A stretch of DNA of 44,894 bases from a virus. A model generated the notes under the pieces. That model had not been told where the DNA came from. It searched no databases and was given only the letters and a program-made list of their open reading frames with translations. The stretch is from IMG/VR virus record IMGVR_UViG_3300049215_000015, positions 1 to 44,894 of that record; one strand, written 5' to 3'. The position numbers were made by a program, and so were the translations under genes. This document shows, piece by piece, positions 1 to 44,894 of the stretch (the stretch's first letter is position 1; each line of letters begins with the position of its first letter).

Positions 1-3000
1 AATAATTAGCTAATGATTTATTATTTCCTCTATCAAATAATAATCTATATCTTTCATCTTGTATATCTCCTTTAAATAATCCTAATTTATTAGAACTATA
101 TAAATAAGATTTCATTGCATCAAATATATCATGCTGTAAATCTACTTTAGCTGTAGATGATATATCTTGTTTACCTAATAATTTAATAGTATCATCTATT
201 ACTTTAGTAATAGTTGTATTAGTATGAGGAAAATATCTACTAAATAATTCATAACCAGCCTTAGCTCCATTTACTACTAATGAACCTACTGCTGTATTAG
301 GCTTTACATAAAAGTCTTCTCCATTACTTTGGGTAAACTGAATATATCCATTATTATCTAAAAATTCTTTATCATTATATCTACTATCAGAAGTGTCTAT
401 ATATTCTCCTATAATAGAATCTATGTTATCTATCCATTTACTTTGTTTAAGAAAACCTACATTATTATATTTATCTATGGCTTCAAACATAGATTTACCT
501 AAACCTTGCCTTTGAATATTTAATTTAGATTGTATTCTAGTTATATTATCAGCATGAGATTTTAATTCTAAAAATAATCCTAATACAGTTTGCTGTATTT
601 TATCATCTATATTACCTTTAATATTATTATATAAATTTACTCCAGTTAATTCTTTTCTTAATTTATCTATACCTTCTTTATCTAACTCAAATATATTAAC
701 TCCATTTCCTTGATTATCTTGGAATAAATCTTTACCCCCATATTTATTTATAAGATTATCTATTATTTTAGTTTCAGCATTTTTATCAAATTCAGTTATA
801 GTAGATTTACTATTCTTCATTGCATCTACATAATCCTTAATAATAGGTTGACTTAGTAAGAAATATGGAATAGATACTTCAATATCTTTATTATCTATTC
901 TAAAACTATCTTTATCAAATCCTAATGAAGTTAATAAACTATCCACATTTATAGTAAGTTCATTTACTCCAACTCTACCCATTATTTGTTCTTTCTCATT
1001 ATCTGTAGCTGTATTTTGTCTTTCAGCTAAAACATCTGCTATACTTCTACTTCCATCTATAGTCTTAACTCTACCTAAATCTCCAATGGATTCAAATTCT
1101 CCTATTTGAATATGTAAAGGTACTCTTTTAACTTGTCCATTTTCATCTGGTACAAAATCCATTAATCTTAATGGTTTATCAGATTGTTGAGTTAAAGCAT
1201 GAAAGGTAACGTAATTTGAATATACTCCTATACCAAGTTTACCAGCAGCACCAATTTTCATTTTAGCTTTCTGATATTCATCTGATAATACACTAAAGTA
1301 TTTATTATCTTTTTTACCTTCATTTAATCCTTCAATAATATCAGCTTGACTTCTAGCAAAGTCCATTGACAATACTCTATTAATCTTCTTCTGTACTCTA
1401 GTATCTGCTGAATTTAATACTGAATTATAGGTTTTAATTATTTCATTTTGTAATATTTTGGATTTAAAATTATTAGTTTTTAATTCATTTATAGGTCTAT
1501 CTAATCCTAATTTATGTATAGTTCCATCATGTAATACTTCATGGTGTAACATATATACATTCTCTTTATCAACATCAAAGTCAAGTCCTTTTTGTTTAGT
1601 AAAGTTCTTAGGTACTATCATTAAATCACCTACTTCATAAGGTAGAAATCCAGCTACTTCAATAGCAGACATAGATACATGACCTGATGTTGGTATTCTA
1701 AATGAAGATAAATTTAGTAAATCTTTATCTATCATTTTATCTTTTAATATCCATTTGTTATCTACTTTATCTATATAGATGTATCTTCCTTCTTTATCTT
1801 GACTAAATAAATCTATTAATTTACCTTCATTATCTCTAAATTTAGAAGCTATTAATACTTGATTAGGTTGAAGTTTATCTTCTAATATTTTAGCTGCACT
1901 TAATTCACCTGAAAAGTTTTTAGTCCATATAATCTTAGATTGGTCTATACCTTGTAAATCTTTACTAAGTTTAAATCCTTCTTGACTACCAGCTACAAAG
2001 CTATTACCAGGGAGACTTAAATTAATAAGTCTATTACTAATAATAGAGTTAAGTAAAGCTTCATATTTATAAGCATTTGGAGTTAACCAAACTGGAACTT
2101 CAAATTCAGATTCTCCTGTATTTGGATTAACAGTTAATTTAAGTGCTTCTAAATCTTGTCTGCTATATCCTCTTTTCTTAACTTCATCATTTAATATACT
2201 TTGAATCTTCTTAGTAGTTTCTTCACTATTAATAGGTAATCCACTTTTTTCATCTATACCAAAGTCTTTGTATAATAATGACTTTTCATTTTTAATCCAT
2301 TCTACAAAATTCTTATTATAATATTGATATAGTTCTTCTCCATTTAATTTTTTTCTAGGAGCATTTCTATCTGGATTATCAAATATATTATCCTTAATAT
2401 CTCTAATACCATCTCCAAATATAAGTTTCATCATTTGAGTACCTAAAGCTATTTCATCTATTTTATTAGATGCAGATTTAAAAGGTACATCTTGTTGTAT
2501 CTTAAAGTATTTTCTATCTAAGGTTAAAGCTGGAGTAGTATTGTTACTATTTTTAATCCCATCTAATATAGATTGAGTATCTATATTTCTGTAATTACCT
2601 TCATTATCCCAAATTTGAAGTTGGTTTTTAGAAGCTATAGCACCTACTTTATTAGCTGTATTATAACTAGCTCTTACATTTAATCCTGATTTATCTTGTA
2701 ATTCTTCTAAATTTCTTCTTAATTTATCTAATTCAGTGCCTTTAGTTAATTGAGGTAATAAAGCAAAAGCAGAAGATTTAATATAAATCATCTTATTTAC
2801 TTGATTTATATTATCTATTTGTTGACCAAAATAAACAGGTTTATGAGGATTTAATACTAATTTTAAATCATCATCTGATAGAAAAGCATCTTCTGGAATA
2901 GGTTGATTATTACTTTCAGCTTTATATTGTTTATTAATTTTATTTAAAAGTATATTATAATTATCTACTGGAAGTCTTCCTTGCCTATATAGAATATCTA

Positions 3001-6000
3001 AAGCTTCTTTAGAAGTAACATATTCTTGAGCATCTGTACTTTCTATATCAAAATAACTAGCTATATCAGGAAATTTATTTTGAAGCTTATTTATTCCATC
3101 TTTATATATAGCTATATTATCTGATTTAGCTTGATTTAACCAACCATTTACTTCAGCATCTATAGCATTACTACCATAAAATAACTTTATAATAGGAACT
3201 ATATTTTCTGATACTGAAACTCTATCTTTAATAAATAGTTGAAGATACTTATCTTCTACTGAATTATATAATAATCTACCGGGAGCTATTAATCCAGCTA
3301 ATCTCTTACCTAAATTAGTTCCCATCTTCCTAGCTAACTTATTATATAATTCATCTGATTTAGCTAAATAAGGTTTACCTTGTGTAAACTCTTTTTCATT
3401 AAATAATTTATTCTGTCCATAATTAGCTACATCTCCAGCTAATGCCATATAAGTATTAGCTTGAGCTATAAAGTTATTAATGATATAATCATAAGCATAC
3501 ATTCTAATACTTTCATCTACATTAGTAGATTTAATATTAGGATTGTTAATGTAATTACTATTTAAGAATTTAACTTTAATTATATTACCATCTTTGTCTT
3601 TATCAAAATATCCATTTTTATCCCAACTATCAATTTTGTCTTTAACTTCTTTATCTAATACCTGTTGAACTATATCTTGAGCCTGATATTTAATTTTATC
3701 TATCAGGTTATTATATTCTTCTTCTGTTTGAATATTACCAGCTTCATTAGCTAAGTAATTAACTAATCTAATATTTCCTATTCTTATATTATTTAATTCA
3801 GGAATAAAATTAAATATTTGTGCAGCTTTATTGTATCCTTCTTGGTTAACTAATTCATCTGCATTAACTTGTAGTTGTTGAGCCTTTTGATGATGATTTA
3901 ATATTCTTTTTAGTTCAGGTTCTACTAATTGAGAAAACAATAATTGTTTTAAATCATTATTTTCTATTTTAGTTATATCTGAATTAAAATGTTTCTTTTG
4001 TAAACTTAATACTATAGTAGATAAATCTGTCATTGTATCTTTATCTGACATAGTAGGAAAGAACATTCTAGCTATTCTAACAGGTAAATCGAATTCTTTA
4101 TTTCCTATTTTAATATTAGTAACTGGTAATTCACCTTGTTGAACATCTTGGAAGAATATTAATCTAGTTAACTCTTGGTCTGCATCTGATAAACCTACTA
4201 ATTCATTATCTTTGTATAAAGATTTACCTATTTCTTTTAATGCATTTATTCCAATATGGTCTATTCTAAATTTATCTCTAAATGAAGGAATATTATTAAG
4301 AGCATTTAATAATAATGAATTTTTACTAAAAGGTAATTGTAATAAATCATCTCTTAATTTAGAAGTTTCTCCTGATAATTCTAGTACTACTTGTGCTGAA
4401 TATTTGGTAGGGGTAACAAAATTAATCAACTTACTACCATCTCTACCACTATTACTTGTAGTATGAATACTATATTTCTTTTCAATATTAGCTAATTTTC
4501 TTAAAGTACCTGTAGAATCATTTAAAGGATGAAGTGTATCATCTTCTACAAAATTAGTACTTTCATTATTATCTAACTTCTGTTTTAATAATCTTAACCT
4601 TTGTTCTAATTGATTAAAGATTCCTTGTTTACTATCAAACATTCTATCAAATGATAATCTAGATTGAGTATCATCTGAATTAGTTATATAATAACCTTTA
4701 TTCATTAGTTCTTTAATAGTCTCATCTCTTAAAGATATACCAAATCTATTTAACCAATGATAAATATCTTGTATCTTAATTTTACTTTTGTCAACTAATT
4801 TCTTCCATTGTTCTAATTGATTAAGTTGATTTTCTAATATAGTTTTATTAATACTATAATTCTCTCCATTCTGTAAAACCATATTAGACATCTTAAAGTT
4901 CTCATACCATGCATCTTGAATAACTCTCATTATTTCATATGCATTTGTATCATAAACTTTAGAAGTCCAATTACTAGTTAATCTATCAAAAGATAACATT
5001 GCAAACTTCATACTCATAGCATGATTAGCAAATGTATATACAAATGAAGCTTTTAATTCATCATCTGCATCTTTTAATCTTCTTATTAGTTCATTAGTCC
5101 AAGGATGACTATTAGTATATTCAGATAGTCTAGTAATTATACTATCAAAATCTGGTTTGATTTCTCTAGGAGAATTTAATAAAGTATTTAATTGATTTGC
5201 ATAATAATCAAATCCTTTATAAATAGGTAATCCTAAAAATCCTTGTTTAATAGTTCCAGACCTAGTATATTCAGGTATATCTGATAAAAATCTTTTTAAA
5301 ACATAACTAGCTTTATCTTTATTACTTTCTTCTAAACTACTCTTAGAATATAATTTTTCAGTTTCACCTATATCTACTATACCACCTTCTTCATCTTTAA
5401 TTTTAATACCAGTATTTTTAGATACATCAAAATCCCAAGCTTCCTCAACCAATTCATTCCAATTATCTTTAACTACTTTAATACTGTTTTTACTATCTTG
5501 TAATCTATCAATAATAGGTTTCATATTAGGAAACTTACCAGACTTAAATAAGTCTGATAATGTATCTAATGAATTATTAATCTTAATTTCAGTTTCACCT
5601 ATTATTTTATCAAAATTATTTTTAGCATTATTAAGTACTTCTGCTGTATTAATATTAAATTTATATTTAGGTAATACTTGTCTTTCAATTTCTCTAGCTA
5701 TAAATCTAACAACTTGTTGTCTATCTATAGTATTTAAATCTTTAACTTTAGTAATATTAGCTTTTACTCTTTCTAATATTTCATCTGTATCATTATCATA
5801 ATTAGGTTGTAGATATTCTTGAGGTATTATTTTACTTATATTTTCTCTAGAAGTAAAATCCAATAGCATATTTTCTATATCCCTTCTTGGAATACCTAAA
5901 TCCAAGAGGTGCTGTACAGAGGAAAGCACATTATCAGGTACTAATTTTTCTGCTTCTTTGGTATCTACTTGAGGTACTTCCTGTTCTACTTGATTTTCTT

Positions 6001-9000
6001 TATCATAAGTAAAGTTAATTATAGGTTGAGTATATGTAGCATATAAAGGTTCTTTAGAAGTTCCTTCATTTATGTTATATGATAATACATTAGTCTTAAA
6101 ACTATCTCTAAGATAATTTTGATAGTTTTCATGTATCTTAGATATATTACCTTCTTTATCTAATAATAATACTGATTTATTTCTTCTAAGTCCTCTCCTA
6201 TCTACATTTTGATAAATATTAGCATTTAATACTTTACTGAATATAAAGTTTAAATCATCTTTAATTGTCTTAGATGCCCAAGCAGGATTAGCATTAAATT
6301 TATCAGTAGATTGAAATACAGAAGGATTTATATACCTAGCCCCATCTTCTCCTAATTTAGTTCCTTTAATACCAAATACAATTCTATGTTTAACTATAGC
6401 TATATATCCAGTACCAAGTTTGATATTATTATTTCTTTCAACTTCATTAAATACATCTTTAGCTTCTTTATATATACTCATATTTCTCACCATCATAAAT
6501 TGAGAAATATAATCTTGTAAGTCTTGTGAGTTAGTTAAATCCCAACCTTGTTTTTTAAGCTTATCATTTAATTCTTTTAATTTAGTACTCATACCTAAAG
6601 CATTTGTACTATCATATTGACTACTATATATACCCATTGCTTGAGTAATACTAGTCTTAACTTCATCTGTAATAAAGTCTTTATATATTGGTAGAGCTAT
6701 ATATTGCTTATCATTTGTTGTTTTTCTAATATCATATATCTCTCCTTTATTTAAATCTTTACTATTAGATAATTCAGATTGTTTAATTATCTTATTATCT
6801 ATTTCAATACCATCCACTCCATTAAAAAATCCTATTTTAGCTTGAGGATTAGCATCTTGAATTTTAATTCTAGGTTTATCTTTATCTATTTTAGTTAAAC
6901 TACCATTTCTTTTATTAGTAATAGTCACTTCAAGATTACCTTTATTTACTATGACTTGCCTTCTTAAATCTAATAATTGTTTTCTAGCATCATTAATTAT
7001 TCTTTCCTGATTAGGTATATCAGCTATATTAAATGGATTATACCATAAGCTATCGTGTATCATAGCTACAGCTTCCCCTTCATTATCATATACAAATAAT
7101 GGTACTCTAGATAACCATTCATCTGAACCAACTTCTATATTATTATCCTTAACCCAATCTCCAAATTTAATAGCTTTATCTTTAGTCCAAGTTTTAGTAT
7201 TCCAATTACTTACTAATATTTCATTTGGATTATCTGGTAGTTTAATAGTTAGTTTATCTCCAGTATTAAATTTAGTAGGGTCAAGTAATTTTTTACTATT
7301 AACATATTGTCCTGAATTTAAGTTATCAGAACTTTTATATATAATTTCAGTATTACCTTCTTCATTTGTTATTATATCCTGAATATAAGGCTTACTTAAG
7401 AAAGCTAATTTTAAATCTGGACTAGCGGTTTGAAATTCATTTGTATTGATAGCTATCTTATCTCCATTATCATTTTCTACAAAGTTTTCAGGTTCATTGT
7501 TTTTTACTTCATTCGTTTGATATATATCTGTATTATCTTCCGTAGAAGTATTATTCCTATCACTATAATTAATAAGGTCATTTAATAACTGTGTTCTATC
7601 TCCAAATACTTCTTGGTAGATTTTGTCAAAATTGGTTTCTCCATATTTATTTTCATTCCATCCTAATTTAAGTATATTATATTTTTTATCTATAATATCT
7701 TTATTAGAATGTCCTATCATATCTTCAATTACTTCTTTAAAATTAGGTTTTCTACCTAATTCAGATTGAAGATTATCTACATAGTTTTTAAATTTATCTT
7801 TTATATCATTTTTAAATCCTTCATCTAATTTAGATGATAATTCTTCTGGATTAAAGAATGAACTATCCTCTTTAACTACTACTGCTTTACCTTGTTTGGT
7901 ATCTACAAATTTGGTATTAGTATTAGTTATATCATTAATTATTTGTTTTCTGTCTGTATTAACAGGATTTATTTGGGGCTGGCTTTCAACTTCTTGTTTC
8001 TGAATAGGAGGTTTAATATCTTCTGTAACTTTCTTAGAAGTTATTTTACTTGCTTTATCATCTATCTGTTGCTCTAGTTCATCTGTTAAATTATTATTAG
8101 ATTTTAAATTAGTTTTTATACTATTTAAATCTTCTACTGTATTAGCATTATCTATTACTTGTTGTAATTTCTTTTGAGTAGATTTAGATTGAAAAGATTT
8201 ATCTTGCCAAGTAGCTAATTGTCCTCTTATGTTATTTCTTTGATTTTCTAATCTAGTCTTTTTTAATTGTTCATTAAATAATTCATTACTAAATGGAATA
8301 CCATTTAATATTAAATTATCATTTTGCTTTTCTTCAGGAGTTCTACTATCATTTTCTGATAATTCTGAAGATGTTTTTTCTAAATAATTTATTCTTTTAG
8401 AAGCTAAATCTAAAGATTTGTTTAATCCTTGCTTAATATTTTCATCTGTTTCATTAGATAATCTTTTTTCTAATTCTTCTCTACTCTGATTTAAAGCTTG
8501 TAATTCATGTTCAATTAGAAAATTATCTCTAGCGTTTATAGATAAATTCTTAAAATCAGGTATCTTAGATATAATATCTTGAATATTAGCTTCATGGTAA
8601 TTAATACCTTCTCCTAATTTCTCAATATCAAATTGCCTTCTAGTTATAGGAACTACAGCTTCTCTATTATTTTTAACTTTATTTTCATCATACAATTCTT
8701 TTATCCTATTAGCATCTTCTATCATTGTAGGATAATTATTCTTAATAAAGTCTATAGTAGCTTTATCATTTGGGTCTATGTTTAAATCTTGTAATCTCTT
8801 ACTATCATTACTATTTACTGCATCTAATGTTCCTTGTAAATGACTATTATATCCTAGAAATCCAGTATTCTCATCTAACAAGTTATCTAAATGTAAACTT
8901 CTTAAAGCAAAATTTATACCTGCATCTCTCCTTATAGCAGCAGATTTATCTATATCTTGCTCTTGGTCAGTATTTTTAATTTGGTCTGCTATTAGTTTAG

Positions 9001-10321
9001 TTAATGCTAGATTATTAGCTATAGCATCTTTATGAGCATATTTTAAACTTCTATTATAATCTCTTTTACCAATATTTTGTACAAAGTGTCCAACTGGTTC
9101 AAGTAATAAACCTCCTAACATACCACCAATAGTAGCATCTATTTCATCTGGAGAAGTAAAATAACTTTGAAGTCTTTTACTAAAATCTTTATTTTGAGTT
9201 AATCCTACTGAAGCATCAGCAGAATATTGACCTTCATCTTGTCCTATTTGTTGTAAAAATTCTTCAAAACCTTCACCTGCTACTTCTCCAAGTATAGTAG
9301 CTCCTTTTCTTAATACTTTATTACTAATACTTCCTATAGTTCTATCTAATAATCCTTCTGAACCACCTGATACTGGATTATAAGTAGCTAACTTCATCAT
9401 TAGTACATCCATTGCTAATAATGGTAAATTCCATCTAGCATCTATAGCAGCAGCATTAGCAGCATTAGCTCTTGCAGTTTTTTCATCTATTCCATTATCT
9501 AATTGTTCTTTATAAGTTTGTTGAAATGTTTGAGTAGCTTCCATTCCAGTTTCACCTAATCTTTTAAATAAAGCTGTTCTAGTAGCAGCCATCTTTATTT
9601 TATCAGCTTCATTTAAACTAGTTAAAGCTTCTGCAAATTTCTTATCTTTTAATAGATTTTTTACTTTATTAATCTGATTAGCTAATTCAGGTATCTCTCC
9701 AAGTCCTTCTGTAGCTGCACCTACAGCCATTGATTCTAGTACTGAACCAGTTAATACACCAGCACTTAATCCCATACTAGCTATTTGATTTCCCCAATAA
9801 CCAGCATCAGTAAATTTATCCCAACCACGTCTTTCTTCTGGAGTATTATCTTTTTGATAAATAGGGAAATTTTCCTGTCCATAATTCATTATATCTTGAC
9901 CAAGATTATAAATACTATTATTATATTGGTCTTCAGCACCAGTGTACATACCAGCCATTTGTTTTAAATCAAACTGGTCTCCTTCAGACATTAATAATCC
10001 ACCTGCTAATTGAGTTACTAATTGAACTGCTGTATTTTTACCTTTCTCTAATAATGGTTGTCCCTCTGCTCTTTGATAATCTAAGATAGGACTTTCTGAA
10101 TAAGGATTAGTAATGTACTTTCTATAACTAGGGTCTAAATTTCCTTGTGACTGCATGGAAATTTCAGTAGGTGTTGGAATACCTTGTTGTTTAGATTGCA
10201 TATCTTTAATCTGACTTTGAACTAAAGCATCTGCATCTGGATTAACTTGTATATTATCTCCTCCACCAATAGGAGTTTGTGAAGTAAGTTGATTTTTTAC
10301 TTCTTTATTTTTATCACCCAT
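1..10321 (-). CDS. Giant virion-associated RNA polymerase / cargo protein (3' end outside window)
   Basis: One frame runs open from the ATG at 10321 to the left edge: at least 3440 residues with no stop seen, so the C-terminus is missing. The ATG follows the previous gene's TAA directly. Residues 1-740 are helical with two hydrophobic stretches (about 173-205 and 400-417). A Pro/Gln-rich linker lies near 770. The polymerase core is near the C-terminal end. IQQDVPFK (2608-2615) and GTQMMK (2627-2632) look like the beta-type barrel. RIPTSGH (from R2875) is followed 39 residues on by DFDVD (D2914, D2916, D2918), matching RxPTxH...DFDGD of cellular beta'. A Gly-rich AGKLGIGVYSN (from A3026) and LLSQPIIKDY (Q3158) follow. 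crAss-like phages are known to carry such an enzyme in the virion and inject it to transcribe early genes; that role here is inferred. It is the last gene seen of the cargo module. The polymerase call is strong; the job of the first 2400 residues is not readable. Confidence 0.9.
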   Translation of the reverse strand, partial: MGDKNKEVKNQLTSQTPIGGGDNIQVNPDADALVQSQIKDMQSKQQGIPTPTEISMQSQGNLDPSYRKYITNPYSESPILDYQRAEGQPLLEKGKNTAVQLVTQLAGGLLMSEGDQFDLKQMAGMYTGAEDQYNNSIYNLGQDIMNYGQENFPIYQKDNTPEERRGWDKFTDAGYWGNQIASMGLSAGVLTGSVLESMAVGAATEGLGEIPELANQINKVKNLLKDKKFAEALTSLNEADKIKMAATRTALFKRLGETGMEATQTFQQTYKEQLDNGIDEKTARANAANAAAIDARWNLPLLAMDVLMMKLATYNPVSGGSEGLLDRTIGSISNKVLRKGATILGEVAGEGFEEFLQQIGQDEGQYSADASVGLTQNKDFSKRLQSYFTSPDEIDATIGGMLGGLLLEPVGHFVQNIGKRDYNRSLKYAHKDAIANNLALTKLIADQIKNTDQEQDIDKSAAIRRDAGINFALRSLHLDNLLDENTGFLGYNSHLQGTLDAVNSNDSKRLQDLNIDPNDKATIDFIKNNYPTMIEDANRIKELYDENKVKNNREAVVPITRRQFDIEKLGEGINYHEANIQDIISKIPDFKNLSINARDNFLIEHELQALNQSREELEKRLSNETDENIKQGLNKSLDLASKRINYLEKTSSELSENDSRTPEEKQNDNLILNGIPFSNELFNEQLKKTRLENQRNNIRGQLATWQDKSFQSKSTQKKLQQVIDNANTVEDLNSIKTNLKSNNNLTDELEQQIDDKASKITSKKVTEDIKPPIQKQEVESQPQINPVNTDRKQIINDITNTNTKFVDTKQGKAVVVKEDSSFFNPEELSSKLDEGFKNDIKDKFKNYVDNLQSELGRKPNFKEVIEDMIGHSNKDIIDKKYNILKLGWNENKYGETNFDKIYQEVFGDRTQLLNDLINYSDRNNTSTEDNTDIYQTNEVKNNEPENFVENDNGDKIAINTNEFQTASPDLKLAFLSKPYIQDIITNEEGNTEIIYKSSDNLNSGQYVNSKKLLDPTKFNTGDKLTIKLPDNPNEILVSNWNTKTWTKDKAIKFGDWVKDNNIEVGSDEWLSRVPLFVYDNEGEAVAMIHDSLWYNPFNIADIPNQERIINDARKQLLDLRRQVIVNKGNLEVTITNKRNGSLTKIDKDKPRIKIQDANPQAKIGFFNGVDGIEIDNKIIKQSELSNSKDLNKGEIYDIRKTTNDKQYIALPIYKDFITDEVKTSITQAMGIYSSQYDSTNALGMSTKLKELNDKLKKQGWDLTNSQDLQDYISQFMMVRNMSIYKEAKDVFNEVERNNNIKLGTGYIAIVKHRIVFGIKGTKLGEDGARYINPSVFQSTDKFNANPAWASKTIKDDLNFIFSKVLNANIYQNVDRRGLRRNKSVLLLDKEGNISKIHENYQNYLRDSFKTNVLSYNINEGTSKEPLYATYTQPIINFTYDKENQVEQEVPQVDTKEAEKLVPDNVLSSVQHLLDLGIPRRDIENMLLDFTSRENISKIIPQEYLQPNYDNDTDEILERVKANITKVKDLNTIDRQQVVRFIAREIERQVLPKYKFNINTAEVLNNAKNNFDKIIGETEIKINNSLDTLSDLFKSGKFPNMKPIIDRLQDSKNSIKVVKDNWNELVEEAWDFDVSKNTGIKIKDEEGGIVDIGETEKLYSKSSLEESNKDKASYVLKRFLSDIPEYTRSGTIKQGFLGLPIYKGFDYYANQLNTLLNSPREIKPDFDSIITRLSEYTNSHPWTNELIRRLKDADDELKASFVYTFANHAMSMKFAMLSFDRLTSNWTSKVYDTNAYEIMRVIQDAWYENFKMSNMVLQNGENYSINKTILENQLNQLEQWKKLVDKSKIKIQDIYHWLNRFGISLRDETIKELMNKGYYITNSDDTQSRLSFDRMFDSKQGIFNQLEQRLRLLKQKLDNNESTNFVEDDTLHPLNDSTGTLRKLANIEKKYSIHTTSNSGRDGSKLINFVTPTKYSAQVVLELSGETSKLRDDLLQLPFSKNSLLLNALNNIPSFRDKFRIDHIGINALKEIGKSLYKDNELVGLSDADQELTRLIFFQDVQQGELPVTNIKIGNKEFDLPVRIARMFFPTMSDKDTMTDLSTIVLSLQKKHFNSDITKIENNDLKQLLFSQLVEPELKRILNHHQKAQQLQVNADELVNQEGYNKAAQIFNFIPELNNIRIGNIRLVNYLANEAGNIQTEEEYNNLIDKIKYQAQDIVQQVLDKEVKDKIDSWDKNGYFDKDKDGNIIKVKFLNSNYINNPNIKSTNVDESIRMYAYDYIINNFIAQANTYMALAGDVANYGQNKLFNEKEFTQGKPYLAKSDELYNKLARKMGTNLGKRLAGLIAPGRLLYNSVEDKYLQLFIKDRVSVSENIVPIIKLFYGSNAIDAEVNGWLNQAKSDNIAIYKDGINKLQNKFPDIASYFDIESTDAQEYVTSKEALDILYRQGRLPVDNYNILLNKINKQYKAESNNQPIPEDAFLSDDDLKLVLNPHKPVYFGQQIDNINQVNKMIYIKSSAFALLPQLTKGTELDKLRRNLEELQDKSGLNVRASYNTANKVGAIASKNQLQIWDNEGNYRNIDTQSILDGIKNSNNTTPALTLDRKYFKIQQDVPFKSASNKIDEIALGTQMMKLIFGDGIRDIKDNIFDNPDRNAPRKKLNGEELYQYYNKNFVEWIKNEKSLLYKDFGIDEKSGLPINSEETTKKIQSILNDEVKKRGYSRQDLEALKLTVNPNTGESEFEVPVWLTPNAYKYEALLNSIISNRLINLSLPGNSFVAGSQEGFKLSKDLQGIDQSKIIWTKNFSGELSAAKILEDKLQPNQVLIASKFRDNEGKLIDLFSQDKEGRYIYIDKVDNKWILKDKMIDKDLLNLSSFRIPTSGHVSMSAIEVAGFLPYEVGDLMIVPKNFTKQKGLDFDVDKENVYMLHHEVLHDGTIHKLGLDRPINELKTNNFKSKILQNEIIKTYNSVLNSADTRVQKKINRVLSMDFARSQADIIEGLNEGKKDNKYFSVLSDEYQKAKMKIGAAGKLGIGVYSNYVTFHALTQQSDKPLRLMDFVPDENGQVKRVPLHIQIGEFESIGDLGRVKTIDGSRSIADVLAERQNTATDNEKEQIMGRVGVNELTINVDSLLTSLGFDKDSFRIDNKDIEVSIPYFLLSQPIIKDYVDAMKNSKSTITEFDKNAETKIIDNLINKYGGKDLFQDNQGNGVNIFELDKEGIDKLRKELTGVNLYNNIKGNIDDKIQQTVLGLFLELKSHADNITRIQSKLNIQRQGLGKSMFEAIDKYNNVGFLKQSKWIDNIDSIIGEYIDTSDSRYNDKEFLDNNGYIQFTQSNGEDFYVKPNTAVGSLVVNGAKAGYELFSRYFPHTNTTITKVIDDTIKLLGKQDISSTAKVDLQHDIFDAMKSYLYSSNKLGLFKGDIQDERYRLLFDRGNNKSLANY

Positions 10322-12586
10322 TTATTCAGATTGAATACTAGTAAGATATTTATTTAAATCTTGAGCTAAATCAGCTTCACTTAATTTATTTTTAAATAAA
10401 GGAAGTTCTGATTTTCCATCTGCTGATGGAATAGTAGCAGTAAAATAACCTTGATTATCTTTATGAACTCTAACATTTAGAGGATAAGAAACTCCTTTCT
10501 TATTATCTAAATCCATTTTATTAACCTGTATTTCTTTACTTCCTCCGTTTTCTATATCAGATATATCATGTAATATAGATTTTTTATAAGGTTCAGTTAA
10601 ATCTTTAAGATATTGTTGTACTTCTGGAATATCAGTATGGTCTTTCAAACCAGAAGCTAATACTCCATCTAAATTAGTTTTATCTAATCTAAGTATATAA
10701 TCTTTTCCATTTAATTTAACCTTTATAGAAGTACCATTATCATTAAATGCTGATACTCTATCTCCAAATAAATCAGAAGGAGATTTACCATTTTGTATAT
10801 CCTTCTGAACTTTATTTAAAGCTTTTCTATCTATTTGTCCATCTGAAGTATTATATAATTTAATTTTATCAGGATTATCTTTTACATATGCATAAACTCC
10901 TTTCCTAACTCCAGCTAAATCTCCAGTTAATTGTATTCCTTTATATTGAGTACTTAAAGATTGTTTATTTTGTTGTAGCCATTTATCTTTAGCATCTGTA
11001 AATCTAGATTGCATTTTATCAAATTTGCTCCATAATAAATAATCATTATATTGAGGAGTATTTTTAAGAGCATTTTTATCTGCATCACTAATCTCTTGGC
11101 TAACCATCATATCATTTATATCATCAAAATTATTTTTTACTTTATTAAGATATTGAGGGTCACTTCTTAATTTACTAAAATTATAAATATCACTATTAGT
11201 ATATTGATAATTCTTTTGTATATCTTTATAAGCAGAAGTTTCTGCTCTATTACTTAATTGCTGTAAATTATATAATTCAGCTTTAGTATAAGTTTCAGTA
11301 GATTTATCTCCTTCAGTTTGAGCTTTTGTTAATTGGTTTTGTAATCCAACCCAATTATTATTTATATCTTCTGTAGTCAAAGATTTACTTCCTTTATCTA
11401 AAATATCTCCTACTATAGTATTATTATAACTACCTTGTAATAATCCATATACATCTCCATTTTCAACATTATCTATTAATTGCTTTCTTTCAGGAGTTGG
11501 ATTAGTAGCTTGTTGTTCATATAACTTTTGTAAGAATTTTTTATCTTGTTCTTTCTTATTATCTTCATCATCTTCTAAATCATCTGCTCTCTTTAAATCA
11601 TGTCCATATTTAGTAGCTTGTAGTTGATGTTGGAATTTAAGTCCTTCCATTGCATATGGATTCTCTGCATCTATCTTATGAGATTTCTCTTCTTCTGTAA
11701 ATGCATATTTTCTAGCACTAGCAGCTAAACTCTTTTGTATTTCATATGGTAATTGACTTATTCCACTTCCATTTAATAAGTCATAATAACCACTTACAGT
11801 AGTTCCATCTGACTTAGTTAATAATTCTTGAGGTTGACTATATTCTCCTAATCTGACTCCTGTTCTTATTTCATCATGTAATTTAGTATCTGCTAAAGCT
11901 TTATTAGTAGCTATATTAACTAATTCAGAATAAGGAACTGTTTTAACTCCATTTTCATCTGTATATCTCCACATTGAGTTTACTCCACTTCCACTTACTT
12001 TATATGAACTAGCTTTAACATCACTTAGATATTTATCAAATATATCACTTACATTCACATCATCTGGTAAATCTTCTGGTTGAAATCTATTATAGTTTCC
12101 AGTATTAGGGTCATATTGTACTCCTTTATCTTGAGAGAGAGCTAATGATTTGGCTCTTTGAAATCTTGAAGGACTTAATTTACCAGCATTAACTTTATCT
12201 TGCATCCTTTTATTCCAATCAATATATCCATTAGCTCTTTCTTCTATAGCAGCTATTCTACCAGATGTCATATCTTGTTGAATATCTCTGGTAACTTGTC
12301 TTACATATGGTAGTTGTTTTCTGTAATCAGCAGGATTTTTAGATATAGTATTAGTTATATCATCTATCCTAGATTGATATTGATTTTGTAATTCTTTAAC
12401 ATCTTGTGCATCATTAGGAATGTGTTTAATAGTAGTTAAAGCATTACCTAATAAATCAGTCTTTTGTATAGTATTATCTATATTATTATCAGCAGTCTCA
12501 ATAACCTTCATCATTAGGTTAGTTGGAGCTTGATACATATAATCTACATCATTAATTGGTGTAGCTGATTGAAAATATTGCCCCAT
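10322..12586 (-). CDS. Capsid cargo / DNA-ejection protein candidate
   Basis: A 754-residue, hydrophilic, almost entirely alpha-helical protein rich in Asn, Gln, Asp and Lys. There is no signal peptide and no clear membrane segment. The N-terminus (MGQYFQSATPINDVDYMYQ) and the following helical repeat-like region (ELQNQYQSRIDDITNTI) resemble proteins found between the muzzle and the giant polymerase in crAss-like phages. A highly charged stretch of Asp, Glu and Lys lies near residues 330-350 and is probably a coiled coil. It starts one base after the stop of the 548-residue gene (TAATATG), and its stop touches the ATG of the giant polymerase gene, so the three are surely co-translated. By position it is likely packaged inside the head and ejected with the DNA. 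This is inference from gene order and composition; no catalytic motif is visible. Confidence 0.65.
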   Translation of the reverse strand: MGQYFQSATPINDVDYMYQAPTNLMMKVIETADNNIDNTIQKTDLLGNALTTIKHIPNDAQDVKELQNQYQSRIDDITNTISKNPADYRKQLPYVRQVTRDIQQDMTSGRIAAIEERANGYIDWNKRMQDKVNAGKLSPSRFQRAKSLALSQDKGVQYDPNTGNYNRFQPEDLPDDVNVSDIFDKYLSDVKASSYKVSGSGVNSMWRYTDENGVKTVPYSELVNIATNKALADTKLHDEIRTGVRLGEYSQPQELLTKSDGTTVSGYYDLLNGSGISQLPYEIQKSLAASARKYAFTEEEKSHKIDAENPYAMEGLKFQHQLQATKYGHDLKRADDLEDDEDNKKEQDKKFLQKLYEQQATNPTPERKQLIDNVENGDVYGLLQGSYNNTIVGDILDKGSKSLTTEDINNNWVGLQNQLTKAQTEGDKSTETYTKAELYNLQQLSNRAETSAYKDIQKNYQYTNSDIYNFSKLRSDPQYLNKVKNNFDDINDMMVSQEISDADKNALKNTPQYNDYLLWSKFDKMQSRFTDAKDKWLQQNKQSLSTQYKGIQLTGDLAGVRKGVYAYVKDNPDKIKLYNTSDGQIDRKALNKVQKDIQNGKSPSDLFGDRVSAFNDNGTSIKVKLNGKDYILRLDKTNLDGVLASGLKDHTDIPEVQQYLKDLTEPYKKSILHDISDIENGGSKEIQVNKMDLDNKKGVSYPLNVRVHKDNQGYFTATIPSADGKSELPLFKNKLSEADLAQDLNKYLTSIQSE

Positions 12587-12587
12587 A

Positions 12588-14234
12588 TTATGAATTACTT
12601 AAAATTGGTCTTCCGTTTTTATCATAACTAATACCTAATCCGTATTTACTTAATTGAGGTAAAAGAGCTAATACATCATCACTTTGTTTTTGAGTATTAA
12701 AATCTTTACCTAATGTTTGAAAACTATGTCCAGCATTAGCCAAGTTACTAGATAAATTACTATAGTAATTATCTATATTTCTTTGATTAATTTGGTCTAT
12801 AGCTGTAGAAGCATTATCCCTATATAAATCTCTAGAAACACTATAATCAGCTTTTTCTTTTAATAACCTAGATATATTACCTGCATAGTCACTATAAGAT
12901 TTAGTTAATGCTTTATTAGTTTCAAGTCCTACAGCAGTATTAGAAGCTCTAGCTATATTAATACTTTGAGAGCCTTGATTATTTCTATTTATAGCAGCTA
13001 TATTATTTGAGTAAATATCATCTAATTCATTATTTCTAGCTTTCTGATAAGTACCTATAGAAGTATCCATTTCATCTAATGCTCTACTAGCAAAATCATT
13101 ATACCTATTCATAGTAGGTAAAGTAGCTTTTCTATCAGCTTTAGTTACAAGTATAGGAGCTATTGCATTAAATAATGTTCCAGCCATTCCTAACATATTA
13201 CCTGTAGTAAATGGAGTTTTAGGATTAAAATTATTTACACTTCCTAAATCTCCCATAGAACTGTTAGGAACATTAACTCCAGTCATAGGTGTAGGAGCTA
13301 CTCCATCATCAAATAATCCATTACTTCCTATTGGTAAAGTACCAACATCATCTGTTCCATATGCTAACTTAGGAGCATTACCAGCACTTTGAGGGTCAAC
13401 ATTAGAAGGATTACTTGATGTATTTTTATTAGTAGCTTGTTTTCTTGCAGCTAATCTTTGAGCAACTTGTTGTAATATCATATCATGTTGCTCTTCATCT
13501 GCATTTATTTCTTTAATTCTACTTAGACTTGCTTTTGTTAATTTATCTAATGGTCTTTTATCTAATATCTTCTGTAATTTAGCTTCTGCTCTTTCTCTAG
13601 ATTTCTTTCTTTCAGCCATTGTTTTACCATCTACTGATAATCTATCACTATATACAGAAGTGCCTTGTGGAAGATTTACATCTATTCCTCCTTGTTCATG
13701 TGAAGCACCATTAAACTGCATTACTTGTCCATTTGGAGTTTCAGCAGCTTCACCTCCTTCAACTTCTACAGGAACATTTCCTCCTAGAGCATATACCATA
13801 CCACCTAATGCTTTTTTAGATTTACTTCTATAAGCATTAACATATGCAGTTAATTCTTGTTGAGCATTAGCATTTCCTTGTTTAGCTAAATTAGCTAATT
13901 GATAAGTATAATCTAATAAACCATGAGGGTCTGTTTTCATTTTATTCAAAGCCCAATTATAATTTTGTTGATATTGTATTTGTGGAAGTTTATCTATACC
14001 AGTATTATTTTCAGGAAAAAATCCTTCTTGTAATACTGGAACTTTACCTCCATCTCCATATTTCTTTCTTTTATGACCAAAATTCTTAGCAAAATTAGCC
14101 ATTTTAATTACACTTGCAGGATATTCTCCTTTATGTGACATTACATGACTTGCTGCTGTACTAACAGACATATGATGCTTTTTTGCCCATCTAGAAAAGC
14201 GACCACGATGACTAGGTTTTATCTTTATACTCAT
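12588..14234 (-). CDS. Capsid cargo protein of crAss-like phages
   Basis: A 548-residue protein with a recognisable three-part plan. The basic N-terminus (residues 5-53, containing SRWAKKHHMSVSTAASHV and KMANFAKNFG) is a small Arg/Lys/His-rich helical domain that could bind DNA. A compact domain follows, with EVEGGEAAETPNG (157-169) and FNGASHEQGGIDVNLP (174-189) and then a charged helix (KTMAERKKSRERAEAK). The C-terminal half has a short hydrophobic helix (GNMLGMAGTLFNAIAPILV, about 343-361) followed by long helices. I recognise this arrangement from the protein encoded just after the muzzle in crAss-like phages, where the position is occupied by an abundant protein packed in the capsid. The 122-bp gap upstream carries a TATATTTA element on the minus strand that resembles a Bacteroidota -7 box, without a convincing -33 box. 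Confidence 0.75.
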   Translation of the reverse strand: MSIKIKPSHRGRFSRWAKKHHMSVSTAASHVMSHKGEYPASVIKMANFAKNFGHKRKKYGDGGKVPVLQEGFFPENNTGIDKLPQIQYQQNYNWALNKMKTDPHGLLDYTYQLANLAKQGNANAQQELTAYVNAYRSKSKKALGGMVYALGGNVPVEVEGGEAAETPNGQVMQFNGASHEQGGIDVNLPQGTSVYSDRLSVDGKTMAERKKSRERAEAKLQKILDKRPLDKLTKASLSRIKEINADEEQHDMILQQVAQRLAARKQATNKNTSSNPSNVDPQSAGNAPKLAYGTDDVGTLPIGSNGLFDDGVAPTPMTGVNVPNSSMGDLGSVNNFNPKTPFTTGNMLGMAGTLFNAIAPILVTKADRKATLPTMNRYNDFASRALDEMDTSIGTYQKARNNELDDIYSNNIAAINRNNQGSQSINIARASNTAVGLETNKALTKSYSDYAGNISRLLKEKADYSVSRDLYRDNASTAIDQINQRNIDNYYSNLSSNLANAGHSFQTLGKDFNTQKQSDDVLALLPQLSKYGLGISYDKNGRPILSNS

Positions 14235-14356
14235 CTTCTTTAGTATTTATAGAGTTATCTAAAAGAAAGAATATTATTAAACGTAAATATAATAAATAAA
14301 ATCGAGATTCAGATAAAATTTAACAAGTATTAATTTAAATAATAAGTTATTAATAT

Positions 14357-17300
14357 TTATCTGTAGGATTCTTTAGAAAGGTCTTTAGAGTAGTTAATCA
14401 CTAAATTAACATTATTAAAATAAGGACTTGTAGTATTATCTAACTTAAATCTCATTATTAAGAACTTATCCATCATAGATTCAAGTTGTGTCCAGTCTTT
14501 AGTAAAACTTATTAATGGATTAGGATTTACTATTGTATTATCATTTATAACTTTATCTATAAAATAATTAGTATAAATATCTGTCCAATAAGAACTAAAC
14601 ATAGGTTTAGTATAATCAATTATATAATCTCTAATATCATTTAAATTCCAATTTCTTTCTTTTCTTGTTGTATATATATTACCAACAGGATTTAAAGTTT
14701 GTTGAAGCATATATGTACTATCAGCCATATCATCTTTAATTATTATAACCTGTTCTCCTGAATTTTGTCTAGAGTTATAAAACATTACTTTGTTAAAAAA
14801 TAAATCATTTATATCTCTAAAATTTAAACCTGAAGGGTCAAATAATTTAGCTATTAATTCAATAGATACATCATCCCAAATTCTAGTTTCTAAAGGATTA
14901 TTAACATTTACTAATTCTAATATAAATGGATATACTACATTATCATATTTACAATATCCTTGAGCAGTATTATTATAACTAATTATATTATGTTTAAGAA
15001 ATCTAGTATTAATTCCATTTTTACTACTACCTTGATTAACTGAATAAAATCCTTCTGGAGAAAATAAATAAGTATTTGGTAGATAACTATGAAATCCTAT
15101 CCATTTATTATTATCTAAATCAAAACTCATTGTCCATGAATGATTCTCAAATATAGTAGGAGTATTAGGTAAAGAAGGAAGTACATAATCTAAATCTTCA
15201 AAATCAATTAAATCTATAGTACTAGTATCACTTCCTGTCTGTATATAAAATAAATTATTATCAAGATTATATCCTACTTGATGTTTAGCCATTGTAGGAA
15301 ATCCACTATTACCATGAAATGATATAAATGGAATACTACCTCCTTGGTCTATATAAGCATTTGCTAATTTATAGTCTTTCTTTGTTATTATTATTCTATT
15401 ATATCTGTTATCATAAGTAGCAGTAAATCCTATTCCATGTGTACTAAACGGATTATTAGTAAAAGGATATTCAATTCCAATCAATGCTCTTAACTCATTT
15501 ACTAATGTATATGGTATATTATTTTTAAAGAAAGTAGCATTTCCAAATTGAGGAGAAGTTAAATTGACTAATTGTTCGCCATCAAATAAATATATAGCTC
15601 TTTCATTTTCAGCTATAAATACAACTCCATCTTTAGCTCTTATAGTTCCCCATTTAGAATTAGTACCAGCATTAGCAATAGTATCTTGTTTAACTAATAC
15701 TGGAGGAACTGAAAAGAACTCACCTGTTCCTAAGAATGATATTACATCATCTGTAGCTCTTTCTTGATATACTCTAGGTAAATGCCATAATCCTCTTCTA
15801 CAATGAACATATAAGTTAGCCTTTATTCTAAATAAATCTGTTATCTCTCCTCTTTCTCCTTCTACATCTTTATAATTATTTGGTAAAAATATAAAATAAT
15901 TATCTGATAATTCTTCTTGAAAAGATTGTTCAGACCAAAATACTCTTGTTGGAAATTGATTTTCAGGATTACAACAGTTATATCCTATTGGTAAAAAGTA
16001 ATATTGTTTTTCTTTTTGTCTTCTGTAATAATCTAAATTACAATCATAAAATTCAGCCATTGGATAACCTCTATATAATCTACCACTTCCTCCAGTACTA
16101 ATAGATTCACTATCTAATGCTGTAAACTTTTCAGTAAGATAATTATCAAAAGCATTTGCTCCAAATGCTCCTAAAACTGAAGATATACTATTTATTCCTG
16201 AAGGAGCATTTACAAAATCACTTCCTGTTGCAGTTATACCTGCTCTAAGTCCTAATGGTACTTGACTTTCAATATATATATTATTAAGTATTCCAGAGAA
16301 CCATCTAATAGTATCTGAATTTAAACTACTAAATGAACAAGTCATTGCAAGACCAGTATCTTTAATAGCATCATGTAAACCATTATTATAATCTACATTT
16401 ATCATCTGTTGTAGATTCTCATTCTTTATACCAGCTTGTACTAATGAAACTCCAGCAGCAATAGCCATACTAGTTAATACAGTAAGGGCTGTAGCTCCTA
16501 ATTCAGCAGATATAGCTTGACCAACTCCAGGAACTACATTTACAACTACAGCAGCAACTAGTAATACAACTCCTGCTACAAGTTCCCAAAAAGCTTTAGT
16601 AGCTGCTGCTCTATTAGCAGGACTGCCTATTTGAGTATCTGAAAAACAAGAGCTAGTCAAATTAGTACATGAAATATAAGTATCTCCTCCAAATACTTTT
16701 ATACCATTTAATGTACTAGTTCCATTAAACATTACTGGATTAGCATGTTCTCTATAATAAGTTCTATTAGCAAAATTAGAATAAGCATTTGTTAATCCTG
16801 ATTCTAATGTAACTATTAATACTCTTCCTAACTGAGAATCATCAGCAGCACTAGAAGACCTACTACCATCAGGGTCATAATATAGAAATGCTGGTAATGG
16901 AGAAGTATATTGTATTATTCCTATCTTATTATCTCCTGAAGCATTATAATAGACATTACCTGCATCTGTTATAGATGAAGCTGCATCTAAATAAATAAGT
17001 TTAGTAAAATCAGGTAAATCAGTCATTGAAGGGTCATAAGCATATCCTAGAACAGAAGATTTCCATCCTATAAACATATCATATGGAACTCCATTTGAAG
17101 CTTGATAAGTACTACCAACTTGTATTTTTGGAACATAAGTTCCTAAATCTCCTACTCCTGTTAAAGTAAGTAATGCTTGAATCCCATTTCTATATCCAGT
17201 TGACCAACTTCCACTTCCAGAAGCTAATATAGCAGCATTAGTAGCAGATTGATAAGTAGTAGCTCCATATTTATAATAAGCTTGTATCTTTAAATTCTTA

Positions 17301-19471
17301 GGTTGTAATCTCTTATTATTATAAGCAAATTCAGGATACCATAGATATGCTCCTATAGTTGATTCAACCATATTTTGAGTATATCCACTTGGTTTATCAG
17401 ATAAATAAATAAAAGGATAAAATTCAGGATAAAATTGATTAAACACATGATATTCAGTACTTCCTCCTCCAATTATATTTCTAGTCATCATTCCTGATAT
17501 ACCATTATCTAAAACTAGTTTATCATTATCTGTTCTTTCAATTCTAGTAATATAAAATCCTATAGCATCTGGAGGAGCTATAATATTATCAAATTTTAAT
17601 CCGTATAAATTAGAACTAACTGCATTATTAACAGTAGCTACAGTAACAGTATTCTTTGAACCAATAGTTATTACAAATGTATCTGAACCAAGTATAGGAG
17701 TTTGATATTGTGCTAATTCACAATCAGGGTCTAATTGTATATATGCTCCACTAAAATAAGTAACTAAATCATCTATATCATCATATATAAGTATAGCATT
17801 ACCCATTACATCTTGAGTAATTTGTACATCTGTTGTAAATATATTAGGTGAATTTGAAGGTTTGTATCTGAAAGTAGCATTTATTACCAAAGGTCTTCCA
17901 GCACCATCTACAGGAAATGTATGTCCACTATTTAATGTAACAGTTAATGATATATTGTATTTATTTATATTTACTGTACCTGCATTTTGTATTAATGGAT
18001 TAGTACTATTATCTCTATAAGGAAACTTATGTTGTCTTATTTTCTTTCCACTTAAAGGATTACCTTGCCAATCATTTCCCCAAAAATTATTAGCTCCATT
18101 ACAAGAATATATATCAGCATAAGCATTATCACATTCATATAGTTCCATTCCTGTAGTATTATCAGGAGAACCCGGAATATGAAATGAAGGACTTAAAGAC
18201 ATATCTTTCATTAAATATTGTATTCCAAGACTATAAGCTTCTCCCGGCATATATTCAATGAAAAGAAAACCACTATTTAGATTTTTTATATTAGCAGAAT
18301 CATATTGACTATTAACTATTTCAGTTCTAGTTGTTAAACTAGTTTTTATCTGACTAGCATATTGTTGATAATTACACCAATTATATTTAGTATCTTGAGC
18401 ATTTGCAAGTATAAGTCTATTCTCTAATTGCTCTATATGTTTAGGAGCAAGAATTATATTTTTATCAATACTAATATCAGCTAAAGGAATTTGTATTAAT
18501 TGTGCATCATTACCTCTATAAATATAAGAAGATGAATTTATAGATATTGGGTCAGAACCATATACTTTAGTAGGAAATCCATCTCCACTTATTGCTTGAA
18601 TAATTGCTATTCTATAATAAGGAAAATTATTATCTAAATTACCTACATTAATTTTTAAAGCTTTATTAGTTTCTCTAAAATTTTGAGCATCATTAGTTAT
18701 ATATCTACTACCTCTAATATTACTAAATGTATTTTGACTATTATCATTATATATTTTAGTAACTCCTGATACTGTTATCCAATTTGTAGGATTTAAATCC
18801 TCGTCCAAATATTGAATTGCAAAATTATAACTACCTGATTTAATAGTTCCTCCATCTTGTTCAGATATAGATTCAAAGAAAGGAACTCTAGTATATGTTT
18901 TTATTAATTCAAAAGATTGTATATTCCATTTAACTCCACTAAAAGCTGGACTTCTAGTTCCAGATAACCATACTTTATATGCACTTGTATAATAATTTTG
19001 TTGTTTATCTATATTAAACTGTCTAGCATTATGAAGTCCATCTACCCAATATACTACTATTTCATTACCTCTTCTAACTCTATAAGTAGCATCTATAGGA
19101 TAATCTTGACTAAATCCTAAATTATTACTTCCATTAGGAGTATTTACTAATACTGTATATGTATCTGAACTATCTAATAGTCCTATTTCACTACTACTAT
19201 CATTTAAATTAGTACTCCATACTATAATACCTCTTTCTCCTATATATAAATGTCCTATTACTTTATATCCATTACCACTATTTAAAGTAGCTACTTGTAC
19301 ATTTGATTCTTCATTTGATACAAAATTTCTATCTCCTTGTACTGTTTGAGTAATACCATTCAATAAAAATCTATAAGTACCTTCTGGTTGGTCAACAGGA
19401 GAATTATCTGTATGTAATCCAGAGTAAGGTCTTTGTATATAAATATCTTTGTTTTGATTATTAGTTGGCAT
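14357..19471 (-). CDS. Tail stabilisation / muzzle protein (P22 gp10-like)
   Basis: A 1704-residue protein beginning MPTNNQNKDIYIQRPYSGLH, the typical start of the crAss-like tail stabilisation protein, which forms the distal muzzle of the short tail. The bulk is beta-rich with many Tyr, Asn, Ser and Gly, as expected for a beta-propeller/tail needle-type tube. An unusual hydrophobic insertion spans residues 962-1014 (WELVAGVVLLVAAVVV through SMAIAAGVSLVQAG), two adjacent hydrophobic helices in an otherwise soluble protein. The ATG overlaps the stop of the tail tubular gene by one base (TAATG), so translation is coupled. It lies between the ring protein and the cargo genes, the conserved order of this phage group. 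Identification is by family resemblance and order, and confidence is high; the role of the insertion is unknown. Confidence 0.85.
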   Translation of the reverse strand: MPTNNQNKDIYIQRPYSGLHTDNSPVDQPEGTYRFLLNGITQTVQGDRNFVSNEESNVQVATLNSGNGYKVIGHLYIGERGIIVWSTNLNDSSSEIGLLDSSDTYTVLVNTPNGSNNLGFSQDYPIDATYRVRRGNEIVVYWVDGLHNARQFNIDKQQNYYTSAYKVWLSGTRSPAFSGVKWNIQSFELIKTYTRVPFFESISEQDGGTIKSGSYNFAIQYLDEDLNPTNWITVSGVTKIYNDNSQNTFSNIRGSRYITNDAQNFRETNKALKINVGNLDNNFPYYRIAIIQAISGDGFPTKVYGSDPISINSSSYIYRGNDAQLIQIPLADISIDKNIILAPKHIEQLENRLILANAQDTKYNWCNYQQYASQIKTSLTTRTEIVNSQYDSANIKNLNSGFLFIEYMPGEAYSLGIQYLMKDMSLSPSFHIPGSPDNTTGMELYECDNAYADIYSCNGANNFWGNDWQGNPLSGKKIRQHKFPYRDNSTNPLIQNAGTVNINKYNISLTVTLNSGHTFPVDGAGRPLVINATFRYKPSNSPNIFTTDVQITQDVMGNAILIYDDIDDLVTYFSGAYIQLDPDCELAQYQTPILGSDTFVITIGSKNTVTVATVNNAVSSNLYGLKFDNIIAPPDAIGFYITRIERTDNDKLVLDNGISGMMTRNIIGGGSTEYHVFNQFYPEFYPFIYLSDKPSGYTQNMVESTIGAYLWYPEFAYNNKRLQPKNLKIQAYYKYGATTYQSATNAAILASGSGSWSTGYRNGIQALLTLTGVGDLGTYVPKIQVGSTYQASNGVPYDMFIGWKSSVLGYAYDPSMTDLPDFTKLIYLDAASSITDAGNVYYNASGDNKIGIIQYTSPLPAFLYYDPDGSRSSSAADDSQLGRVLIVTLESGLTNAYSNFANRTYYREHANPVMFNGTSTLNGIKVFGGDTYISCTNLTSSCFSDTQIGSPANRAAATKAFWELVAGVVLLVAAVVVNVVPGVGQAISAELGATALTVLTSMAIAAGVSLVQAGIKNENLQQMINVDYNNGLHDAIKDTGLAMTCSFSSLNSDTIRWFSGILNNIYIESQVPLGLRAGITATGSDFVNAPSGINSISSVLGAFGANAFDNYLTEKFTALDSESISTGGSGRLYRGYPMAEFYDCNLDYYRRQKEKQYYFLPIGYNCCNPENQFPTRVFWSEQSFQEELSDNYFIFLPNNYKDVEGERGEITDLFRIKANLYVHCRRGLWHLPRVYQERATDDVISFLGTGEFFSVPPVLVKQDTIANAGTNSKWGTIRAKDGVVFIAENERAIYLFDGEQLVNLTSPQFGNATFFKNNIPYTLVNELRALIGIEYPFTNNPFSTHGIGFTATYDNRYNRIIITKKDYKLANAYIDQGGSIPFISFHGNSGFPTMAKHQVGYNLDNNLFYIQTGSDTSTIDLIDFEDLDYVLPSLPNTPTIFENHSWTMSFDLDNNKWIGFHSYLPNTYLFSPEGFYSVNQGSSKNGINTRFLKHNIISYNNTAQGYCKYDNVVYPFILELVNVNNPLETRIWDDVSIELIAKLFDPSGLNFRDINDLFFNKVMFYNSRQNSGEQVIIIKDDMADSTYMLQQTLNPVGNIYTTRKERNWNLNDIRDYIIDYTKPMFSSYWTDIYTNYFIDKVINDNTIVNPNPLISFTKDWTQLESMMDKFLIMRFKLDNTTSPYFNNVNLVINYSKDLSKESYR

Positions 19472-20538
19472 TATAAAGTATAAAATTGTCCTCCTCTAAA
19501 TAAACTATAACCATATCCATAAGTATATTTGTTTCTCATATCAGGATTATTAAACCTTTTAGTTTCAGGTCTTCCTAATCTACCAAAGAAACTATAATAA
19601 TCATTACTTCTAGGTATTAAATAATTTCGTTGTTCTAAGAAATTTTGATATTCATCTACTCCTTTAAGCATCATAGTATAATTAGCAGCTTGTTTACACT
19701 TATGATTCCAATCTAATTCTGATTTTAATAATAAAGCTTGACTTCCTTCTCTTTTTTTATAAAATAGCCTTTTTTGCATTTTATAATTAATATATTCAGA
19801 TAAAGCTTCAGTATAATAAATATGGTCTGGAACCAAAGGATAGCCTGTATCTGTATCTAATACTTGTCTTAAATAAGATAGTGCTATTTGTCCATCTCTA
19901 AAACTAAATCTTAATATTTCTCCATTTACTATAGTATATTCATCCATGATTTCTCTATGATATAACATACTAGTATCTTCTCCCCAAAAAACATCTCTAT
20001 TTTTATCAGCTTTACTACTACATACTATACTATTAAAAAAACTATGAGTTGCTAATCTTACTGGAGAAAAACAATTAGTATATATATTCTTTCCTCTCCA
20101 TAAATCATATTCAAATTTTAAATCAAAAAAAGGTCTATAATAAGCTACTTCATAATCTGAAATAGGATTACCATTTTCATCTATAATTACTGGTTTATCT
20201 TTATTTAACTCAATATTACTATTTACATTACTACCATCTTGAAATTTCCATTCAGGACTACTATTTACATCTATAATATCACTTGGACACTTCTTACTAT
20301 CATGGCAATAATTTTTAGCTATCTGAATAATTGCATGAAAACCATTTGGTAATAAACATTGTCCGTTTTTTACTTCAATAAATGATAGAGCTTCTTCATA
20401 TTGTTTAACTGCACCTATTAACTCTAGAGCTTCTCCAATCCACTCTATAGCATCTACTTCAGTTAAATCATTATCAAAGTCTCTAATGTACTTTGATATT
20501 ATTCTATCTATTGAGGTATATTTAGTTTGAGTACTCAT
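19471..20538 (-). CDS. Tail tubular / ring adaptor protein (P22 gp4-like)
   Basis: A 355-residue protein. The N-terminal helical part (TSIDRIISKYIRDFDNDL, then EVDAIEWIGEALELIGAV) is followed by a beta strand and the turn LLPNGFHAI (62-70), a pattern shared by the crAss-like tail tubular protein. Such proteins form a dodecameric ring that extends the portal and docks the muzzle. The C-terminal part has a Tyr/Arg-rich tail (NKYTYGYGYSLFRGG) likely to contact the neighbouring ring. Its ATG overlaps the stop of the 92-residue gene by one base, and its own stop overlaps the muzzle ATG, giving tight stoichiometric coupling. No enzymatic motif is present or expected. The family call rests on the N-terminal pattern and on its place immediately before the muzzle gene. 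Confidence 0.8.
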   Translation of the reverse strand: MSTQTKYTSIDRIISKYIRDFDNDLTEVDAIEWIGEALELIGAVKQYEEALSFIEVKNGQCLLPNGFHAIIQIAKNYCHDSKKCPSDIIDVNSSPEWKFQDGSNVNSNIELNKDKPVIIDENGNPISDYEVAYYRPFFDLKFEYDLWRGKNIYTNCFSPVRLATHSFFNSIVCSSKADKNRDVFWGEDTSMLYHREIMDEYTIVNGEILRFSFRDGQIALSYLRQVLDTDTGYPLVPDHIYYTEALSEYINYKMQKRLFYKKREGSQALLLKSELDWNHKCKQAANYTMMLKGVDEYQNFLEQRNYLIPRSNDYYSFFGRLGRPETKRFNNPDMRNKYTYGYGYSLFRGGQFYTL

Positions 20539-20816
20539 TATTCAAATAAATCAGCTAATTCTTTATCATCTGTTTCTATACTAATAGGGTCATTTTCACT
20601 ATACCATTTTTTACAAGTATAGCAATATTCACAATAGCTATCACTAGCTTTCATTTTATATTTAATGGTCTGATTTTTAACAGTTAAATATCCATTTTCA
20701 ATTTTTTCTATAGTAACTTCAGGAGGACATTCTTCTACTATAATAGCCCCTTTAGGAAGTTCTTTTTTACCTTCTGATTTCTTAGATATAGAAACATTTC
20801 CTTTTATTTCAGACAT
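20538..20816 (-). CDS. Small Cys-motif protein of the tail module
   Basis: A 92-residue protein that I do not recognise by name. It has a Lys/Glu-rich N-terminus, a short predicted beta region (VTIEKIENGYLTVKNQTIKY) and a cysteine cluster YCEYCYTCKKWY (C62, C65, C68) plus C30. The four cysteines could bind one zinc ion; the spacing C-x2-C-x2-C is tighter than a standard zinc ribbon. The C-terminus is acidic (ELADLFE). It sits between the IHF-like gene and the tail tubular gene, overlapping the latter by one base. The position suggests a small structural or assembly factor of the tail, but nothing in the sequence proves it. No signal peptide or membrane segment is present. Confidence 0.7.
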   Translation of the reverse strand: MSEIKGNVSISKKSEGKKELPKGAIIVEECPPEVTIEKIENGYLTVKNQTIKYKMKASDSYCEYCYTCKKWYSENDPISIETDDKELADLFE

Positions 20817-20834
20817 AACTTAAAGTTTTAAATG

Positions 20835-21350
20835 TTATTCAGGTACTTCTTTTGTTATATACTCTTTACCTTCTTTAATTAATTGAGTTATCTTTCTATC
20901 TACTGAATATCTAGCTCCATCAAATGTATAGAACATATGATGTCTTAAATACATATCATCATGTTTCCAAATAAGAGAATATGTATATCCATTTGTATGT
21001 TCATTAAAATTATAAACTAGTCTTTTTTCTAATTTAGCTTCTTCATTTGTATTCCATAATTCTTTAGTAGCTTTCCAATTTATATTACCATTCAATATAT
21101 CACCATTCTCATTAAATCTAAGTTTTTTCTTTTGTCCTCTTATGAACATATTACCAAGTCTTTCAGGTAACATGATAATTTTACCATCGAATATATGAGC
21201 CAAGAGGAACTGAAAATAACCATACACAATTTCAAGATACTTTTTGATTTCTATTTTATGTAAATCTGTATCTTTTATTTCTTCTAAATATATACAATAT
21301 GCATCTGTAGCACTATATCTGGTCTTGTCTAACTGTAGGTTGATTCTCAT
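20835..21350 (-). CDS. IHF/HU-like protein of the crAss-like tail module
   Basis: A 171-residue protein with an N-terminal pair of helices (KIEIKKYLEIVYGYFQFLLA) followed by GKIIMLPERLGNMFIRGQ (56-73) and a basic strand KKLRFNENGD. This helix-pair plus beta-arm order, with the LP-x3-G-x-hydrophobic turn, resembles the HU/IHF fold, and crAss-like phages are known to carry two IHF-like subunits in the tail gene block. The C-terminal half (about 90-171) is extra compared with bacterial IHF (about 95 residues) and is Tyr/His-rich. The start at 21350 lies inside the end of the upstream gene (38-bp overlap, different frame); no later ATG preserves the fold, so I keep it. It could act on DNA or have become a structural ring or connector protein; the sequence does not decide. 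Confidence 0.6.
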   Translation of the reverse strand: MRINLQLDKTRYSATDAYCIYLEEIKDTDLHKIEIKKYLEIVYGYFQFLLAHIFDGKIIMLPERLGNMFIRGQKKKLRFNENGDILNGNINWKATKELWNTNEEAKLEKRLVYNFNEHTNGYTYSLIWKHDDMYLRHHMFYTFDGARYSVDRKITQLIKEGKEYITKEVPE

Positions 21351-22038
21351 CTCTACTATTATTATTTTTATCTTGTTGTGTTTCTGTAAATGATTCCATC
21401 ATTTCTTTAACTATAATTTCTACTATTGTATTTAACATGTCTAATTCAACTGGAAATTCTAAATCAGGATAATTTAGACAATTAGGATTAGCATAATCAT
21501 TACAATAATTAGGAAATATTTGTACTTCTATAGGGTCTTCATATATTGCTATTACTTCAATAGCTTCTGGTTTAACTTTAGTAGATAAATATAAAAAGTT
21601 ATTATCTCCATTACTTTTAATTATATATCTAGGAACATCTCCTGTATATTTATTAGCTTTAATATATTTAATAGTATACCAGTCTGCTCTAGTATAATTA
21701 ATCTTACCATCCAATGTAGTTATTGATTTAATCAATAATTTATCATTAGATGATAATATATTAGGTAATGGAAATCTACTTCTAAGTATATATCCTATAT
21801 TTGGAATATTATCACATTCACTTATAGGAGCATCTATCATTTCTAAACAAGGTAAACTCTGATATACATGAGGAGCTATTAATTGATTTTTATTAGCTGT
21901 TTGAGTAATTATAGTATTTCTAACATCTAATAACTTAGAATAAATATGTCTAGAACTAAGTCTAGTATCATCAGATTGTACACCTTTTGAATATCTTGAC
22001 TGAACTCTTTGTATAGCTTGTCCTATTGTAACTGACAT
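21313..22038 (-). CDS. Conserved crAss-like structural protein, ring/adaptor candidate
   Basis: A 241-residue protein starting MSVTIGQAIQRVQSRYSKG and continuing with RLSSRHIYSKLLDVRNTII, then a Cys/Pro-rich segment (LPCLEMIDAPISECDNIP) and the turn ILRSRFPLPNILS. I recognise this layout as a conserved protein of the crAss-like tail block located next to the IHF-like gene. The middle is beta-rich; the C-terminus has an acidic helix (LDMLNTIVEIIVKEMMESF) and a disordered Asn/Asp/Gln tail. The end of the gene overlaps the IHF-like gene by 38 bases in another frame. By analogy with neighbouring adaptors it probably forms part of the head-to-tail ring stack, but no assigned function can be read from the sequence alone. 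Confidence 0.7.
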   Translation of the reverse strand: MSVTIGQAIQRVQSRYSKGVQSDDTRLSSRHIYSKLLDVRNTIITQTANKNQLIAPHVYQSLPCLEMIDAPISECDNIPNIGYILRSRFPLPNILSSNDKLLIKSITTLDGKINYTRADWYTIKYIKANKYTGDVPRYIIKSNGDNNFLYLSTKVKPEAIEVIAIYEDPIEVQIFPNYCNDYANPNCLNYPDLEFPVELDMLNTIVEIIVKEMMESFTETQQDKNNNSRDENQPTVRQDQI

Positions 22039-22046
22039 ATATATTT

Positions 22047-22790
22047 TTAATTCAAAATGAAAGTTTTATCTTCCATCCATTTATCAAGTTCAGATTTTAA
22101 ATCTTTAGTTTTGAACAAACTATAACTATCTTTTTTAATCCATATTAACCATCTTTCAGATACTTGTATTCCTATTTGAGAGAATAACCTATCATATAAA
22201 CTTAATTGTATCTGATAATGGTTAAAAGGATTATCTAACATTAATTCAAATGGATTAAGTAATTTCTTTTCTTTAAAACATTTGAATATATCTTTATTAG
22301 TCTTATAATCTGGTATTACTATTTTATCTTCTAAAGTATCATAAAGTATTATGTCACAAGTACCACTATAATAATTAACTTTATGAACCATTCTACATTC
22401 CTTCCATAATATTATATATCTAAAAGGATATTCTTCTTGTAAATCAGTCCAAAATTTAACTACTTGCTTTTCTTCTTCAGTAGAAGGTAATAAAGTATCC
22501 ATTACTTCAGCAAAATTATGTGTTTTTTTACCTTTAATAATACTGTCTTTATTAATCTTCTTCCATTCAGCTAATACTTCTTCTTTAGTTTTTCCTTCTT
22601 TTAAAGCAACAAAACCAGCTTTTTCATCAAAATCTACTGGTTCAATAAAACTTTCTACAATATGAGAAACAGAAGTTAACTGTTTACCTTCATATGTATA
22701 TCTATGTTGCTTTTCATCAAACTGAATATCCTTAAAAAACTCCTTTATTTTAAATCTTATCTCATCTATTCTTGATGATACATTAATCAT
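22047..22790 (-). CDS. PD-(D/E)XK nuclease, RecB/Cas4-like
   Basis: A 247-residue protein with all motifs of a RecB-type PD-(D/E)XK nuclease in order: a histidine motif THNFAEV (H91), GTCDII (D146), IPDYKTNK (D161, K163) and the QxxxY motif QLSLY (Q195, Y199). Such enzymes cut DNA with two metal ions held by H, D, D and K. The family occurs in the tail block of crAss-like phages. Its position between the appendage cassette and the tail adaptors suggests a role in genome packaging, processing or resolving branched DNA before packaging, or degradation of host DNA. These are inferences. There is no helicase domain and no iron-sulphur cysteine set, so it is not a full Cas4 or AddB. It starts six bases after the stop of the secreted-protein gene. 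Confidence 0.85.
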   Translation of the reverse strand: MINVSSRIDEIRFKIKEFFKDIQFDEKQHRYTYEGKQLTSVSHIVESFIEPVDFDEKAGFVALKEGKTKEEVLAEWKKINKDSIIKGKKTHNFAEVMDTLLPSTEEEKQVVKFWTDLQEEYPFRYIILWKECRMVHKVNYYSGTCDIILYDTLEDKIVIPDYKTNKDIFKCFKEKKLLNPFELMLDNPFNHYQIQLSLYDRLFSQIGIQVSERWLIWIKKDSYSLFKTKDLKSELDKWMEDKTFILN

Positions 22791-22796
22791 AAACTA

Positions 22797-23294
22797 TTAT
22801 TGTTTTATTATAAATGACCTAAATATTAAGTTCTTAGTACCATTAGGAGGAGCAGTAGTATAATGAACATATACAAATGCTGTATCTGCTGTAAAAAATA
22901 CTGGACTTCCTATAGTAGCAGTAGTATCTAAATTAACTACATTATAATAAATAGGAGTAGTTTTAAATGGGTGAGTTATTTTAAATATAGTAGCTGAACC
23001 AGTACCACTTAAACTATCTAATTTAACTACATAGTTATTAGTATTAAGATAAGTAGCAAATCCATTTATATTACCTTGATGGTAAACTTTAATAGCATGT
23101 TTAGTACTATCATAATAAGTAGTACCATTTACTTTACTACCTACATATTGATTATCTGCTGGTTTTACTACAAATCTCTCTGTAATATAAGTATTACCAG
23201 TTTTGGGTGGACCAGTATGTGTACCAGTAATAGTCTGACCAAATGATGTAACCATAGTTACAAGTCCTATCAAAGTTAATATTAGCTTTTTCAT
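22797..23294 (-). CDS. Secreted or leader-bearing small protein, appendage cassette
   Basis: A 165-residue protein with a classical N-terminal leader: basic MKK, a hydrophobic core (LILTLIGLVTMVTS) and a likely cleavage after FGQ near residue 20. The mature part is beta-rich, with many Thr, Tyr, Asn and Val (TGPPKTGNTYITERFVV; NLIFRSFIIKQ at the end), like a small fibre or adhesin domain. I do not recognise a named family. It follows the three-helix membrane protein by 21 bases and precedes the nuclease. The leader looks like a Bacteroidota signal peptide (ending in a Q-containing cleavage site). It may be exported during infection, or the leader-like helix may be an anchor in the virion. Confidence 0.65.
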   Translation of the reverse strand: MKKLILTLIGLVTMVTSFGQTITGTHTGPPKTGNTYITERFVVKPADNQYVGSKVNGTTYYDSTKHAIKVYHQGNINGFATYLNTNNYVVKLDSLSGTGSATIFKITHPFKTTPIYYNVVNLDTTATIGSPVFFTADTAFVYVHYTTAPPNGTKNLIFRSFIIKQ

Positions 23295-23315
23295 TTCTAG
23301 TTTATTTATATTTTA

Positions 23316-23732
23316 TTAATTTTGTTTACTATTTTCTTGATTATTTTGCTGATTAATATCAATCCCTAAAGTATTATGAGCTATATCTGAAGCTTTACCT
23401 AAAAATCCTACTAATAGACTTTGACCAAAATAAGCTAGAGAAAAATAAATAGGTATTCCATATAAACTTAAATCAAATTTAGTTGATAAAGCCCCCATTC
23501 CAAATATACTTAATATAAGTACTATAAATGCTATTTGAATACTTCCACTATTATATTTCATATATTCTCCTAAACTCATTCTTTTAGTAGCAGTCTTATT
23601 TATCTTCATCTGTTCTACTAAACAATGAGAGTATATTCCTAATATACCAGCTATAAAGAATAACACTAGCATATCAAAAGGAATACCTGAAAATAGAATA
23701 TTAGTTATACTTGATGTATCAGAGTTTGTCAT
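23316..23732 (-). CDS. Three-helix membrane protein, holin candidate
   Basis: A 138-residue membrane protein. I chose the ATG at 23732 (MTNSDTSSITNILF) over one 30 bases upstream because the upstream extension is a short unrelated stretch and the shorter form gives a normal polar N-terminus. Three hydrophobic helices lie at about 17-37, 63-83 and 91-111, with a basic loop after the first (QMKINKTATKRM) and a Gln/Asn-rich C-terminal tail. Size, number of helices and the place beside tail fibre genes fit a holin, which would form the pores that trigger lysis; no lysozyme is visible in this window to support that. It could also be another inner-membrane phage protein. The 86-bp upstream region has a TATCTTTA element about 15 bases before the ATG that weakly resembles a Bacteroidota -7 box. 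Confidence 0.6.
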   Translation of the reverse strand: MTNSDTSSITNILFSGIPFDMLVLFFIAGILGIYSHCLVEQMKINKTATKRMSLGEYMKYNSGSIQIAFIVLILSIFGMGALSTKFDLSLYGIPIYFSLAYFGQSLLVGFLGKASDIAHNTLGIDINQQNNQENSKQN

Positions 23733-23818
23733 AATATATAAATTGATTTTATAAAGATACAAAATTTATTTTTAATTTTATAATTTGTGAAATATATATT
23801 TTCTAATATTATAGTTCA

Positions 23819-24643
23819 TTATCTACCCATTGAGGTTAAATAAGTTTGAATATTTGTATTCATAGTACTTATAGTAGCAGTTAAACTATTTCCTATTTCT
23901 ACATATCCCGCCGTATGAGTTGTAAATGCTCCCGCACTTCCACTATTTTCTGCGGCTATATAAATCTCAAGATTTGGTTTTGTGCTACCTGAAGCACCTG
24001 TTTCTGTTATAACACTTGTAGCATCTTTATAAGCTATTAAAGAGGTACTCGATGTTCTTTTCGCTAAATAAATCCCATTTACTGATGCCAATGACGAAGA
24101 AGCTGTATAAATATTATCATTTATTGCAGCTTGTAATTTATTTCCTGAACTATTAAAAGGAAATAATTCAGTTCCTTCTGAACCATCAAAACATCCTAAA
24201 AGACATTCACCCGCTGAAAAATTACCAGTACTTGGTGTATAGTAAACTAAATAAGCATTATCAACAGTTAGGTCACTACTTGCGTTTATTCCCGTTTGAG
24301 CATATTGCGTAGTACCATTCCAAGTACAACCCGCACTTGTTATTGTTGGCGAATTATGAAATGTCAATGTATAAGTTCCGGGATTCTTTAAATTGAAACT
24401 ACAGCTTGTTAAATCAGTATTTGGAAATGGATAAATAGCAATAGCACTACTCCAACTACCATCAGCTTTTTTATTAATTACAAGTGTATTAACAAAACTT
24501 TTTACTGTACTACTTATTGTAGCTCCACCATGCATATCATTATAATCAAAATAAGCTTGTGCATCTGTATCATAAGCAGGTGAAGTATATCTATCACCTA
24601 CCATAGCAAATTGTTTCAATAAAGGATAACCACGCATTGCCAT
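23819..24643 (-). CDS. Receptor-binding / tail tip protein, lectin-like
   Basis: A 274-residue protein. The ATG at 24643 (MAMRGYPLLKQF) is preferred over one at 24700 because it lies 11 bases after the stop of the preceding fibre gene and removes an overlap of 46 bases. The N-terminal third carries a helix with FVNTLVINKKADGSWS and then AIYPFPNTDLTS and SFNLKNPG, a pattern common in distal tail proteins of Bacteroidota phages. The rest is a Ser/Thr/Gly-rich beta region consistent with a concanavalin-like or LamG jelly roll. It is the last of the fibre genes and likely contacts the host polysaccharide or receptor. Base composition differs from its neighbours: CpG-containing words such as cccgcc, gcggc and cccgca are frequent here and rare elsewhere in the window, suggesting recent transfer. 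Confidence 0.65.
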   Translation of the reverse strand: MAMRGYPLLKQFAMVGDRYTSPAYDTDAQAYFDYNDMHGGATISSTVKSFVNTLVINKKADGSWSSAIAIYPFPNTDLTSCSFNLKNPGTYTLTFHNSPTITSAGCTWNGTTQYAQTGINASSDLTVDNAYLVYYTPSTGNFSAGECLLGCFDGSEGTELFPFNSSGNKLQAAINDNIYTASSSLASVNGIYLAKRTSSTSLIAYKDATSVITETGASGSTKPNLEIYIAAENSGSAGAFTTHTAGYVEIGNSLTATISTMNTNIQTYLTSMGR

Positions 24644-24654
24644 AACCAAAAGTA

Positions 24655-25917
24655 TTATGTTGAAGCTGAACTCATAGAAGCACTTATAGTCCAATACCAA
24701 GTACTACCTCGTCTATTACCTTGTAAAACTGTAATAGCTCCAGCAGTACTTATTAATGGAAATAAATTACTACTTGTCCATGTTCCATTTATTAAATAAT
24801 GACCTGTAGGGGCTTGTAATGTTCTACTACCACTACCATCTTGAATAACATATAAAGTTATATATTCTCCATCTGAAGAATTACTTATAGCTAAAGTTCT
24901 ATTTCCACCTAATGTAACCTGTTGATTAATACCATTAGTTACATCAAATGTTATTGTAGCTCCATCAGTTATAGTATAAAAAGCTTGTGGTGAAACTGCA
25001 CCAGTAGCTCCTGTAGCTCCAGTTGCACCTGTAGCACCAGTAGCTCCTGTAGCTCCAACTCCTGCTATTTCTACTGCTACTATTTGCCAAGTATCTGTAA
25101 TAGGAGTACCAGTAGCACAATTAGCATATATAGTATAAGTTTGTGCAGAAGTACTTGCTGGAGAATCTATTTCTACTATAGTACCTAATTGCCATAAAAC
25201 AGAAGCAGTACCAGCAGAAGAAGAAGTCATAGTTTCTCCCATTTGAGTACCACTATTATTCTTTAATTTAAAAGCAACTGTTCTAACAGTAGTACCAGTA
25301 TCTTTTTTAGCTTGTGCAGATGCTATAACTAATATACTAGAATTAGTGCTTTTAGGAGTAATTGTAACACTTCCTATAGATATATCACCTCCTCCACCTG
25401 TTATATTAGTACCACCTGTACCCTTATTGTCATTTTTATTAACAGTATTTCCATTTACTCTCTGTATTATAACATTACTTGTACCTACAGCAAATGAAGC
25501 TACATAATTACATTGAAATATTCCATTAAAATTAGTAGTACCTTCACTATCTACTGAAACTAAACCAAACATTTCAGTAGGCTCATCCATTGATTTAGCT
25601 CTAGTTAATATGTAAGGATGACTTCCATCTCCAACTTGAGTAACTACATATAAACCATTATGAGAAGAAGTAGATTCATTCATTACTAATATATAGTCAT
25701 TAGCTACTAAAGTAACTCCATCTACTGCTGCTAATGCACCATTACTATTTCCAGTTAATGTAGCTCCTACTCCTGATGAACCATTATTATAAGTATTAGC
25801 TGCTAATGCAGCAGTTGTAGCTGCTCTAGCTATTGGTTTTACAGGAGCATTTAGAAGTTTATAAACCTGTATATTAGCTGTATCAGATATTTGTCTATCT
25901 ACTAATTGAGTACTCAT
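24655..25917 (-). CDS. Modular tail fibre with collagen-like stretch
   Basis: A 420-residue fibre protein. It opens with MSTQLVDRQISDTANIQ, an anchor-like N-terminus shared with the next fibre gene. Residues 31-107 form a module (AALAANTYNNGSSGVG ... VVTQVGDGSHPYILTRA) that is duplicated in the 295-residue fibre. A Gly/Ser/Thr beta region follows, then a Gly-Ala-Thr collagen-like repeat (288-307), which would favour trimerisation, and a C-terminal beta domain (ATITFDVTNG, VTLGGNRTLAI, SGSRTLQAPTGHY). This architecture (anchor, module, trimeric stalk, tip) is typical of homotrimeric tail or head fibres. It lies in a run of appendage genes. The exact attachment point and ligand cannot be read from the sequence. 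Confidence 0.75.
   Translation of the reverse strand: MSTQLVDRQISDTANIQVYKLLNAPVKPIARAATTAALAANTYNNGSSGVGATLTGNSNGALAAVDGVTLVANDYILVMNESTSSHNGLYVVTQVGDGSHPYILTRAKSMDEPTEMFGLVSVDSEGTTNFNGIFQCNYVASFAVGTSNVIIQRVNGNTVNKNDNKGTGGTNITGGGGDISIGSVTITPKSTNSSILVIASAQAKKDTGTTVRTVAFKLKNNSGTQMGETMTSSSAGTASVLWQLGTIVEIDSPASTSAQTYTIYANCATGTPITDTWQIVAVEIAGVGATGATGATGATGATGATGAVSPQAFYTITDGATITFDVTNGINQQVTLGGNRTLAISNSSDGEYITLYVIQDGSGSRTLQAPTGHYLINGTWTSSNLFPLISTAGAITVLQGNRRGSTWYWTISASMSSAST
24997..25056 (-). repeat. Tandem 9-bp repeat coding Gly-Ala-Thr (collagen-like)
   Basis: Near-identical 9-base units, alternating agtagctcc and tgtagctcc on the plus strand with a few silent changes (agttgcacc, tgtagcacc), encode six to seven Gly-Ala-Thr triplets at residues 288-307 of the 420-residue fibre. 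Repeats of this kind expand and contract easily and set stalk length. Confidence 0.9.
25597..25827 (-). repeat. Duplicated fibre module, copy in the 420-residue gene
   Basis: This stretch codes residues 31-107 of the 420-residue fibre. It is homologous to 26330-26560 in the 295-residue fibre. The two protein segments match at most positions, including ANTYNNG, GATLTGNSNG and QVGDGSHPYILTRA, and the DNA is also clearly similar, with matching runs around the tyrosine-threonine codons. Confidence 0.85.
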
Positions 25918-25945
25918 TTAATAATCTTAATATTCTATTTAACTA

Positions 25946-26833
25946 TTAATATCTATAATCTGCAATTAAACCTGATTCACCAGTTCCAGGGGCAGTTACC
26001 ATTGTAATTGTACTTCCTGATAAACTATAATCTGTACCTCCTGCTTTAATTCTTTGACCATTTAAATATAGTTTAAGACTTCCTGCTGGATTAGGAGCAT
26101 GAGCTAAAGTAAAAGTTACATTGGAACCATTAATACTACCAGAAGGTACTTCTTCATCTGCAAAGTTAATAGTAGCACTACTAGATTGTACAAAAGTAAC
26201 TGCTGTAGTACCTACAGTCATACCTTCAGCAGTACTACAAATCCATATAGTATTAGCTAAAGTACTACCTTCACTACCTATTACTATCAAAGCCATTGGA
26301 ATACTAGTAGCAGTATTCATACTAGTAGCTCTAGTAAGAATATATGGATGAGAACCATCACCTACTTGAGTAACTGTATATAAACCATTATTAGCTTGAG
26401 TAGCTTCATTCTTAACTAATATTATATCATTAGCACTTGGAGTAATACCATCTATATTACCTATAGACCCATTACTATTTCCAGTTAAAGTTGCTCCTAC
26501 ACCAGCAGTACCATTATTATAAGTATTAGCTGCTAAAGCTATTGTAGTAGCTAATCTAGCTTCACCTTTAGGTTGATATATACCTGTAAGATTACTTATC
26601 TGAGTATCTACATATGATTTATTAGCAGCATCACTACTTGAAGTTGGAGTACTAACATTAACAATTTTATTATTACCAGAATCAAGACTACCAGTCATAG
26701 GTACTGACCCATCTTTCTTTACAAAATTAGCTCCATCAGCTAATTTACTAGTGGCAATACCAGCAGCAGCTTTTACTTTAGCATCATCAATAGCTTGGTC
26801 AGCTATTTGTCTATTTACTATTTGAGTTGACAT
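25946..26833 (-). CDS. Modular tail fibre, paralogue of the collagen-bearing fibre
   Basis: A 295-residue fibre protein in three parts. The N-terminus (MSTQIVNRQIADQAIDDAKV) plus SVPMTGSLDSGNNKIVNVS and DAANKSYVDTQI is the repeat seen in many phage tail fibres (P-hTG-hxhG-xNxI-xNh, DAxNKxYVD). Residues 92-168 are the module shared with the 420-residue fibre (IALAANTYNNGTAGVG ... QVGDGSHPYILTRA). The last 75 residues hold a small beta domain (NGSNVTFTLAHAPNPAGSLK, YLNGQRI, TDYSLSG) that recurs at the end of the 148-residue gene just upstream. There is no collagen repeat. Shared modules suggest that these genes arose by duplication and shuffling. It is probably a trimeric fibre; the ligand is unknown. 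Confidence 0.75.
   Translation of the reverse strand: MSTQIVNRQIADQAIDDAKVKAAAGIATSKLADGANFVKKDGSVPMTGSLDSGNNKIVNVSTPTSSSDAANKSYVDTQISNLTGIYQPKGEARLATTIALAANTYNNGTAGVGATLTGNSNGSIGNIDGITPSANDIILVKNEATQANNGLYTVTQVGDGSHPYILTRATSMNTATSIPMALIVIGSEGSTLANTIWICSTAEGMTVGTTAVTFVQSSSATINFADEEVPSGSINGSNVTFTLAHAPNPAGSLKLYLNGQRIKAGGTDYSLSGSTITMVTAPGTGESGLIADYRY
26330..26560 (-). repeat. Duplicated fibre module, copy in the 295-residue gene
   Basis: This stretch codes residues 92-168 of the 295-residue fibre and is the partner of 25597-25827. It has the same order of conserved words, with the variable positions in loops (SSSHNG-type against QANNG-type). Confidence 0.85.
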
Positions 26834-26843
26834 GTTTTATTAT

Positions 26844-27290
26844 TTATGTTGCCTTAATATAATTAGCTTTTAAAACTTCACTTGGTGAAGGAGAAAATGT
26901 AAATATTATAGTATTTAATCCACTTATATTATAATCTACTGCTAGAGTTTGAGTTTGACCATTTACAATCACATCTACTTTTCCAGCTACAAATGCATCA
27001 GGTGTAGTAAATGTTGCATTAATCCCATCTTGGATACCTACTAATGATTTATTATATTCCCAATTATCAGTAGTATAATCAACTACATCTACAGATAAAC
27101 TAAAATTTCTTATTAATGTTAATTCAGCATCTCTATCTGATTGATTATCATATTCCCAATCTACTGAACTACTTTCTTTAAAAAAAGTAATTTTATAATT
27201 TCCTCCTCTATCATCTTTTTTTATTCTTTGTATTCCATTTAAGTTGATAGATTCTCCATTATATGTTGATGTATATAATAATACACTCAT
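26844..27290 (-). CDS. Small appendage protein sharing a fibre C-terminal domain
   Basis: A 148-residue protein. The first half (MSVLLYTSTYNGESINLNG, IQRIKKDDRGGNYKITFF, VDWEYDNQSDRDAEL) is a small mixed beta domain that I do not recognise. The second half (about 87-148: GINATFTTPDAFVAGKVDV, IVNGQTQTLAVDYNISG, VLKANYIKAT) matches the final domain of the 295-residue fibre in order and spacing: G-x-N-hTFT, a Pro-containing turn, a strand ending in NGQ, DY-x-hSG, and a closing A-x-Y. It starts six bases after the stop of the small TM protein and ends ten bases before the 295-residue gene. It is likely a connector or chaperone-like accessory of the fibres; no function is proven. Confidence 0.65.
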   Translation of the reverse strand: MSVLLYTSTYNGESINLNGIQRIKKDDRGGNYKITFFKESSSVDWEYDNQSDRDAELTLIRNFSLSVDVVDYTTDNWEYNKSLVGIQDGINATFTTPDAFVAGKVDVIVNGQTQTLAVDYNISGLNTIIFTFSPSPSEVLKANYIKAT

Positions 27291-27296
27291 TAAAGT

Positions 27297-27539
27297 TTAG
27301 TTTTTACTTGCTGTTTTATTATTGTTATTCCTAAACATTAATAAATCAACATCATTTTCCAATCTAGTAGTTCTTTTATCCAGATTCTCTATTTTAACTT
27401 CGTGAGAACTAAATTGAGCTACTATTTTTCCTCCTTCAATTACTACTGTAACACATATAGCCATTCCTGTAAGCAATACACTTGCTATTTTCCATTTATT
27501 CATTGAAATAGTAGTTCTATGATACTGTTCTTGTGTCAT
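27297..27539 (-). CDS. Single-helix membrane protein with coiled coil
   Basis: An 80-residue protein with one hydrophobic helix (about 17-35: KIASVLLTGMAICVTVVIE) followed by a coiled coil (EVKIENLDKRTTRLENDVDLL, 47-67) and a polar Asn/Lys tail. The layout resembles small phage lysis accessory proteins (holin- or spanin-like) and haemolysin XhlA-type proteins in reverse orientation. An internal ATG at residue 13 would give a shorter form with the same helix. It lies between the spike gene and the fibre accessory gene. A lysis role is plausible but unproven; it could also anchor appendage proteins at the membrane during assembly. Confidence 0.55.
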   Translation of the reverse strand: MTQEQYHRTTISMNKWKIASVLLTGMAICVTVVIEGGKIVAQFSSHEVKIENLDKRTTRLENDVDLLMFRNNNNKTASKN

Positions 27540-27552
27540 AAAATATAATTTT

Positions 27553-30500
27553 TTATTTAGCTATCCATCCAGTATTACCTGTGCCACTCTCTTTAATATA
27601 TAAAGTAGTACTAGTACCACCATCTGTTCTTAGATAAAAACTACCTACTCCAGCAGTTACATTCCCTTCAGGAGTTCCAGTTCCACTCATTAATACCAAA
27701 CTACCTATAGTACTAATATTATTAATAGTTCCACTACCTGTTGTAGTACCAGCGGTAGTATTACTTATTTGAAAATAACCATTAGTATTATTTGAATTAT
27801 TAAGAGTTCCTGCATCTGCATTACGAACATAAACACTATCTGCTTGTCCACTTTGTAACTGTATATTTCTATAATATCCTCCTTGTATATAAGCTCTTTT
27901 ATAAATAAACATATTTCCCCCTACCCTACAATTCATTAATGTATCCTGTCCATATGCATATCCATCTGTAAAATTACAATCATAAGCAATATAATTTACT
28001 GGATAACCTAATCCATATATACCAAAACTATCACAACTTCTTAATACAACTCTACTACTATCACCATGTCCTAAAATCCAATCACTTCCTCTACCATATC
28101 CTCTATAACTATAATTACCACAATATTCAAAAGTATGATTATCAGCTTCATCAGGTAATCCATTACCACTAAATAATTGACAAGCTAATCTTTGATTACC
28201 ATATACATAAACATGATTAAAATAAGTATTTATGTTATGATGTATATAATGGGCATGTCCTTGTGCTTTACTAGTAATTAAATTAGCAGATGAATAAGTA
28301 TTACTTACATTATGTTTAAGTACACAAGTAGTAGGAGAAGTAATAGAAGTAATTGTATCAACCTCTGAATGTACTCCATCAGATAATGTTATAGCCCATT
28401 TCTGATAATCTCCTTCTGTAGAAGTAAAATAATAAAATGAAAATCCTGAAATTCCACTTATTGTTAAAGTATTTGTTCCTGTAGATATACTTGCGCAATT
28501 AGAATAAGTTTGATTAGCTAAAGGAGAACCTGTATAATATATTTTAGTAAATAACTCTTGTATATCTCCTCTTTTACCATCATTAACAAAATCCACTATT
28601 CCTTGAAATGATGAGTATATATTACTTCCAATAACATTTAAAGGAGAATAATATCCAGTATTATTATTAGTTATATAAATCCCCTGTCCCCATTGTTTAT
28701 CCCAATTAGGACTATTCTTCTTACAATCTGAATCACCTACTATATTTACATTATAAACATTCAATGTACCCCCAAAATTACCTGCACTATATATTGCATT
28801 TCCATAAAATTCTACTTTAGCATGACTATTAAAATCAGGAGATTGAATTGTTAAATCACTTATAGTAACATTTCCATTTCCAATTTTCTTAAAGCATCCC
28901 CAATTTGTATATCCAGCACTATCAATATGTTCATCTGATTCATGCATTACTTTAATGGTAGCTAATCCATTATCAACTCCATCTATATGAACTCCTCCTC
29001 TTAACACTAAATATCCTCCATTAGCCTTCATACTATCACTTAATTTAGGACATATTATATATCCTCCATTGCTTTCATCAAATAATATATAACCTATATT
29101 ATTATTTACTGCATAATCAAATACTTGTTGTAATTTATTACCCCAATCAGTTCCAAAATAAGCTTGACTATCTACTCCTGTAACTTGACACAAACTATCT
29201 AAAACAACAGAAGATGATGATATATATTGTTTAATATGAGTTTCAGTATATAAACTATCACTTCCTTCAGCAGTATATAATCTACTTTTAGGAATAGCAA
29301 TAACTTTACCACTATCTGCTGCTACAAAAGTTCCTGTAGGAGCAGTTATAGTTGCACTACCAGCAGTAGTACTAACCCAAGCTATTCTCTTTTTATCAGG
29401 GAATATTCCTTGAGTAGATAATGCTAGATGTCCTGTAGTAGATACATATCCATTAACTAATTTACCATCACTTCTTACTTGAACAAAAGCACCAAGAGCC
29501 TGTCCACCTGCTAAATCTCCTACCGCTAAACCATTTTTAGTATGAAAATCAACTCCAGAAATATCTACATTATTTGTATCTCCCCCTACATTTATATGTC
29601 CACTTTTATTAAGCCACATTGCATTTCTTAATCCATATGTTTCAAATACCTGTTGAGAGTTAATAAAATAATTTGTTTCATCTTTAGTACTTGTATAATG
29701 TCCTCCTCCTCTAGCTAAACTATCTGCACTACCAAACATTTGACTACCATAATTTCTATTAATTAATTTATTTCCATAAGTACCTTGGTCATAATTACCA
29801 CTTACACTTGTTTTAGGTGCAGTATCTCCATTATTCTCGCCATATATATGAATATCAAAACCATTTCCATTCAAAAATATATAATTAGTTTCTCCATCTA
29901 TTGAACTATAATATAAATTATGAGTATTATTATAAACATAATTACCATATCCATTAAATATCGAATATTCTATAACTCCAGTACTATCTCCAATATGATT
30001 AGCCCTACCAAAAGTAGATGTAACAAATAAAGCTAAATCTTTAACTACATTTTGATAACCATAAACATAATTAAATGAATTATTAGAAACTAAACTAGAA
30101 GCATATCCATTTATATAATTATCATTACTATCTAAATAAATATATCTATTTCCTTTCACTCCTATAGATATAGGACTTGACCCACCATTAATAAATCTTA
30201 CTGAATCACCATTACCATAATTATGTACTCCTTCATATAAATAAGGTCCAAATGGAGCATATCTAAGAGCTAAATAAGTATTTAATTCATTACTATCAAC
30301 ACCAAAATTAGCAGCTATTTTATACATAAGCCATCCAGGAAGTATAGCAGTATCTCCAGCAAGATCTGTATCCCAAAGTAATATATGAGTATATGCACTT
30401 GTTCCTGTATCAGTTACCCATAATCTACCATCTGATTGTCTTACTGCAACTGCTACTCTATGTTTAATTTTACTATGTACAGTAGAATCAGTAGCAACTG

Positions 30501-30642
30501 GTGGAAAAAATACACTATCCATTCCAAACCAATTATACAAAAATAGACTTGGAGTAGTTACTTTAGTTGTAGTACCTTGAGAATAACTATTAATAGTTAT
30601 AATTGAAAGTAATATTGTTATATATAATCTAATTTTGTTCAT
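27553..30642 (-). CDS. Beta-helix tail spike with leader-like N-terminus
   Basis: I place the start at 30642 (MNKIRLYITILLSIITINSYS), one base after the TAA of the preceding gene; an ATG at 30702 would overlap that gene and add a poor N-terminus. The protein is then 1029 residues. The first 23 residues look like a Sec leader ending in SYSQG. A long Asn/Tyr/Gly-rich region follows, with irregular repeats (NYVYGYQN, NYVYNNTHN, NYIFLNGNG) typical of parallel beta helices. A central part (GGVHIDGVDNGLATI, NGNVTISDLTIQSPDF, AIYSAGNFGG) resembles pectate-lyase-like spikes. The C-terminal tail (GTPEGNVTAGVGSFYLRTDGG, then LYIKESGTGNTGW) is a motif common at the end of phage spikes. It probably binds or cuts surface polysaccharide. 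No catalytic residues can be assigned by eye. Confidence 0.8.
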   Translation of the reverse strand: MNKIRLYITILLSIITINSYSQGTTTKVTTPSLFLYNWFGMDSVFFPPVATDSTVHSKIKHRVAVAVRQSDGRLWVTDTGTSAYTHILLWDTDLAGDTAILPGWLMYKIAANFGVDSNELNTYLALRYAPFGPYLYEGVHNYGNGDSVRFINGGSSPISIGVKGNRYIYLDSNDNYINGYASSLVSNNSFNYVYGYQNVVKDLALFVTSTFGRANHIGDSTGVIEYSIFNGYGNYVYNNTHNLYYSSIDGETNYIFLNGNGFDIHIYGENNGDTAPKTSVSGNYDQGTYGNKLINRNYGSQMFGSADSLARGGGHYTSTKDETNYFINSQQVFETYGLRNAMWLNKSGHINVGGDTNNVDISGVDFHTKNGLAVGDLAGGQALGAFVQVRSDGKLVNGYVSTTGHLALSTQGIFPDKKRIAWVSTTAGSATITAPTGTFVAADSGKVIAIPKSRLYTAEGSDSLYTETHIKQYISSSSVVLDSLCQVTGVDSQAYFGTDWGNKLQQVFDYAVNNNIGYILFDESNGGYIICPKLSDSMKANGGYLVLRGGVHIDGVDNGLATIKVMHESDEHIDSAGYTNWGCFKKIGNGNVTISDLTIQSPDFNSHAKVEFYGNAIYSAGNFGGTLNVYNVNIVGDSDCKKNSPNWDKQWGQGIYITNNNTGYYSPLNVIGSNIYSSFQGIVDFVNDGKRGDIQELFTKIYYTGSPLANQTYSNCASISTGTNTLTISGISGFSFYYFTSTEGDYQKWAITLSDGVHSEVDTITSITSPTTCVLKHNVSNTYSSANLITSKAQGHAHYIHHNINTYFNHVYVYGNQRLACQLFSGNGLPDEADNHTFEYCGNYSYRGYGRGSDWILGHGDSSRVVLRSCDSFGIYGLGYPVNYIAYDCNFTDGYAYGQDTLMNCRVGGNMFIYKRAYIQGGYYRNIQLQSGQADSVYVRNADAGTLNNSNNTNGYFQISNTTAGTTTGSGTINNISTIGSLVLMSGTGTPEGNVTAGVGSFYLRTDGGTSTTLYIKESGTGNTGWIAK

Positions 30643-30643
30643 A

Positions 30644-31030
30644 TTATTTTGTATATAAAGGAATTGTATAAATTTCACTATTAGCAAAAGTTTGTCCTCC
30701 AAGTCTAGTTATAACTCCACCTGCTGTTAAAGTATAATCAGTACCATTTATTAAATCTCCAGTACCATTTAAACCCATTTGTGGAATATTATAATTATCT
30801 AATAATGCATTTGTAGCAACTGTATTACCTGCTGATAATGTCATTGTAGTACTAGTAGTGCTATAAGGAGATAATATAAGTAATGAGGTAGAACCTCCAA
30901 CTGTCCATTGTATAAATCCAGCTAAAGTTCCAGTTCCCATTCCACCTGAATGTAGATTGATACTTTTTAAGTATTTCTCTGTCCATTCTATACTATCTCT
31001 AGTTTCCCTTTGTGAACCTCTTGTTGACAT
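30644..31030 (-). CDS. Small appendage protein, spike partner candidate
   Basis: A 128-residue protein that I do not recognise. A polar helical start (MSTRGSQRETRDSIEWTEKY) is followed by a Gly/Thr/Ser-rich beta region (GGMGTGTLAGFIQWTVGG, TTMTLSAGNTV) and a closing strand (NSEIYTIPLYTK). The part INGTDYTLTAGGVITRLGG resembles the DY-x-LSG strand of the fibre C-terminal domains further on, so it may be a distant copy of that module. It ends one base before the spike ATG (TAATATG), so the two are coupled and their products may interact, for example as an adaptor that joins the spike to the virion. Confidence 0.6.
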   Translation of the reverse strand: MSTRGSQRETRDSIEWTEKYLKSINLHSGGMGTGTLAGFIQWTVGGSTSLLILSPYSTTSTTMTLSAGNTVATNALLDNYNIPQMGLNGTGDLINGTDYTLTAGGVITRLGGQTFANSEIYTIPLYTK

Positions 31031-31054
31031 CTTAAACTATTTTATAAAGTTAAA

Positions 31055-31567
31055 TTAACTATTAATATCTAATGCACCATTACTACTAGCCAAACAACCT
31101 AAACTATCAGTTAAAACTAATGACCATATATTATTAAATGTATGGGGAAAACTAGGTAAAGGAGCTTTTAATTGAAATTGTAAAGTACTATGTACTAAAT
31201 CAGTTCCACTTTTTAATTGAGCTACTGATGTATCTAAAGTCCATTTATAACTATAAGGTAAATTTCCTCCTGTAGTTGAAACTATACTAACTGTAAATAC
31301 TGTATCAACAGTAGTAGGAGGAGGTACATCATTATCTATATTAGCTTGTGTAATAATAAATACACATAAATGTTCAGACTTAGTATTACAATTATTATTA
31401 TCTACTGGACATACAAATTGAATAGTACAATTACTACTATTAATATTATTTAGAAAATTATTTACAATAGGAGTTATATCTAAATTTTCATTTGATAATA
31501 AAAATCTTCTATTGGTATTATATTGACCAACTGTAGCTAATACTGTACAATTTTGTTTTTGACTCAT
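31055..31567 (-). CDS. Cys-containing protein with Ig/PKD-like C-terminal domain
   Basis: A 170-residue protein. The N-terminal half (MSQKQNCTVLATVGQYN; NNFLNNINSSNCTIQFVC) contains five cysteines (C7, C47, C53, C60, C68), and the sixth is C158. After a Pro-rich hinge (DVPPPTT) comes an Ig-like fold at about 86-168: GGNLPYSYKWTLD, then LQFQLKAPLPS, then WSLVLTDSLGC. This is the pattern of PKD/SprB-like repeats of Bacteroidota surface proteins (GG-x-PY-x-Y-x-W ... V-TD-x-x-GC). Ig-like domains on phage heads and tails often give weak binding to mucus or carbohydrate. The ATG directly abuts the TAA of the upstream Cys-rich gene, so the two probably form one structure. Confidence 0.6.
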   Translation of the reverse strand: MSQKQNCTVLATVGQYNTNRRFLLSNENLDITPIVNNFLNNINSSNCTIQFVCPVDNNNCNTKSEHLCVFIITQANIDNDVPPPTTVDTVFTVSIVSTTGGNLPYSYKWTLDTSVAQLKSGTDLVHSTLQFQLKAPLPSFPHTFNNIWSLVLTDSLGCLASSNGALDINS

Positions 31568-32437
31568 TTAACAATTACTACAATTATTTGTTACTGATAT
31601 TCCTGAATAAGTATTTATAATTCTTTGTAAACTTTTATATAAATCACATAAAGTAGCACAATTACTACAAGAACAATTACTACCTTCAATTAAACCATGA
31701 TGAAACATTAATAATTCTAGAGTAGTTTGTTGGTCTAAATTACCAATTATAGAAGCTATAGAACAACTAGTTAAGCAATCTATAAATACACAACTTTGTT
31801 CTGTTACACTAGTTCCACTTCCAACTTGATAAGTTGTAATAGATATAGTATAAACTCCATCTTTTAATGTAGTATCTGAAAATAATAAACAACCTATTAT
31901 TAATCCTTCAGCACCTATTTGTATATTACTACTAGTAGATGATGAACCAAAAAACCATTTAGTTACAGTAGATACTCCATTATAACTTAATGTCATATCT
32001 ATTGGAGCAAATCCATCTGGAAAAGTATTACTTAAATTAACTCTATATCCACCTGTAATAGACGTAGTTGTACTACCACTAAATGTATAACCTAAACTAG
32101 CTAAATATGGAGTTAATATAGCATCTACATTTGTAGATACACTAGAAGGAGTAGGAATAGCTACTGGAGAACTTACTGTTTCAAATATTTTACCTGTAGC
32201 AATATTGATTAATCTTAAAGAAGTAATATTAGTTCCACCTACTAGACCTAATAAACTATTTTCCCAATAAGCATTAGTATTATCTAAAGTAAAAGTATCT
32301 GTATATACAGTATCACAACAATTTTTCTTAGCTATTATCTTAATACTAGAATAGTCGCTAGGATTAGATATAACAGTATCTAATTGCTCTGAATTAGCAA
32401 CTATAAATTGACAACCACTATTATCTAATGTAAGCAT
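31568..32437 (-). CDS. Cys-rich appendage / head fibre candidate
   Basis: A 289-residue protein. The body is Ser/Thr-rich beta (FSGSTTTSITGGYRVNLS; FFGSSSTSSNIQIG). The C-terminus has two cysteine groups: C216, C221, C225, and SNCSCSNCATLCDLYK (C255, C257, C260, C264) with C286 and C289 at the very end, around a short helix (SLQRIINTYSG). The cysteines could hold zinc or form disulfides once outside the cell. I do not recognise a named family with certainty; similar Cys-tailed proteins occur beside capsid genes in crAss-like phages, where head fibres are encoded. It is the first gene of the appendage cassette, after a GC-rich hairpin that separates it from the abundant structural protein. Confidence 0.55.
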   Translation of the reverse strand: MLTLDNSGCQFIVANSEQLDTVISNPSDYSSIKIIAKKNCCDTVYTDTFTLDNTNAYWENSLLGLVGGTNITSLRLINIATGKIFETVSSPVAIPTPSSVSTNVDAILTPYLASLGYTFSGSTTTSITGGYRVNLSNTFPDGFAPIDMTLSYNGVSTVTKWFFGSSSTSSNIQIGAEGLIIGCLLFSDTTLKDGVYTISITTYQVGSGTSVTEQSCVFIDCLTSCSIASIIGNLDQQTTLELLMFHHGLIEGSNCSCSNCATLCDLYKSLQRIINTYSGISVTNNCSNC

Positions 32438-32459
32438 AATAAGAATTTAGTTTTAGTAA

Positions 32460-32481
32460 ACAGGGGTATTGCTACCCCTGT
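32460..32481 (-). terminator. GC-rich hairpin after the 406-residue structural gene
   Basis: A perfect 9-bp stem (acaggggta / tacccctgt) with a 4-base loop lies 34 bases after the stop of the upstream gene. On the minus strand it is followed by TTTACTAAAACT, only a weak U-tract. It may be an intrinsic terminator that attenuates the appendage genes, or a 3' stabilising hairpin for an abundant transcript. Confidence 0.65.
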
Positions 32482-32514
32482 CTTTTATTTATTTATAGAA
32501 AACCAAGTGCCTTA

Positions 32515-33735
32515 TTAAGCTCTTTCAGCATCACCTTGAGTTTCACCATCTACACCAGCAGTACCACCATCTATTGTATTTACAGTAGTACAACTTGGAC
32601 ATGCAGAAGTATAAGCTGATAAAGGTCTAAACTGATTAGCAAAAATAGTATCAAGTAAAGTCATTACATCACCTATAGTATTAGTTTCACCACAAGGAAT
32701 AGCAATAACTGTTCTATTTTGCTGTTCAGTTACAACATCTTCATTATGTTCATCTAAGTAATTACTAATAGCAACTGTTAAATATTTACCTGTTTTACTA
32801 GCATAAGTAGTAACTCCTAATGCTACACCAGCAATTTGAGATACTCTATATGTACCAGCATTTTTATCTATTCTACCATTCCAACCAGCAGCAAATTCTT
32901 CCCAATGTGCTACATCATAACCAGCACCTTGTTCATATGCTAAATCTTGAGCAGTAGTAACAGTAGCTAAAGAATCAAAACCTTCAAATACTGTCATATT
33001 AACATCAGTCATTCTAGGGAAATCATATTTCAGATTTACATTAGAATATGTTTGTAATGCAACTGCACTTGTAGTTACTTTAATACCAAGATATTTTCCG
33101 GGATTAGCAGCTACCCATGCAGCATAACCAGAACTTGTAACAACAGCATCAGAGTTATTTGGGTCTATCATAGCAGCAGTAAATAAGCCATTTGGGTCAC
33201 TATTTATCTCCTGAACCATTAAATTTACCATCTCATTACCTGCTGCATCACAAGCACCTCCTGTACAATCAGAAGGACAAGCTGATGTTCTAACTACAAA
33301 ACTAAATAATGGAGTATTAAATCCATATGTAGGATAAGCTGCTGGATTAGTTATAATTAACTTCAATCCATATTCAGTATCACATTTTGCATTTAAACCT
33401 AAAGTTCCAGATACATCTTTTAGTTTCTGTATTTTAGCTTGTGCAGGACTATAACATCTTGCATCTATTCCAACTACTTTCCTTAACTTAATATATTCAC
33501 CAGCAGATTTAGATATATCTGCTAAACTACCTGTACCAAGAGGGTCAACTCCTACAGCTAGATAAAATTTGTCTGCTAATTCTATTGTTGAGGTACTATC
33601 TACAGATATACCACTAGGATAAGAAAATAATCCTATTTGTCCTATTGCTAGGTCAGTAACTTGTTTACCTTTTGCTAAAATATGAGCATTACCTGATGTT
33701 ACAAGAATCTGCTCAACTGGATTTGTTTTAGGCAT
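32515..33735 (-). CDS. Abundant-type virion protein, auxiliary capsid candidate
   Basis: A 406-residue protein rich in Ala, Gly, Thr and Val, soluble, without leader or membrane helices. It starts MPKTNPVEQILVTSGNAHIL. There are cysteine groups at SACPSDCTGGACDAAG (C153, C157, C162) and near the C-terminus (SACPSCTTV). Conserved-looking words include FPRMTDVNMTVFEGFD and AHWEEFAAGWNG. Its codons are richer in G and C than those of the appendage genes, as in the major capsid gene, and a strong hairpin follows it; both hint at high expression. In crAss-like phages an auxiliary (decoration) capsid protein is encoded a few genes after the major capsid protein, which this gene's place fits. A tail structural role is the main alternative. 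Confidence 0.55.
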   Translation of the reverse strand: MPKTNPVEQILVTSGNAHILAKGKQVTDLAIGQIGLFSYPSGISVDSTSTIELADKFYLAVGVDPLGTGSLADISKSAGEYIKLRKVVGIDARCYSPAQAKIQKLKDVSGTLGLNAKCDTEYGLKLIITNPAAYPTYGFNTPLFSFVVRTSACPSDCTGGACDAAGNEMVNLMVQEINSDPNGLFTAAMIDPNNSDAVVTSSGYAAWVAANPGKYLGIKVTTSAVALQTYSNVNLKYDFPRMTDVNMTVFEGFDSLATVTTAQDLAYEQGAGYDVAHWEEFAAGWNGRIDKNAGTYRVSQIAGVALGVTTYASKTGKYLTVAISNYLDEHNEDVVTEQQNRTVIAIPCGETNTIGDVMTLLDTIFANQFRPLSAYTSACPSCTTVNTIDGGTAGVDGETQGDAERA

Positions 33736-33753
33736 TTTACGTTAATTTAATTA

Positions 33754-34488
33754 TTATTTATCTATTTTTGTTTTTAAGAACTTATATTGATAATCTGGTA
33801 CTTGTAAATTACCTGTAGCTATTGCAACTGCTATATCTACTATGTTTCCATGCACTTGATTTGGTAGTTCACAATCTTGATTAACAGTTAAACTTGTTCC
33901 ATTTGGTAACTGATAACCACCTCCTCCTGCTACACTTTGACTATTATTAATATAAAGTGGATACCTTATATAACTTAGTCTTAACTTACTTGGAGTAAAT
34001 GTACCATCTGTAAATATAGTAACTCCTCCTTGTGCAAATTCAACATTTATTTCTCCCCATTCAAAACTAGAACTATCAAAAGGACTTTCTCTATGCATAT
34101 CATCATGCCTTTTTACTCTAGCCCTTATTAATTTTTTACATGAATCAGGGTCACTTCCTCTATAAGCAGTTATATACGCTCTTGTAAAGTACATATAATC
34201 TGCTGGCAAAGCTGCAATATACTTATAACTATCTACAGGAGAAGGAGTAATACCTTGTGAATCAATTAATTCATCTTTAACTATTGTTCTTATATCATCT
34301 ATTTCTCTTTGATTAGTCTCAAAACCATAACTACTATTAATTATTGGTTCTGCTGACGACTTAATAAAAACAATCATTGCTTCATTAAGTAATCTATCTA
34401 TCTCCTGTATTTTTAAGTTCCTATATTGTTGACTATCAATTTTATTTACTCTAACTTTGAAGTCATAGTGCATATCCTTAACAGTCAT
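33754..34488 (-). CDS. Head-to-tail ring / adaptor protein candidate
   Basis: A 244-residue protein. The N-terminal helices (LKIQEIDRLLNEAMIVFI and EIDDIRTIVKDEL) are followed by ALPADYMYFTRAYI (93-106) and a beta-rich part with RARVKRHDDMHRESPFDSS and a Gly-rich loop (SVAGGGGYQLPNG). The helix pair followed by an LP-x2-hh turn is the same pattern as in the tail tubular protein at 19471-20538, so both may share the ring-adaptor fold of crAss-like phages. It would form one of the rings beneath the portal. It starts seven bases after the stop of the 269-residue gene. Function is inferred from pattern and position; it has no catalytic motif. Confidence 0.65.
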   Translation of the reverse strand: MTVKDMHYDFKVRVNKIDSQQYRNLKIQEIDRLLNEAMIVFIKSSAEPIINSSYGFETNQREIDDIRTIVKDELIDSQGITPSPVDSYKYIAALPADYMYFTRAYITAYRGSDPDSCKKLIRARVKRHDDMHRESPFDSSSFEWGEINVEFAQGGVTIFTDGTFTPSKLRLSYIRYPLYINNSQSVAGGGGYQLPNGTSLTVNQDCELPNQVHGNIVDIAVAIATGNLQVPDYQYKFLKTKIDK

Positions 34489-34495
34489 AATCTAT

Positions 34496-35305
34496 TTATT
34501 TCACTTGTCCAGTTAATTTACCTAATATACTTCCTTTCAGTTTACTATTATTAGGGTCTAAGAACCATTTAATAGCTTCATCTATATCATATGCAATTAA
34601 TTCTCCCATATAATATATACTACCACCTTCTTTAGTAAGTATATTCTTATGAATACATTCAAGAACCAGAGAATTAGTATATACTTCTTCTCTATCCATT
34701 GATGTATATCTTAAGAATTCAAGTACATTTTTATGGTCTTTTAGTAATTCATCTATTTCTACATCTAAGAAACTAGAACTTCTACCTCTTACCATTTTCC
34801 TAGAGAGTATCATAATAATGCTAATCTTATCTTCATTAGACATTTTATGCTTAATAGCTATTGCCTTATCTCTAGCTTGTACTTTGGTAGCTTTTTCAAT
34901 TACCTCTGTTTCCTCATCATATATATAATGAGTAGCATTTGGATATAAACCAGCTTCCCATGCTTCAAAAGTATTTGCTACAAACTTACTAGCCTTAAGA
35001 TTTTTAATCTTAACAAAATCTCTTGGTATCTCATCATTTAATATTAGAGTATTATTTGGTAGCTTAATACTTGCTCCTTTAGTACTCCAATAAGGATGAG
35101 GCTTTTCAGGATTAAAATTAGCAGATAAATCAACTCCTAAGAGTTTACCATATCTTTCTGCTTCTTCATCTGTTAATCCAGTAGCATAACCTCCTTTATT
35201 ACTGTCATAAAGAACTTCAATAGTTACTGGTTGTCTAAAACTTTCTTTACCTTCTTTATTATGCCAAGTTTTATGTGGCAAAGGTCTTATTTGTACTTCT
35301 GACAT
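34496..35305 (-). CDS. Conserved protein after the capsid gene
   Basis: A 269-residue protein that I cannot name. The N-terminal part is beta-rich and includes PVTIEVLYDSNKGGYATGLT and EAERYGKLLGVDLSANF, then HPYWSTKGASIKLPNNTLIL. The second half is helical: ATKVQARDKAIAIKHKMS, ISIIMILSRKMVRGR and VEIDELLKDHKNVLEFL. The gene lies between the major capsid gene (with a strong hairpin between them) and a ring-adaptor gene, a place held by a conserved protein in crAss-like phages. It is probably a minor head or connector protein, or an assembly factor. No leader, membrane helix or enzyme motif is visible. Confidence 0.6.
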   Translation of the reverse strand: MSEVQIRPLPHKTWHNKEGKESFRQPVTIEVLYDSNKGGYATGLTDEEAERYGKLLGVDLSANFNPEKPHPYWSTKGASIKLPNNTLILNDEIPRDFVKIKNLKASKFVANTFEAWEAGLYPNATHYIYDEETEVIEKATKVQARDKAIAIKHKMSNEDKISIIMILSRKMVRGRSSSFLDVEIDELLKDHKNVLEFLRYTSMDREEVYTNSLVLECIHKNILTKEGGSIYYMGELIAYDIDEAIKWFLDPNNSKLKGSILGKLTGQVK

Positions 35306-35341
35306 ATTCTCGTTTTTTATCTTCTTAATATTCTATTTTAG

Positions 35342-35370
35342 ATAAGTAGGGGATTTTCTCCCCTACTTAT
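35342..35370 (-). terminator. Strong hairpin after the major capsid gene
   Basis: A perfect 12-bp stem (ataagtagggga / tcccctacttat) with a 5-base loop, centred about 22 bases after the capsid stop codon. On the minus strand the sequence after it is CTAAAATAG, so a classical U-tract is missing. It may act as a partial terminator, or block 3' exonucleases and stabilise the capsid mRNA. Confidence 0.7.
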
Positions 35371-35377
35371 TTATTAT

Positions 35378-36835
35378 TTAGTTTCTAGATAATTTCAATT
35401 CACCACATCTAGTTACATCTTCAATGTGTACACCACATTGTTTCTGCACATGCATTGTATAATAATCACCAGCGTGAGACATTAATTTATTACCTGTAAC
35501 TGGACCATAAGGAGATTGTAATCCACCTACATAACCAAGTTTCATACTATTTCTCTTGTTCATTAACTTAATATTACTAGAAGCACCTTCACCAGAGAAA
35601 TCAAGGAAAGTAATTCTTTGACTTTCAACAGGGAAACCTGTTACGGGGTCAATTTCAAAGTTAATTTCCCTATCATCATACAATGGATTATGTATAAGAG
35701 TAAGTACAGCACCATTAGCCATCTTATATTTAGTAAACTGATAACCAGCTTGTAAAGCATTAGTATTATAAGGAGATTCAGTTTTACTAATAAAGGTATT
35801 CTCAACAATTTGAATAAATCCTTTTTGAGACATCCAATCCTGTACTGCTCTATGGAATTGTATCATACCATATTCACCAGTAAATCCCATTACTTCTCTT
35901 TGAGTTCCGGGTTTTATTCTACTGTAGAATATATCCATTAAATACTCTTCTATCAACCGTGCTGTCAATACACTATAATAATGTATATGTCCATCTTCAA
36001 GTTGCTGTTGTATTCCCGGTCCACTATAAATAGGTCTACCAGTCTTACCTATAATTGTATTAGTTGACCTACTATACCAATTACCTCTTTCAATTTCTTT
36101 ATACCATTGATTCCAATATTCTACTTCAGCATATCTAATCCAGCTATCATACATATTACCTTTGTTATCTGGAATTTTTACTGCAAGAACTTCTTGTGCA
36201 GCATCACCAGTAACTTCATATTTCTTACGGAATCTGCTCATCCTATTCATTAAACTAATAGGAAGTGAATATTGAGTGCTACCACTTTGTTCAGCACCTT
36301 CTTCATATTGAGCATACAGTTTAGCCCAAGGAGTACCTCTAGTAAGATATGTAGCAGGGATAAAATCATTAAAATCATCAGTCATCATCTTCAATGTATA
36401 TACCCAACCACTTCCTTGTCTAAATGGTTCTTCTTGTACACGACATTGATATTTCTTATCACTAGCCCCAGGATGTATAACATCTCCTGGTACAAACCAA
36501 GGTTCATCTAATGATATTCTAAATGATTGTCTTGCTTTACCAACCGTAGTATTTGCAGCAGGTTCAATTACTTCCATAACTATCAATGGTCTAGTAGAAG
36601 CACCTCTTAACTTCCATTCCCATGTATCTGATTCAATAGTTTCTTCTCTTGCTTGATTAACAAGAATAGAAGTAAGTGGATTATCAGAGTAACGATAAGC
36701 AGTAAATATCTTAGTCATTTTACTCTCAAATACGTGAGGTTTAGCTATTAATGCAGCACCAAGATGATTCTTTTCAGTCATATTAGCGTGCCAAGGCATC
36801 CTCATAATCTGGTATCTACTTTCTAGTTTTGCCAT
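35378..36835 (-). CDS. Major capsid protein (HK97-fold, crAss-like)
   Basis: A 485-residue protein beginning MAKLESRYQIMRMPWHANMT. The sequence AALIAKPHVFESKMTKIFTA, the segment STRPLIVMEVIEPAANTTVG and the C-terminal KLMSHAGDYYTMHVQKQCG are what I recognise as crAss-like major capsid protein. Length is normal for the family (about 490). The fold in this family is HK97-type and builds the icosahedral head. Base composition is somewhat less AT-rich than the flanking genes, as expected for a highly expressed gene. It follows the acidic scaffold candidate by 67 bp and is followed by a strong hairpin. The start at 36835 is the only good ATG. No extra domain or truncation is visible. Confidence 0.85.
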   Translation of the reverse strand: MAKLESRYQIMRMPWHANMTEKNHLGAALIAKPHVFESKMTKIFTAYRYSDNPLTSILVNQAREETIESDTWEWKLRGASTRPLIVMEVIEPAANTTVGKARQSFRISLDEPWFVPGDVIHPGASDKKYQCRVQEEPFRQGSGWVYTLKMMTDDFNDFIPATYLTRGTPWAKLYAQYEEGAEQSGSTQYSLPISLMNRMSRFRKKYEVTGDAAQEVLAVKIPDNKGNMYDSWIRYAEVEYWNQWYKEIERGNWYSRSTNTIIGKTGRPIYSGPGIQQQLEDGHIHYYSVLTARLIEEYLMDIFYSRIKPGTQREVMGFTGEYGMIQFHRAVQDWMSQKGFIQIVENTFISKTESPYNTNALQAGYQFTKYKMANGAVLTLIHNPLYDDREINFEIDPVTGFPVESQRITFLDFSGEGASSNIKLMNKRNSMKLGYVGGLQSPYGPVTGNKLMSHAGDYYTMHVQKQCGVHIEDVTRCGELKLSRN

Positions 36836-36902
36836 TGTATTGTTTATTTAATTTAAGTAATGTTTAAAATCAGTATCTTGTTATTTATTCTTGTTTATTT
36901 AT

Positions 36903-38219
36903 TTACTCATTAAAAAAATCAGCTAAATCTCTATTATTTCTTCCACTTGAAGATGTAGATGGTCTAGCTTTTGATTTATCTACTGCATTTGCTAAGTTAC
37001 TCTTTATTTTTCTTGTTACTTGAGTTTCACCTTTCTTAAGTATGTCTTTAAAATTAAAATCTAAATCCAATACTTTAGCTAATGCAATTAGTTTATCTAC
37101 ATTTTTTCTATCTGAAAGAACTTTATTTAATTTAAATTGTGTTTCACTAATATATCTATTTTCTCCAATCTTAACTGTAGGTTTAAATATCTTATTTATT
37201 AAAACTTTCTTATCTTCTTTTGTTATTGAAAGTTCTCCTACATTATCTAATTCCTTTAATCTATTAGCTACTACTTCTGTAAATTCTGCTTGTTCTTCTA
37301 AAAATCTTTGATGCTTTAATTCTTGTTCTTGTAATAACTTTTGTTTTCTAGCATCATCTTTATCTTTAATTATCTTAGTATATTTTTCTGCTTGTTTTTC
37401 AAGTTTACCAGCTTCATCTAGAATGTTTATTGTATCATCTGCATCTTCTTTAGATAAACCTTCTACATTCCTATAATAAAACTGTAAAACTCTTTTAGCA
37501 CTTTCTTTCTTTTCTTCATTACTTCCTTCATTACTATATTGTGGAATATCTACTATTTGACTATGTACTCTAAAAAATTCTTCTGTAGTTCCGCCTTTTC
37601 TTAAGAAGTTTAAATACTTAGCCCCTCTATCATCTAATCCATCAAACAAACCTGTTATTGTTTCATCTACTCTGGTATCTACTTCATTTTCTACTCCTTT
37701 TAATATACTATCTGTTGTTAGTTCTTCTCCTTCTTCTAATTTAAAATTTGAAAGTATCCCTTCTTCTTTTAAATCTTCTATTAATCCATTTAATATTTCA
37801 GGAGTAAGATGGGAGGAATCTTCTTCCTCATTATCTAACACATCTTCTTTTTCTTCTTCTTTCTGTTTATTATCATCTTTTTTATCTTTGTTTAATGAAG
37901 TATCTGTTTTTGTAGCCTGTTGATTTTTTTTCTTATTTTCTTTAATTCCTTCTTGGTCATCTTCTTCTTCATTATTTTCTCCACCTGTAGTTTCATCTTC
38001 CTCGTTATTAAAGAAGTCATCCTCTGTTACTTCAGGTTTTTCTTCTTTTTTAGTTTGACCTTCTACTTTAGTAGTAGTAACTTTAGGAATTTCTACCTCT
38101 TGCTCTTCATGTATATCTGGTTCACCTATATTCTGACCAAAGAACTTTGTAGTGTCATTACTTGGAGAATCCCAACTAAAATCTTGAATCTTAGTAGCCC
38201 CCTTATTATTATCTGCCAT
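36903..38219 (-). CDS. Acidic coiled-coil protein, scaffold candidate
   Basis: A 438-residue protein of extreme composition. Residues from about 40 to 150 are dominated by Glu, Asp, Lys, Asn and Gln (NNEEDETTGGENNEEEDDQ; EEEKEDVLDNEEEDSSH), then a charged long helix follows (KLEKQAEKYTKIIKDKDDAR; KLLQEQELKHQRFLEEQAEF). The C-terminal end is basic then polar (LANAVDKSKARPSTSSSGR). An acidic, coiled-coil protein located between portal and major capsid genes is the usual signature of a capsid scaffold, which is removed before the DNA enters. I see no protease motif here or nearby. An alternative is a non-scaffold head-assembly factor. Position and composition are the evidence. Confidence 0.65.
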   Translation of the reverse strand: MADNNKGATKIQDFSWDSPSNDTTKFFGQNIGEPDIHEEQEVEIPKVTTTKVEGQTKKEEKPEVTEDDFFNNEEDETTGGENNEEEDDQEGIKENKKKNQQATKTDTSLNKDKKDDNKQKEEEKEDVLDNEEEDSSHLTPEILNGLIEDLKEEGILSNFKLEEGEELTTDSILKGVENEVDTRVDETITGLFDGLDDRGAKYLNFLRKGGTTEEFFRVHSQIVDIPQYSNEGSNEEKKESAKRVLQFYYRNVEGLSKEDADDTINILDEAGKLEKQAEKYTKIIKDKDDARKQKLLQEQELKHQRFLEEQAEFTEVVANRLKELDNVGELSITKEDKKVLINKIFKPTVKIGENRYISETQFKLNKVLSDRKNVDKLIALAKVLDLDFNFKDILKKGETQVTRKIKSNLANAVDKSKARPSTSSSGRNNRDLADFFNE

Positions 38220-38313
38220 ATTCTAATACAAATTTAAGTTTAAAAATTAATTATTTGCAAGTTTCATTCTTTATTTTATAAAAATATTCCTATATAGCCA
38301 TTTGAAAACTATC

Positions 38314-40776
38314 TTATTTCCTTGGCTTATTTATCTGTTTCTTTTTTAATTCTAGCTCTTTCTTATCTTTTTCCTTCTGATGTTTCAACTTTTCTTCTTC
38401 TAATTTTTGTTTTCTTTCATCTAAGTTTTGATTTTTCTTTTCTAAATCCATTTTATCATTATGCATCTTAATATCTAATCCGTGTTTAGCAACTTCAAGT
38501 ACATCTGGCTCACCATTATTATTTTCATCTTTATTTTGGTCAAATCCCATTGCATATTCAGCAGTCTTTAATAATTCTGTCTTTCTTCTTTCTTCTTCTT
38601 TAAGTATAATTTGTTTTTCTTGTTCTTGCCATAATTCTCTTTGGAATTGTCTATTTTTTTCAGCTTCTTGTGCTTCTGCATTTGTTTTAGCAGTCTGTTG
38701 CTGAATATCCATATTTCTCTTTCTTTCTTCAGAAGCTTGCAATATTTCTTCAGCTTCTTGAACATTACCACTTCTTACTACTTTAATTACATCACTTAAA
38801 TCAATAGCTTGATTTTGAATAGCAGCATGAGCTAATTGTTCAACCATTTGTTTAGCTTCATATGATTTAGAACTATCTGTTACAAATAAACTATAAGTAC
38901 TATTATCTAATAAATCAGTATCTATATCTAACATTTGTAATGATAAATCATCTAAACAAAAGTTTAATTTTCTAGGCTTATTTATAGTATAGGCTACTTT
39001 TGCACATTCTAACAATGAAGTTAATACATTTCTTTTAACATCATTATGTAATTTAAAATATGGTTCTAATATATGAGAAGATTGAATTATACTTTGTTTT
39101 ACATTAGTTACTGCTGCATCTGTACCAAAAAATCCTTCCATTTCTTTAGTAACTCCAATACTAGATCCACATCTTTCATCTATATAAGCTAGTAATTTTA
39201 TGTATCTATCTATTTCAGTAGCTAAAGATAAATCTATTACCTCAAAATTCTTTTGTTGTTGATTATCCTTATTACCTTCTTCACTTGGATTAAAGAATGA
39301 TACACTATTAGCATCCAGATAATACATCCATTGAGTAGTATCTATACCAGCAGACCTAGGTATCATATTTATATTCATTAATAACTTCTTACCTTTATCA
39401 GAAGCTATTAATAATTCTAATTTATAAAATAAAATATTATAAAAGTATTGATAAGTTTTAATTCTATCAACAATACTAGTAACTTGTGAGTTTAAATTAT
39501 CACAAGCAGCACCTATATATCTTAGTTTACAATCATAAAGATTATCTAAATCTTTATATTGACCTTGTACTGGTCTTAGATAACAATATATTTCATTTCC
39601 TATTTTATATCCTTCATGGAGTTCTGGAATCCATTTCCAAGTAATAGCTAAATCTCCATTTTTCTTGTCTAATCTTTTACCATAATTTTCATCTACTACA
39701 GTTTCTTTTAACTGTCCATCTTTATCTACGTAACTTAAAAATCCTACTTTTCTAAGACTTTTCCATTCACAATGTATAACTCTTATTGTATGACCTTCTA
39801 TATTTTGTAACGGACTAAAAGTAAAATCATCAGCCATTATTTGAGTAGTACCAAATGGATATTTATGATAAATATCATCTACTTGAGTATCTGTTAATTC
39901 ATCACCAAAAAATCTTACTACTTCATCTGGTGTCATTCTATATTCACAAACAGCCCATTGAGCTTGTTCTATAAAATCATGGTCAGGAGATTTATCATAA
40001 TCAAAATAAATAGGATTAACAGTTAAACAAATTGGTTCTCCATTTACTATACCTACCCAATAAATTTCTTCACCTGCTATATTAAAATGTTTCCAACCTT
40101 TATTAAACTTAAATTGTATATTCTCCTTCTGTATAATATACTTCATTAATTGGTCAGCCATTACTTCAGCAGGGTCTTTATGTTGCCTCTCCATATACAT
40201 TCTAACTGCATCTGGAGTAGCAGCATCTATTTCTTGAGCTATCTGTTGTTGTATTTTACTTCTTTCGTCATCTGTTAAATCTTTATTCTTTAATTGAGCC
40301 TGATATTTTAATTCAGTTTGTTGTTGAATAGGTGTCATTATTTGAGATATTACAAAATCTCTAATTCTACCTAATTCTTCTTCTCCTTTTCTAGTTATAG
40401 CATTTTCATCTGTAGCAACTACTGACCATTCAAAAGGTCTTTTCATCTCCATACCTAGTAAAACTTTAATCTTACTAGATAGAATATCTCTATTAGTAAG
40501 ATTAGCAGGTAATTCTCCCATATTAGCTCCATATGGATGAGTTACATATTCAAAATCAGTAAGATTAACTACATTATTATATAAATCATAATTGACTTTC
40601 TTTCTTCTAAATTCACTTATATCACCAAATCCAACTGTTGTATTAGAAGTGAAAGCTCTAGCAGAAAACAGTTGGACTTGGTATTTATACCATTCTTTAT
40701 CATTTTCATCTTTTTGAGATTGAGTAAGACGTTGATAAGCTTTACCAGAGTATGTACCTATTCCTTCTGCTAGCAT
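38314..40776 (-). CDS. Portal protein with coiled-coil, EF-hand-like tail
   Basis: An 820-residue portal, which forms the dodecameric ring for DNA entry and exit. It starts MLAEGIGTYSGKAYQRLT and includes LLGMEMKRPFEWSVVATDE, a Trp/Tyr-rich middle (EGYKIGNEIYCYLRPVQGQY) and an assembly-type helix region (DIFKVVRSG-like, ending in QAEEILQASEERKRN). Place next to terL and length agree with crAss-like portals. The C-terminal 140 residues are almost all Glu, Lys and Gln coiled coil (KQKLEEEKLKHQKEKDKKEL). Within it lies DENNNGEPDVLE (750-761), which fits an EF-hand loop (D1, N3, N5, G6, D9, E12). The gene follows a 137-bp region with a terminator-like hairpin and a promoter-like element; a 12-bp palindrome ends two bases before its ATG. 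Confidence 0.85.
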   Translation of the reverse strand: MLAEGIGTYSGKAYQRLTQSQKDENDKEWYKYQVQLFSARAFTSNTTVGFGDISEFRRKKVNYDLYNNVVNLTDFEYVTHPYGANMGELPANLTNRDILSSKIKVLLGMEMKRPFEWSVVATDENAITRKGEEELGRIRDFVISQIMTPIQQQTELKYQAQLKNKDLTDDERSKIQQQIAQEIDAATPDAVRMYMERQHKDPAEVMADQLMKYIIQKENIQFKFNKGWKHFNIAGEEIYWVGIVNGEPICLTVNPIYFDYDKSPDHDFIEQAQWAVCEYRMTPDEVVRFFGDELTDTQVDDIYHKYPFGTTQIMADDFTFSPLQNIEGHTIRVIHCEWKSLRKVGFLSYVDKDGQLKETVVDENYGKRLDKKNGDLAITWKWIPELHEGYKIGNEIYCYLRPVQGQYKDLDNLYDCKLRYIGAACDNLNSQVTSIVDRIKTYQYFYNILFYKLELLIASDKGKKLLMNINMIPRSAGIDTTQWMYYLDANSVSFFNPSEEGNKDNQQQKNFEVIDLSLATEIDRYIKLLAYIDERCGSSIGVTKEMEGFFGTDAAVTNVKQSIIQSSHILEPYFKLHNDVKRNVLTSLLECAKVAYTINKPRKLNFCLDDLSLQMLDIDTDLLDNSTYSLFVTDSSKSYEAKQMVEQLAHAAIQNQAIDLSDVIKVVRSGNVQEAEEILQASEERKRNMDIQQQTAKTNAEAQEAEKNRQFQRELWQEQEKQIILKEEERRKTELLKTAEYAMGFDQNKDENNNGEPDVLEVAKHGLDIKMHNDKMDLEKKNQNLDERKQKLEEEKLKHQKEKDKKELELKKKQINKPRK

Positions 40777-40777
40777 T

Positions 40778-40789
40778 AAGATTAATCTT
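40778..40789. other. 12-bp perfect palindrome at the portal start
   Basis: AAGATTAATCTT is its own reverse complement and lies immediately upstream of the portal ATG (40776). AGATTAA, half of it, recurs at 40795-40801 and 40840-40846. It could be an operator or a small RNA hairpin at the translation start; the sequence alone does not show which. Confidence 0.5.
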
Positions 40790-40827
40790 TAATGAGATTA
40801 AAAAAGAAATGAACTTAAGTTTAATCA

Positions 40828-40835
40828 CAAATATA
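40828..40835 (-). promoter_or_regulatory. Promoter-like -7 element before the portal gene
   Basis: On the minus strand TATATTTG fits the Bacteroidota -7 consensus TAnnTTTG exactly. It sits 52 bases before the portal ATG and just after a terminator-like hairpin. No TTTG -33 box is found 19-21 bases upstream (the place holds TTCT), so this is a partial match. Confidence 0.4.
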
Positions 40836-40840
40836 CTTAA

Positions 40841-40884
40841 GATTAAAATAAAAATAGAACTACCTATAAATAAGATAGTTCTAT
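40841..40884 (-). terminator. Intrinsic terminator after terL
   Basis: A perfect 9-bp stem (atagaacta / tagttctat, 40854-40862 with 40876-40884) with a 13-base loop is followed on the minus strand by TTTTATTTTAATC, a good U-rich tract. It lies 30 bases after the terL stop. Stem plus U-tract fits a rho-independent terminator, separating terL from the portal operon. Confidence 0.65.
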
Positions 40885-40913
40885 CAGTTAAAAAAAGGCT
40901 ATTTAGGAATATT

Positions 40914-43007
40914 TTATCTACTGTAAAATCTTTTCATTCTTTCAAAGTCCTCTGTAAGAGTTTTATTCAAATTATTATCTTCATATTCTTTACCAAGGTC
41001 TTCTTCTTCCATTTGTATCATTACCATCATAAGTGCCATCACTCTATCAAAGTTTCCTTTCTTATTATACATTATCAACTCTTCTAACAACCCAGGACTA
41101 TTAATCATATCTATATTAGTAACTACTTGTCCTTCTTCATCTGTATCTCTTTCAGTTAATAACCAATCTTTAATATAGGTTTCTCCAGCATCTTTTAACC
41201 TATCATCCATATGACAACCATATACCCTTCTAACCCCACTATCTTTAATATTCTTACTAATAACTTGGTCTGGTTGAGCAGCTAATAAATGTAATTTCTT
41301 TCTTTTAGCAAAATAACTCTTAACATGCAATACCATATTTTCATACATACCTTGTGTATTATATAATTCACAAAGCATTTCAAATATTCTATTTATATCA
41401 TCTGCTTTTTCAAATCTACCTGTATATTCAGCTACAATCATATTTCTATTATAACTGTACTTATGAGTACCTTTATATACAAATATAGAAGCCATTGAAG
41501 TACCTTCATCTAATGAAACAGGGTCATATCCTATTTTATATAATCCTTTAGGAGCATTATCTATTGGATATTCATATATAACTACTGCTCCTCTTACATC
41601 ATTTGTATCAGGTAATCTTCTCCATATAGGTTTTAATGTATTATTTAAATCAGGTTTAAATTTAACTTTTCCTATTTCATCTCTATATAAAGTTCCAGCT
41701 TGTCCTAATGTTAAATAAGTTTTTTCTCTTAATACTTTTTCTAATCTATGTCTTAATTCTACTACTGGTAAATTGTTCCTACTAACTGTTAAGAAAGCTT
41801 CAGAAGGTTTAATACAATATTCTTGCACATGACTTTGTAATACACTTCCTCCACTACTACCTCTCATTATTATATCTCTTTCCTTTAATTCATATTTTAA
41901 AGCTTCTTCTTTATCTGAATTACCATTTTCATCATAAAATCCATCATTATTCCAATATATAGGATGAAAGAATCCACAAGTACTTTCTTCTGCTTCATCA
42001 TCCCATATATTCTGAAACTGTAATAATTTAAACATTTCAGGATTATAGAACATATTAGCAAAATCAACTGTACCACTTTCCATGTCACCACCTGTACCAA
42101 ATATTACTATTTGTCCAGTTATAAATTTACCACTTCTTAATGTAGGTTCTGTAGCTATATAACTAGCTTGTAGATTAGGAAATTTACCTGCTTCTTCAAA
42201 TAGAACATATGCTGCATCTTTACCTCTAGCAGCATCAGGATTATCTTTAAATGTAATTGCTTTTATTTCAGATAAGAAACCTTTCTCAATAGGTACACCA
42301 TCTATAATTTGTTTATAACTAGCTCTCTTATGGTCAACTAAATCTTTGTAATGCCTACTTTTTCTAAATCCAGTTTGTTCATTTAGAAAGTTTAAATAAT
42401 TAGTAGCCATTTGCATTGTACCTTGAGGATATAAATAATCCTTAAGAAATGCTCCTACTATACTTAAACTATTTCTCTTAGTACTATATGTATTTGTAAG
42501 TATAGAAGCATTTTTATAAGAATATCCTTTTCTTCTACTCTTACCTACAATCATATGTCTTCCACCTTCTAAATCATCATGTGATATTTTAGTACTTAAT
42601 CCTAATCCTTCTAAAGCTTTAACTGGTTCTAAATCTGGAAATAATACTTTCATTCCATATCTAGCTATGTCTAAACACCAAAAATAATTATAATCTCCAT
42701 CCCAAAAATCAGGAAAACCAACTTCTTTTTCTGCAATATTTTCACCTATTATAGTTACTTTCTTTATATTACAGAAGTTCAAATAATGATAATGATGTCC
42801 TGTTATTCTAGCTCCTCCTACTTCATAACCTTCAATACATCTTCTAGTTTGTTCTTCCCAATAAGCTCTCCAATCAGGAGTTCCCCAAGGGTCTTTACAA
42901 TAGTAACCATATTTCTTAAAATGAATAGCTTCTGGACTAAACATTTTACTATTTATCCATATACCTTGAGGGTTTCTAATTGCATCTAACTTACTAGGAT
43001 TACTCAT
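40914..43007 (-). CDS. terL: Terminase large subunit (TerL)
   Basis: A 697-residue packaging motor: an N-terminal ATPase that drives DNA into the head and a C-terminal RNase H-like nuclease that cuts concatemers. The Walker A region is GRHMIVGKSRRKGYS (149-163), a deviant form in which the usual GK-S/T is shifted. Walker B is YVLFEEAG (267-274) with Glu where Asp is usual. Motif III is FGTGGD (303-308). The nuclease domain has GYDPVS (D495) and FDRVMA (D654) as likely metal-binding aspartates. N-terminal YYCKDPWGTPDWRAYW and HHYHYLNFCNIKK are typical of the crAss-like family. The ATG at 43007 directly follows the TAG of the 194-residue gene, so the two are translationally coupled. A terminator-like hairpin follows. 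Confidence 0.9.
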   Translation of the reverse strand: MSNPSKLDAIRNPQGIWINSKMFSPEAIHFKKYGYYCKDPWGTPDWRAYWEEQTRRCIEGYEVGGARITGHHYHYLNFCNIKKVTIIGENIAEKEVGFPDFWDGDYNYFWCLDIARYGMKVLFPDLEPVKALEGLGLSTKISHDDLEGGRHMIVGKSRRKGYSYKNASILTNTYSTKRNSLSIVGAFLKDYLYPQGTMQMATNYLNFLNEQTGFRKSRHYKDLVDHKRASYKQIIDGVPIEKGFLSEIKAITFKDNPDAARGKDAAYVLFEEAGKFPNLQASYIATEPTLRSGKFITGQIVIFGTGGDMESGTVDFANMFYNPEMFKLLQFQNIWDDEAEESTCGFFHPIYWNNDGFYDENGNSDKEEALKYELKERDIIMRGSSGGSVLQSHVQEYCIKPSEAFLTVSRNNLPVVELRHRLEKVLREKTYLTLGQAGTLYRDEIGKVKFKPDLNNTLKPIWRRLPDTNDVRGAVVIYEYPIDNAPKGLYKIGYDPVSLDEGTSMASIFVYKGTHKYSYNRNMIVAEYTGRFEKADDINRIFEMLCELYNTQGMYENMVLHVKSYFAKRKKLHLLAAQPDQVISKNIKDSGVRRVYGCHMDDRLKDAGETYIKDWLLTERDTDEEGQVVTNIDMINSPGLLEELIMYNKKGNFDRVMALMMVMIQMEEEDLGKEYEDNNLNKTLTEDFERMKRFYSR

Positions 43008-43592
43008 CTATTCTTCTAAAGGATTAATTTCAATATCACCTTTCAATTTAGTATTCTCATATAATTCCTGTTCTACCTTTTCTTTAAAAGCATTTAAACT
43101 TTTAACTACATTAAATGCATCTGATAAAGCTTTAGTAACATCTGCTGGTTTATATACTACTCCACCTGATTTAGTTCTTTCATCTAAATCTACAGTAGTA
43201 AAGAAATCTATAAGTTTATTTGCACCAAGAATACAAGCTTCCAAGAAGGATAAAGAAAAAGATGCACTTTTCAAGAAGCCTCTATATGTATCTATCCCAT
43301 CTACTACCAGCATATCTGGCTCATATAATACTTCAGTATCTCCTCTAACTATTACTTGAGAATTACCTTTAAATATATTAGCTATAATCTTATCAGACCT
43401 TTCATCTTCCTGATAACCATAAAAAGGATTAGTCTTCTTAGGACTACACATAAATTCAATATATGCAAATTCCTTTAAAGCAAATTCTTTACCTTCTGAA
43501 CTATCTCTATTCCATATTTCTCTAAATGGACTTATCAATAAAACTTCAGTAGTAGGTTTAACTATGTTATTTTCTATTATAAATAGTTGCAT
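43008..43592 (-). CDS. Unknown protein abutting terL, small terminase candidate
   Basis: A 194-residue protein with no family that I recognise. The first half is mixed (MQLFIIENNIVKPTTEVLL; FREIWNRDSSEGKEFALKEF), with a CSPKKTNPFYGY segment. The second half is mostly helical: LSFLEACILGANKLIDFF and VTKALSDAFNVVKSLNAF, then KEKVEQELYENTKLKGD. Stop (TAG) and terL ATG touch, which implies coupled expression. Small terminase subunits are often encoded just before terL, are 150-200 residues long and oligomerise through helices, so this is the best positional candidate here. It lacks a clear helix-turn-helix, so the call remains a guess. Confidence 0.5.
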   Translation of the reverse strand: MQLFIIENNIVKPTTEVLLISPFREIWNRDSSEGKEFALKEFAYIEFMCSPKKTNPFYGYQEDERSDKIIANIFKGNSQVIVRGDTEVLYEPDMLVVDGIDTYRGFLKSASFSLSFLEACILGANKLIDFFTTVDLDERTKSGGVVYKPADVTKALSDAFNVVKSLNAFKEKVEQELYENTKLKGDIEINPLEE

Positions 43593-43593
43593 T

Positions 43594-43896
43594 TTATAAG
43601 TCTATAGTATAAGTAGTATTTTTAATTTTAATAGTAATACTTGAACTTTTAACAATATCAGTAGCATTAGTTTGAACAATGTTAATAAAGCTACTATATT
43701 TCTTAGCTAATTTCATATACCATTTCAAACCAATGTACTCAAAAAAACTTAATTCTTTTTTAAGTAATTCTTTAATTTGAGTTTCTTTCTTAGTAATTAA
43801 AGCATTTGCTTTCTCTAGTTCAGTAGCTTCTAATTTAGCTAATTCAGTTCTTACATTTACATCTAAATTGATGAATTGAGTTTTTAAACTTTCCAT
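43594..43896 (-). CDS. Small helical protein, unknown
   Basis: A 100-residue protein. The first 50 residues form a charged coiled coil (VRTELAKLEATELEKANAL, then ITKKETQIKELLKKEL), followed by an aromatic helix (FFEYIGLKWYMKLAKKY) and a C-terminal beta hairpin (SSITIKIKNTTYTIDL). No leader peptide or known motif is present. It starts five bases after the stop of the 96-residue gene and ends one base before the 194-residue gene, in the same operon as terL. It is probably a phage-specific small protein; nothing more can be said. Confidence 0.6.
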   Translation of the reverse strand: MESLKTQFINLDVNVRTELAKLEATELEKANALITKKETQIKELLKKELSFFEYIGLKWYMKLAKKYSSFINIVQTNATDIVKSSSITIKIKNTTYTIDL

Positions 43897-43901
43897 GATA
43901 A

Positions 43902-44192
43902 TTATATTTTTTCTAATTGTTCAATACTAAATAATCCGTCAAAACCTTTTAATTGATAACCTTGTACTATACCTCCTACTGCTCTAAAATTCTTATATCC
44001 TATTACTTCTGATTCTTTATTTACAATTTGAGGGGACATATCATATACTACAAAATCTTCATCTTCAGTTATAAAATTATCTCTACTTTTATATTCATCT
44101 ATTTCTTTAGGAGATAAACTATTTTTAGATACCCATACTGGAGAACCATAATTAACTATTTTAACTTTATCTTTTAAATTAATCATACTCAT
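43902..44192 (-). CDS. Small protein, unknown
   Basis: A 96-residue soluble protein (MSMINLKDKVKIVNYGSPVW; NFITEDEDFVVYDMSPQIV; VGGIVQGYQLKGFDGLFS). It looks like a compact beta fold, with strands at KVKIVNY, DFVVYDM and FRAVGGIVQGY. I recognise no family. The N-terminal KVKIVNYGSPVWVS has the look of an SH3-like small barrel, but this is only an impression. It is in the small-gene run upstream of terL, eight bases after the stop of the lipoprotein-like gene. Confidence 0.55.
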   Translation of the reverse strand: MSMINLKDKVKIVNYGSPVWVSKNSLSPKEIDEYKSRDNFITEDEDFVVYDMSPQIVNKESEVIGYKNFRAVGGIVQGYQLKGFDGLFSIEQLEKI

Positions 44193-44200
44193 CTAATTAA

Positions 44201-44713
44201 TTATTTCTTCCACCATCTTACTAAACTATCATCATACCATATTTCTACACAATTACTATCTGTTATAGATTGATTATATTTATATACATCTTTTAAATAA
44301 ACAATAGAATCATTTTCACCCATAATTATAGGAAAACTAGTATAAGTAGAACTATCTTCTCCTATTGTTTGATTATAAACATTTTTTACAAATTCTGCGT
44401 GTTCTATACTATCTTGAGTATGTTCTATACTATCCCATTTACTAGCATCAGATGTACCATATATCTCTGTCCATACTAAAGTATCTACCATCCTAGCATC
44501 TCTCCAATCTTGTACTTCTATATGATGATTAAAAACATAATCTCTATGATACATAGAAGGTAAATGTCCTATTTCAAGAGTATATAAAGCTCCAAAATAA
44601 CAACCTTCTTCCCATGATTCTCTATCCCATTTATGTTGAGTAGTAGATGAACAAGTAGCTATACTTGTAATAAGTAATAAAACTAATGTTGCTATTATAA
44701 TATTCTTTACCAT
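44201..44713 (-). CDS. Lipoprotein- or leader-bearing protein
   Basis: A 170-residue protein with an N-terminal membrane leader (MVKNIIIATLVLLLITSIATC). The cysteine at residue 21 follows the hydrophobic core and could be lipidated, though Thr at -1 is not the usual Gly/Ala/Ser of a lipobox. The rest is polar, rich in Trp, Asp and His (HKWDRESWEEGCYFGALYT), and has an internal near-repeat WDSIEHTQDSIEHAEF. It ends in a basic patch (VRWWKK). It is probably located in or outside the inner membrane of the infected cell. Possible jobs, such as superinfection exclusion or lysis, are not supported by any motif. It starts five bases before the end of the partial gene to its right. Confidence 0.6.
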   Translation of the reverse strand: MVKNIIIATLVLLLITSIATCSSTTQHKWDRESWEEGCYFGALYTLEIGHLPSMYHRDYVFNHHIEVQDWRDARMVDTLVWTEIYGTSDASKWDSIEHTQDSIEHAEFVKNVYNQTIGEDSSTYTSFPIIMGENDSIVYLKDVYKYNQSITDSNCVEIWYDDSLVRWWKK

Positions 44714-44717
44714 ATAT

Positions 44718-44894
44718 TTATCTATTTAATTTCCATTTCAATATTCTATCTCTAGCTTCTATACATTCTTTTTCTGTTTTAAAATCTACAGCATATTGAG
44801 CTAGAGTAGCTACTATAACTAATTCCCAAATTACATCTTCTAATTCTACTTTAGGATAATTATATACTGTATTATATGATATACCAGTTATATT
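44718..44894 (-). CDS. Partial gene, C-terminal 58 residues
   Basis: A frame open from the right edge to a TAA at 44718-44720 gives 58 residues (ISYNTVYNYPKVELEDVIW, then LVIVATLAQYAVDFKT, ending ARDRILKWKLNR). The 5' part lies outside the window. Codon use and co-direction with the following gene (four bases downstream) make it a real gene end. The segment looks helical; no family is recognised. Confidence 0.6.
   Translation of the reverse strand, partial: NITGISYNTVYNYPKVELEDVIWELVIVATLAQYAVDFKTEKECIEARDRILKWKLNR

Follow-up and report, generated by a model that had tools for sequence, protein, structure and literature searches.

A cysteine-free cargo-polymerase fusion in a crass-like phage fragment and paired terminal cysteines at the gene borders of its relatives

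The window, i. e. the whole stretch of 44,894 nucleotides analysed here (IMG/VR record IMGVR_UViG_3300049215_000015), begins with a single giant frame on the minus strand (10321..2). The frame starts with ATG, contains no stop in 3440 codons and runs off the left contig edge. With the base composition of the frame, the probability that a stop-free run over 3440 codons arises by chance is about 10^-156. The following features are referred to in the text:

2..10321, minus strand: giant frame, gp67-like cargo plus gp66-like virion RNA polymerase; 3440 residues, C-terminal end missing, without cysteine
6002..10321, minus strand: counterpart of gp67 (phi14:2) and gp47 (crAss001); residues 1-1440, of which 40-800 are predicted to be all-helical
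5957..5998, minus strand: linker ENQVEQEVPQVDTK, residues 1442-1455; a gene border in relatives lies at this site
7946..8014, minus strand: Pro/Gln-rich linker of the original prediction, residues 770-792; not the main border of the split relatives mapped
2..6001, minus strand: counterpart of the virion RNA polymerases gp66 (phi14:2) and gp50 (crAss001), residues 1441-3440; about 570 C-terminal residues missing
1517..3064, minus strand: catalytic two-barrel core, residues 2420-2935
1568..1582, minus strand: DFDVD metal-binding motif, residues 2914-2918
10322..12586, minus strand: 754-aa cargo-type protein directly upstream of the giant frame (PHROG 14670), without cysteine; its junction is of the negative-control type
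12588..14234, minus strand: 548-aa cargo-type protein (PHROG 15413), without cysteine
14357..19471, minus strand: crassvirus muzzle protein (Pfam PF25731)
19471..20538, minus strand: crassvirus tail ring protein 1 (PF24228)
21313..22038, minus strand: crassvirus tail ring protein 2 (PF25702)
35378..36835, minus strand: crassvirus major capsid protein (PF23898)
38314..40776, minus strand: portal protein (PHROG 6547)
40914..43007, minus strand: terminase large subunit (PHROG 6681)

Crassvirus capsid, muzzle and ring proteins as well as portal and terminase are all encoded in the window and identify it as part of the genome of a crass-like phage. The Fpv phages are the closest isolates, and NCBI classifies them as Fipvunavirus, outside the Crassvirales; the window virus may belong to that order or to the neighbouring Fipvunavirus group. 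Elsewhere in the window, two adjoining genes (24655-25917 and 25946-26833) encode proteins with near-identical starts (MSTQLVDRQISD and MSTQIVNRQIAD). The former weakly resembles families of tail fibres and of head decoration proteins, and the two may be duplicated decoration or fibre genes. Two small proteins encoded at 31055-32437 contain 6 and 13 cysteines, unlike the cysteine-free cargo genes. The one with 13 ends in ..CSNC and had no match in a PHROG search.

Direct sequence searches of Pfam and the PDB with the giant frame returned no matches, and its identification required relatives and a fold model. PHROG 16227, a 4401-column profile of a virion structural protein, matched the frame with 1031 bits. 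The identity to gp33 of Fpv1-type Flavobacterium phage (4401 aa) is 36% over the last 1000 residues and 28% for residues 838-2439. Judging by these matches, the giant frame is a real gene. The original prediction of a single frame of at least 3440 residues without a stop up to the edge was thus confirmed, and the homologues are real genes. Its description of the protein as partly hydrophobic holds only weakly, the best 19-residue Kyte-Doolittle mean (1.33) being below the usual cut-off for membrane helices. In 45 relatives with intact ends the protein continues for 530-1911 residues beyond the point at which the window is cut, mostly 562-590 among the closest ones; hence the whole gene should comprise about 4000 codons.

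The C-terminal part contains the polymerase core. The three aspartates of DFDVD are invariant across 46 aligned relatives, and the core alignment of these sequences has 17 invariant columns. Compared with gp66 of phi14:2, the core gave an E value of 1e-18 in pairwise BLAST and 6e-121 with an iterated profile. An AlphaFold2 model of residues 2280-3160 (pLDDT 86.7, pTM 0.86) had as its top match in a PDB fold search 6VR4, the virion polymerase of phi14:2 (E 2.5e-30), followed by QDE-1 (E 6.9e-4). These two fold matches agree with the two double-psi barrels that had been expected in this region, as far as the overall PDB match goes. Sequence and fold model together assign the giant frame to the crassvirus virion RNA polymerases, catalytic subunit, for which packaging is known from relatives only: packaging in the virion and ejection are established in the relatives phi14:2 and crAss001 (PMC10172136).

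The domain formed by residues 57-770 is present in 76 frames of relatives, mostly as the N-terminal part of fused giants or as a separate protein upstream of the polymerase, which supports the idea of a cargo protein fused to an RNA polymerase. When the ends of the separate proteins are extrapolated to the window, the border falls at about residues 1416-1530, near the linker starting at 1442. In phi14:2 gp66 the core begins at 952. By this comparison, residues from about 1450 to 2400 are the N-terminal half of the polymerase itself and the foreign part comprises only about 1450 residues, whereas the original prediction had assumed a leader of about 2400 residues. It had also named the linker near 770 as a natural border for processing. 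The Pro/Gln-rich stretch does exist, but it lies inside the gp67-like part, and the split relatives argue against residue 770 as a gene or cleavage border. The model of residues 40-800 is all-helical (pLDDT 74, pTM 0.55), and comparison of this model with the PDB gave no meaningful match. A role of the N-terminal part in the passage through tail and envelope would be in keeping with the lack of cysteine and with the cargo model known for crassviruses (PMC10172136).

Taken alone, the giant frame is one more member of the already known cargo/polymerase fusions. Fpv1 gp33, annotated as structural protein only, is likewise a fusion of a gp67-like part with the polymerase, and the gene order matches the window, with cargo-type genes of 732 aa and 628 aa upstream. 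Unlike the frame in the window, gp33 is complete; it ends in ..KNCN and the next protein, gp34, starts with MACT. Fused polymerases in crass-like phages have been mentioned (PMC10770324), and the annotation of the p-crAssphage record has the catalytic subunit fused to another polymerase subunit. In phi14:2, whose gp66 (PDB 6VR4) shares the homologous catalytic core and the DFDxD motif, gp67, gp66 and gp65 are three separate proteins, whereas in the window the first two form one polypeptide. The equivalent components of crAss001 are gp47, gp50 and gp49, which were found in virions (PMC10172136); gp47 is encoded away from gp50-gp49 on the opposite strand. A two-barrel virion polymerase fused to an ejected structural protein also occurs in gp96 of Thermus phage P23-45, but this phage is long-tailed, the polymerase is N-terminal and its partner is the tape measure (PMC10770324).

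From the other proteins of the window, 40.0 cysteines would be expected in the giant frame; its 3440 residues contain none (P ~4e-18). The gp67-gp66-gp65 chain is almost cysteine-free throughout 137 non-redundant relatives. No internal cysteine is present in 85 of the 137 clusters, nor in any of the eight complete one-piece fusions (4799-5711 residues each, about 41,000 in total). The avoidance is not absolute, with up to 28 internal cysteines in some lineages. At four loci (L128, L130, L160, L168) it is relaxed, the polymerase having 12-28 internal cysteines, yet the terminal pair described below is kept. N4-type gp50 and T7 gp15 and gp16, which are also large or giant ejected virion proteins, contain no cysteine either, as checked here. 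For N4-like virion polymerases this has been published and linked to the passage through tail and periplasm (PMC3715699, PMC2784036). Unlike the crassvirus enzyme, the N4-type polymerase belongs to an unrelated T7-like family and has no terminal cysteine pairs.

Full-length relatives do have a single cysteine within the last residues (..KCK, ..NCN), and the protein that follows the polymerase starts with MxC and is otherwise nearly free of cysteine. To describe this pattern, loci were gathered by the polymerase region only, ignoring cysteine; clustering at 90% identity left 137 of them. Junctions with large neighbour genes on both sides of the polymerase gene were scored for cysteine in the last ten residues of the upstream protein and in residues 2-7 of the downstream protein. 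Among 214 junctions, both facing ends had a cysteine in 127 and neither in 83; it was found upstream only in 4 and downstream only in none (Fisher 3e-55). Nearly all cases with neither are borders between the giant and the 754-aa-type protein, which serve as an internal negative control: on the upstream side of the polymerase gene, where the neighbour is mostly this type, 77 junctions had no cysteine at either end, and the 754-aa type was never paired. Background ORFs of the same loci had a cysteine in residues 2-7 in 9/184 cases (5%) and in the last ten residues in 22/184 (12%). The closest relatives of the window virus have cysteines at both facing ends of the gp66/gp65 junction.

The pair is confined to the gp67-gp66-gp65 chain and is absent after fusion. 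Separate gp65 proteins, identified by their own profile, have an N-terminal cysteine in 97 of 99 cases, and the remaining two resemble fragments of broken genes. A C-terminal cysteine is found in 0/22 gp65 fusions and in 0/93 last members of the chain. Chains of three proteins were seen in sixteen loci. At L039 the polymerase protein is cut once more, and a new cysteine pair is present at the added cut. A tree of 132 cores requires no fewer than 14 changes of the split state at the first junction and no fewer than 11 at the second, these counts being approximate because the tree is a quick one under a simple model. In phylogenetically independent pairs, cysteine followed the cut in 8/9 cases at the first junction (0 in the opposite direction) and in 5/5 at the second; the single pair in which cysteine did not differ is accounted for by L182, whose frame is interrupted by a frameshift. 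Thus the pair tracks the cut.

Among named phages, the pair occurs in phi14:2, crAss001, crAss002, p-crAssphage, jaberico, Fpv1, cr118_1, cr55_1, cr3_1, cr107_1 and ctcc615. There are two pairs in phi14:2 (gp67 ..TIC / gp66 MACK..QECK / gp65 MSCK..), and the termini of crAss001 fit the rule as well (gp47 ..RCNS / gp50 MSKRC..KICGANTLYEL / gp49 MAKKC..). All translations used table 11; in a brief look at recoded lineages, the ends of cr125_1 fit the rule. This terminal pairing was not found in the literature searched, which leaves earlier phi14:2 polymerase or 2018 crAss genome papers that may mention it. The cysteine rule is strong and apparently unreported; what appears to be new is the terminal pairing, while fusions and the cysteine-free giant virion polymerases of N4-like phages were known already.

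Several apparent exceptions concern the positions of ends. In the polymerases of L074, L077 and L084, a CGC lies about 25 residues from the C-terminus. L095 is an exception to the rule: no cysteine was found near the polymerase end and no gp65 was detected. These four loci have a gene of 166-177 codons and an 'AEGGE'-type gene inserted after the polymerase stop. At L073 the cysteine is at residue 8. The annotated start of crAss002 gp33 (L015:10629) is 34 codons too early: the cr107_1 orthologue starts with MSCTPSNPK, and identical residues lie in frame downstream of the annotated start. The frames of L137 and L182 are broken, and probably so are those of L047 and of L038, the latter compared with the longer, near-identical L040. 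At L088 the polymerase frame is broken upstream of a ..KKNCK end and the cysteine is regained in the continued frame; a GIY-YIG-type endonuclease gene (L088:14768-15341) lies between the polymerase and gp65 genes.

A likely interpretation is that separate gp67, gp66 and gp65 are joined by terminal disulfides where the fused ones are joined by peptide bonds, and that they are ejected as one thread. The giant frame would then represent the first two links (gp67-like protein and RNA polymerase) of a three-part chain that crass-like phages carry in their virions and eject into the host before the DNA. One type of link would be the peptide bond between fused genes, as for gp67-gp66 in the window virus. 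The other would be formed by two cysteines, one among the final residues of the upstream protein and one among the initial residues of the downstream protein, and would most likely be a disulfide in the virion; with it in place of a peptide bond, the cargo would still leave as one chain. The joined proteins could be drawn through the narrow tail as a single unfolded thread, in fixed order and in a 1:1 ratio, and the reducing cytoplasm of the host would then release the polymerase. Avoidance of cysteine elsewhere in the chain would keep incorrect disulfides from forming in the periplasm and outside the cell. While the pairing is a direct observation, disulfide formation, its timing, threading and release are what we infer from it.

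Published data are compatible with such a chain. Virion proteins of crassviruses must pass constrictions of <50 angstroms at least partly unfolded, and all three cargo proteins were detected in virions of phi14:2 and crAss001 (PMC10172136). Disulfides were observed in the crAss001 tail (PMC10172136), and hence oxidation of virion proteins does occur in the crassvirus group. What speaks against a disulfide is that capsids are assembled in the reducing cytoplasm, so that oxidation must be a later step. For the window virus, which is cut before the C-terminus of the polymerase, the terminal cysteine is a prediction only: the missing C-terminus should have a cysteine within about the last four residues, and the following gene should have about 1550 codons and start with MxC. 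On balance, and with slightly more reserve, we would extend the interpretation to crass-like phages in general, in which the transcription machinery would be a head-to-tail train, linked by terminal disulfides or fusion, ejected as one thread whose parts are released by reduction inside the host, conserved in crassviruses and environmental relatives.

The main rival to the disulfide is that the paired cysteines bind a metal ion or form a docking site without a covalent bond. The pairing rule requires only that both ends act jointly, and cysteines bind metals too. Yet a typical zinc site needs more than a single cysteine from each partner, the residues around the cysteines are variable, and no second cysteine or histidine recurs in the terminal residues inspected, so that we regard this as unlikely. 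Still less probable is a different covalent bond (a thioether, or a ligation mediated by a thioester) that would make the joint a permanent fusion. Whole-gene fusions are tolerated and a permanent link would therefore work, but native ligation needs the cysteine at the N-terminus, whereas the downstream cysteine is at position 3-8 and never the first residue; moreover, the cargo domains extend right up to the terminal cysteines, which leaves no space for intein halves. Pairing of like ends with each other is disfavoured, since the facing cysteines are either present together or both absent.

Two further readings concern the leader and the mRNA. In the original prediction, the N-terminal region could be a leader that is removed inside the capsid by cleavage at the linker near 770. 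Apart from this linker-like sequence, the zincin-type HExxH of many relatives could be taken in its favour. No evidence of cleavage was found, the separate proteins put the border at about 1450, the N-terminal domain is widely retained, fused or separate, and fusions recur many times, which makes a cleaved leader very improbable. That the cysteines just reflect a nucleotide signal at the junctions, such as translational coupling, and have no role in the protein, can hardly be upheld. Most junctions are indeed tight, often with an overlap of 1-4 bases, but those with the upstream 754-aa-type gene are just as tight and never have the pair. Both cysteine codons are used (TGT 212, TGC 36) at varying distances from start or stop. 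The rule also holds for genes on opposite strands in crAss001 and for partners lying 0.5-2.3 kb apart, where a gene of about 160 codons, a GIY-YIG-type endonuclease gene or several genes intervene. Hence a cause at the level of the mRNA is strongly disfavoured, and the pairing acts at the level of the protein.

The most abundant human gut phages have to bring a polymerase of several hundred kDa through a channel of <50 angstroms with the order and stoichiometry of the cargo kept. If the cargo is coupled by disulfides, ejected phage proteins would be held together by covalent bonds that reduction can release, and the fluid gene borders in the cargo block would be explained, as each cut costs only two cysteines. 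For crAss001 the coupled species is predicted to have about 0.69 MDa, the sum of 262.5, 276.9 and 154.5 kDa for its three proteins, and the predicted linked tryptic peptides are CNS-S-S-CITTNSTIEELAAK (1812.823 Da) and ICGANTLYEL-S-S-CAIIPQVR (1992.017 Da; computed masses). In addition, the cysteine rule is a practical guide to true starts, true ends and broken genes among giant frames.

The zincin-type HExxH usually lies in the C-terminal part of the polymerase. It is also found at residue 245 of gp65 of L014 and at residue 108 of the downstream protein of L133. As it precedes the gp66/gp65 border in some lineages and follows it in others, the border itself may have moved; judged from the motif, a protease that takes part in processing is conceivable. 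Thioredoxin-family genes follow the polymerase block, separated from it by a few genes, in p-crAssphage (L193:24179-25446), jaberico (L018:24823-25098) and ctcc615 (L017:14396-14665). They could be relevant if the cargo is linked by disulfides, or they could serve nucleotide metabolism. In p-crAssphage there are two of them, one of which is truncated.
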